This document shows positions 1 to 64,000 of a stretch of DNA of 64,000 nt, piece by piece. Numbering within the stretch: the stretch's first letter is position 1; every line of letters starts with the position of its first letter. Position numbers and translations under genes: made by a program. Below the pieces are notes generated by a model. That model did not search any database. It saw nothing but the letters and a program-made list of their open reading frames with translations, and was not told where the DNA came from. The stretch comes from Owenia fusiformis (taxonomy: Eukaryota > Annelida > Polychaeta > Sabellida > Oweniidae), in the NCBI GenBank assembly GCA_903813345.2, contig CAIIXF020000007.1, positions 35,060,538-35,124,537 on the forward strand. The letters are read 5' to 3'.

Positions 1-1239
1 TTGACATATTGTTTTTGTGAGTGTAACAGGTATTTGTTTGAAAGATTTTAAAGTAAGAGTTGATACTCGTTAACATATAATTTATTACTTACATAGTCTC
101 GACTCTAAATATTCAAACTATGAACATCTGTATCGATTCATTTTGTTTATTTTAATTTTTACTTATAACTCAGATAAAATGGAAACATGTATTTACTGTC
201 ACAAACGACAAATAAATTAGGCTAAATGTAGTTTTTTATGGAGACTAAATGTTGTTTTAAAATGGCTCAACTGTTTAGAAATCAGTTGACTGTTTAGTTT
301 TGCGTGCCAGGTTATTCAAAATCCTATATAGTTCAGTGCAAATGTGTTTTTTATCTGCGGAAAGAGAAGGGCGGGGGCATAGTGGTGGCATCTCAATTTT
401 TTAGTCTGCACTAGATTTGACATTTTCAGAGATGTTTCTAGGGTGTGAAAATCCAGAGTTGGTTAGTTTTTCTGCATGCTGGGTAGTGGTCAATTGTGTG
501 TGATATTTAGGTCATAACAACATGGTTTAATGTCTTCTTACAAATTGAATCTTACCTTTTTCAGGATTTTGAGTATTTTCTTCATTTTAGCTATAGCATA
601 TGATTTTGCCATTTTAGTAAAAGAAAAAAGTCTGGTCACTGGTCATTTTCCAGCTAATACTGACAGAGAATAACCGGAAAGGTGCCCGATAGCAAAAATA
701 GTTGGGTTGTACAGCTCGTAGTGTATGGATGAATATATAGTCCTATGTATTCTATTTTTGCATTTTTAGTTCTAGTCCATATTCTTGATTTAGCGTGAGA
801 TCTCCTCATATTTAAACACTTCATATCTGAGAATGGGACATACATTTAAAGGGGCAATAAGGACTGTAGAGAAAATAGGAAAGTTTTTTCATTTTTTCTG
901 AGCTATCAAGGCAACATTTGGTTTAACATCTTCTTTGACATACCTATTTTCTTAAAATGTATGGATAAATTATCAGTTTCAGCATTAAGAAGTGTAAATT
1001 AAGTTCAAAGCTTCAAAAAGGGGACTTCCACTTTAATATTTTTAAGATCCACCAAGTCTTAAGAGGAATATCAGCTAAAATAATGTTTATCTAGGGGTTT
1101 CTTTGTAGATAATAAAAATAAGTGTTAGTCTTGATGAAATATCCAAACTTAAATATATTTTGACACTGGTCCATGATCGTTGAATGACCCCTCTGCACTA
1201 ATTATTGCACCTTTAAATAAAGGATGTTCACATTTTCAG
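1..1239 (+). other. COMMD3 intron, no gene seen
   Basis: This stretch lies upstream of the first recognisable COMMD3 exon and ends in an acceptor (attttcag). I looked for the preceding COMMD3 exon (the linker before the COMM domain) on the + strand and did not find it, so the 5' half of the gene must lie to the left of the window. The sequence is AT-rich and CpG-poor, with no long ORF, repeat array or RNA gene that I can support. Confidence 0.6.
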
Positions 1240-1335
1240 CCACAGAAACCATACCTCCAGTTGATATTAGGAAACACAGGAACCAATCCACCACACATAG
1301 TTGATGTAGACTGGAGACTGGACTATTATATAAAG
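1240..1335 (+). CDS. COMMD3: COMMD3 coding exon (COMM domain start)
   Basis: This 96-bp exon encodes 32 residues in phase 0, beginning PQKPYLQLILGNTGTNPPHI and ending WRLDYYIK. It is bounded by acceptor attttcag and donor gtatgtag. The VDVDWRLDY core is the signature start of the COMM domain and matches COMMD3 better than the other nine COMMD paralogues I can recall. Confidence 0.93.
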
Positions 1336-4300
1336 GTATGTAGTTATACTATTCATGAAATGTAATCCCTATTATGCTCCCACCACAATGCAGTGGGGCC
1401 ATCTATTTATCTGGCTTGTTTTAGATTCATATGTTTTGAATTGTTTTCTCCATCACTGATATATATCCACATATGACAGAAATCTTTTGACTTATCTGAT
1501 TTTTTCTCACATTTTCATTTTCTTTCATTTAGAAACAAAATATACTTAATGCCCAATCCTTGTCTACAAATGTTAAGATAAGGGATTCATGGTTTTTAAA
1601 TTTCTTCAGTTCATTTTATTTTTGACCTGTTTTTTTGTATATTTGTACAGTACATGTATGTACTCAATCATAGTGGCCATTTTGAATTATTAAAAACTTG
1701 ATGTCCAATCATTTTTCTATCAAATAATGAGAAATTTATTTTAATTATAACATTTTTGGTAGCTGTTTTTAGATAAGATTCGTGATTAGGCATCTCTTTA
1801 TAAATAAATTCTTTATCCTCGCTAGGCAGTGTTCATATTTATTTGATCAAAACTAGTCAGACCGATTATATTAAAATCGTTTCCAATAAATAAATAAAAA
1901 ATATCAAATCTCCAATTATCAAATAACAATTCATTGAATTTTTGGGAGTACCAAAACCATTTTGATTTATTACAAAATTAATATTCATTTGCCACAAAGA
2001 TGGAGTTAGGAATAAATGAATGTAGATGACCACCTAATATTGTATATTTACATCCATGGAATAGTGATATGTTTTCCTACCATTTAACTCCCTTTATTTT
2101 GACAATTTACAATCTAATTGCTTGTAGATATGTATGGTTTATTTATACTGGGACAAAGTTTAGATTTATTACCAGACAACAATTTAACACTCCGAGTTGT
2201 ATGTTCAAAGATCGTAAAAGAAGAACATGTAAATGATAATTCACTTCAAACCAATGATTTTATCGAAAAGCCTGAATTTCCGTTATCTAAAGAACTTCAA
2301 TTTGTAGAAAAAACATTTACATGTTGTTGGTAACAGCAGCTAATAAAATATATTTTGTTGCAAAAACAATAAAATTTATTTCGTTGATTTAGTTATAAAT
2401 AAATAAACTAAAAACTATGTTATGTTTTCAATAAAAATGTCAGCAAGTAAATAATTGTTAAGTTTTATTTTGTGGATACTCATAAAGTTCTCACAACTTT
2501 TTATTGAAGGAATTTTAATGCCTGTTCATCTATGTTTTTTAGAACAACCATTTAGAAAAAGTGAACGAAGCTGTGTATTTGATATCATTAAAAACAGAGG
2601 TAAGTCGACATTTTGAATTATATTATTTTCTTTCGATAATGAACACATATTTTATGTTTGAAGATTACTAACAAAATTTTGCTTACCGAAACATACACTC
2701 TTTCCATTTTGTCAACCAATAATGAATTGTGAGCTAAATTTATAATTTATTCACATTTCATACCTCCTTTTTATTAAAAAACAAAAGCTCAGCATGTGAG
2801 CTAACAACGACATGTTATCAGTTATGCGTAACTTTAATTCCATTTTATTAATTCAGGATTCACTATATAAAACCTTGTCATAAATGCTACATAAAGATCA
2901 TATTTTTTTTATAAAATGAAAATTTAAGAAGTGATACGAAACATTGTTTATGTCTATTATTTCATAAAATGATCGAAACGGGTGTATTAAATGGACTGCC
3001 CTATGTGAAACTACTTTAAATCCAATTGACCTGGCATACCAAAAGCAGACATTAAAGATATGGTAATTTTATAGTCTCCTGCCAGATTTTATTGGTTAGA
3101 TATAGCAGTCATATCAGGTTGAGATAATTTATGAGATTTCTGATGCAGTATGGTGCTGCCACCTTGTGGTCAGTTTGAGAACTAAATGCAATCCTTTGAG
3201 GATGGCAAAAAGTAATAGATCACTTTTATCGTGGCACATTTGACACAGTGACCTCTCAATGACATAGTGCTAGGTGAAATATAATACCACTACGTAGCTG
3301 AAGGCTTCAAAAACTATTAAGAGCTACAACAGCCAGCCGGGATCACCATCATTATCATCATTTTACATTTGAACTCGTGTGAATGAACTATACATTAGCG
3401 CTAGGAAAGCAATATACTTCACTGTAGCATACGTCATTGTAATAACCATTATTGTAATGTTCGTATAAAAAGGGCATGATGACCGCAAAGTTCAGTGCAT
3501 TAATGCTGCGATTAATTTTACCTTGAATAGAGAAATACGTAGAATGTCATAGGATCAATTAATTAAATTGTGGAAATCTTTTTCTGATGTAATGTGATGA
3601 TAAATACACAATTAGAAAATGAGTGTAGAATGGAAAAGGGATCAAGTTTATAATTTAGATGCATAATTCATGTTAGTCATGACACCTTTAGACATATTAA
3701 TTTACAGTAATGAGAAAAACAGCTTAAACAAAGGAGCCGATGTGGTGCTCATTCTCATTAGCACACTGGGAAGTATATTCTTGATAAATAGTGCATGGGC
3801 CATGCTAGTGGGTCAGATTATTTATGATATGAAAGAGACATAGTTTTCAATATCGTTACTTACATTATAATTGGCAACAACTGATGTTTACAATCCATGT
3901 TAACCATGGTAATAAGTTATATGACACTTGATGGTGGAATATGGATGGGAAACCCTAAATGGGGTCATTTATGGGATCATTTCACAAAACACTTATCATA
4001 TGAAAATACTGCTTTGGATATAGGACATGTTAATTGTAAATGAATCATTTTACTGATGTTAACAGGATCTGAGGTGAAGAGGGATCATCACATGTAAACA
4101 ATAAAAGTCACATTTAATGTTATTGAAGTGGTCATTTAATTGAAGTCACATCACATTCCTATGATTTTAACTATACAACATTATCAATTGATCTACAGTG
4201 TATTCCAGTTCAAATTATGAGAAAACCACATTTGGTAGAAAAGCCGGTTTGAGATGTCATCAATATCATGAAAGACTTGTATCCAAAACTGCTTATAAAT

Positions 4301-7300
4301 AGTACTATACTAAACACTCTAAAGACCTAGATTTTGATAAATGAGGTTCTCCTATCGGCTAGTTGTTTGATGTTTGAAAAAACGAATTTATTTAATGATA
4401 ACTTAACATTGATTTATTTTATTATCTTTTTAAACATTTATTTAATGTGCAATATTTTAATGCCTCAGGAATGTTATTTGTAACATTTACAACCAGTTCA
4501 ATCCTGGCAAGAGGTTATCTTTAATTTTTCATTTTGTTCTTTGATATTTTATCTGATTGATTTCATGCTGAATTTTGAAAAATTGAGGTTGGATGTTTTA
4601 TACTAACATTACACAGCAATATGCCGTATAATAGTGTCTTAAAGGGGATGCATGAAAAGCAACACGTATAAACCATTCTGAAATTCATTCATCACATCTT
4701 TCTGTTTCAATAGAAACACACATTAAACAAGATAATATGTGAAGTCATTGGTTATCAGGATGCCTTATACACTTAAAATCATATAAATTCAATGAGAAAT
4801 ATCAGCTCCATTGTAAATATAAAAGGTTGGTCAAAACGGTTTAAATCTTAAAATTGCACAATGATTTAAAATGATATACCAGTGGAAAGCTCATTTCACT
4901 TCTAAAATCAAAGACATATAAAACGAAAGATTCAAACATGACTACTTTGATGATAGACCCTTATATCCTTATACCCTCTTTTGGAATTGCATGATAGAGC
5001 ACACCACATGATATTTTTCACTCCACTCTACCCCACAGTATTTATAAAACAATTAATTATCACCATCTATGATGCTCTTGGGATATTTTAGTACAGTACA
5101 GTACTAAATTGTAAAGTATAAAACAGCCAGAATTTGCTAAGGGGTTCACTTTTTAAAAAATTCCAGGGGGGGTTCAGTTTGGACAACTTTTGCCCAAATA
5201 GGGCCAAAAACACTTGAAAAGGGGTCAGAATGGTGCAAAACTGTGTGATATTGAAAGAATTTTTGGCCAGGGGGTTCGCTGGCACCCCCAAACCCCCCAG
5301 GCCATGGACCTGACAGCACAATGCAGAACAATATAGTACTGAACAGTATAGTGCAGAACAATACAGTACTGTACACTACAGTACAGTACAGTACAGAAAT
5401 GTACAGTACAGAACTGGAAAGTACAGTACAGTACAGTAAAGGACTGAACAGTAGAGTACAGAACAAAATAAAACAATACAGTACAATACTGTGCCATACA
5501 GTACACTTCAGTAAAGTACAGTACAGTACAATAAAGTATAGTATCGTACAATATAGTACTGAACAGTGGAGTAGAGTGAAGTGGAGTAGTACACTACAGA
5601 ACCAAACAGTATGTTGATAAATGAAGACAATGTATTGTATTAAGACAAACGCTTTAGATGTTCTTTATATTGATGGATGACATTATGTAATGCTCGATAT
5701 GGGCATCTGCTAGAGGAGTCTTGATTAAGTCCTAGTTACTTAAATATCATTATGGTCATGGATTAAAATGCAAATTTGAGTGAAAAAGAGAGTAATCAGG
5801 GTGAAATAAAGTGAACATGTCATGGTTAAATACTTTAAATATTACAGAAATATCTGAAAATGAGAAACTTTATATCAGCTTAGTATACAGTAAAGCTTGT
5901 ATATCTGAACACCTCTCTAATCCAAACACCTCAAAATGAACACTTTCTCTCAGTCTCAATTTTATAATCTCCCATACTCCCGTTTTAAAGAAACCATGGA
6001 ATGATATGAGCAGCTGCTTTTCTGAACACTTTGGTCAGTCAAAATGGAGCTTAGTACAGGTTTTACTGTACATGGAGTAATCATTAAGAGAAAGTATTTT
6101 TAGGTAGTTTATCATTATTTAGTCTAATATGTGAAGTTCATGATTATCCTATTTTCGTTATTAATCCCGTTCCGCCACCATGAATTCAATAATTGCATGG
6201 ATTTACATTATGACATATGATATAATTCTTAATTAATGCATGGAGTGATTAAAATTATGCTATAACTTTGTATATCCTTTCTCATTAATCATATTTAGAC
6301 CTGCAATAATGGGACCAACTAGGATAAATTTTAAGATTTTAAGTATTTGTTAAAACAAAATCACAAATGGTTGGGTGGAAATTATGGGCAAAATGACAAA
6401 CTAACCTTAAAGGTGCCCGAAACAATTTTTATAAATAGTATAAAAATATATGCATGATAAAACAATATATTCAAACTTTACATAGGGCCTTAATGTCACA
6501 TTGACTCTGTTCCATTAGTAACACATGTTTACTGTGAAATGGTATTGCATTTTTGCACAGATGAGGCTTAGCTTGAAGGGCTTGGCAGTCGTTCCACTTG
6601 GATGATTATTTAAAAAGTATTGATATGCATATTGCCTATTAAATTATAATAGCCAGATCTGTTGTGTAACCAACCCATTCCATCCAATTGAACAAAAGTC
6701 TGAGTGTGTTTCCCCCTCCTAGTATCTAAAAATAACTTGATACAATGATGTTTTACCCCACCCTCTTACCACACCTATGGCCGCTATCATCCCCTCATCT
6801 TCGCCTTGAGCCCCCAATTTGGCCACAGTCCTCCCCCACTTTGGCTACAGTCCTCCCCCATTTTGGCTACAGTCCTCCCCCACTTTGGCTATAGTCCTCC
6901 CCCACTTTGGCTACAGTCCTCCCCCATTTTGGCTACAGTCCTCCCCCACTTTGGCTATAGTCCTCCCCCACTTTGGCTACAGTCCTCCCCACTTTGGCTA
7001 CAGTCCTCCCCCATTTTGGCTACAGTCCTCCCCCATTTTGGCTACAGTCCTCCCCCACTTTGGCTATAGTCCTCCCCCACTTTGGCTACAGTCCTCCCCA
7101 CTTTGGCTATAGTTCTCCCCCACTTTGGCTACTGTCCTCCCCCACTTTGGCGGCTTGAAAGCCCCTCTACTTAAGCTCCCACTTAGCTACAGTTCCTTGA
7201 GCCCCCTTTCTGGCTAAAGTCCCATGAGTCCTCACTTTGGCTACATGTCCATGACCCCTCACTCTGGCTACAGTCCTTTTAGTTCCCACTTTAGCTACAG

Positions 7301-10271
7301 TCCCTTGAGCCCCCACTCTGGCTACATGCTCTTGAGCCCCCACTCTGGTTAGAGACCCTTGAGTCCCTACTTTGACCCCAGTTCTTGAGCCCCTACTTTG
7401 GCAAGAGTCCCTTGAGCCCCCACTTTGGTGAGAGTCCCTTGAACCCCCACTTTAACCCTAGTTCTTGAGCCCCCACTTTGGCAATAGTCCCTTGAGCCCC
7501 CACTTTGGCAAGAGTCCCTTGAGCCCCCACTTTAGCAAGAGTCCCTTTAACCCCCACTTTAACCCTAGTTCTTGAGCCCCCACTTTGGCAATAGTCCCTT
7601 GAGCCCCCACTTTAACCCGAGTTCTTGAGCCCCCACTTTGGCATTGTCCCTTGAGCCCCCACTTTGGCAAGAGTCCCTTGAGCCCCCACTTTAGCAAGAG
7701 TCCCTTTAACCCCCACTTTAATCCTAGTTCTTGAGCCCCCACTTTGGCAAGAGTCCCTCAAGCCCCCACTTTGACCTGAATCTTTGAGCCTCCACTTTGG
7801 CTACAGTCCTTTGGACTATGAGGCTGAAATAGAGAGCAGTGTGTTTAAAGCATAATTTCCAATTCAAGTGGGTGTTTTATCTAGAATAGACTAATTAATC
7901 AATCTGAACAGGGATTCTAATCCTATTCTCATAAATCAGTCAGATATTAGGCATGGCTTGATGGATTTATGGAGTTCAGTCTTATCAGGGCACAATAACC
8001 TTACATCCTTTAGATAGGAATATTCTTGTCATAGGAAAATTAAATGTCAAACGAGGCTATTGATTCCTTTTTAAAGATTTTACTGGAGACAGAAAGCTGC
8101 ATTTTTCAAAGGTCATTCTCATGGTGAAGAGTTTAATAAATTGCTCATTGTTACTGCAAGGGTATTTAGAGAAAAGACTTTCATGTTGCAATATATCCTA
8201 TATCCAGGGTTCCCCCTCCCATTCAGATATCTGATTTTGTTTTCAGGAGTGTGGGTTTGAGGGAACAAAGAGCATAGACTTTGCCTGTACTGTGGAACAG
8301 CTCCAGGTAAGAGAATAGTAGATAAGAAGAATACAGGGTGTTCCATTTGTTAAAATAAATACATGGTCTTCCATTTGTTAAAATAAATACAGGATGTTTA
8401 TTTGTTAATAGAAATACAGGGTTTTCCATTTATTAATAGAAACACAGAGCGTTCCCTTTGTTAACAGAAGTTCCATTATTTTAAGAGATACAGGGTGATC
8501 ATCCATTTAATAGAAATACAGGGTGTCCCGTTGGTTGATAGAAATACAGGTTGATCCCCCAGCTAATAAAATACAGGGTGTTCCATTGGTTAATAAATGT
8601 AAAAGATGTTCTCTTGTTTGATAGAAATACAGGGTGTTCCATTGGTCAACAGAAATGCAGGGTATTCCATTGGACAATAGAAGTACAGGGTGTTCCATTG
8701 ATTTTTTACATATACAAAATGTTCCATTGGTAATTGCACTCAAAAACAATTTATTCATTAAGAAACATGAAATTCACACCAATTCAGAATAAATTTGTAT
8801 CATTTTCCATATTTTGTTTGACACTTCAAATAAGAATGGTTCACTAACAGTTGCCATTTCAACCAGACCATGATTGTGCTTAATTATGGAAGACCCTACC
8901 ATTGACTTAAGTACCAGTGTAGCCAGTACATAATGTAAAATGTTTTTTCTAATTTCCTGAGATTCCCATTATCCGTGTCAACCTTATAATGTTGACATAT
9001 TCATGCAGTGCTGATTTTATATGGTATTGACATGTTTGTTGAACTCCCTTTTTATCTTTCACAGATTGACATTTTCACAAACATATGTCACTGGAACTTC
9101 GTGTTTATGTCTGTGCATGTCACATTTCACTGTGAATTCTCATTTATTTTTATTTTGAATTAAAATGGCCATTGGAAAACCTCAAAGTTCTACATACACT
9201 TCTCCTCCAAATATATTTCAAAATTAAAGGCCCAAAATGAAAAACAAGAGATTGTTTGAATTGAAGGTTATTTCACTAGAGAATTTCAAATGTGTTCACT
9301 TATTTTTGACGTGTATGTATGTATAGATATAAGGCTATTTAAACAGGAAAGCACATTGGACAAGAAAAACACAAATAAGTGAAAAATAGTAAAAGATATT
9401 TTAGTAAGATATCAAATAGAGAATGATAAAAATTAACCTTCATTGTATATTATATCATGCAAGATAAAGGGGCAGAGTTAAATTCTGTCTTCATGTTGAA
9501 GTGTTTGAAAATCATTTCATACTTTGAGTCAAAATCATTTACATTTCTCTCTTCTTTTTTTCCTTTGCATGACATGTTTAGGTAGAAATTTTACGCTTAG
9601 TAATTTCCTTCTTTCATTAATTTGGCTTCAAAGAACAGTAAGCACTCAGTTTTATCAATCAAACTTTGAAGGATTCAAATCATTTGGATGACAGTAGGCT
9701 ACAGATCTTGTTTGTTTTTCTCTGGGTGACTTTGATTAATATCCCAGTCAAAGGCTGGTGTCAAATTACATGGAAATCTCTTGAAGTTCACTTCAGTGAG
9801 TAACATTAAACTGGGAGTTTTTAACTAACTCATATTTGTGGTTTAGTCTTTTTATCAGCCAAGGAGATTTGGTTTTCTGAAAAATGGTTCACATTATCAA
9901 ATTATAGCCTGGGGATAGTATTTTGCTGTTATAATTACCTACACTAGACATTTGGATCTTTCATTTAAGATATATATTTTGTTCTTCTGTATTATTGATT
10001 GAGGTGACAATATATTTGAACTACATATTTTAGCCACACATTCCCAGTGAACAGGCTTTTGAATATCTCACATTAGACACGTATGAGGCGACAGGATTAA
10101 TGATGCATGTAGAGTAGTTAATTTTTATTGTTAAGTATAGTGTAAATATTATGTAAATTATTAGCATGTTGGAATTAACAATTGTTAGAAATAGTTAATT
10201 TTCTCTTCCAGGATATGGTCGGCAAATTAAAAGACGCTTGTAAAAGTTTAGAACGAAGCAGCCAAATGTAA
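1240..10271 (+). CDS. COMMD3: COMMD3, 3' part of gene (four exons, COMM domain)
   Basis: Four phase-0 exons (1240-1335, 2543-2599, 8247-8306, 10212-10271) join into 90 residues that read continuously along the C-terminal COMM domain of COMMD3. Diagnostic stretches are LILGNTGTNPPHIVDVDWRL, then DYYIK, NHLEKVNEAVYLISL, SIDFACTVEQLQ and DMVGKLKDACKSLER. These correspond to the human segments ending in PHITDVSWRLEYQIK, EISFSCSMEQLQ and LVGKLKDASKSLER. All introns have GT/AG borders. COMMD3 is a subunit of the ten-member COMMD ring, which with CCDC22, CCDC93 and VPS35L forms the Commander complex for endosomal recycling of membrane cargo; the COMM domain mediates COMMD dimerisation. The N-terminal helical part is outside the window. 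The gene converges on the PCGF4-like gene. Nothing suggests a pseudogene: no stop or frameshift in any exon. Confidence 0.93.
2128..2333 (+). CDS. Unassigned terminal-exon-like ORF inside a COMMD3 intron
   Basis: Following a good acceptor (ttgcttgtag at 2118-2127) there is an open frame from an ATG at 2130 to TAA at 2331-2333, followed at once by two AATAAA signals (2342-2347 and 2368-2373). It reads MYGLFILGQSLDLLPDNN and continues for 67 residues to a C-terminal TFTCCW. The frame needs a phase-1 upstream intron. The preceding COMMD3 exon ends in phase 0, so splicing from it would give eleven residues and a stop. I do not recognise the protein. It could be the last exon of a nested or overlapping gene, an alternative COMMD3 3' end, a retrocopy, or chance. 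No homology supports it. Confidence 0.3.
2342..2373 (+). terminator. Paired poly(A) signals after intronic ORF
   Basis: Two AATAAA hexamers lie 9 and 35 bases after the stop codon of the intronic ORF. In AT-rich DNA such hexamers occur by chance; the closeness to a stop codon makes premature polyadenylation within this COMMD3 intron worth testing. Confidence 0.3.
2543..2599 (+). CDS. COMMD3: COMMD3 coding exon (COMM domain middle)
   Basis: This 57-bp exon encodes 19 residues, NNHLEKVNEAVYLISLKTE, in phase 0 between acceptor tgttttttag and donor gtaagt. It aligns with the human COMMD3 segment around NQLHRMYRPAYLVTLSVQNT. Confidence 0.9.
5088..5600. repeat. Imperfect AGTAC-type microsatellite cluster
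   Basis: Two blocks (about 5088-5110 and 5320-5600) are built from degenerate 5-bp units related to AGTAC/ACAGT, with frequent single-base changes. They flank about 200 bp of non-repetitive sequence rich in short G and C runs (5140-5315). Because GTAC is self-complementary, single strands of the array can fold on themselves. Long open frames on both strands across it (reading VLYCTV or STVQYS patterns) are by-products of the repeat and are not genes. Confidence 0.85.
5888..6068. mobile_element. Short pogo/Tigger-like MITE
   Basis: A 181-bp segment has terminal inverted repeats beginning CAGTAAAGCTTGTAT on the left and CAGTAAAACCTGTACT on the right (read on the - strand). It is flanked on both sides by TA (5886-5887 and 6069-6070). 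TIRs starting CAGTnnAACCTGT with a TA target duplication are typical of the pogo/Tigger branch of Tc1/mariner. There is no room for a transposase, so this is a non-autonomous copy mobilised in trans. It sits in a COMMD3 intron. Confidence 0.75.
6808..7155. repeat. 22-bp C-rich tandem array
   Basis: About fifteen copies of a 22-bp unit of the form CAGTCCTCCCCCACTTTGGC plus TA run head to tail with few differences (CTACAG versus CTATAG; CACTTT versus CATTTT). Some units lack one C. The + strand is pyrimidine-rich, so COMMD3 pre-mRNA would carry the C-rich strand. Proline- and serine-rich open frames here are repeat artefacts. Confidence 0.95.
7156..7810. repeat. 27-bp C-rich tandem array with higher-order units
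   Basis: This adjoins the 22-bp array and shares its CCCCCACTTTGGC core, but the unit is about 27 bp (CTTGAGCCCCCACTTTGGCA plus AGAGTCC). It is more diverged at its left end. Between about 7440 and 7740 a block of about six units is repeated with a period near 159 bp. It is recognisable by the variant GTCCCTTTAACCCCCACTTT at about 7541 and 7700. This indicates duplication of multi-unit blocks after the monomers diverged. Confidence 0.92.
8247..8306 (+). CDS. COMMD3: COMMD3 coding exon (ECGFEG...VEQLQ)
   Basis: This 60-bp phase-0 exon encodes 20 residues, including SIDFACTVEQLQ, matching human ISFSCSMEQLQ. It is bounded by acceptor tgttttcag and donor gtaaga. A tandem array begins about 20 bases after the donor. 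Confidence 0.93.
8307..10211 (+). other. Last COMMD3 intron
   Basis: It runs from donor gtaaga to acceptor ctcttccag. The first 450 bases are a tandem array; the rest (8760-10211) is AT-rich and CpG-poor, and I see no exon or repeat in it. Confidence 0.8.
8325..8740. repeat. ~29-bp degenerate tandem array
   Basis: About fourteen diverged copies of a unit of about 28-30 bp built on ATACAGGGTGTTCCATTGGT followed by TAATAGAA. It starts immediately after the COMMD3 exon donor. Open frames on both strands (for example NGTPCI patterns) come from the repeat. Confidence 0.9.
10212..10271 (+). CDS. COMMD3: COMMD3 last coding exon
   Basis: This exon encodes DMVGKLKDACKSLERSSQM and then TAA, following acceptor ctcttccag. 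It matches the human COMMD3 C-terminus (LVGKLKDASKSLER and six further residues). Confidence 0.93.
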   Translation, partial: DMVGKLKDACKSLERSSQM

Positions 10272-10832
10272 CAAGACAAAACAATTTCAAAGTAGAATAT
10301 TATTAATGACTAAACCTTGGTCTATTCTCTCTGCCAATTCTTGCAAAATAGCAGAATAGTCTGACTATATACAATGTGACTGTGGACACTCCCTTTGTGA
10401 TATATCTTCATGTCTGGCTTGAAAGACTGATGCTGTTATAGATTATGGGCGGAATTAAATTACAATTCATCCTTCCACATGAATGGAAAAGATAATCCTT
10501 GTTTTTTAATTCATCATTCAACGTGAATGATGATCACCGTAAAAATGACATAAAATTCCTCGGAACATGAGTCGAGAGAAGCCAATGTGTAGGCTTTGGA
10601 ATCATCCCTTATTTCTCAATTAAGATATTTTCAAATTATACATATATTACCATAAAAGGCGTGATGTGCGTAAAATATATGAGGAACAGGATGACATAAG
10701 GTTCTGTGTGTAATTCAGTTGCGTCAGGCCTGATAAATTTGGTTAATGAAATAAAAGCGAGCGGCTCCAGGGAGTCTGAAAGGTGTCATTTCTTATTGTT
10801 TTGCACTGTGCAATAAATATTTATCATATTCC
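10272..10832 (+). terminator. COMMD3: COMMD3 3' UTR and candidate poly(A) signals
   Basis: After the stop codon there are AATAAA hexamers at 10750-10755 and 10812-10817. Either gives a 3' UTR of about 0.5-0.6 kb. The exact cleavage site cannot be read from sequence. Confidence 0.5.
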
Positions 10833-11080
10833 TTATGTACTCTCTATTAATACCCGAAGAGGGTCTTCTAACAGTATAATAATGCCTCTATGGCTTCATC
10901 TAGACATCGGAGTGACATATATATGTTTATATAATACTCATTAACATACTTGATAGAGGCATTGTATTTTACTGAATTCATCAAAAAATTAACTCTCTTA
11001 TCTACAATTAGAACAGATGAAATATCCAGACGTTTTTTGTGAAATTTTCAACTAAAATTACAAATATTCTCATGATTATT

Positions 11081-11495
11081 ACTCACGTGGTCCTAACTTT
11101 GACCGTTTATTTGAATTTTTGACCTACCGGATGTTTGAAAATCAAGGATTACGAGTCTCATACTGCACCGTTTTTCTTCAAACTTGCTCCATTCAAAGCA
11201 TAACACAAATCCCTTTCTGATGGTACATTATTCTCTTCAACAGAGTCGCTACTTCCACCGGCATTTTGGTCCCCAGCTGTAAGAAGGCCTTCTAACAGCT
11301 GGGGACCAAAACGCTGCTAGAACGAGGGACTCTTTACAATGAAGTAATGCACCGACAGAAAGGCAATTTTGTTCTGCTTTTAATGGTATAAGTTTGAAGA
11401 AAAACGGTGCAGTATGAGACTCGCAATCCTTGATTTTCAAGCACCTGGTAGGTCAAAAATTCAAATTAACGGTCGAAGTTAGTACCGCGTGTTAC
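11081..11495. mobile_element. ~415-bp foldback (palindromic) element
   Basis: The two halves are near-perfect inverted copies. The left arm runs from ACTCACGTGGTCCTAACTTT through ATACTGCACCGTTTTTCTTC; the right arm carries the same sequence inverted. They meet at AGAAGGCCTTCT (11282-11293). The central 60 bp (TTTTGGTCCCCAGCTG and its inverse) pair with one mismatch. No transposase is present. It is a MITE-like foldback whose transcript or single strand would form a long hairpin. I cannot name the superfamily and see no certain target duplication. Confidence 0.85.
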
Positions 11496-12014
11496 TGTGA
11501 ATGGGCCAAACAGAAGAAGAATATCTATGGTACTTTAACTAATCTTTTTATGATGAAGTAAATTAAATTTTGCCATGAAGAGGTTTTTTGTTATGGGTTA
11601 AGATGTGACATTCCAGTCTTTATGTTTTGTTAACATAACAAGGTTTTCTGATTTGTATATATATATAAAGTAGTTTTCAGTCATGCTTGAGAAAGAAGAA
11701 GAAATCGTTATCCATCATCTAATTTATACTTTCTCATGATTATAAAGAATCAGTTAGAGTTTTGGCATGGAGCAAAAATATTAATATACATGTACGCAAC
11801 TAGTACGATATGGGTATATATTTATGGAAGGTCCTCCATTCTTTTGACTCAACAAAGAAATGAATAATGATGTTATCAGAACCCATTTGTACAAGTGTTC
11901 CACTTGATTATAATACCTTCAATGTACCTGTAGTGTCTCATTTAGGCAAATTATAGCTTAAATTTTAATGTAATGTAAATATGGTAATGTGTTTACCAAT
12001 AATATAAAAAACAT

Positions 12015-12109
12015 ATATTTTATAAATGAATACATTTTGTTTATTTTTAATATTACATGGTTAATTAAATCATTGTACAACATGTGAACAAATGAATATC
12101 ACATGACAC
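12015..12109 (+). repeat. Direct repeat copy 1 (95 bp)
   Basis: The segment from ATATTTTATA through TCACATGACA recurs in direct orientation at 12541-12636. The copies share TAATATTACATG, TTAATTAAATCAT and ACAACATGTGA with scattered differences, roughly 85 percent by eye. Confidence 0.8.
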
Positions 12110-12540
12110 AATAGCAAACATACACAGCACCATGACAACAATATTTGCAAGCGTCTCACTGGCCAGAACTTGAGCATTAAATCATAATATATGGCAGCCA
12201 ATTTGTTATATTATTTAGGGACTGTGTCAATACTTCAATGTTGTCCCTAAAACGTAATAATTTACATTTAAATTTGACCCCTTCTCCCCCAAATTTTTAA
12301 GTGCATATTTGTTTATTCTTTTTCAAAGTTAAAGAGAATTTGTCAAAAAATCACAATCTCCTAACAATATTAAATATGTTTGTTTGTTAGCGTACATTGA
12401 TATATTGACTTTGTCCCCTAGACACATATATTACACCAAAAATACATACATCATCATAACTGCATAAGAAGTGTTGTTGATGGCATCGCGATTTTCTTAT
12501 TTGAATATCTTGATGGAAAGTTGATCAAAATATGAGACAA

Positions 12541-12636
12541 ATATTTTATAGTTGAATATAATTTGTTAATTTTTAATATTACATGTTTAATTAAATCATC
12601 ATACAACATGTGAGCACATGATGATCACATGACCAC
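12541..12636 (+). repeat. Direct repeat copy 2 (96 bp)
   Basis: This is the second copy of the 95-bp segment at 12015-12109, 526 bases downstream. No terminal inverted repeats or target duplication were evident, so a local segmental duplication or two copies of a short dispersed element are both possible. Confidence 0.8.
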
Positions 12637-13409
12637 ATGTTTTTCAATGATGCACCTGCTCTCATTTTCTCAACATGCAATACTGGTCACATTAAGTCAT
12701 TAACTGTGACAAGATTTTGTCAGTTATGACAGTGACATGTGGACACTGAGGGTGACATTTAGTGAACAATTGTATTAATTGTTATCACATTACCACTATT
12801 GCTGTCATTAGTCGTGTTACCTTTTTGGATTAAAGTAACTCGGAGGGATTTAATTTCAGCATTAATGATTGAGATATTTGATCAAATAGAGAGGTTATAA
12901 AGTTAAGGTACAGAAATGTCCACATTTATTGGAATTGAAAAAAGGGAAGTCCCATTTTCATTTTTTGATCATCATAAAAAGGAATACCTTGAAGTGAAGT
13001 GTGAAATGAATATTGTGACAATTTTTGTAAAGCTACTAGTCTAGCCTCCAGCCTTTCTACTCCATTTAATTTCCATGCAGGTCCAAAATCATTACACTTT
13101 TCCATTTTAACCATGAAAATTATTTCTATTTTTTATCAACCTAGTAACAGAATCCACTAAGCTAAGTGCAACTATTGTTGACTTTTATGCTGAGGGAATT
13201 AAGATTAGATACATTATATAAAAAAACAGACAAATGTATTGTTTTTTTTTGAAAGAAGAGACACACTTCCTGTAATTTGTCTCTTTAGTACAGTAAATTG
13301 CAAGTAATTGTTTGCAATTTTTTTCCAACTTTTAGTGAAATTAGTTCATTCCCATGCATAAAGTTTTAGTCATAATTGCACCCAAAGCTCACTTTTTTAA
13401 ATAAAAGCT

Positions 13410-13415
13410 TTTATT
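13410..13415 (-). terminator. BMI1: Candidate poly(A) signal for PCGF4-like gene
   Basis: TTTATT on the + strand is AATAAA on the - strand, about 725 bases after the stop codon at 14140-14142. I saw no AATAAA closer to the stop on the - strand. Its use is an inference. Confidence 0.4.
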
Positions 13416-14139
13416 TTCAATTTACCATCAAGAAGCCCTGATATAATGTAAGTCACCATATTTTGTGATCCCATATTTGCCATTTTTCCAGGTTTTGACA
13501 TTTTAAGAAAATGCCTTCACATTATCACATTTAAATTTCAGTTATTTTATAAAAACCATATGACTTCACTAGTTTTCTTTTAAAATAAATAAGATGTGTA
13601 TTCTGTCTTGAAGCGATGTGAACATGTCATTTCATGTGATGGAAATACTGTATAATAGCAACTGGGGGAGGGGCAGAAAGACATAGTGCACTATTTAACA
13701 CTATTGTCATGAGTTTCAGCACCATATATAAATGTAAAAATAGACTTACTAGAAAAAGTAGAAAAGTGTCATCATAATATTGCAAGCATTTTGTTGAATA
13801 TAATATTGCAAACAATTTCAATGCTGTTAGACTGATTAGAATCAGTTTCATAATGTTACAGTTGTTATGGACAGGAATGTTCTAAATGGATCATGATGAC
13901 AACAAATGGTCTCTATTTTGAAAGGTTTTGATTGCATATTTCATATATCAGGCACTAACCAGGAGTTTCATCAGCAAATATGTGAAACAGGAGATTTCAC
14001 CAAAATTGCTTGTTGACTTGTGGAATTTCATGACTGTTTCTACGTTAAAAGTATAATATCCATTAATTTTTTCTGATGAAACTCCTGTTTGTATAAAATA
14101 TATGGCAGATGAGTTACATAATGGTCGGGTAATTTCAAA
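13416..14139 (-). other. BMI1: Presumed PCGF4-like 3' UTR with a 15-bp inverted repeat
   Basis: CAGGAGTTTCATCAG at 13960-13974 is exactly complementary to CTGATGAAACTCCTG at 14073-14087, with a 98-base spacer. In the - strand transcript this stem would start about 50 nt after the stop codon. It may be an RNA hairpin or the ends of a small insertion. The rest shows nothing recognisable. Confidence 0.5.
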
Positions 14140-17100
14140 TCATACATCACTCCTTGTTCGTTTGTTATTCATATTTCTGCTTGAGTCAGTTGTAGAATTG
14201 TTCACATTATTTAGTATGGTAGGTGTGGTCTTCGTAATCACACTCATCATGCCATTCAGTTTCTGATACTTGGCAGGTCGGCTCGACATGTGGCCGTTCA
14301 CTTTTGGTAAAGCATTCGTTAAAGTTTTACCCATTATTCCATATTGAGGTTTTGATTGGATTAATCCATTAGGTTTTGTTGTATTATTTTCTGAATATTT
14401 TACTCCATCTTGTGGCTTCAAAGTACTATTTAGTTTTTGAATGGCAGATTTTATATAATCGGATGCCATGGGTGTTTCCTTTGGTGCCGATGGTCTGTTC
14501 AAATGGGCTGGGATTCTGTTTATTAATGGCTGTGTCCTTTTATTTGCCTGATTAGGTGGTGGGCGAATTGTATTCCTGCTTGTATTAAGTCCATTCTGTG
14601 ACGTAACAGGTGTCCTGTGGGCCATTGAGATTCCACTTGTTACCAACCAATAGGGGTTTTCAGTTGGGGTTAGAATAGGCATTTGTAGCATTTGTTTGAT
14701 GGCCATGTTCCCCCCTGAACTGGTCGGTGGGGTTGACAAAAGATACGCACTTGTCTTGCCTTTAGTTCCTGTCAGGCTGACTGGCAGAGAGATTTGTCCT
14801 CCATTCATAAGCTGCTGTTTAGGTATGCTCAGTAATTGAACTGACGCACCTGATGTTTTAATACTATCCAATAATGGAGTCATCGATTGTAAGCTTTGTG
14901 GAGTAATTAATTTTGTCTGTTCTTTCTGTGCAGCTTTACTATATATGGTATTTTTTGGAGGGGTTCGGGTTCTTGATTTCCTGGAATTAGTTAGGAGTGG
15001 GGTCTTCCGGGCCCCTGGATGTTGACTAGATACCACCCTACCTCCAATGTATGAGGAACTGGTAATTGGGGATGGGTTAGATGTGAATGAGCCAGATGTG
15101 AACTGTGGCATAGATAAAATTGGTATAGTAGGTGACATAGATTCTTCATTAATATTTTCAATATCAGTTTCACTCACTCTTTCTTTGTCACCAGTTAAAT
15201 CCTTAGGAGATGTTTTAATTGTCAAATTCAATGCATTTGTTGGTTCTGGAGTTTTGTTATTTCCTAATTGTGGCCGAGAGTCTGCTTCTGATTCCTGTTT
15301 GACAACAGGATCTTCTTCAACTTGTCGTTGAGGGATATTCAACCCATCAGTTTTCTTAAGACTGACTCCAGCGATGAGTTGAGATGCAGTTACTTTAGTT
15401 GTTGGCTGCTTTACACCAGCTGCTTTGTTCTTACTTCTTCTCTTTCTATTTTGATAACCAGATCGACCAGTTTGGGCACTCTTTGCTTTTGCTTTAGCTA
15501 CTCCAACATTTGCTGCATTAGCTGCACAGCCATCACATTTCTCTAATGATGTGAACCCAGGACTTGTAGAACCTTTGTTATTGTTATCAGGACTGCTCTC
15601 TGTGGATGAACTTTGAGCTTGTTCAGTCTCTGAGTCTTTACCAGTATCTGGTGTGCTATTTACAGATTCAGTTGTGCTTGCTATAGAAGTGTCCGGCACT
15701 GATGTTGTTGTGGAGAGGTTCATAGATGCTGGGATGGGTGTATTATAATCCATTTCTTTGAGGGCTGTGTGATTAGTATCTTGTACATGATTGTTCATCA
15801 TAGTATCATTCAGTGTTGTACCATTACTGTTAACCAATGGTAAGGTTTGGTTGTTAATGGCTGATGGGGTCAGTGTTTTGGGTATTAAATCCATTGTAGC
15901 GCTGGTTTGGTCCTTGGTGGGTTTTAACACAGTAGGTGGGGTTGGGTTGGGTATAATACCTAAGTTATTCATTGTTGATGGTGGTATTGTGTGCTGCACT
16001 TCCATTGGATTTGCAAGTTTGGTGTTTTTCATGCTGACCATAGGATGCATTCCTTGATTTTGTGGGGCTCCAATATTATGCATTTGCTCTGGAGGTATTG
16101 TGGTAGGTAAACCATTATGAAGTCCAGGGAACCTAATATTTTTCATATTTTCCAAAATATTGTTCATTGCCTGTGGATGATTTTGTATCATCGGGTTGAT
16201 TTGAGTGTGTAGATCACCATGGATACGATTCATTGTATTTTGATCGAATAAGTTCATTGCACTCGGGTTGTGTAGAAGCATATTTATTGCATTAGTGTTG
16301 CTATCCATAATGTCAATTAGAGGGTTAACTCCATATGTACTAACCAGTCGGTTAGTGTTCTCCATAATACTGTTCATAGTTTGTGTGTTATGCTGCATTA
16401 AAGCATTCAATGGAGGAAGTGCATTCTCCATTATATGGCTGGGTTGAGTTATCACAGGGTGGGCTAACATTGGATTTGGAGGTGGTAAAATATTCTCCAA
16501 GATTGGAGAGTGAATAGGACCAGCTTGAAGACCCATATCCATTTGGTGAGGAGCTGGTACTGATCTCTGAACCCCTGGTACTTGTGTGGGGTCGTAGGAA
16601 TATGCAGTATCACCATTGATCACATGGGGCACATGTGTAGCACCTATATGGGTAGATTCATGTCCAGATTGTGCTGGTTCATGAGTATTGTTTTGAGATA
16701 TATCCTGATTAGCATGAGTCACATTACAGTCAGTAAGTTCAGATTCAGGAAGAGTTTCAGATACCTGAGAATCTGGTGTACAATCCATGCCATTAGAGTC
16801 ATTGTTATCAGTTGCACTGTCTATACTATCCAAATTGATTTGCAATGGGTGATCAGTATCATCTGTCTCATCATTTGATCCACTTGGATCAGTGAACATA
16901 GGGCTTTGTGGGGGATCAGGGCTTTGAGGAGTTTCAGGACAATAATCATCATCATCATTATCCATTATATTTATGTCAACATCCTCTTCATGATCACCAT
17001 CAATATTATTTTGAGATTCAGGGTTCAAATTAGTATCCATGTGAGAGTCGGCATAATCTGTGGATTCTGTGTGTGTTTCATTTGTTATACTTATAGAGTG

Positions 17101-17631
17101 AGACTTCTCCACAGTTATGTCAGGGCCATTATGTTTATCCGTAACTGTTATTTGAGGCTCTCCCGATTGATACACACTTCCTGAATTATCACTTACTGGT
17201 AATTCAGTGTCATTTGTGGTGTTCTCTTTTGATGAAGCGATTTTATTTGAATTGTCAATAGTATCCACACAAGGTGTATCAGGTACTTTGTTTTGAATCA
17301 TAGTGTCTGCTTCTTCAGTTACATTTTCTGCTTGTTCCATATTACCGTTTTGTGTCCTTGTGTTAATATCATTGGAGGTCCCTGCTACTGATTCCTCAGT
17401 ATTTATTTTGTCCATATTGTCTGTTTTTGTATCACTGCATGATGGGGCTTCATCAACAATGATTATGTCTTTATCAATGGCACTTGAATCACTAGTTTCA
17501 GAGGCTTTCACATGAGCTTTCTCTGATGGCACTTTCTCTGAGAGTATAGGTTGGTGAGTTAACTTCATTTTCTTTGTAGGAGGAGCATCTTTAATGTCTT
17601 CTATGGAATAGAACAGTCTCAGTGGGTTGTC
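14140..17631 (-). CDS. BMI1: PCGF4-like last coding exon: RAWUL end and 1,140-residue disordered tail
   Basis: This 3492-bp uninterrupted exon (residues 220-1382) begins at acceptor tatcttcag with [14 protein letters not shown], the final RAWUL strand, then [12 protein letters not shown], which parallels the KRMKISHQ nuclear-localisation region of BMI1. The tail has regions: acidic Ser/Thr/Asp/Asn-rich (about 245-530, with [20 protein letters not shown] near 443-462 offering clustered SP/TP sites); Met/Asn/Pro-rich imperfect repeats (about 590-800); a Cys-pair and basic cluster (EKCDGCAA, then NRKRRSKNK, about 915-955); and a basic Ser/Thr/Pro C-terminus ending NNKRTRSDV. Over 3.4 kb of low-complexity coding sequence has no stop, which argues for selection. 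Several open frames on the opposite strand are compositional shadows. Confidence 0.93.
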   Translation of the reverse strand, partial: DNPLRLFYSIEDIKDAPPTKKMKLTHQPILSEKVPSEKAHVKASETSDSSAIDKDIIIVDEAPSCSDTKTDNMDKINTEESVAGTSNDINTRTQNGNMEQAENVTEEADTMIQNKVPDTPCVDTIDNSNKIASSKENTTNDTELPVSDNSGSVYQSGEPQITVTDKHNGPDITVEKSHSISITNETHTESTDYADSHMDTNLNPESQNNIDGDHEEDVDINIMDNDDDDYCPETPQSPDPPQSPMFTDPSGSNDETDDTDHPLQINLDSIDSATDNNDSNGMDCTPDSQVSETLPESELTDCNVTHANQDISQNNTHEPAQSGHESTHIGATHVPHVINGDTAYSYDPTQVPGVQRSVPAPHQMDMGLQAGPIHSPILENILPPPNPMLAHPVITQPSHIMENALPPLNALMQHNTQTMNSIMENTNRLVSTYGVNPLIDIMDSNTNAINMLLHNPSAMNLFDQNTMNRIHGDLHTQINPMIQNHPQAMNNILENMKNIRFPGLHNGLPTTIPPEQMHNIGAPQNQGMHPMVSMKNTKLANPMEVQHTIPPSTMNNLGIIPNPTPPTVLKPTKDQTSATMDLIPKTLTPSAINNQTLPLVNSNGTTLNDTMMNNHVQDTNHTALKEMDYNTPIPASMNLSTTTSVPDTSIASTTESVNSTPDTGKDSETEQAQSSSTESSPDNNNKGSTSPGFTSLEKCDGCAANAANVGVAKAKAKSAQTGRSGYQNRKRRSKNKAAGVKQPTTKVTASQLIAGVSLKKTDGLNIPQRQVEEDPVVKQESEADSRPQLGNNKTPEPTNALNLTIKTSPKDLTGDKERVSETDIENINEESMSPTIPILSMPQFTSGSFTSNPSPITSSSYIGGRVVSSQHPGARKTPLLTNSRKSRTRTPPKNTIYSKAAQKEQTKLITPQSLQSMTPLLDSIKTSGASVQLLSIPKQQLMNGGQISLPVSLTGTKGKTSAYLLSTPPTSSGGNMAIKQMLQMPILTPTENPYWLVTSGISMAHRTPVTSQNGLNTSRNTIRPPPNQANKRTQPLINRIPAHLNRPSAPKETPMASDYIKSAIQKLNSTLKPQDGVKYSENNTTKPNGLIQSKPQYGIMGKTLTNALPKVNGHMSSRPAKYQKLNGMMSVITKTTPTILNNVNNSTTDSSRNMNNKRTRSDV

Positions 17632-20600
17632 CTGAAGATAAACATCAAAACATTCATTATTTTTATGGGCTGTTAATAGCCAAACCTGTAGACTTTAATT
17701 ATAGAGGTGAACATTTATTTCAATCTGGCTTGATTTTATGGACTAGGGCTTTTTGTAATAGTAATTTATGCACCATCAAAGAAATGACTGGTACTCACCC
17801 GTCTCCATGCATAGATGTAGCAAATATCCATGAGAGTGTAATCATCCTTTAGCACTTCTTCTGTGGCCTTATAGTGCATTATATCTACCTGTAAGAGTAG
17901 AACCATATTAGGTAACATACTTCTTTTTAAGGTTTTTATTAAGTCTTTTTCTGAGAAAAACTATTTTGCTAAGTTGTAGACTATAATCAATACAGTCAAA
18001 ATGAGAGACTATTTAAATTATTTTCTAATTTTAACTTCAAGGGCATCGTTATAAGAACACAGGTGATACGCACATAAAACAATTAGTTAAAGCACATTAC
18101 AATTATTTACCTTTGACTTTTTTGGTAGCTGGAACTTCATCCTAATGAATTTCTTCAAATGGCACACAAGGAATCCTGCAGGACATAGCAGATACCTAGT
18201 TGACCAATGCTGAAACCCAGAAATTGATACATATTGCAAAATTTATACTTTTCCACCATAACAATTTCCCTAACATATAAAAAACATTTGCTAAAAATAA
18301 TTTATAAGAAAATAACAATAAAACTAAACTAAACTAAACTATACATAGAGGTATCTGATGCAGTACAATTTCCAAATATTTTGCATATTTAAATTGCATA
18401 TTTCAAAATTGTGCAACTTTCAAAATATGTATTTGAAATAGGACTGGTTAAACACTGGATTGTAGAGATTAAGTTTTTTATTTAACTAAAGTTACAGGGA
18501 ATATCAAAATTATATTCAAACATTAATAACATATTATTTTAAAGAAGAATCCTAGAACTGTGTTGAAAGAATACAGAGAACTATATTAACATTTACACTT
18601 TCTAACTTTATCTTTTTAGAAAATTGTCAACTAATTTTAAGAAATGTTGAGCACCCCTAAACTGTTTGACCTCGTATACAATTTAAATTTAAAAAAGTTA
18701 TTATTTATTTCATTTGTAAATTAAATTTTTACTATCATAAATAAAGCATTTGTCTGGGAAAATTATAAACTTAGCTTTAACTGTAATTTATATGTGACAG
18801 TAGGATTTGGCTAAGACAAATCGACACATGCCAAAGTGGTGGCCTAATGGTTTAAAAATGATGACTATCATTTTGACAATAATGAAAAATGAGGAAGTGA
18901 GTTCTAAATGTCCTCCCTGTTTTCGATTAGAAGTGAAAAATAGAAGTCTTAAATTAGCTTGTATAAAAGAGCTCTGTTATGATTAGTATAAAGAGGACCT
19001 GAAAATGACTGTGGTGAAAAATGAATGCATTAAAACCATTCATAACAAAGCTCTACAGCTGTTATCTAGGAGGATATATATCTTGTATTATGATATTTGA
19101 ATGCCTACAATTTTAACCATCAAATATTTCAAAAATACCACAACATGGAGAATTATTAATAGAGCTCAATAAATAGGGAATATTAAGGACACAGGCTCAT
19201 GAATAGTTTAAGACATAAGAAGCGACGCATAGGATAATACAACAAAGAAATTGAAAAATGACAAGACAAAGGTAGGAAAACAATTTTCAAATATATGGCG
19301 AGTAAATAGAATCCAGAAACTTTATCACTAGGCTAAAACACTCTTAAAATAAAAGTGCGATAATGGAACCAAATTCTGAGTGAGGTTTCAATAGGCCTTA
19401 GAAATTTATTTGTCCCGTATATAGCGCATAGCACTGTTAATTCAATTAGAAAGTACCGAAGTGTGTAGAAGAAGACATTAAAGTTTTTAATATATTAAGC
19501 AAGGTTAACTTAGTCAATAAATTATCCTTAAAGATAGCAACTACACTTAGATATTACTTTGATCAGTGGGCATAAAACATAAACTGAATACAGCAATCAT
19601 GTGAATCTAATATAAACAGTTATAATGACAGAACAGTGAATTGCTTGGCCCAAACCTAAATTGGCTGTCAGGTCACCCCTTTTCTGCACCTTTTCTCTCT
19701 TAACAAAGACTATTGAATCTTATTTTCTGACATTTCTCTACAATTTGGAGTGTTGACTACATGCCGGTAAAACCTATTCATTGCAGATTCCTCTCCTTTT
19801 ATGCATTTTTGAATATTCAAATGTAAACACTGTGAATATATTTGTTTGGCTATGCTGGGAATATGATGAATGTATATTGGACTTCATCATTGCCCTGTGT
19901 TCAGGATATGCAACAACACTTCTTAGGAACAAGTACAAGTCTGGCACTACCCTTGGTATCCATACACACCTATAGACATATTTGACAATTTTAACAACAT
20001 CTCGATTCTGATACTCTTTATATCTGGTAAAAATCGATACGTTTGTATTGATTGTAGCAGTGTCAATGCCTTGTGATTCTCACTGTTTAGTTATGTGTCT
20101 GACAGAGATAATCAAGATGTTTATAAAGGTCAATGTGTGATCGATCAACTTGACATACACCATAATCCACTACCCTTTGCAAAACTTTGACTGCTTTAAC
20201 TCTATAATGATAATTATTTGATCAAGCATTTGTATAAGCAGATTATTCCATCACAAAATTGTGACAATATTTTCTGGATGTGAAATCCCAGACGTTCAAA
20301 TGTCATGGAAACTAAATTAAAAATTGTCTTATATCCTATCACCATCAAAACTAAAGTGTGTTAGTTAGAGGAAAGTGTGACTTGTTCATTGGTAGTCAGA
20401 GTACATATCACAAGCAATATGAGGAAATAACCAAAGCAATCTGTGAAATATTAAACCAATTTCTCCAAGGCAAAAGTTCACATGATATTTATCTTGACTG
20501 AACAGAGGGAATGGACATGGGTAGAATTAGTGACTTCTGCAATAAACAGAGGTAGGATCATTTTCCTGGAGGAAAAATTAGAGATATATGAACTGAGGTC

Positions 20601-23600
20601 TTGTTAAATATTTTATGCCCTTCCACATTGATTTTAGGATGGTGAATGAGAAAGAAATGTAGTTTACAGGATTTACCAGTTTCTTGAGGAGGCATTATAA
20701 AGGTCAGATTTAATTTTGTAATTTGTTTTTCTTCGAAATTACTTTTTATCACAGTTGTACTGTTTGGTTAGAACATGAAACATTAACTCAATTTATGAGC
20801 AGTTCCTAGAATTAAGAATTATAAGAAACTACAAGGAGGACCTTTTAGTGCATAAGCACCTTAATATTTCAGGATATTTTAAATGGGTTTTTAAAAAATA
20901 GTGTTAAAAACATCTGAATGTGCTAACTCCACATACCTGCCTTACAGTCGCATCTATGTGTTCTTGAACAGGATTCGTCTCACTGAAAAGAAAGGCGTAC
21001 CATTGTTTTATTGTGTTTTGAAAAAAACATTATTGGGTCATATGTATTTATCCTCTGTCCGACTACAGAACTCAAAGACCCAGAATATTTGGACCAAGTT
21101 CTGTAGCCCTGTGTTCAGATGATGCATATATTTTACATGGGGACTTAATAGTGTTAAACAATGGTGTGAACCAGATGGTATGCTTAGACAGGAATCATGA
21201 TAGATACCCCACAGTCAGGCAAATCATTTTCAAATGACATAATAGCTGAAACTCATAGGCACTTAGGTTATTACTTTTAACTAGAATCAGAGAAATATTG
21301 AACTTGTTAATATTATTTTACATATCTCAAAGGGGTAAACGATATATAAAGCGGAAAGTCTCTAGATTTTAAATGCATATCCAGTCAGAACACAGTCCCA
21401 ATTTACAAACACATGAACAATATGCTGAAGTAAATGAATGGTGGTCTGTATTGAGAAATTTCTTGTGGTATAGTGTCAGACCAGAGAATTATTTATGTGT
21501 CTCTTTTTAGACATTCTGAGGGAGAAATTAAAAGAGTGAATTACTTGGAATGACTGAAGTATTCTAGAGAAAGACTGATTTTCTCATCCAGGGTGTGAAT
21601 GACATATTCCTCTTCCACCTCTCCCCTCTCCTCTACTGCTCTTGTAGATGGCCCTAAAATACAACCAATAACAAAGCTGAAGAATCTTGTAATGCTACAT
21701 AAGGGCCATAAAGGCCTTAGCCTGGACTCAAGTATAAAGTGTTATTATACAATAATGGTGAGATTTTTTCGGAAAATATTCTTTGTGACCTGAATCAAAT
21801 ATTAGAAAAAAAGGTTTGGCATACACACATAGAGCAGTCTTGGAGAACTGGTATTTTGAGTACATGTTAATTGGGAAGATATTTTCAGGGAATTACCAAT
21901 GGTAGAAGAAACTATGTAAGAAACAGATAAAACATCTTTAAGTGCTGATGGCCTCATAATTCATACATTCTCTTGAGACAATCTGGACCCCTATTAGATA
22001 CTACATTCACTATGGTAGGACATGATTAATGTAATGTAGAACATGAAGAATATAAAGAAGCATTTCAGCATTGTTATACTAACATTAACGATTTAACAGG
22101 ACTTCATATCATAATGCACTCACTGGAGATATTTGAAACTTGAAAAATACAGTGGAGCCCACGTTTTATTCAATTTTTCAATAGCTCATTAATAATAATG
22201 TTTTCAATGTTATTCAGAACCATTCAAACATTGAATTGCCTTTTGAACATTGCATTGGATATCAGTACTAAAATGGCAATGCCATTTTGTCTTTAAGTAT
22301 AAAGTTTATTCTGACAATTATATGCTTTACATAAATAAAGTTAAGGACAAAATGTATAATACAGAATAGATGATGCATTTGTTATTAAATACAAAGTCAT
22401 GTGTGGCACAATAAGCTATAACTATTTAAACACAAGTACAAGTCCTTGAGGAAATTGCAATTTAAGGCAGACCTTGGATATATAGTTAAGGAATAATGCA
22501 CTTTTATCAATTGTCAGAAAGTCCTTGCGGAATTTGCAATTTATGGCAGACCTTGGATATACTTGGTATATATATAAGTTTAAGGAATAATGCACTTTTA
22601 GCAATGGTCATATATTATCCCTTAGAATTGATGCTGAAGAAAATGGTTTAAGTCAGTAGATGTGATGCATTACAGTTTAGCTCAGGGGTATTACTGCCAG
22701 TGTTATTTTTCAATGTCAGAGTTCAAGTCATATCTCTGACATTTCACAATTTAGAAAGTGGAACTGCACTTCCTTTATTCAGGGATATATATTTTTCAAA
22801 ATTGATCTTAATAACCTTTGTAAACAGAATATCAAAGGCTTTATTTGTTGGAGATAGGATTGTTGTTATTATTGTAGCTGTTTACTGTTGAATGTCTCTT
22901 GTAAAATGTAAAATGGGTAATGTGTTTATTTTCCCACAAGTCTGCATTTATCATGTGTCAAGTGAAGTATGGTCAATCCTTTTCTAGATGCCATATAAGA
23001 ATGGTAAAGTAGAAAAATGACAGCATAATAAATGGAGCAGAACAACTGCTATGTCATATATAGTAATTAGGTAATTAAATTAGTCTAGGCATCATTAGCA
23101 ACCTGACTGATAAGGCATAAAGGTTATCTGGAATATAGCTTCAGGTTTGTTAACTCAGAGTTGATGGTACAGTAAGTTTATGGCCTACTTGGAATGTATG
23201 GGTATATTATGCTAAAACTGTGATAAATATTTTCTTAGGAATACATCATCTACATTTCATGATTTCAAATTGGGTAGATAATGATTATACAAAGGATGAT
23301 AATTTGATAGTAACACACATAGGACAATAAGTTGTGGATAATCCATTGGTCAATATACTAAATGATTGTTTAAGACATGGCCTACCTGCTTCAGGATGAT
23401 CTGCGTAAAATTCACGTCTTCGTTTCATTTCGTCTAAAAATTAAATGCAAATAATAAACAATAGAAGTAGTTGTTAACAGTAGTTTTTGATATTTTGTAT
23501 CAATAAATGGGTTGTAAATATACCAAAAAGTCACTTCTATAACATATAATATCTTGTTTTCACATTGAATGTTTCTGTCTATGCTTGCATCCAGGCACCA

Positions 23601-26600
23601 AACAAATATAATAGTAATTTCTATCTCTACTGTATCCAAAATGTTACTTTATTGATGGACATTGATTTGACATACTATGATGTTGGTATATAAATTGTTT
23701 AACAAAATGTTGATATATTTATTTGTTTTGGGTATAGGGATAGTAATGATTGGTTCTTTCTGCTCTCATATATTCTAATCATATATTTGGTGTTGTTTTG
23801 TAATTTTGTTTTCCTCAAACTCAGCTAACACAACCCTATACGATTTCTCATTTGTTAAAACCACAATTTTTTGATTGAAAAAGCTACAAAGTAAACACAC
23901 AACATTATGAGGCACGTCACAGCGACATGTAAAATTTAACAAATGAATAATGATTAAATGGAAGCGTTAATTCTAATGAAAATTTCATGAGATAGATTAT
24001 GGCATATGGCTGAGGTAGAACTTAAAACTGTTAAACCACAAATACAATTTATCTTGGCAAGTTTTGGGAAATATTCCATTTGGCTAAAACAATCATTAAA
24101 TTTATTTGCAATAAATTAGAGCATACAGTGATATAAGAGCCCACTTTAGACAAAGCATGTTTTCAATGAATATAAAAAAGATCAATCATCTAGTTAGTTC
24201 TAGTTGAGTTGGATTAAATAAGATTAACTCAATTAGCCCATGATTGTATTTTCTATTGAAAAGGAGTGGTTTATTACTTTAGCAAGATTTTTGTCACTTT
24301 GCTCCTAGAAATTACACTAATGACGGAAAAGTTGTGGAAGAAATGTCCCAGGCATGTGGTATATTTCATAATGCTTGGATTAGTTTCAATTAAGTAAACA
24401 TGTTTTATGAAATTTTATCACCTTTATTGCTGCAGACTTTGGGCTTAAATCAAAATCTCCATCAAAATAACATTTGTCATTGGGCTCTTGATCAGTAATG
24501 TTTATTCATTGTATTGTTGAAGCAAGAGCACCGGTGAATCAGTTTACCACAATGCTATGGGGAATGTTGAGCAGTACCCCATTAAAGATCAGGTCCCACC
24601 GCTGCCACCAAACTTTCATTTTTATTAATAAAGGGTCATCAATTGATCAAGATGAAGCTCCCATTGAGACTATGAGAATGAATTATTCACAAATAATATG
24701 TATAATTGACACTCTGGATTTTAGTCAGAATTGGGAAATTTTGGTTTTGATCAGCTCATTTACAGTTGTGTTGTGTTGTGAATTTATTTAGTTAATCTAA
24801 AGTTTGCCAAAAGACAAATTTCAGTCCACACATTCATATTTCTAATGATATTATTTTTGCTACCTTTGAACTACTTTGCAATGACTTGAAAAATAAATAA
24901 ATGTGTGACTTTTTGATTGATAGATGTGTAATTAATTTATTTAGTATGCATGTAAATGTTTAGCATATTTAACAATTGAAATAAATGTTTAATTTAAAAC
25001 CTTAATGTTCAGCCAATTGAGATTCTCTAACAAGTGTTCTCTTTGATGTGTAGTAATTTTCAAAATATATATAAATTAAACGAAAATGAAAATGATCTAC
25101 TACATGGCTATATCATTTTGTGCCTGAAAAGTATTCTCTCTGAATTCCTTCCATTTAGAAACTTCGTTCCAGCTGATTCCTCTCTTTAGTTTTACTCTTC
25201 TTGATTTATGATATATAATATGAATAATATGAATAGTGTTTTAAAGTTGGATTTATACTGTTTGTTTGGCATTAAATTCTTAAATGGATGCAAAATTCTA
25301 ATTTGACAAATTATGCCAAATAAATTGATAAACTTGGGCAAAATAAATTGTTGCTGTAAGGTTAGAAGAAATTCTTAACTGGGTGCAAAGTAAAAGCCAG
25401 TTCTTAGTTTGGTGCAAAAATACATTTTAAAGCAAATTCTTATTTGGGTGCAAAATACATTTTAAAGTAAATTCTTATTTGGGTGCAAAGCTTATTTGGG
25501 TGCAAAGTACATTTTAAAGCAAATTCTTATTTTGGGTGCAAAGTACATTTAATTAAAGCAAATTCTTATTTGGGTACAAAGTACATTTAATTAAAGCAAT
25601 TTCTTATTTGGGTGCAAAGTACATTTAATTAAAGCAAATTCTTATTTGTGTGCAAAGTACATTTAATTAAAGCAAATTCTTATTTGGGTGCAAAGTACAT
25701 TTAATTAAAACAAATTCTTATTTGGGTGCAAAGTACATTTAATTAAAGCAAATTCTCATTTGGGTGCAAAGTACATTTGTCAAGCAAATTCATAAATGGA
25801 TGCAAATAAGCTGGGTGCATAGTAAATTCTAAGGTAAAAATTCTAGACTAGGTGCACTTTTATTTTCAAGCCATCGCTGAGTTGCTGAATGCTTATGTAC
25901 CATTTTAAATATAAAATTGTTCTCACCTTTAAAAAGGCCAGGGACAAGTTTGTAGACTAGTGCTTGCAATTGTTTATCAGGCCTGAAAACAGTAAACAAT
26001 GAACTGATAATAAATACTAATAAAATAAATAATTCAATCGTCAAGTACTATTCAGAAAACATTATTGATACTTACACAAATACTTCAGATAATGTAGATA
26101 GGCTTCTGTCTGTCACCCTGTATATTAAACTTCTCACATTGAATATTAAATCTAACTGCAAAATAAACCCAGATTTGACCACATTTAATCCTGTTTTTAA
26201 ACTAGAGCACGAGATCCTAAACTTTTGCTTGCTTAATTTCAGTTATCATTTATATCTGGTGAAAAATTCATCAACAAATCCATGTTGTCCTCCCGTTGAT
26301 GATATACCAAATGAATGCGAAATTTCACATACATGCATGAGATATATAAAGGAAGATAAGGTAATTAATATAAACACAGACCGTAAAGTGAATACATTGT
26401 GACATGTTCTAGATCATAAATAACACCACTCTTGGCTGGCTTGTTGGGTTGGAAGACTTGAATAGTCCAAACTCAAGTCATTATAAAAACGCACATAGAG
26501 TTCTATGAATAATGTCAATATGGCCGGCTATAATGATCTATAATATCAATCTTCATTCTTTCAAATTCGGCGATGATTACTCCTTCTGAATGAGATGAAT

Positions 26601-29600
26601 GACAGGGCCATATAAATCACAATGACTGAATTCAATTCATATAAATCATTGAATAAATTGAACCGACAAATTATTTGTGGAAATTATTCAGCGGGACATA
26701 AAGCAATGTTTTGAGACAGCTGTTGTGAACAGTGCTATTCTCAGACACCAGGTTCGGAATCTCAACATACGCTATGCCCCTGGCACTTTCTTGTATTCTT
26801 CCTCCACAAATGCCGCTATGTAAACCTCTCAAAGTTGCATAACGCTGATTAGAAGAAGATTACAAGTATACTTTCACCAGTCAACTGGACTGATTTATGT
26901 CCGCGATACTATCAAGAGAGGTCGACTTCTCTCAAGGGCCCCTATATTACAAGCACTTCAGACTGCTACTGAATGTGTATCTCCGTGCTGACTTAGCAAT
27001 TTGCGAATATTCTCAAAGTACCTTTCTTTATTCTACGCTAGGAAAGGTCGCATCGACATTCAGATCAAGATACGGATAGATTTATTCGAAACTATTGTGA
27101 GGCTCATAATAAACCAAACAGTCTCCTGTAATCTTTACACAAACGCATGCATTCAGCTTCCATTTTGTTTTTATTTACGCTTTCTGTCAGCGATAATGGC
27201 TTGTATCACGGATTCCTGGGTTCCAGGGATTGTTTTGTGACATTTATGGCCAGTTAAATGTTAAACGCTGAGGTGATTCTGGAGTGGTTTCCCATATTGT
27301 AAAATCAATTGTCATTTAAGAAAAAACCAGAAGAAAACATTAGCTCGCCCGGGATATTATCCATTTATTTAATTGACTGTGGTATGAATCTTTAGGTGAT
27401 CTATTTGGTGAAAGCAATTAAGTTTAGATATGTGGTTCCAAATACATAAACAAGGCATAGAAAACCAGTTGTCTAAACACTGGACATTTACCAACACTAA
27501 CCATAGGCATGAACATTACTGGACGTTGGCAGGATTATAAATGAGATGGTTTTAGTAATCTTTACCGGCTAGTCCTCTCCTTTACACCGATAGAAAATCA
27601 GTAAAGTAAATGGATCGCCCAATGGAATGGACTTTTAGTTGTCTATTTGTAAGAAGTAATGACTTGAACCGCTAAATATCACATAGCAGTAATTAAGCCT
27701 CATCATGACCGACCCGTCCATCAACAAGAGAGTACTCGATAGTATTACCATGGTAACCCCATCAATCTCGGGAAGAATTCTCCAACATATCAACCTCACT
27801 TCAAACCATCGTGCACACAGGCGCCACTCGCTAATAACCACCATTTTGCTTTTTAAATTGGAAATGGAGATCGATGTGATTTTTGAATGAACATTCCAAG
27901 CAGGTGCTACAGCAAACAGAGCAAGACTTCTATCAAGGTACTTGCTATTTGATTCTTCTTTATACACCTACTAGGCTATATATCTCAAATACAAATTTCG
28001 ATAATGCATACGTTTTATTTTCTCGTATGACTAACTCAGATTCAGTCACGGTCATCTTTCATCGTAAAAAGTCAAACATGCAAAATGATTTTTGTGGCAT
28101 CACTTGTTTATATACAAAAACATGGCAACGGAAGCACTGTTGCTATGGATATCCATGTTTTCAATAGGATATTTCTGTCCAAGTGTATGACAACATTATT
28201 TTGACTTTGTGGTATCCAATCCCGTCACCCCTTCCTACAAATGTATCCCTCTATGAACAAGTTACAATGCCGTAAGTGTAAAGTAAACGTATCTGACCAC
28301 ACATACCGTATACTAGTGTTACATTGGCCAATATAACAAATTTCTTTTAATTATTAAATTTGGTCAAAAAGTAAATTGATGAGTAGGCCCTTTCTTTATC
28401 CAGTTCCTCCTTATCAACCCGCTTGGCCCTTCAATAACATTTATGCAACATGAACAACTTGAGATTGTAACTAGTCACCCTTATGACTGTTAAGCGCATT
28501 GTCTTTTGATCATTGTTGAAATGTAATATTGCAATGCAGTATGATGGAGGCGGTGTTTCTTTCGAACATGTACGGGAATAACACGCCGAATGTTAAAACA
28601 TTTTTTAGTTCGTGAAATCAAATATTTTATTATAAATCGAAGCAAGCGAACATAACTCCTAAAGGCGATTCCCTAACATTTTGCAGTTAACTTATTTAAA
28701 AACTGGCGTTTAAGAAGCATCGATTTTTGAAAAAAGAAGGGCAATTTTCTGAAATCTGAAAAGACCCACTTTTCCTGAAAAGGAAAAGATTTGTCAATCA
28801 CCCCCTGCATTTCGTATGCTCCTTTCCACGCGTTCACTTTAATTTCCTGAATTTAATGATAATCCCGACACTGCCTAACAGTCGATCTGGTTTTAGCAAA
28901 GAGCTCGGTCGTTCTCCGTTTAAAACGCCCCAGAAATTCTATGAAAGAACCGTATAGATAAAGCTTCCTTTATTTTGGAGTAGTGAATTTCTGTTAATTG
29001 GGAAGAACCAACCGATTGTGACCACATACTTGCAATGCGCCTTATATTACAGGCTCTTGTGTTCAGTTCCCTGAGTCTATAAATGCCATCTTAAAATGAA
29101 AGCATACCACAAAAGACAAAGACACTATTTTAAAGCCTTGCGAATGTTCACCTGTTCACGCATTGACAAAAATGTATACAATTTCATGTAACCGTCTGAA
29201 GATAGTGATTATATATTTTGAAAGTGTTGTTGTAAACCCAGCTTTATTTCCACGTGTGTTAAAGATTGTCACTGTCGTAATTAATGTGTAACCAAAGATA
29301 AGAGCTACATGTGAAGTGTTACGGTTCTTGATTATGATAACGTTAATGAAAATATAGAAACACCGCCCCTCCCTCCCTTACATTATTAGGAAAATAGAAT
29401 TATACTAAGCAAAACATTACCTTAGATTGACATGCGGCTTTGTCTTATGGACCATTACATCGCATATTGGACAGTATTCACAGCTTTTCAGGTAGCTCAC
29501 TATACACGTTTTACAAACTGAAAAAATAAAAAATACTGATTTATGTTTGACAGTCAGTGGTGGAGACTTGATGTGGTGATGAGGGTACGGTGATATAGTA

Positions 29601-31728
29601 AACTAAACTGTCATATGGGCCCCATAAATATAACAAATAATATCTTGAAAATGCAAATTGCAGAGACTGGCTAGAATTGTGTTTTATCAGAATTTGTGCG
29701 TCCAATACTTTTTCAATCGACCTCGTCTCTCCAATGTGCTCATAGCGTGTCATACATGTCATACGGTTTTAGGAATTTAGGTTTAACCTAAAGAGGTATT
29801 TGATACAAGTCATATCCAGTTATTTCGAAACCCACATCGTACCTTCAGTCATTCATGCTTATCAAACTGTTAAACAAGCATATTCCTTCACTCGTACAAC
29901 CAGAAAGTGGCTCTCAAACTTGTAATTGTACAAAAGTGACAGTATATCTCTCTATGCATATATGTAATAGTCCAATGAATGATGTTTGCACATTATTTAC
30001 AATGTATGTGTGTACATGATACAAATAGAATATATAGAGATTATCCTATATGAGGTTCAGGATATTGGGATTATCCCGAGGCAAATATAATATATTTGCC
30101 CGAGGGCCGCAGGTCCCGAGGGAAAATATATTATATTGGCCAAGGGATAATCCCAATATCCTGAACCGACTATAGGATAATATGTTTATCCCATACCAAT
30201 CTTGGTCATCTGGTTCACATTGTTCAATCGTGGAAATATTTTAGAATATTCATGTCCAGTTTTGTTTTCTTGGTCGTGGGCGGATTTCCTGTTCTCTCAC
30301 ATATTCCCACATTTATTTTCTCGAATTTTTGATTGATTAAGTGGATGCTCCTTTCCTTTTTTAAACCATCAAACAGATCCCGATTGTCTGTGTTTTCTCC
30401 ATTGTCGTTTACAGTCATTACGCGAACGTTACAAATTATGAACAAATATGCGAGCGGCGATTATGACGTAGCGGGCAGATATACTATATCTGCCCGCTCG
30501 GAGCGGGACGTAAAGCTATATTTGCCCGCTGATGAAAATATAAGTTTTTACAAACCGGCTTTATGTACCTGTAACACGTCTAAGTATGGGATAAAAAAAT
30601 ATACGATTCATATTAACTTTCTATTTTTACACTTCGAGATACGATAGACGCTTAAATTGCTATTTGAATGTTTCATGTTTTATTGCGGTTAATGTCTTTC
30701 AAAATGACTTTACTTGCGTCATAAGGACTTGCTGTGCAGAGATACAGAGTTCCACGGACAATTTATTCCCTTTTAGTATCGGGCGTGAATATCAACATTC
30801 GACAACATTGGCACATACAATTTTGAGTAATAAATTTATCCCAGTGTTCAACATGTCAAGGATGACATATATGATGTTATTTTATGTTTATATAAAACAT
30901 ATCGTGGGTGAACAGAGAACAAATGATTTATGTATACGTCGACAGAATAAACTGTATGGTGGCCTTATTTACCGACAGTCGCTGTACTGAATAAAACACA
31001 AGAGGTCGCATGTGTTCGAGCCGCCGAAGTTGCGTGAACCTGTCAGAGTAATAATTCCAACAAAGATAACACGTCAAAAGATTTCCATAGTTTTTATGCC
31101 TGAGTGTTCTCTTTGTTTCTTTAGAATATGTTTAATCTAAAATCAGATGGTAGCATCGTTTCATTGAGTAGTTCACCGGTTGGAATCCTGACACGCGCTT
31201 GTGTATAGCCGGCTTAATCTGGGTGTATTTTTTCTCTCGATATTTTCAGCACGTTCTATTGTAGGCCAAGCTTGAGGTTACAACTGAAAGTGTAACAGGA
31301 ACTCCTCGTATTCACTGTTCAATAGGTGCAATGCTATTAATTCAGAATGTTTTCCGCAATGCGCGAAATAAAGAGGTCGTCATATATATGCATATGCTAA
31401 CAAACAATAAATCACTTTGGATGTAGCCGGACATCTCGAGATCCCTCCGAATGTTGCTTCTAGTGATAAACACGTCACGTCACGACTAGGTTTACCTTTT
31501 ACATTCCATTTATAAGCAATAGTCCCGTTCAATAATAAAAATAATAGTCCAACCTGCATTCCCAAAATGCTCAATCACCTTGCACCTTACCAAGTATTAT
31601 GTAATCCAGTACTTACATGAATGCAGACACTCCACTATGGTAGTAGCATCCACTAAGTATCCTCCGCAAAGTACGCACATAAGATGGGGGTTCAACTCCG
31701 TGATCGGTATTAGGGTTGTCCGGTGCAT
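14140..31728 (-). CDS. BMI1: Polycomb RING finger protein PCGF4/BMI1-like with Psc-like giant disordered tail (nine coding exons)
   Basis: Nine exons join in phase with GT/AG borders (31728-31617, 29517-29421, 25982-25927, 23433-23386, 21653-21545, 20982-20937, 18209-18111, 17888-17799, 17631-14140). They encode 4149 bp, 1382 residues. Residues 1-70 are the RING: ligands C18, C21, C34, H36, C39, C42, C53 and C56 fall at the human BMI1 positions. Next come the linker ([28 protein letters not shown]) and, at about 128-230, the RAWUL ubiquitin-like domain ([44 protein letters not shown]). A basic NLS-like KKMK follows. Residues 245-1382 are low complexity. In animals this class pairs with RING1 in PRC1 to ubiquitinate H2A; RAWUL binds PHC/Ph. 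It is pro-orthologous to vertebrate PCGF2/PCGF4 and built like Drosophila Psc/Su(z)2. The start is the BMI1-conserved MHRTT. Confidence 0.95.
17799..17888 (-). CDS. BMI1: PCGF4-like exon: RAWUL domain, second part
   Basis: This 90-bp phase-0 exon (residues 190-219) encodes [18 protein letters not shown] then [12 protein letters not shown]. It matches BMI1 [20 protein letters not shown] followed by YIYTWRR. Acceptor ctcttacag, donor gtgagt. Confidence 0.96.
18111..18209 (-). CDS. BMI1: PCGF4-like exon: RAWUL domain, first part
   Basis: This 99-bp phase-0 exon (residues 157-189) encodes [20 protein letters not shown], then [13 protein letters not shown]. It corresponds to BMI1 [20 protein letters not shown] and SKMDIP. 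Acceptor gggtttcag, donor gtaaat. Confidence 0.96.
18210..20936 (-). other. PCGF4-like intron 6
   Basis: This 2.7-kb intron is AT-rich and CpG-poor. It contains one short run of ACTAA units at about 18318-18340. I see no other exon, RNA gene or mobile element. Confidence 0.6.
20937..20982 (-). CDS. BMI1: PCGF4-like small exon (RAWUL linker)
   Basis: This 46-bp exon supplies the third base of N141 and residues 142-156, [15 protein letters not shown]. Its borders (cttttcag, gtatgt) and phases (2 in, 0 out) fit the neighbouring exons exactly. The residues fall in the variable loop of RAWUL, where family conservation is low, so the call rests on phase, splice sites and position. Confidence 0.85.
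21545..21653 (-). CDS. BMI1: PCGF4-like exon: acidic linker and RAWUL start
   Basis: This 109-bp exon (residues 105-141) encodes [20 protein letters not shown], then [15 protein letters not shown]. It matches the BMI1 DRGEV linker and the DDEIISLSIEF first strand of RAWUL. Acceptor attttag, donor gtaatt; phases 1 in and 2 out. Confidence 0.94.
21654..23385 (-). other. PCGF4-like intron 4
   Basis: This 1.7-kb intron contains the tandem duplication at 22440-22610 and otherwise AT-rich, CpG-poor sequence with nothing recognisable. Confidence 0.6.
22440..22610. repeat. Two-copy tandem duplication (~80 bp)
   Basis: Copy 1 (22440-22516) and copy 2 (22519-22610) both contain AAGTCCTTG, TTGCAATTTA, GGCAGACCTTGGATATA and AAGGAATAATGCACTTTTA in order. 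Copy 2 has a short extra TA-rich insert. It is a recent local duplication within the intron. Confidence 0.88.
23386..23433 (-). CDS. BMI1: PCGF4-like small exon (RING-RAWUL linker helix)
   Basis: This 48-bp exon (with split D89, residues 90-104, and the first base of G105) encodes [15 protein letters not shown], matching BMI1 EMKRRRDFYAAHPSA. Acceptor atttttag, donor gtaggc; phases 1 in and 1 out. Confidence 0.95.
23434..25926 (-). other. PCGF4-like intron 3
   Basis: This 2.5-kb intron carries a 38-bp tandem array near its 5' end (25375-25830). The rest is AT-rich and strongly CpG-depleted: by eye I count three CpG in 24001-24840. Confidence 0.7.
25375..25830. repeat. 38-bp tandem array in PCGF4-like intron 3
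   Basis: About eleven copies of a 38-bp unit of the form AAATTCTTATTTGGGTGCAA then AGTACATTTAATTAAAGC. The inner copies are nearly identical and the outer ones shortened and diverged. In transcript orientation it begins about 100 nt after the donor of the preceding coding exon. Confidence 0.93.
25927..25982 (-). CDS. BMI1: PCGF4-like exon (post-RING linker)
   Basis: This 56-bp exon completes R70 and encodes [18 protein letters not shown] (71-88), matching BMI1 [18 protein letters not shown] almost residue for residue. Acceptor tgttttcag, donor gtgaga. Confidence 0.97.
25983..29420 (-). other. PCGF4-like intron 2
   Basis: This 3.4-kb intron contains the change from CpG-poor to CpG-normal sequence near 26.4 kb. 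It has several open frames of 60-110 codons on both strands (for example 27635-27967), but none shows recognisable protein features. No repeat arrays were seen. Confidence 0.6.
29421..29517 (-). CDS. BMI1: PCGF4-like exon: RING second half
   Basis: This 97-bp exon completes F38 and encodes [20 protein letters not shown] (39-58), then [11 protein letters not shown] and the first two bases of R70. Ligands C39, C42, C53 and C56 are present. BMI1 K62 is kept, and R64, a nucleosome-facing residue in the BMI1 RING, is K here. Acceptor ttttttcag, donor gtaatg. Confidence 0.97.
30040..30181. mobile_element. 142-bp foldback element
   Basis: The left arm (ATTATCCTATATGAGGTTCA continuing GGATATTGGGATTATCCC) and the right arm (GGGATAATCCCAATATCCTG continuing AACCGACTATAGGATAAT) are inverted copies with few mismatches. 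They enclose a GC-rich centre with TTTGCCCGAGGGCC. It directly abuts the inverted-repeat-bounded segment to its right, so it may be one end of a larger element. Confidence 0.8.
30185..30595. mobile_element. Inverted-repeat-bounded segment with internal hairpin and ORF
   Basis: TTTATCCCATAC at 30185-30196 is exactly inverted at 30584-30595. Inside are a minus-strand ORF (30224-30418) and a perfect 14-bp hairpin, AGCGGGCAGATATA and its complement around one base (30470-30498). A partial third copy of the arm (AGCTATATTTGCCCGCT) follows at about 30514-30530. It is probably part of the same mobile element as the adjacent foldback. Confidence 0.55.
30224..30445 (-). CDS. Possible tyrosine-recombinase-type N-terminal fragment
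   Basis: The open frame has ATG codons at 30445 and 30418. From the second it reads 64 residues, ending [20 protein letters not shown] then LKYFHD and a stop. The stretch [15 protein letters not shown] resembles the start of the N-terminal SAM-like (core-binding) region of animal Crypton/KIAA1958-type tyrosine recombinases, where N-T-x-x-K-T-x-x-D-x-x-x-F patterns are common. No catalytic R-H-R-Y part is present, so it is at best a truncated remnant. The resemblance is from memory and weak. Confidence 0.3.
   Translation of the reverse strand: MFIICNVRVMTVNDNGENTDNRDLFDGLKKERSIHLINQKFEKINVGICERTGNPPTTKKTKLDMNILKYFHD
31617..31728 (-). CDS. BMI1: PCGF4-like first coding exon: start codon and RING first half
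   Basis: The ATG at 31726-31728 opens [20 protein letters not shown], then [17 protein letters not shown] and the first base of F38. BMI1 reads [20 protein letters not shown] at the same positions. Ligands C18, C21, C34 and H36 are present. The donor is gtaagt. An acceptor (gcctctag) lies just one base before the ATG, so the 5' UTR must come from at least one upstream exon, as in human BMI1, whose first exon is non-coding. Confidence 0.97.
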
Positions 31729-34700
31729 CCTAGAGGCAAACGAAACACAAACATTATCCGTTAGCAAAAGTCGTCTTGCATAGACGTTGAAATGACGAAG
31801 GGAAATGAATATCTCCCGATGTTCTCAAGAGACGCACAGAGATTGAACCAACCAATCACATTGCTAGCTCACCACAATTAATCATCGCCACATTGTAGGC
31901 GGGACTAAGTGAACCAAATACAAATAAATCTCCCGTATTGCTAAAATCAATGATCAATATTATTAATGATATAGGCATGCTTTGGTAGCTGTTTAATATT
32001 AGTGATAAAGGCGACTGGAGAATTCTTTCTTTGTATGTGTTGTAACATGATCATCATTTTATGGTTTGCTTTCGACCAAGGTTATACGGGTTATATGTAA
32101 TCCAATGACGCTTCTGAACGTTCGCCATTTTTGTTTAACCGGCTTATGTAGGTCAAGCCCTTTGAAACCATCTGTTGTCTTCCAAGTTTCGTGTGTCTTT
32201 GTCGCTTCTTTCTTCGAAGATTTTCTTCCACTTGGCCTGGTTCAGTGTCTTGTTCCATTTGCAAAGTGCTGCTGTAAATTGAAGCATCAGCTGCCAAACT
32301 ACAATAGCTCTTCTATACTTTGTATACTGATGGTATACGTTTTGTATTCTAGGTCACATCTTGGTTGAGTTGACTGGCAGACAACTCGATGGTTGAATTG
32401 ACCACAGCTCCTACATTAAGGTGAACAGCCCTGCTTGACTATCTATACTTACTCTGTTATCCTTTTGCCGAGTTGTCCAAAAAATGTTAAATCAGCAGCC
32501 TCCGACTGGTATTAACACTAGATCCTACATGTACACCTCTCGACCTCTTGTTCTCAGCTGTGCATCGTGCGCGCCAGAATGTCACTATACCTACAGTTAT
32601 GACCTCTTTCTCTGAGCGATCAAACACGTGACTGTTTGATATATTAGATTCGGTTTCATATGCAAATCACACAAAATGCCTTCCTATAGCCACCGTAGCA
32701 TAGACATCCAATTTACGAAGATATGACTCATTTGTCTTCCCTCTCAAGATAAGACTGCTAAGGCAAAGCGTTCGTAATTACAAAGTTAACGATAATGCGG
32801 TTGATCTATGGGGTCAACGCCAAAGGTTATTCATTGGGGATCGTAAATCCAACTTTTCGCGTTTGATTCTTGACATGTCGAAACGCCTTTTAGCCAAATT
32901 GTATGTACCACTATAAATCTCGGCCACATTGGTGTTTGAAAATAGAAATAGAGTCTTCTGATTTCGAGTATGGTTGTCACGATCCTGTCTCGTTATTGTC
33001 GAACCATATGTAGCCTATTTTTAATGAGAATGTATGAAGATCGATTTTCAACCACACAGTATTATGATCGCTTATATATCAGATTAATTGTCAAATGACT
33101 CAATTCATGGATTGTGTTTTATCTTCCCTAAAGACATGATAGACTAGACCCATGAAACACTTGATAGACCAATCTCTACAGTGCAGTGCCACCGAACCAT
33201 TGTTAAAGTTAATTAGATTTAATAACGAGCGTGACATTGCATTAATCACTACGATAAGTGTGACTGTCATACCAAAGTTGATATATCAATAAGACGGATT
33301 TCTCCTACGAGGTTTATGATATAGCAAAATATTGAAGAGGGTTACCCAGTGAAACTTGTTTCAAAACTCATTCTTTATCTGATATCATAACAATCAATCA
33401 CTCGTTGCAAACAATATATTATTCACAGTATCCAGTTACTCTGTTGAGGTTTCGATCATTTCAACATCAGATTGATAACGTACAATAAAAATAATTTACG
33501 TCCTCCGGGATTAATTTTGAACCTTTAATCCCTCAGAACAATTACAACAAATATTGGAGTCTACTTTTATTCCATTGAGTTCTTTATCATAGATTATTTA
33601 ACAATCGGAAACTCTTTTCAATAGTTTCAACAATATTAGAAATATGATTAATTGAAAGAATTTTCAATATCTATTTTAATTAAACGAATGTTAACGCGGA
33701 ACTCTATCCGACATCAAGCGCATAAAGCGGGTGAGTAGAAAATGATAACCAATTTTTGAGAAACAAATGTATTAAGTTAACGAAATAACTGATATAACTA
33801 ATGTAATATATTTTGATTACATTCGATTGCATTGTAAAAGTAAGTATCATTTTGTTAATCTAAAGTTTTTTAATGTTATGTCATCGTTTACTAATTTATG
33901 CTGCCCCTTTTTGGAAAGCATTTTGAAAATAATACGTCTCTTTACTCCGAACGTTAGGTATAGTAGCCGATACAGTTTCTAAAGGGGTAATAAAACCAGT
34001 CTCGTTTTTAGGATTTGTTTATTTATTCTTCTAATTTTATTGTGTATTTAAAACTAACGAAATATATAAAAATATAAATACAAAATTATCTAAAACAAAC
34101 CTATATTTTTAGGATTTCATTTTTGAATATAATAGTTTTAAAATAAATAGAAAAATAGAAAACTTACGAACAGATTCATATATAAACTTATCATTAATAG
34201 ATATTTATTGGTATGAGAAATATAAAGTAAACTTGAAACAAACCTAATTAATGCATCGTGATATATTGTCGTAAATGATAATGTGATTAATTTGAAATAT
34301 TGAACTCTGTATCATTTGAGATTGGATATTTACATTTTTTATTCATTATCTACACGGAGCGAGATGATGCTTGATTATCTGCATGAAGTGTGACTGTGGT
34401 CGCAGTTGTTCCGCTATAATTTTATGTTTAAACCTCGAATCTGTTTTAAAAACGCAGTTAAATGTATTTTTGATAAGATTATAACTATTTTTAACGTTTC
34501 ATATTACCGATTACATTCAGTAAAGCCATCTCTCCTCCCTAGATAATTATGGAATATAGATCAATAGATCGGACGAATTGATAAACATATTATGTCACGG
34601 TGACAATTTGCGCAACGTTAAGCGTCGATGAATCAGTCTAAACGATACCTAAACATAATCAGCCTTGGTTCAAGGGTATTTCAGTGCTATACAGAGTTGC

Positions 34701-34946
34701 GATAGCAGAGACGCCCGCTTTTTAAGGATGGAACGGCGCAGTCATCATCTCCATGACGACAATACACAAAGCCGTCAATATCATGATACAGTTGTCAATA
34801 TAAAACAACATACATGCAACCCATAACAATTATTTTTGGTTTATTCAAAAGGACGGTTATCACCGTGGGACGCCAAAACCTACTACACTGAGCGGGTCCA
34901 CGAAAACAGAGTTTACAAATGTAAGGCCTGACGATGCATGCTCCAA

Positions 34947-35003
34947 TGATTACCTCCATAAAACATGATTACCTTCATAAAACATGATTACCTCCATAAA
35001 ACA
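34947..35003. repeat. Three tandem 19-bp units
   Basis: Three consecutive copies of TGATTACCTCCATAAAACA with one C/T difference in the middle copy. Confidence 0.95.
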
Positions 35004-38000
35004 TAAATTGAAGACAGGCGTTCCCCGGAGTATACCATTCTGAACGATTGGCAAATGACTTACTAGTAGTAAAGAAGTAATAAGAATACTGGTATATTCC
35101 AGTAGTTCTGACGTGAAATGGCTTTTGCAAATTATGATCACACCCTGACAGGTCGTACTTGTATACGTAGAAGAAAACACCAACAAGAGAGAAAAAACAA
35201 GAGACGTATTGTTAACGTTGATACCATGCAATCACCGGCAACGTTGAATAACATAGGGGTATATAGCTGAATAAAAATCATCCTGTGAGCCGATAATCAA
35301 TTAATATTTCTGTACTCTTTATTCCATAATTACTAAACAGAGCTGACAGTCCCCTGGTACGGTGATCACGTAGGGACTCATAAACTATTTTTGACAATGC
35401 ATAAGTACAATTCACGGACAATAAAACTTGTTTTCATATTTATGAAGGGGCCAATGCCACTATAAAGCAAGGTCCTATGAGATAAGGCAAAGGGGTCCAA
35501 GATGTACATTTGACTGTAAAGTATGAAGAACCTCTGACATTGAGATTACTTTCTAGTTTTTACTGTGCTCCTTAAGCCGGGAAGAGTAATAAAGGTAAGT
35601 AATTCGTATGGATCATGGAAATGTTATGCTTGGTTTGGTTCGGCGGTCACAATTTCAGGATGTTTCAACTGTAACTATGGTAACCAGATATCAGTTAAGT
35701 CAAGCAATGTGCAAAACAAAAAGAAACCGCAAGTTCCGCACGTCAAAAGTTCAACTGAAAACACAATTGCATATGTACATGTAGGCGATCGCAACTTCAA
35801 TAGCATCAGGTTCACTTTCTCAAACGAAAGTACAATTTGATCAAGAAGAGTGCATCTAATATCTGTAAATGGCTGCCCTTGGCGTTGAGTTCGGATATTC
35901 CCTTTATAAGAAATGGGATAAAACTAAACGTTCGGCAAATATTAGCTTCTATTCAAAGAGTTGACGGATTAAATTTCAGCGACAAAAGGAAGAATAATAG
36001 TATTGAAAACCTGGCAAGGTTCAGGTACCCCCATGCTTCAAACGTACTGAACTGTTTCCTCAAGAATAAAAGAGAAATTCAGATTTTACCATTGGACATG
36101 TTAAGGCAAACAGACACATAGATATGTAGATATCGTGTACATAAATGAAAAAAATCAATCACGGATCTTAATTATAGGATAAAATGCAAAGGCTTGACCT
36201 CGGCTATATTTTAAGTGTGGGTTTGAACTGATCCAACGTCGCCAAGATACCTAATTGACAACTTGTCATCTCTCATTAATATTGCTTCATGATATCTGAA
36301 AGGGAGTGTCATGTGGATAATACTAGTGGATACCAAGTTTGGCCGATGCAAACATAAGAGCAACGCCAATGAATGTACTCTCTACATGTTAAAATGTTCC
36401 ACAAAAACAACTTGTCAAAGAGTCGCAAACAAAGGTTTCACCTGTTAGATGCTGAATCTATATAACATGAGGACTTCTTCCATGGAGTCAGCTTTCCCTT
36501 TTTGAGTTGATATAGCACTTGCTTGTTGAGCAATGGTTTCTAGTTAGAGACTCAGAGAACCATGCCGTTACCATTTCTCTCATGAAATATGTAAGGGTTT
36601 TCAGAATGGGAGACCGCAGCTCAAAAACTTTAGCAGCACCAATATAAGTGTCAATCTATTGTTTTCATTGAGGTGAATGTTCAATTACATAAAAAGCATG
36701 TAGTGTTATGGACAACAAGAACAACATCATGTCCAATGAGCCCAGAGATTGGCACCTTTTGGAAGCGGCTTTTGATTTTCATTTAATTGAAGAGAGAATG
36801 GTTGGTGCAGCTGGTGTTTACCCTGCATTATAGTCCTAGGTTCTCTTATCGTGACATGGACCGTTTGCGATAGATACAAAACGTGTATATTTAGGCAGAT
36901 TGGCAGACCTATCAGGCGATATAGTTTTGGAATACGAATCTTTTGTGGCTGGTTGTATCAAAGTGTGGTCAGAGAATCCTTTCAATAATGTTTCTCCGTC
37001 GCTGCTAGTTCAGGTCAATCAAGAGAGTATAAAGTCTATGCGATACTGTAGCCGAGATGCGGTGTACAGACCAACATAGGTGTCATTTATTATGATGAAT
37101 ACGGGTGACTGGGTGCTATAGTGCATTGTGTTAAGACAGCAACCATGATCGATGCCTCTGCTTCTCATTAAATTACAAATACAACTATACAGAGATACCT
37201 TTCTGTATAACAAAGATGTTTCTCAAGTAGAAATAATGTCTTTGCATATAGAAGCATTGGAAATCATAAATTCTGTTGTTTTATCGACGTTGTTGTTTGT
37301 TGAAAAACGCGGGCAGATTTGAAATTCGCCCATTTTAGCAATGAACATCACTACACCCTAGCCGAGGTACAAATAAATGGTAAGGGCAAGTATACTGTTA
37401 CTGGTAGACTTACCGTTGTAAAACATCATCCCAATGAACCAAAATCATACTCAGAATTAAAAGTAGTAGATCATAAACACCACATACCTTGTTAATGGCT
37501 CCAGAGGTAAGAGTCACGATGAAGGACAAAAGACGTGGCATTAGAAAAAACACAGAAAACCACCCCATATATATCTGCCATCAAAACGATAGATAGTGTA
37601 GTGTCAAATCAAAAAGCATGTGACAACTTAAAAAGATACATTATTCAACACAGGTCTGCAAGTGATAAATTTTGTAATATTCCATTTTGACCACAAATAT
37701 CACTACTTCGGTTTTTGCGTCTTTATTCCAATTCAATACATTTAATATACAGTGCACTGACTGCAAGTTAGAAACATTGGTGGCAACTTTGGTGAACAGG
37801 AAATTACCCGTAATAGTTCAACATTTTAGAAAACTATTTGGCCAAAAATGGAATTATATCATAACCTAGATTAGAGTGATGTTTTGATAATTCGACTGAT
37901 GGACGTCTATGTATGATTGTATGTATATCAACCTCGTATATCTGATCCCAATGCATTATCATGACTTAGGGAGTCGCAGATTTGATATCACTCATGCCCT

Positions 38001-39877
38001 GCTCAGTTACGTAAGATAATTCCACTCTGAACATCTCTCTATCAATAGCTTGCAGTTTGAATTAATATATCTAATATCAGACCATTGTATGAGAGTACCA
38101 TGTATAATTCTAACGACCGATGCGTATCATTCATTACAGTTATGACCCATTTAGCCAGGCTATATGCAGCTAGATGAATTTCAATGATCGCAATGTAAAA
38201 CTTATGATCCACAACCCATTCAACAATATGATGGATGACCTGATTAATTCTAATACAAACTAGTTTAAATCAATTTTATCACCCACATTGAAATATGAAG
38301 TTTTACATAAGAGCGGGGAATAATGTGCTTAATGAATATCAATGAAATAATGTCTGTGTTTGAATTCACTCAGGATATTGTGAAACTGACCATCTTGACC
38401 ATTTTATGAGCGCCACGAGTAGTTTATGATGACATAAACCAGTCAGCTCAGAACTTATTACAAGAATTCCATAGTTGTTTTATCTGACTGTTTGAACCTT
38501 CCGTGACATTGCTAGTTCACTGAATAACTACAACCCAACTTCCGTAACATTAAGGCAATCTTAAGTCATTCGTCTTAATACTTCCACCTATGAATAAGAC
38601 TGATGGCCTGCAGTACAGTAAATATTTTTTCACAATTACATTACTTTCCATAAATAATATAGCATACAAACATTATTCTCTGAATAGCTAGAATATCATG
38701 GTCAAGAGTATTAGTTAAACATTTCGTCATTTAATTGTTTTTTCAACACGTGACCTTAAAAATGTTCACCAGTTTACCGGGACGTAACACTCTCATCATA
38801 TTCACTATAAACGTTTTTGCTATTGATAATGTGCATTGCTCAAAGGCTTGAATTATGTTGTGAGTTTAGAGTCCGAATGTCGCCGTGACCTGATGATCAG
38901 TGCTCTCAAATAGAGCACATGTGAACTAAAGATAACAACAATAATGTTGGTTTTAAATTAAATGTTGATAGCGTGTTGTACAATGGGTATGTTTGTGTCA
39001 CAAGTGGTAAAGGATAACACGATGATAATTACCAACTAAATCAATAACCAATTAAAACTTCAATTCATCAGTTACCAATTACTGGGGCATATTGCCTTGA
39101 CTCAACTCAATGACAGTTAGTTCCAGACAGATTAGAAATATACTTGTTCTTGTGAACAACAGATTGTGCACGGCTGAAATGTCACAGTTTGGCTATTTCC
39201 AGTCACGGTTAAAAATAGTAGTAATTACTTTCATCATCCTTCTTCAAAGGACTTCATTTATGCTCAAATTCATATATATACTTGTAAAATACCCTTGCAG
39301 CAAGGATGACTTTCATAACTAGATTTGGTTTTGACACGAAACGGAACCTTGTGCATATCATCAAGATTATTGCATAATTTTGTTTATTTCCCAAATGTGC
39401 CATATAGCATCCCATAACTCGCCAGAAACCTAACATGTAAGCATGATGAACTGCTGTACTAGGCTACTAGTTCTGTGTATAATGTCATTTTATTAGTTGA
39501 AATACCTACTGGGATCGTTCATGCTTTTCAGCAATCCTTTAATCGTGTAGGTTATGATGTTCGTCGATTACTGTTTTACTACTTAAGGATGACCTCATTA
39601 ATCACTTTGCTCGGTTAAGTGTCACATTCAAATTCGCCTCGGTATAGTGTATCATCTCATACTCCTAACTTGGCTATATAGCGGTACGTTTATCCAATGT
39701 GTCTAAATTCCAGCGCCCTGTTTGACCTAGAGGCAGTGTTGTTAATGACCTAGTTGTGATAGTCTTAGGTTTAGGCATAGTTGGCATTCCGAATTTCTTA
39801 TACGCTGTACTACATACATGTAGATTATGCTGGTAGTATGTAGGAGGTAATATGAGATGTGTTGTTTGTGCTCATAC

Positions 39878-39956
39878 CTTTTGGGCGTTCAGGGACTGGT
39901 GTCATTATGTTATTATGTAAGGGTTCAGAACGTGCATGTCTGACTTGATTTTCCAT
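39878..39956 (-). CDS. Candidate exon or upstream ORF (unrecognised)
   Basis: An ATG in a favourable context (caacATGG) opens MENQVRHARSEPLHNNIM, then TPVPERPK, and runs into a strong donor (AAAAG then gtatgag) in phase 1. An acceptor-like ttcag lies 10 bases before the ATG. If spliced to the PCGF4-like acceptor before its ATG, the frame would end after GCTGQP, making this an upstream ORF in an alternative 5' UTR. It could equally begin another gene. I do not recognise the peptide. Confidence 0.22.
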
Positions 39957-40125
39957 GTTGAACAGACTGAATGCACGGACGCCAACTAGCGCCCGCATAT
40001 TGAAAGCGATGTAAATTTGCAACATAATTATTATATTTTAGATTGAAAGTATGCTTTACTTCAGTCTATCTTGACACAATTGTACAACAGGTCATAACAT
40101 TTGACCATAGCCATCCCTCCCCTCA

Positions 40126-40146
40126 CCCCCCCCCCCCCCCCCCCCC
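40126..40146. repeat. 21-base poly(C) tract
   Basis: An uninterrupted run of 21 C, then TCCCCGGGG. The G-rich complement could form quadruplexes. The run length may be uncertain because homopolymers are error-prone in assembly. A glycine-run reading frame across it is an artefact. Confidence 0.9.
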
Positions 40147-40647
40147 TCCCCGGGGAATTGGGTTTGGGGTCATGGCGGAGATATAAGTGTTGAGGAAAAA
40201 TGGACAAAACTGATCATATAACATTGTTATCCTCTTTCGTAGCAACATTACTCCTTTTACATGAGTTGTGAGTTGTGACCCAAGGATTTTGACAGCTCTC
40301 GTGACTTTCTTACCCGCTTCTGAAAGTCTACATTCATAGTAGTTCCTGAACTCAATCGTCTCGTTAAGTAGTTGACTATATTTATTCATAAGTCCATAAA
40401 CTAACACTGGCTCTTGATAATACAACACGAAACCTAATATTTGTGCTCAAAGCCTTCGTACTGCACATGTCTAGTAATTCACACAATGCGAGTGGCCTAC
40501 TTTCATATCAGCGGCCATATTGACTTTCTTTACAAATTACTTTGTTTGAGGCTACTTAAAGTCGCTTAAATGTCAGTTGTATCTGACATATTTTCTTCAT
40601 TATTTTAACGAATATTTTAGCTGTATAGTAAGATAAATCTATTTTAC

Positions 40648-40740
40648 CTGTTAAATCAACATGAACTGCACGGAACCCGGTAGATATCTGCAAAGTTTAA
40701 AGCTCACTCGACGATCGACTTTTCGGTTTAAAGCAAGGAT
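40648..40740 (-). promoter_or_regulatory. BMI1: Candidate non-coding first exon of PCGF4-like gene
   Basis: On the - strand a donor (TTTAACAG then gtaaaat) at 40647/40648 follows about 90 bases of CpG-containing sequence. Upstream (higher coordinates) lies a cluster of promoter motifs. The exon has only a two-codon upstream ORF after its ATG. The first coding exon needs a 5' UTR exon, and this is the best candidate I found. The transcription start and the upper border are guesses. Confidence 0.35.
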
Positions 40741-40750
40741 GTCACGTGAC
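40741..40750. promoter_or_regulatory. Perfect CLEAR/E-box palindrome
   Basis: GTCACGTGAC is the exact 10-bp CLEAR consensus (TFEB/MITF class) and also a strong USF-type E-box. It lies next to the ZNF143-like site and the candidate first exon. Whether it is bound is not known. Confidence 0.5.
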
Positions 40751-40771
40751 ACGAAGCAATAATAGACTAGC

Positions 40772-40789
40772 CGCTTTGCATTGTGGGAT
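40772..40789 (-). promoter_or_regulatory. ZNF143/Staf-like promoter element
   Basis: On the - strand ATCCCACAATGCAAAGCG fits the ZNF143 (Staf) core CCCAYAATGCA with flanking GCG. This motif is common in vertebrate housekeeping promoters near the start site. It lies about 120 bases upstream of the candidate donor. Confidence 0.45.
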
Positions 40790-40829
40790 ACTACAATAAC
40801 ACGCTAGTTGCGCTGATGACTCCACTAAT

Positions 40830-40861
40830 GCGATAAATATTGATCGTGTAATATTTATCGC
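40830..40861. repeat. 12-bp inverted repeat near promoter
   Basis: GCGATAAATATT is followed after 8 bases by its exact complement AATATTTATCGC. It lies about 40 bases beyond the ZNF143-like site and may be a regulator site or a cruciform. Confidence 0.8.
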
Positions 40862-40986
40862 TTAAAGCCAGCCTTTAACGTTGGATGGTGTATTTTTGCA
40901 TTTGTATGAGTTGTATTTTGCCTCCATATTGCGGAGCCCACATCGTTATTAAAATAGTAGTGTCGGGTGTCATGTTGAATTAACCA

Positions 40987-41002
40987 GTTTTGCATGCAAA
41001 AC
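40987..41002. promoter_or_regulatory. 16-bp palindrome with paired octamer half-sites
   Basis: GTTTTGCATGCAAAAC is a perfect palindrome containing two overlapping TTTGCAT/ATGCAAA sequences, the core recognised by POU-domain proteins. A role is inference only. Confidence 0.35.
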
Positions 41003-44000
41003 CAGGGAAACCCCTGCTAAAAATATGAGTTCAGTCTTTATGAAAAGATCAAGGTGTGTCCAGACCTATTTTTATTTTTATGAAAACAACTGTTTACGTT
41101 TGCCTAGAATGGTGTGCTTTTGGTTTTTTATAATCATTATAAATATTGATTAATTAATTGTGACGTTGTGTTAATGAGCTTGATAATTAATATTGGGCAT
41201 CATTTTTTGGTGTAATTCCCTGGGGTAGGGCCCATTCTAGGATATTAGATGTAACATATCCATTTGTTTAATGCGGCAACTTGAGATAATTAATATTATT
41301 TATTTATTTAATATATATACACTCACTTAGAATAGCTTTCTACTTTTTGGAGATTCATTATGAAAAACATTAATAACAGTAGACAACGTATAAAAATATT
41401 TTCGTCGGTAAAACATACTAGAAAATAAATCAAGCTGACACTTCTTGCTCCCCGTGCACTACAATGACATGCGTATTTATTTCAATAAACTCGTTATTAT
41501 GTTTTGATATTAGTTTGATTGATTGAACCGTCAGTTCCCAATTATGTTAGTTGAAATTTATGAAGACATGTCATGCACATCTTTTCCTATAATAAAGTAT
41601 TTTTATTGTTAAAGTGAATAAAATATACCCATTTGTACAACATTTGCAGACAATTTAAATAAGATAGATAAGTTTAAGTACATTTTGTGACATTAATCGT
41701 TTGTTAATTTCAGATTCGGAATAAGTGATAAACAGCGCTGACATGTATAGTTGAAAGTTTTCGGATTTTACTCATTTACGCATTGCCATCATACCAAAAA
41801 ACTGCAAGTTTTTTAGACTCCCGAACAGGAAATTACTGTAAAATTCAAAACATCCAGTGAGAGTTCTTATTATCAAAGTGTCAATTGTTCAATATGATCA
41901 TTTTGACTCTCCTCAACACCGAATTTCTCGTCCCCTGAAAAATACATTATTTCCAGAAAAAGGAACGTGTAGATGAGCGAGGAGCATGTAGCCGTTCGTT
42001 CAAAGAATGTTTAATTCTTCGATATTTTTAATGTGATATAGCTTTCTAATTTTGTGTGGTGGTTTTCTTGGAGATTTTAATATAGTAATTTTCAATGCCA
42101 AAGTTCTCACATGTGCTCAATGGCGCATTTCAAATTATCTCCAGTTTCGACTTATGCCCTATACTTATACATTCACACTTATATCCGACTTATACATCTC
42201 TGGGCGAAATAAAGCTTTCTGGATAACCTCTTATTAAGTTCTCACATGTACGCAATTTCATCCTTGGTCCGAATGTATGTCACTTCTTTCTATAATTGAA
42301 AGAGCAATGACGCCTTTTGATTAAGGATGACACAATGAAACCTATCCCATTTCTAAAATTACCTACAATTACGACTTATAATTGTAAGATTAAAAGAGTA
42401 TCATTTGCGAATAATAATCAAGGATATGGTTAAGTGACATTATAATTGAAACATTAGCGATTGTAATTATGACCCTTACCGTCACAATATACAGATCCTA
42501 TAAGATCTGTATAAGTTAATCATATAGCACTAACGTGACTGACTGTATTAAAGAATGTACAATACGTGTGTATGCCAGTGCCGAAATAGGTTATGTAATA
42601 ATACATAAAATATATGACCATGTCTCTCTGAAACAAAATGGTGAGATTAACTTTTCAAGATTAACCGACTGGATCGGAATCAGGGATATGAATACTCAAA
42701 GTGGATTGGCTCTTTCCCCATTTCTAAAAGTATATCTTGGGTTTTCTGAAAGCTAGACAGATATAAGCAGTTTTGTTAGTACAGTTTTTTATAGTTTGTG
42801 CAATATATCTCAACTCTGACATTTGTATAATATGTACACATCAAATTATTAAAAAACAAGCAAGCCCAGGCTGTTTTTGTCAAAGCATTTTGAAGATGAT
42901 GTTGCATTTATCATTATAATCTCATAATATCAGATCAAATCATACTCCTTCCATAATAAGATAAATAGATAAAATCATTATGACATAATAAAGCAATCAC
43001 CATAACAATAGTTCGAAAGCTTCAAACAATATCCCAGATGACTACAACCGTGAAACTGCTCCGCAGAACACAAATACAGGTAACTGTGGCAACCATAAAA
43101 AGAGTATTGTTATGTTGAGTGATAAATGTGATATAGGATCTTGATCTGTTATTTGTGTGAATTTCATATTGTTTCATCATCAAATGAAAATTTTAGAGCA
43201 AAGTTATAATTACTTGTAGGACAGGCTATTGTAACACATATCCTTGTTTAACACATTTGAAAAATTTAAGTCCATGATTCGATGAGTCACATGTTATTGA
43301 TAAATTATTGCACGAGATTCGCTTCTGCGTCTAAGACGAGAGTTAGACCGAGTGCTGTTATGACAAGTACATCAAATTACGAGTCGTGTGCGGCTTAAAC
43401 TATTTTTAGACGTTGGAAAATGGTTTTTGAGAATTGAAATTCAAACAGAAATGATTTTGTAGGTTCATCTTGGCCTCCATGCCGAGGTACTAACGCTTCC
43501 AAAAAACGTTGCATGCCTGATTATACATGTATATGAGTATGGACAAGTACTGTACGCGTACCGTACAGCTATGATAGTCAAATCTCCATTCAAAAATAAC
43601 ACAAAAATAGAATATCATTCTCATTTCAATTGTAAGTTTGATGAGACAACATTGGCATAATTTGACTAAACAACAAAGCGCCATATAGCTAAGAAAAACA
43701 CACTTGAGAGAATCTATACTGTCTACCACTTCACTGAGTTTTGTGAAAGATGTTCCTATTTGTGTCACTGAAATTGTCAGTGGTCAGGCAGGCATCCATC
43801 TTGATTCACAAGGTTTCAGTTGCTCTTGTAACACCTTAATTGGAAGTCGAATATGGCATGCATCATGACTATTCCTTTCAATGTTGTTTTTACACTGTAC
43901 CTTGATATATTCCGCCAACAAAGTGGCAGTCTCTGTAGTATCTATGAGTGCCCTAATTAATTGAATTTATTTGTGATCCCTAGAGGGCTCCAACAACACG

Positions 44001-47000
44001 AGAATGAGCCCATTTTTTAAAAAGTTAGGTTGGCTTTAAGTGTCCAAAAAACTATTGAAACCCGGATAGGAACTACTACTTACTTTTTAAACTTTGAGGA
44101 TATATGAATATTAACTATGTGTATACTGTTCTGCCGATTGTCCCTGTAATGCTGATTACTTGATACAACTTTGATTCAGGATTTTTCGAATATGACTTAG
44201 CAGCTTGCTCCGAATCCATGAACCTTTGCATAACATTTTGCATTTAGAGAACATTTATTGAAAATACATGATACCGAAAGATTTAACCGTATCGATGAAT
44301 CAACTAAAACTAATGAACCAAAAATTCAGTTTTTAAATGTCACTATTTCAAATACAAATATACAGATTTTTATTTTTAGCATTACCTTAGACATTGCAAT
44401 TGTCCACTTTGGCTCAGCATGCAATTCAACTCACACGATGTTCATTACAGTGAAGGTAGTTGTAGGCCTATCTCTCTTTATTGTCCCTTCATAAACAATG
44501 AATGGTGAAATGACGAAACAATTCCAATTATTGTACAACCACCTAATGCAACCGCATTTCAATTCAGGAAATTGACAAACATCACCGACTACTACCCGCA
44601 AAATAAATGATTAAACCAACTTCCTTCACCAAATGAATTACAAGTTATTCTAAGGATTTATTATATAATTCCAATCAGGCGAGAACCCAGAAGTGACACT
44701 TTCAATTGAATGGAGCTTTACGAGTATCATCAGATCATTTAATCTATGGCATTGAAGTAACACTGAAAGCCACCGAGGTGATTACTGATATCGCCTTCCG
44801 TTTGCCTCGTGGAGTGAAATAGATATATGCCCCAGTGTCATCGTGTGGTCGTATTAAGGCGATGCAGGTGACATTTATTCATTAAATCGTAATCTGAGCC
44901 AGTCTTATTAGTTAATGACTGGCCGAGATAAACTGGCATCTTGCATTTGCATCATAAAAACAATCATCATTACCTCAAGATAACTGAAATCTATCCTTAT
45001 CTTTGTCACAGCACTATAGGTAGAATGGAATTGATAAGTGCCCAAAATTATCTCGGCTACGTCTGTCACTGAGATTGATTCTGCTATAATTATTATTAAC
45101 TAATACAAATTATTAGTCGGATTGCGTAGGGAATTCATATGTAGACTTGGGACAGATGCGGCTAATCTGTATTCATTCCCTCTCCATCAAATCTTTTCTC
45201 CCAACTGTTCACTGGGATTACATCTGTATGCAACATTGTTGTTTGCCCTTTATGTGACTCATGTTTTAGGCTCATTTACTTGGAATTCATTAGCGCGCTG
45301 ATGGTCGTTTGTGGTTACAAGAATTACTCCCTTTTGTCTTATGAACCAAGATATGGAATGCGACTGAATACGTTCGCTGGAAAGATGCATTTCCCAAGTG
45401 GATTTCTCCGACTTGAAATTTGTCTTTCTCTAGACACCTTGTATAAAGCAATGTTGTGGTGGCCAGCGAAATAAACCACATATGAAACTATTCAAAACGT
45501 GCGCGTGTGTACAGAAATTTACATAGTTTCCATAGTAACGAGGTTGCGAATGGCACAGGCAAATGTTGCATTTTTTCATTTCTGTGTTCTATACTCGATT
45601 TATGATCTATGCTAGACGGGGCTGTACCGCCATCCTTGGTACAAGGGCATTTCACTTCTTTCCATAAATTGAGTAATAAATGAAGTCCTTGAATGAAGGA
45701 TGCTGTCCCACCTCAAGTGAATTTTGCTATCGGAGTGTGTTGACCTACACCGTGCTAAATTGACCACACCTCAGAAAAATGAAAAAAACTTGAACTTGAT
45801 TTGTTTTAATCCCAAGATATTACGTGCGATATCCCAGTGGAATTTTATATTATGAATTATTAAACTTGCAATATCTCCTACACGATGAAATTGCTCCACA
45901 CGATAGAAAAATAACGATTTGATGAAATTATTTCAAATTCTTCTTCTCGTAATTACTTGCATAACGAGACTTTGACTGTGAGATGATATCGTACAGCATG
46001 GGAAAAGTCAATAACCGGGTAGTTCATCGCCGTTGTCAAGTTTCGTTCAGTGAATAAATTGCGAAAGTCGGACTTTAGTTGCCTAGTGAAATGACAACAA
46101 TTTGATCAAAATATTATGATTTACCCTGCAAAACCAGTATCATTTTGACGCTAAGCAGCGTCGCGACGTAACGGTGCAAACATCAGATTGATATCAGGAA
46201 ATATATAAGAAAAAGAATCATCGTCAATACACAATCGGAATCATGCAGGTTCGCTTCTTAATGATTCCTACTGGTTTCTGACTGGGTATAAACTATTATA
46301 TCTAAGCCATATACTTCAAATGAGAGGGGAACCGCATTTGGTCCAAACCATTCTTTTCACTAAATCGAATGGTGGCGATCCTCTGAAGAATCCGAAAATA
46401 CCAAGAAGAGCGCTTGATACTTGTGCCGAAACACCAAGATATTACCCTGTCTAGAAACAAAGAGCATATAATACTCGGGATAACTTTAGATGGGGCAGAA
46501 AACTATTTCCCCGATTTGCCCATCCGCCTAAATCAACCCTGTCGTGCGTACTTCAGACGTCGCCACACTTCCAAGCTGGGCATAAAAATTGAAGTGGGGT
46601 GTTTGAGAAATACTTCACTGAAAACCAACAGACTCGGCTTTTTGAGGGTCTTGGCAATAGGCCTACCGTACAAGTTATATAATATTTTGTATTAATAACG
46701 CATTATGAACAGATCAATAACAACTCAACACCGATTGGTGAGTGATACTGTTGTTTCGGTCATTCAATTTAAGAATCAGCCCCAACAGCCTGGCGAAATT
46801 CGACCCGTAGTAATGGTATTGGATGGGAGAAATACCTTGTTAACTTTATTTTCATATTTGTGGGTTCTGTCGAACTCGATCTGCTTCAACTTTGACAACA
46901 GATTCTAAAGGCGAACGTCTTTGTATCCACTTTCCCTAGAGTTTTTATCCAAATGTCAAAACGTGATTAATTGCTCCAAATCATATCCGCATATGAAATG

Positions 47001-50000
47001 CTTTTCACGTACAAAGTCAAGGAATCTGTGCAAAGTTGACTGCATCTTTAGCTTTTGTTAATTGGTTTTTTGAATCATGATGTGAGTGAAGTTCATTTGA
47101 AAAGAACACACACGGCTGACGGTAATTGGATTTTTCGGATCTCTTCTGCTACTAACTTATTCAATGTTATCACAGGCCAAGTTGTATCTAGCGCCGAGGA
47201 ATGACATTTAATTTGAAAAATGTCAAATGCACAATCCAATGCCCATCTCATGGGGAATCCATGTATATTTCTGCTTGGCATAATCTGTTGGCTTATTGTG
47301 AATTAATATTTAAATGTTATACTTGGTTGTATACAGTAGCAACTTATTCCTGTATCAAATCCCAACTTACTATAAGGAGAGGGAGGACGAAGTGGGGGTG
47401 TAGAATGTTTATGGGGCTTTTTCCATAGATTTCTCCAATTTTGTGTGGCAGGACTGCATAAAACAAGACTTTTAAGGCCATGTTATACAGCATATCAGGT
47501 CCTTTATAGAAGGGTATCCATTGGAAGAGGCTACCGGGTGTTTGTAAAATATTGTAGTGATTTTTGCAATGATATGCATAAGTCATAAGGGAAGGCGGTT
47601 ATGGTCTGTTAACAATTTTGCTACTTCTTAAACCAATCATAGAATGACCTGATGCTACTCAGTCATGAATCATCTATTTTAGAGCTTTGATTGTGAAGCT
47701 GTTGCGTGTTTATGACCAAGGTCAAGGTCAAGACAGAGTTGCGTCCATCGTATTGACCTTTTATTCCATGCTAGTAGTCCATTTATTTTGCGATTATGAG
47801 AAAAATCTCAAAAGGAAGTTCACCGGTGTTGATCATGGTCTCTTTTTTTGATTACATTGAACCCATAAAATATTGACTTCCGGAGGCTATTTTCTCAGAA
47901 ATCTAGTTGGTATTGATACCTCGCCCCAACTCTTTTCCACTAAAATGCCAAACCAAGTCACAATCTAATTGTATCAGTAGAATTACGCGAGACAATAAAC
48001 ACATAGGCAATGATCTCTATTACTCCTGTTAAAAGAAATCTCTGCGATGAAGTAAATCAATTAATGACCCATGTGTAAAGAAATGACAGATGTAGCTGCA
48101 GCAAGAGGATCAGCAGTGTCCAATCATTCTGACTATCATGTCAGAATTTATAGCCATTCAATGAAGAATCCATATTATATTGTTGAAAGAAAGGACTTTG
48201 GAATAGCGTAAGTGTGTAAAGTGGATGACGTCATCCATGTATGTGTATTTTCTGCAACATAAAGCTGATCGAGTTTTTGGCTATTTTTCGGCACATAGGC
48301 TTGAGCCCGGGCCGGGGCTGAGATATTCAGCGTTTCATTGTTATAACCTGTGTAAGTACAATTTGTCGCGACGCGTGAATGTGTATCTTGTTTGTGTTGA
48401 GCGTTTGGGCTCCAAAAATGCTTAGATTAATTTCATGACCTAGTTCCTGTCCAATTTTGAAAAATAGTCTCTCGAAATATCAAGTACAAACCGATTTGTG
48501 GGTCGCGGTTTTCGGTCAAAAAGTCATAGAGAACCACATATTGAAATCGAGATACGGTTAAGAATCGTAGAAACATTAGTTAACTCCAAATGGAACACCA
48601 GCAGCTCGTTATGCGGATCTGCTGTTTTCAATGTTACTGATGAGTTCAACACAAGAAAATTGATATCGTTTTTCCCTAATCAGTAAGCAGAGCAAAGAAG
48701 GCTCGCATGATTGAATGACAAGGGCCCATTAACACAATGTCTGACCCTAAGGAATGGCCCTCATTTATCATTAGATTTGTGGTGCAGCCACAAGTTTATA
48801 TTCCAGCACAAAGGCACAAAGAATTTACATTACACGTTCCAGATGTTCAATATACTGGTATCAATGTATTCTCAAAATATTTTTTAATCAAAAACCAGTC
48901 GCCCGTGTAATAATGTAATTTATTATGCAATGTATTTATACTAGTATTATATTTTCAATTACTATTTTGATGGCTGCATGTTGCGTCTGTGTATTGTATG
49001 TCATATACTGCATTATGGAAATCTGGTAGAGATAGAAAAACAAACAAAGTAGACTTCTTGGTGAATTTCAACCAATTAATACAAATGAACAAAATCGCTA
49101 TTAGAGAGATGAGCGTAGAATTAGATCAGAAAACCAAAAGACAAACACCGAAGACAAAATTAGAATATATTTCTCTGCACAAACCACAAAGCAAACCATC
49201 ACTATCCAAATAAGCAACGTGACCAATTTATTTAATTCCTGTCCCGAAAGTGTTTCTCCTTCATCAACATGTTTTTTAGGCACCTTCAGTTTTGCAACAC
49301 GACATAATCTAATATCAAGACCTCACAAACGTGTCTCATATACATTTTGAAAAAAGAGGTGACCTTCATAGCAATCGTCCCCTATCAATGATCCATATAA
49401 TGACGTCATTGTAACTATATCATTATAGCCCTTCTTAATCGGGGTATGTAATATAGACAAGGGACTATTATCTCCAGAGGACACCTGCCTTACACAAACC
49501 ATTTTAAGAAACTTGAGTAACTACAGCACATAGGGACCCAGTGTGAGGAATTAACTCCTTGTTCGCCCATTGTTTTTGAGCAAGTAGAGAAACTGGAACA
49601 GACGAAGTGATTTGTTATTCACTGGAGTAGCACCAGATCCTGTTATGTTCTTGTTGTTTTCTCTGTACGTGAACATTAGAGCATTTGGGCGACATCCTTG
49701 AAGACAATGGGCAATGAATTTTCATAACCATTTAGTGTAAATGGCAAGAAAGATTTTCTAAACCTTAGAGAGTTAGTGGTCCCTCTTAATGAATATTGTG
49801 GTTACTTTCTTGACAAGATGCATTGCATAGAACTACTCCAGAACTAACTGATGATAAATGACTACAATTACTGTTTTAGCTTTGATGTATAGTTAATCAA
49901 GGCGATCTTGACTGGGAATTTCTAAATCTTTAAGGGGCGGAATCCATAGCGTTCGCACACCTGTTCAATATATTGCTAAAAAAAGCTTATGTCGTCAAAT

Positions 50001-53000
50001 ATCGTCCAATGCTATTAGGGTTTTGTTTTGTTCAAATGAACAACAATACAAATTGCTGTTAAATGTTAACATTATGGTTTGACCAATAAACAATGGGTGC
50101 CGAGGGGTTTACATAAAATACATCCTTGTTTATTCGCGTATTCATATTCCAAACTTGACCTTGTGTCGTCTGTCTAGCCTTTATCCCAAAAATGCTTATT
50201 TGGACATTCGGCCTTACGTTGTGTGCCTTTGTCCACACTTGGTCCATCATCGTGCCTCGCATTGTCTCTGGGATGTCGGTGAAACGGATTAAAGTCACAT
50301 ATGAGATGAACACAAGGCAAATCCACTATAGCAAGAAAAAGAAAGCTTGAATCAGAACAGTTCAAATGGCAACATTCGGAGAGGACACACAGATTAACCA
50401 CAGCAAAATATATCAACAATCAAAATCACCATCAATATCCGTTCTTTATGCCATGGTGCACAATGCAGTAATAAACCAGAGCATAACAGACCCATGTGAA
50501 TCATTTGGATCACTGCATTTGAGCATACTGGACAATATTAATTACATCTGTTTATACTCAATGATATTCAAAAATAGTCACAGTTGAATTAATATTAAAT
50601 TGGCACAAAGGTGGCGCTAGCATCAGTAGTCTGCTGGCTTATTTATTTTTTGGTTACAATCATATGTCCAACAATAGAATATGCCTTAATCATAACTGAA
50701 ACATCGAGGCTAAGATCTTAGTAGAACTATCTAACAGTCGGAGGTATTGTGAAACCTTGCAACAGGATATATTAATTCAAACCACTGTGTTGAATTCAAG
50801 ACCATCCCAAAACCCAACTAGTCATCTAGCATGAGAATGAGGACTTGACCCGAGTTTAAGATGAGACACGTGGCATGTCGGATACATTCTTTATCGCGAA
50901 TAATCTATTGTGGTGCAAATGAAACGTCATTGAATACGATATTTTATATCTCCAAATGTCAAAATGAGAAAATATAGAAGTGTTTGTCTCTCTAATGGCC
51001 TTTATAAAGTGGCGCACATAACCTTTAAGGTTAACAATCATCATTATTTATCTTCCAAACGAGAGGGCAGAGAGATATAATGATCAACATTTTTCTTGTA
51101 TATTTGCTATCAACTTGAGTATGTGATATATAGGTCGGTTTGTCCTGTCTTGTTCCTGCAGACAAATGATAAGGGGCGTCCCTATGGATGTTTAGACATT
51201 AAAATACATTTGCTAGATATTACGTTTTACCAAGAGTAGACGGGTAGATTTATATTAATCATGGGGAATCAGAATATGAAAAATAGAACGGAAGATAAAT
51301 TTCCATGGTGCTACTTTAACGACTCATACACTTCAACGAAACGCATTGTAACATGTGTAACTGTAACATACAATGAGTTGCATGGTACAGTAACATTTTA
51401 AGCAACAATGAACCAATTCAATGATCTCAAAATAATTTTCAGTGAAACGTTGACGCTACGCCACTTTCTCCACGTAACAAAATTCTGTATAATATAGTAT
51501 ACACAGAAATTGTTATATCTGCCATCTTTCATGTTTCTGAGGTACAACATAAGCAGTTAAATGTCCATGCTTGAAGAATTGTCCCCACATATATTTTAAC
51601 CTCATTTTTTCTTCGCGCTTCTAAATTCCTGCTCACAACCGTACCTTCTTGACTAGAATATGATATCTATACTATATGTACAATATCTTTTGATACTAGT
51701 CCCTGATCTACATGGCTTTTGTTAGTCTAAAGTGCCAGTGATTTATTGAAAAATGTTCGCCTCAGCGCGTCCCTGACTACAGATGGTTTGGTTTTCTAAA
51801 CATCACTGAAAGGCTGAAATGAAATGAAAAGTATGGGCGTGGACGAAACTATCAATCTATATGGAGTCATTTTCTAAATGTAATATAACGAAATTACTTC
51901 ATGAGGAAAATCAATATGATCAAAACAAGTTCCAATGAGACTATATAAGTTTGTTGTTCAACATATTGACCTATAAAACATTAACCCATCCTGCAACGTT
52001 GTTATGTTGGGTATATCAGAAAAGTAAAAAATGAAATTCAAAATACTATAGTTATTATCTTGAAAAAGTTAAAATATGTCAATTTGATTACGTCTTTCTC
52101 AATATTTTATCATCTTGTTATTCAATCTAAAGCAATGACACAATTCTTATCGTATATGCTCTTTGTATAACGTATCATGCTATGCTTAGCTACAGAAAAT
52201 GATGCCACTGTATTCATGTAATTATATTATATTGTCTGAATGTACGATTTAGTAATTTAATGTCATTATTGCAGTTGAATGTTATATTTATTAAGTTAAG
52301 CAAACAACAATGTAAAATTAATGCATTGGAATAATATCTTAATATAACACTTAATTATAGGCTGCAATTTTGATGTTAAGAATTCTTAGTCAATTGATTT
52401 TGTGTGGTCAGAGTAAATCGCGCCAGAGGGTCATCGTCATTAAGATGTTACCATGAAGTAATGACACATTCTCTTCGTAATTTTGAAGTTATATATTACC
52501 TAAAAGATAAATATCGCAATATATTATCGGATGACATAACTTCAAGCGTGGCTAACTAATATCCGAAATTATTCAAAGCAGCATTTCATATTATACAAAT
52601 ATAAACTGCGTGATCATTTTGAAAGATACAATTAAACTTTCGAATGCTAGGCAAATATACTTTCGCTAATTTATCATTTAATATTTTATTATTTTTTGTC
52701 AGTTATAGGTCTCCTGACCATGGTGAAAACGATTCGTGGGTCCAGAGTTATAATTATAACTTGATAAATTGCTCGAAATGGTGCCCAGAGGCTAAATTTG
52801 TCTTTTCTAGATTGTATAGGCCTATATTTTCGAATTTCTTTGTGAGAAAAGTTCAGGTATATACCGAAATAACATCTTTCTAACTTTAAACTTTGAATAT
52901 CCACGTGCATGTTGTTATTATATATACATTATATTTCACTTTCTAATGACTTAATCAAAATAGTTTCAAGTAATTTAATAAAAAGGTGGAAGCAGTTTAA

Positions 53001-53829
53001 AATGTGTTGGCGCAATGGCTTCTTGCTCCTCGTAATTACAATTTGACTTTTCTCATTTTAGAGCCTAAAAGTTACTTTGGAGTTTCATTGTTGAGACGGT
53101 GTTAGACATACAGAACACTTATAGTGCCGAAAGTCTGTGGCTAACCAAGATGGCTAACGCGCGTAAATTAAATCAAAATAAAGTATAAGATTATAGAGAA
53201 CTAATCTATTATTGTTAAAATGATTCTTGATATTCTTATCCATTTGTTATAGCATGTAGCTCAGTTATATATTCAGCGTTGGTTTGCAAGAGATTTCGTA
53301 GAATTAGTATGAAAAAAAATCGAGAGACAAGGATATTTTATAACATCTGCTATTACCTTAACTTAACTTAAGTATGTATTTATATTGTTACTTGACTGCT
53401 TAGGTTCAAGTATTATATAAGTTTAAATCGGATTTTTTTGCTGATTTGTCATTTGTGTTGATTATGTTGAAAGAATGTATCACTTATTGTGCATTTTCAT
53501 TATTTATTTGAGTAGATAATGTTATCTTGTTTAATGTTTTAATCACAGTGTCGTATACCTGTATAATACAGAACTTATTTATTTAAATATGCAAGTGCTA
53601 AGCTGAAATCAATGTTTAAATAAGTGGCTTGATAACCAATGTCTACCATTGATATGTTGGTGAAGTTGTATTGTTTCCGAAGGGCTGGATAGCACTCATT
53701 TACCACGTCTGCAGTGATGTATACCAAGAGCAAAGCTGATAAGTATTAAAGATAACTACCAAGACGGCTTGTATCTGTAAGTTGGCAGTGATGCTTTAGG
53801 CTACTGAGACTAGAAAGTTCATCCTTATA

Positions 53830-54070
53830 CATAATATGATATATTATAATATAATAAATAGAATATAATATAGTATGATATGGTTTAATGTTCTAGAATA
53901 TTCATCCTTATACATAATACGATATATTAGAATATAATATAATAAATATAGTTTAATATAATGTAGTATGATCTAATAATTTATAATATTATGCGGTTAT
54001 GCACATGCGGTTTTATAACTTATAATATGATATAGTATTATATTATATTTTATTTTATTATAAATTGTGG
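53830..54070. repeat. AT-rich TAATATGATAT-type low-complexity tract
   Basis: The sequence is dominated by degenerate ATAATATGATATATTA-like units. A short segment is duplicated: ATTCATCCTTATACATAATA, or a close variant, occurs at about 53820 and 53900. It is a diverged AT microsatellite. Confidence 0.75.
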
Positions 54071-57000
54071 ATTTTAAGTATGAATTATATCTGCCCCACA
54101 TAATTTGAATGTTCCATTTTGTATGGGTACTTGTATCCACAACTATTTTTGATGTCGAATTTTCTCTTTTACTTTTTAAATTGTTGTTTACCATGTATTT
54201 TTCAAATTAATATGAATATAAAATGTCCCATGGGGCCCATGCGCTTTGCCTTCTGAATGCTTGGGGAAGGGGAATGTTAGACAGAGTTTCTTTACACAAA
54301 ATCAACTTTTTGGTTTTTACACTTTTATCACATGTTCGATGATATTCTTGTGAAAATGAATTGTTTTGCATACGGAGTTTGTAGGGGATGATATATTTTA
54401 TAATACTATTCATAGCGTCTCGTCACCCAGACCTTCATAAACGACTGGACACCGATACTAATATTAGTTATATACTTTATGTGTGTAATTCTAGAATATG
54501 ATAGTTACATGATATTAGTTGCAACTACTTCTAAATTCTCCAGGCAAGTATAATTACAGTACTATAAATGAGAAAAAATGGAAGTTGTTAATATAAAATA
54601 TATGAGAACCATCCACACTTTATGCTATCATTTGTTAATAATAAAACCATAATTCATTCATGCCTTTTAGACATGCTAGATAGAATATTATTTTGATAGC
54701 TAATCAATATTCTTTAATTTATTACCTTTGCATAATTAGAGTTCGCATATAAATTACAACTACAATTACTGTACTTTGGTCTACAACCGATTTATTTTAT
54801 CCCTAAAGTGTCATTACTGATTTATTTTCCGAATTTTACACTATGTATATATTCCATGTACGTATATATTAGTAATTTACCGGAATTGGAAATCTTATAT
54901 CGGTATCGCCAATACCACCTTTAGCTGCACTACCACTATGCAACTACACAGACGATTGGTACAGTTCACGATGTTCTTCAAAATAGTAATTAACCCATCG
55001 AAGAAATATAAGGGTTTATTATTTGTAAACAGTCTGATGGATCGACAAGGAGCATTAACAATAACTCAGGAGCACGATGTAAAAAGAACAAATAAAATTG
55101 TCCATAACTGAATCCATCTATATATGATACAATACCTTTCCCCTAATATATAAAGGTATAGTTCTACTATCATCGGTCTCCAAATCATAAGAGGCGACCG
55201 CAATGTTAAATGTCAAAAAGCATCTGAAAAACTCTTCACCATCTTTTTCAATGATTACACGACTCATGTTTGAGCAACCATTGTAAAGTAATGTCAGAAT
55301 AACTTGGTAATAGCAATACATTTTTCATAAACTTTTCCATCAGAATTATTAGAAATAAAACTCAATAGCTATAAATATGTAAGCACACGTGACAAACAGA
55401 TATAAACCAAAAAGTAGTTAATACATTTAGAAGAAGAGACTTTAAAAAGTACAGCCGGTTACAAGGAATCAACACCCATATCCTCAAATGACATACGATA
55501 TAACTATATAAAATGTTTATCATTTACAATATTTTCTAAGTTTGCATTCCCTTGAGCTTAATTTAAAACTGTAAGATGCATTTGTAGTGGGTGGAGCAGT
55601 GGACATCCTAGAATACAATACTTATACGGCTTTGACCTGGCGAAGTAGCTCGGCCTGTCACTTAGCCACTCAAGCTATGCGATGTCACATTGTAATGATT
55701 CGAATCAACATTTACAATTATAATGTGATTTATAGTCATTGTGAATAGCCCTTTAGTGAGATATGTGAGAGGTTCTCCTCCCTCATCTCCAGGACCATTG
55801 AGAATGCTACCTTTATATGTTATCAACTACATTACGTTGCCCAACAGAAGCCTAGAAAGAGCTTATATATAGCGTAGTAAAACAATCCAAAATACTCCAT
55901 AAATTACATTGAAGTATGGCAAGAAACCACGAAACCACTTAATGTTAAATTCTGTATACAGATTCTGATAAAACAGCCATTACAGGAATATATGGCACAA
56001 CAAATCATCGGTGGGGTAATTCAAGTCAAAAGAAACCACTAGCATGTTGCCTAGCGAGAATTACAATCTCTATTTCTACTGTTCTATGGTTATATATTGA
56101 TCATCAAAGTCATCAAACGAGCTGCTTGTTCATGGTACATTCCATCACACATACGTGCAAGAGCCAAATTGCAAGCTTAACATAATGCCCTTCAAACTAT
56201 TACATTTAATTCTAAATGGCTAACGATTAGAATTAGATGAGCAAAAACACAAAGGATTCGTTACTTGTAAATAAATGAAATATGTGTTTTCAGATGTATG
56301 CTGTTCCGTATTTCTGCAAGACTGCTGACAATTGCTAAACGGTATACATCTATAAATACATAGAACTGGTCCTAGCAGAGGGCTAGGCTAACCCAGATGG
56401 GTCGTGGCTACAGCCGGGGAAAGAGGTTCATGGTTTTTGGTTCCAAGTCCTTGTTCACCTAAAAGTGAACAAAGCTTTTGTGGAAATAAAATGTGACTTG
56501 AATGTGGATATGAAACGCTGTGTTTTGATCCTAAGGAACGTTGAGTTCCCGGAGTTGCGTTGTGATACTATATATATGGTAACCAATACATGTACAGTTG
56601 TGCAAAAACACATCATCCATGGATATATATCTTATCCTAACTTTGGGATGGTAACTATTATGATCATTCATCATCCTTCTGCGTCCTTAGGTTACATGGA
56701 TATTACAACAAAATGTAAAAGTTATACCCCCTGGTATTATTTATTTCAAATAACTGCAACTAGTGATTTTTCTATTTCGTGATAAAAGTTATTTTTTGTA
56801 AGTGTCTCAGTTGTTGTGTCACAATTACATTTGTGTATACTGTGTACTTGATCATACTGTCTACTTGTATTAAGCAATATCAAACAATACACTATCTCGG
56901 AATGTCAAGTTCACCGTAGATTTTCCAAGTTTGCCTATAGATACATTTAAGTACTCATGACGGCTTCTTACATAATTAAGGCAGTCTATGGTATCACAAA

Positions 57001-58292
57001 GATGTATCTGTTGAGATACTTCATGATCCCTTACCAGTTTGCTTTTTAATCAAAACGTTATACATTGGTTATCCACGATGGGGATACTTTTGGTTCACAA
57101 ATAATTTCAATCGCCGGTTTAATGTGTTGGGCGAGGCAATGCAATGCAAAAGCTAGGTAGTCGCATTGGGGCAATTGTCTCCCGAAGGAGACTCATCTTT
57201 GTCAGTTAAACTCCCCAAATGTATTGATCTAATATTGCTTTAAAGGTGATGTGACTTCTTACCTCTCATTTACATCCATCTTGTACTATTTAGAATCGTT
57301 TATACGACATGTGTATGGTTTCTGGTTGATTTGTGTTTTCAAGGGTTGCCAACTTGCACTTTCCCACATAATTTTAGTACATCCAGTCATTTCTCAATTT
57401 ACAATTCAACAACCATTGAACAAATAGTCTTGTATTGTACCTTGTGCCCAGTGGTATTTTTGTTTTGGATTGTAACAATGCATGCTTTTTCATGTTGGAT
57501 GGATAGAGTGTAACACGTTTGACGTTGGACTGTGTCTTTGAGCGCAAGTCATTGTTTTGGGATTTAGGGGATTGGATGTACTTTTCGATGCGTTTGACCT
57601 CTAACCTTACGGCTCATGTAAATAAGGGCAGATATGCGTACCGAGTCCCGGTTTCCTTTTTTGGATTCTTGATATTTGTTTGACAAGACTAATTCAAAGG
57701 TCAGCTTAACTGAATGGCCTTAACAGTTCACCTCAGAAGCGGTCTACAATCACATTCATTGCATAAAGCATATACATGCGTATATGTATAAATATACATT
57801 AGCCCAAGTGCCAAAATGAGAAGGCATCCATACATGCAAAACAATGACATACCAAACAATGATTTATCACACACGGGGAAACAATGTTGAATATCCCCGT
57901 CTTACCAGCATCCAGAAAGGACATATTTACAGTCGAAAAGCATAAATCTTTACATGATAATCAAAACATAAGTTGTAAATCATTTCATTAATAGATATTA
58001 TTGAAGCTTAGTTATCACTCCAAAATAATAAGGTTAAGATGAACTCTTTATGAACCTGAATGACTTTCACCCTATTACAAGACACCACACAGTTCTGACC
58101 TTGTATACTTAAAATACACATGTAAAGCAAACACCATATTGCTGATGGAAGCATTGTTGCCCTGAAACAGTGTAAATTATTTACAATAAACAACACTATC
58201 TATACAAATTAATTTTATGACGCACTTACAAGGTAGACTTTATTGTCGTATTTTGAAATGACAAGTAAATAAATTGAATTGATGGTTATAAC

Positions 58293-58326
58293 CATTCTCA
58301 AATAATTAATTAATTATTTGAGAATG
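58293..58326. repeat. 34-bp perfect palindrome without spacer
   Basis: CATTCTCAAATAATTAA is followed directly by its exact complement TTAATTATTTGAGAATG. A spacer-free 17-bp arm is longer than expected by chance in this length of DNA and can extrude as a cruciform or serve as a dimeric binding site (TAATTAATTA homeodomain-like core). Confidence 0.95.
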
Positions 58327-59942
58327 CACATTTTTATACAATTTAAAACACACATTTATCATTACTCTAAAACTGAACACTTGGATATATTCTCGAGCAA
58401 ACATAAAAATATATTTATTCTTCTATTGTATTTTACAGAACAATTTTTTCTGACGTCTCCTTAATACACATTCCTGCATATGGTTATTTATTATTTCCAT
58501 GTGGAATGTATAAGTGCATTGATAATATATTGATGATTAAATACATGATATGGCGGAGCACACTTCCTGGAATCGTAATTATTTGAAGCTTTGATATACT
58601 ACAAGCTGATTGACCATTGAGCAATCGTATTTACACATTGCCATATCCACTTTATCTACGGTACAGACTCAATGATACCTCTCCCATGGTATACATTGGA
58701 AAGTAATTATCATTGATAATGAATCAAGAGAGAAATATAATATAACTGTCTATAACATCTCTCTGAATGTATCGTATACAAATTGAAGTCTTCATTCATT
58801 TTGTTGATATAATACAAGCTTGACATTTGCACTGCATAAAATTAGTCTACTCAATTAAATCATATCGTCTGAACAGGACACATACATGTACAATTGCTGT
58901 CTTACAATGGAGCCATATAGTATTATATTAACCACAATATTTTAATAATTCTCAAAATGAAACCATAGCACTAATATATACGATACATGATACACCAAAT
59001 GAACTTTGCAAATGCAAACACGGATGCAGCATTTACATATCTTTGCTGTGGTATTACTTCTTGTTATAGGAATACATCGAAGATAGCCAACTTCCACATT
59101 AATCTATATAATCAAAATCTATACACACCTTTTCTAAACAGAAAATATATTCCGATGTGAGAACTATATAAAAATAATGATTTGTAATATCGACTTCTTT
59201 GAATAGTCCTATTTTCCATTCAAATGTAGCATATAGATAAAAGTTATAACTTGATATTGTGGTTGTAATTATATCTACATGACAAAAAATTAAAATTTTA
59301 AGATAGTCTTGGTGCTTTTGACTTGCTTACGTTGACAATGATCTGAGGATCTAAATCAAATTAATGCTTGGTAATGTGACATGTATTATACTTTCTTGCA
59401 TTCGGCTACTTCTCTTAACCATAGCTAAATGTAAAATCCCTAGTGAAGGAGGACTAAAAAGAAAAAGCTAAGAGTACATCAGCCATAGGGAAAACGAACC
59501 CAAAACTATCCCAAACCATGGTCTAACGTGAAGAAAACGACGTCTTATACACCCTTCACCACCACCATTCAAAAACTATTATCACAACCCGGGACCACAA
59601 CACCAAGGAACACTCCATTGATACTGAAGTCATTACAATACATGTTGGAGAATAAATTTAAAGCACTCACACAGCGAAAAATGGTGTAATATCCTATAGT
59701 TTCCGTACGTATCGCAAATCCCGGATATTTGAGGTATCCTTGAATAACCTAAAATATACCGATACTTCGAACATCCGGAAATATCCTCAAAGGGATATTT
59801 TTGGATACTCCAAGTTTCCAACTTTCAACATATCCGAATTAAGGATATTTCAGGATAGTTGACTACCCTAGTATCCAGAAAATTTTTTAAGTATCCGGAA
59901 TATTGATTCCTGGAAATTATGCTAGTACATAAATTATAACGT

Positions 59943-60182
59943 TCAATTAACAATTTTAGTGTCATTGAAACATTTGTTTCGCCATATAGAATGTGGAATA
60001 TCTTGTATGAATTTCTGCAGTGAAACAACATTCTCCTCGTGATATCTTAACTGCTCAAAATGGCTGCCATCGAAAAACTTGTGTTTGGGAAATTCAGACA
60101 TATGTAAGACAGGAAATTCATGATGACCGAAGATTACATCGTCAATAAGCTGATCTTCGAAGAAAAGTTTGCTTCTAAGCAT
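59943..60182 (-). CDS. 79-codon ORF inside the TIR element
   Basis: The ORF runs from ATG to TGA and reads MLRSKLFFEDQLIDDVIF at its start and SLQKFIQDIPHSIWRNKCF near its end. Its composition looks protein-like (mixed charged and aromatic residues, no low complexity). A diverged copy of its start region lies at about 60408-60487 with a deletion and a stop. I do not recognise a domain. It may be a fragment of the transposase or a captured host exon. Confidence 0.3.
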   Translation of the reverse strand: MLRSKLFFEDQLIDDVIFGHHEFPVLHMSEFPKHKFFDGSHFEQLRYHEENVVSLQKFIQDIPHSIWRNKCFNDTKIVN

Positions 60183-60344
60183 GGAAGATAATATTAAATA
60201 AAGTTCCTGGGATATTGTCTAAAATATATCTATTCTTAAATGTTAAGGTTTTAAGTTATATTCTTTTCAAATTCTATTACTGTTAAATCATATATCTGCT
60301 TCATATGGGCTTATGAGCCTTTTGCAGATTATAGACATAGACAT

Positions 60345-60488
60345 AGACACCGATACTTCGAATATCCGGAAATATCCTCGAAAGGATATTTTTGGGTACT
60401 CCAACTTGTGTTTGTTTGGGAAATTCAATCAACGATTTCATCGACAATAAGCTGCGCTTCGAAGAAAAGTTTGCTTCTAAGCATGGAG
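60345..60488. repeat. Internal partial duplication within the TIR element
   Basis: Bases 60347-60405 repeat 59757-59815 (CCGATACTTCGAA, ATCCGGAAATATCCTC, GGATATTTTTGG). They run on into a copy of 60078-60185 (CTTGTGTTTG, GAAGAAAAGTTTGCTTCTAA GCATGGA) that lacks about 30 internal bases. Two non-adjacent parts of the element are therefore fused in the copy. Confidence 0.85.
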
Positions 60489-61504
60489 GGTATATTAACG
60501 TTTATAACAACTAAAGTAGAAACAACATTTCCTTCATGTCAACTGATTTGTTTCAATAATACCGTGAATCTGTCGAATTTTAGCTTGTACATTTCGTAGT
60601 TTTCTCATTTTATCTGGCTTCGGTCGTACTTTCAAGATATAAACGTGAATTCATCTTGTAGAGAATCTTATGAACTTTACTAGGAAGCTTTTGTTTACTA
60701 CATTTCGATATTCGTAGACACTGAAAATGGCTTTTAAATAAGGTAACAAACACAAATATTAGTCGCCATTAAAACATTGCAATTAAACCGGAAGTTTGCT
60801 CTCTGACGTCCGCGCGCTATCAATAAATTGAGACGAAATATCGTTACAACTTACAACGTTATCAATGCCCCTAATTTAAACATCGAGCATTTTCCTACAA
60901 GTCGAAATTCAAATTATTGAACACACAATGATCAGCATGGCAGCCACATCAGTTCCTAAGTGAAGAAGGACGTCAAGTAGGAGATGTAAAAGTAGCAGAA
61001 CAGCCTAAGTACATCGATGTGGTCATTGTTATACATCCTTGTGATCAGATGTTTTAATGCTTACACCTATCGTACATCTCATTTGTATTGATGAGATAAT
61101 AAACTGTACGTATTTAAATGCGTCATTTCGTGTTTAGTTTGTTAGGTAATATGAACGAAAATCTCCTTGCAATCCCGACCGTATTCGTGAATATCCCAAA
61201 AATATTACGAACTGTATCCCTAAATATCCCGGAAAATTGTTGAATATTCAACTATATTTGTGAGTATTCGAATCATATATTAGTCATACCCCTAAGAATA
61301 CGCGAAAAGACGTGATGTATATCAGTAGTATCCAGAACTATGGATATTTCAGGATACCAGTGTTCCGTCTCTCACTAATATCCGTGAATCTCCAAAATCG
61401 CGATACTTAGAGTATTTGTCACGGATTCTTAAGGATACGTTCCATATCACTATAATATTTCGCAAATATCCAGGCAGGATATTGTATCATTTTTCGCTGT
61501 GTCA

Positions 61505-64000
61505 GTCTCAAATGATGTGGGATGGACAAAATTCACTCTCGAAGTCCATAAGCGTATCAAAAGGTCAACATCCGTCCGCAAAACCGATGCAATAATCCAT
61601 AAGACACAATATTTCACAATGGTCTTCAGGAGATAACTATGGTTGGTTTTGATCCCTATTTCTCAACCATTAATGCCATAGGAGTGATCCACTTTAAAAG
61701 GTCACGAGTGAAAAATCTGATTTCGGTGTAGATTTTAGAAAACTGGAAATAGAAAAGGAACATCTCAGAGGGTAAACGGTAAAGGAAATAAATCCCAAAT
61801 ATCCCAATTAATGATCCAACGTAAAAAGAAACAATGTTTAACATTCTTAATACCAATATCATTCACAAAAAAATTATCACAATCCAAACCCACATTCAAT
61901 ACTGAAGGCATTAATACATGTTGAAGAATAATTACACAAAAAGAAAAGACAAATACTCTCTCATTAATAAATGAAAGACAGTTACGGATTTTTTTGTTCT
62001 TATGCTTTTTCATTGACCGAACTGTGATCTATAAAAGGATTCTACTCATATAACTATGTTAATAATTAATTAGTTAAGTAATGAAAATCTTTGATATGAC
62101 AAGCACAATGTCACTTTACGTAATGTTTAGCACATGACATGGACACGTATATGTGAATTTGGGTATGTTGACCTTGTGTGACATTCTACATACATGACCT
62201 CCACACTATAAGGAAACTAGAAGGATGGGTTTCACCAAAACGCCCCTGCCCCTGGCATATTGTGATTCTATTTTCCCATACAGCATTTCTCCCTTTCATT
62301 GTTCCCGTATGTAGTTCATCTATTATAGTGTTTGATTATTAGACTAGTTTAATGTGCCTTGTTGTCTTTTTACATCAAATTTTCAAGGAACACAATCTGG
62401 AGGTGTTCGGTCGAAATGCCGGTAGTAGTTTGATCGAGGCGTATTGAGTTAATGTGTCTGAATTGCACCGTTTATGCTGTCTTCTTGAGTGTAAAATCTG
62501 GGAATCACAGTTTGGTAGTGTCTTATCACAGACTGGGTGCTGTGTCCTATCGCAGTTTGGTTGACACAAATGGCTATAACCGGTTGGTGGTCTGGTTGTG
62601 TTTATATTAGTATTGAGCTGCACAACAAATATTTCAATATCACAGTTTCGAGGGCTTTTTGGGTTGAAACAGTTGCATATCACAGTTTGGTGCATCGAGT
62701 TTGGTGTGCTTTGGAATCACACTTTGGTTTATTTGTATTATATAGCTAACATTTTTAGAATTTAGAATGGCTTTTAGGGCATGGGTTTGTTTTAGATTGA
62801 TGGCGTTCTTCAAATGATGCCGTTGCATCTTATGATTTTGAAACAAAAATACAGTAATAGCCAACTAAACATTAGTTTTCTAAACGATGTCACATGGTTG
62901 ACCTTTTGTGAAAAATGACCACACTAATCCGCTTTGTTTCTTCTGCTAATACTCCCGTGTCTTTCATCACTGAGTGTCTGGCAAGTCTGTATATTTTGAG
63001 GTCAAGTGAAACACATCGGTGTTCTCTGACAAATAACCCTACTGATCACCCTTGACATGTGATCTCTACATTAGTGATGGAGAGTCTACTCTCACAATAC
63101 TAAGTTTGCCTGACTGTCAAGCTTACAATATACCAATCTATCACCTCCTTTAGTCACAATTCGAGCCGTCATACCCTAGACATATAATTTTCCATGCTAA
63201 ACGCTCGCCGATTTGATGAACTCTGATCTCGTTTGTGTAGCTGTAAATATGGAACACAGGTCGAGCTTTACTATCATATTGAATTCCCTATTATCATTGA
63301 ATCTGTTTGCAGCATCTGTTAGCCATGTCACCAATTTTCAAACATCATCACCTTTTACATAATCCAGAGAAGGAGGGCTGACTTGGTTGTTGTGTTGGTG
63401 TTGGACTGATTTTATCTAAACAGTATCTTCCTGATTTTAATAAATATGATAATGTTGGCCTTGCTGTGGAATATGTTAGAATGCATTTCCTGATTCTACC
63501 ACTTTCTACCAAATATGACAACCCTATCAAAATGCATAACAATAAATACTATATTCCAGTAAAGCACAGATGCGAAAACATAAAAAAAGAAAAATTGAAA
63601 ATATCAATGTGTTGACGGACACTTTTTCAGAGACAAGACCAATTGTTTCAAAATGGTTTATAGGTTCATTGGCCCTGAAACAATTGTAATTGAAAATATT
63701 ATATATACCATCGTCAATCAGCTAAATGATGTTGTTTCTGATCTGAGTAAATAAATGCTTTAATTGATTGTTTTTAATTGAGACATTCCTATGTGATTTT
63801 ATTAGTTATACACCGCATTCAACAACTGCTCTTGAATTTTGCTTTTAAATTATCAATTGGCGTGGTTAAAGGCAAGAATAGGTTCTTTTCTTAGGGGTTT
63901 AGTTGTGTTAGTGTAATGTTGCCTTTTATTCTTTATGGTTGTTTGTTGATTATTGATTCGCTTTAGGTATCTCCGGAGTAAGTTGGTGATGAAAACTATT
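61505..64000. other. Right-hand flank, no gene recognised
   Basis: It contains a degenerate repeat at 62505-62730 and a short inverted repeat (CAATTGTTTCA at 63640-63650 with its complement at 63676-63686). Otherwise it is AT-rich sequence with only short, unrecognised open frames. Confidence 0.55.
62505..62730. repeat. Degenerate ATCACAGTTTGG repeat cluster
   Basis: About six copies of a core like ATCACAGTTTGG (variants ATCACAGACTGG, ATCGCAGTTTGG, ATCACACTTTGG) occur at irregular spacing of roughly 25 to 90 bases. This looks like an old, decayed minisatellite. A cysteine-rich 106-codon minus-strand frame (NCD, CDKTLPNCD) is produced by the repeat. Confidence 0.65.

Follow-up and report, generated by a model that had tools for sequence, protein, structure and literature searches.

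The question raised by this locus of the annelid Owenia fusiformis is whether a BMI1-type protein that ends in a very long tail can use it in the manner of Drosophila PSC. RING and RAWUL domains place PCGF2/4 proteins in canonical PRC1, and in Drosophila PSC the core is followed by a tail of over 1,000 residues, one feature of which is its regularly spaced tyrosines. Beh, Colwell and Francis 2012 reportedly found PSC tails from chordates to arthropods, long, disordered and poorly conserved in sequence; extended acidic stretches are said to mark the less active of these tails, the active ones being without them. Long PSC-type tails beyond arthropods are reportedly already in print. Reviews describe the PSC tail as disordered, rich in positive charge and tied to compaction, a role that falls to CBX proteins in mammals (PMC7697839, PMC8594731, PMC4584315); one of them presents the positively charged disordered region common to CBX2 and Psc as crucial for in vitro compaction (PMC7697839), and a further paper mentions a diptera-specific domain of fly PSC that binds cyclin B (PMC10638273). 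In a literature search of partial coverage, none of the matches listed describes, in its title or the beginning of its abstract, a tail of this type on PCGF2/4 or PSC proteins other than those of flies and vertebrates, which is not proof that such tails have gone undescribed.

We rebuilt the gene from the window, that is, the whole stretch of 64,000 nucleotides analysed here. It runs on the minus strand from 31728 to 14140, and its nine coding exons (Table 1) encode 1,382 residues, with a single stop in the spliced frame, at its end. Eight of the exons came from stop-to-stop frames; the ninth, exon 6, was sought between 21544 and 18212 by phase fit, and is the top one of five candidates that passed a filter on phase, donor and acceptor, with the donor CAG/GTATGT and a 70% pyrimidine tract. 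The earlier note had proposed nine phase-matched exons, the last one open over 3.49 kb and coding for a tail of about 1,140 residues; the ends of the rebuilt gene agree with the coordinates given there, the phases join, 8/8 introns have GT-AG ends, and the tail measures 1,149 residues when counted from residue 234. Exon 9 begins with residues 220-233, which close the folded part and of which 220-228 still lie inside the Pfam RAWUL match. The ATG in exon 1 is preceded, one base upstream, by the end of an acceptor-like CTCTAG, so that an extra 5' non-coding exon ahead of exon 1 is likely. As far as the sequence goes, the BMI1-type gene is apparently intact; human BMI1 presumably has nine coding exons as well, with the same last-exon junction. 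Tandem arrays, chiefly of 38-base units, lie at 25393-25806, in the intron that separates coding exon 3 from coding exon 4.

Table 1. Coding exons of the gene and segments of the tail, in positions of the window; residues are those of the predicted protein.
Feature	Positions	Strand	Description
Coding exon 1	31617-31728	minus	start codon and first half of RING finger
Coding exon 2	29421-29517	minus	second half of RING finger
Coding exon 3	25927-25982	minus	segment after RING
Coding exon 4	23386-23433	minus	between exon 3 (post-RING segment) and the exon 5 linker
Coding exon 5	21545-21653	minus	linker leading to RAWUL
Coding exon 6	20937-20982	minus	46-base linker exon, least certain of the nine
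Coding exon 7	18111-18209	minus	first part of RAWUL
Coding exon 8	17799-17888	minus	second part of RAWUL; 3-residue insertion relative to BMI1
Coding exon 9	14140-17631	minus	3,492 bases: 14 residues of the folded part, 1,149-residue tail, stop
Tail part 1, residues 234-566	16591-17589	minus	acidic, net -56
Acidic core, residues 423-480	16849-17022	minus	58 residues; 20 D/E, no K/R
Tail part 2, residues 567-929	15502-16590	minus	363 residues; net -13, Asn/Met-rich
Predicted helices, residues 624-715	16144-16419	minus	sole tail helices in the single-sequence model; very low confidence
Tail part 3, residues 930-1382	14143-15501	minus	453 residues; basic, net +37
Strongest basic patch, residues 930-979	15352-15501	minus	14 K/R, no D/E

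Does the long last exon code for protein? It is open for 1,163 codons (log10 P(open) of about -33), and we discarded a chance open frame as its explanation, since none of 500 sequences simulated with its dinucleotide composition had a frame longer than 191 codons; the other five frames of the exon hold 46 to 123 stops each. Three-base periodicity ranges from 2.7 to 13.6 across the exon, and all 11 windows of 300 bases exceed the maximum of 2.49 found among 37 control windows (17901-29000, mostly intron but including exons 3-7), the lowest of them only narrowly. Codon usage correlates at 0.63-0.75 among the three thirds of exon 9, as against 0.30-0.46 between exon 9 and exons 1-8 (0.43 for a control shifted by one base), and GC3 is 0.30 in exon 9 versus 0.43 in exons 1-8; one has to remember that exons 1-8 supply only 219 codons for both comparisons. 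From its open length and three-base periodicity, the tail looks coding. A part of the exon might still be spliced out, or the transcript might end earlier, and the tail would then be shorter, a situation that we hold to be highly improbable. Donor-like GTRAG sites are found at 17196, 15434 and 15177, and when the rule is relaxed far enough for all 8 real donors and all 8 real acceptors of the gene to pass, exon 9 shows 78 donors and 8 acceptors, which form 409 pairs, 113 of them frame-keeping; the open frame and the periodicity, however, continue through the entire exon. Under a strict rule, one acceptor-like site and three pairs, all frame-shifting, are left in exon 9, while 3.5 kb of largely intronic sequence has 7 acceptors; as evidence against an internal splice this is weak, because the strict rule admits just 3/8 real donors and 5/8 real acceptors and so misses most of the former and 3/8 of the latter.

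The folded core is recognised by Pfam as RAWUL (PF16207, E=4.4e-19, profile positions 1-65 of 65) and as RING (PF13923, 3.1e-08; PF00097, 1e-07), and its top solved chain is human BMI1 (9dby_K, E=1.6e-87), with which residues 1-102 align without gaps. The BMI1 spacing of the zinc ligands is therefore kept: C18, C21, C34, H36, C39, C42, C53 and C56, which we take to be the eight RING ligands, all coincide with BMI1, and the core has one extra cysteine, C50. Over aligned pairs, core identity amounts to 140/237 (59%) with BMI1, 129/236 (55%) with PCGF2, 99/223 (44%) with fly Psc, 81/216 with PCGF1, 80/215 with PCGF3, 74/218 with PCGF6 and 70/220 with PCGF5 (32-38% for these last four), and 33/113 with RING2, the rows of PCGF2, 3, 6, part of 5, fly Psc and RING2 being provisional sequences. 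In an unrooted tree of seven rows, the protein clusters with BMI1 and PCGF2 (100/99); given this grouping and the low identities, we rejected PCGF1, 3, 5 or 6 as its identity. When the provisional fly Psc and RING2 are added (nine rows), PCGF1, 3, 5 and 6 form a separate group (87/99), and the place of the protein among BMI1, PCGF2 and Psc is unsupported (32/58). Membership of the core in the PCGF2/4 class is thus supported by the sequence. A RING and a RAWUL with the ligand spacing of BMI1, as well as the BMI1/PCGF4 class itself, had been read from the letters alone, and both hold; a position among PCGF1, 3, 5 or 6, which the earlier note had named as an outcome that would overturn the class, is not what the seven-row tree gives.

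Within the class, the relationship to fly Psc is less clear-cut. The RAWUL insertion of three residues is absent from BMI1, two extra residues stand at the same place in fly Psc, and an RDxP[LM]R motif follows RAWUL in both the protein and Psc (on the provisional fly sequence in both cases); this insertion and motif may hint at protostome kinship, although the tree does not support pairing the protein with Psc despite them. A published analysis likewise places the split of PCGF2/4 from PCGF1, 3, 5 and 6 at the root of animals (PMC10638273).

Little can be said about the neighbourhood of the gene. A Pfam scan of three frames each in 31727-61728 (minus), 34001-64000 (plus) and 1-14140 (both strands), with stops read as X and a cut-off of E 0.01 in one scan and 0.05 in the others, found no neighbouring family above its curated cut-off, with one sub-threshold match to DUF5605 (E=0.0031, 17.9 bits versus 25); this silence means little, as two control frames spanning the RING exons already identified were empty too and short exons escape the scan. 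No second gene was recognised upstream (32000-64000), where genes may be present all the same, and the scan of the flanks, with the same weakness for short exons, gave no sign of COMMD3, which we take to be the neighbour gene of BMI1 in vertebrates. Rfam at gathering scores and ARAGORN returned nothing in the window, and no relatives were confirmed in viral contigs or prokaryote genomes (2 and 9 pattern matches, respectively). Tandem arrays with units of 22 and 27 bases (CCCCCACTTTGGCTACAGTCCT-like) occupy 6811-7813, in a 2-kb block with GC up to 44% and a strong negative GC skew; another array, with 28-base units (AATACAGGGTGTTCCATTTGTTAAAAGA-like), lies at 8330-8700, and long, probably spurious open frames overlap on both strands a degenerate 5-base (ACAGT) repeat at 5313-5567.

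The composition of the tail is where the comparison with PSC becomes delicate. Its 91 K/R and 123 D/E give the whole tail a net charge of -32 and a pI of 5.5, and the enrichment in positive charge that is a PSC-type feature is found in residues 930-1382 only. The charges are strongly segregated: the best two-way split of the tail exceeds all 5,000 permutations, and so do the extreme windows of 50 residues (-19 and +14, the lowest permuted window being -16); the segment ends in Table 1 were picked on the same data, a choice that is taken into account when the split is tested by permutation, but not in the segment totals. On this layout, the patch at residues 930-979 is the best candidate for a DNA-binding segment. 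The tail has only 16 tyrosines among its 1,149 residues (2 in the middle part), and no regular spacing is evident.

Is this tail ordered anywhere? A Pfam search of exon 9 is empty up to E=1, and a single-sequence AlphaFold2 model of it has a mean pLDDT of 32, with 1,156 of 1,163 residues under 50, although a low pLDDT from a single-sequence prediction says little on disorder. By FoldIndex, 718 of 1,100 windows in the tail score negative, but so do 86 of 183 in the folded part, and the index separates the two poorly. Helices of four or more residues are confined to residues 405-496 of the exon (624-715 of the protein), in blocks with pLDDT 39-47; they sit in a FoldIndex-positive region (+0.041 for the middle part as a whole) and overlap a weak internal repeat of residues 580-729, whose score of 51 was reached by 1% of 300 shuffles (maximum 55). 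Taking these predictions as they are, the tail is probably largely disordered.

BMI1/PCGF4 and MEL18/PCGF2 have the RING and the RAWUL in common with this protein, and the alignment with BMI1 extends through the post-RAWUL KKMKLTHQ, near the start of tail part 1; in the 326-residue solved chain of BMI1, however, roughly 90 residues follow the core. Drosophila PSC resembles the protein in having a PCGF2/4-type core and then a long tail, but differs in its 44% core identity, calculated on a provisional fly sequence, in the lack of a supported sister grouping, in its opposite overall charge and in the tyrosine-patterned segment of its tail, of which none is evident here. The description of the tail as Psc-like, therefore, stands for its length and probably for its disorder, and fails for its charge (-32 versus the positive charge of PSC); given the acidic front part, a match to the fly tail, and with it a Psc-like mechanism, appears doubtful. 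The tails of Beh, Colwell and Francis 2012 are reportedly likewise long and borne by PSC-type proteins, the active ones being without an extended acidic stretch, whereas this tail has one (the 50-residue window of -19); by that rule, although not by its exact threshold, the tail would be predicted to be less active than the active PSC-type tails. The compaction region of CBX2/M33 is comparable as a disordered region of a PRC1 subunit whose positive charge is tied to compaction, according to reviews (PMC7697839, PMC8594731), but it belongs to another subunit, and net positive charge is here only distal, with an acidic part before it.

What the sequence itself shows is how the gene is built, to which class it belongs, that the tail carries a coding signal and how its charges are laid out; every functional step beyond this we infer. 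The reading to which we lean, and which we consider rather probable, is that the gene encodes a PCGF2/4 (BMI1/Psc) subunit of canonical PRC1 whose tail would not match that of PSC but act as its weaker or regulated counterpart. Judging by the conserved domains, the RING together with RING1 would act as a histone H2A ubiquitin ligase and the RAWUL would bind a Polyhomeotic-type subunit; the distal basic part (930-1382, above all 930-979) is expected to contact DNA or nucleosomes and to contribute to chromatin bridging, a binding that the acidic proximal part (234-566) may restrain or tune. The negative net charge, the acidic stretch of the kind reportedly typical of less active tails, the few tyrosines, the weak evidence for disorder and a codon usage unlike that of exons 1-8 weigh against such a regulated tail. 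A full functional equivalent of the C-terminal region of Drosophila PSC, with strong compaction and inhibition of remodelling on its own, would account for a long tail after RAWUL, for a basic distal part of 453 residues with +14 in 50 residues and for the breadth of such tails reported by Beh et al. 2012; we find it unlikely, since the net charge is -32 and 58 consecutive residues contain 20 D/E and no K/R, as opposed to the positive charge given for PSC in the reviews cited above.

Two further readings take the tail away from chromatin or from function. As an acidic sequence with 25 Ser/Thr-Pro sites and matches to short motifs (SUMO-interaction-like IIIVDE, sumoylation-like VKQE and CtBP-like PKDLT), the tail could mainly be a protein-interaction scaffold that brings in co-repressors and hardly acts on chromatin directly, but short motifs arise by chance in 1,149 residues, and we deem this very unlikely. 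That the tail evolves nearly freely, with little function past the first residues after RAWUL, would agree with its lack of a Pfam family match; we regard it as barely plausible, because drift alone is not expected to keep an intact frame and so strongly segregated a charge. A more specific form of regulation can also be imagined, quite unlikely as it is: the acidic block next to the core would compete with DNA for the distal basic block, the middle, which is rich in Asn and Met, weakly repeated and perhaps helical (624-715), would self-associate, and compaction by this PRC1 would be held back by autoinhibition until a modification or a binding event relieved it. In the passages on the PSC tail cited above, an intramolecular restraint of this kind is not described.

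Long-tailed proteins of this type are already known, and the charge layout is the part worth testing. This gene alone does not settle when long PCGF2/4 tails arose, nor does it by itself carry the inference of the earlier note that they are no arthropod novelty, being either ancestral to protostomes or bilaterians and lost in vertebrates, or gained twice. With its separate acidic and basic blocks, the tail lends itself to deletions that would show cleanly whether acidic stretches dampen such tails; and if the tail is functional, it would be another case of a disordered PRC1 region that keeps, loses or regulates compaction while its sequence drifts.
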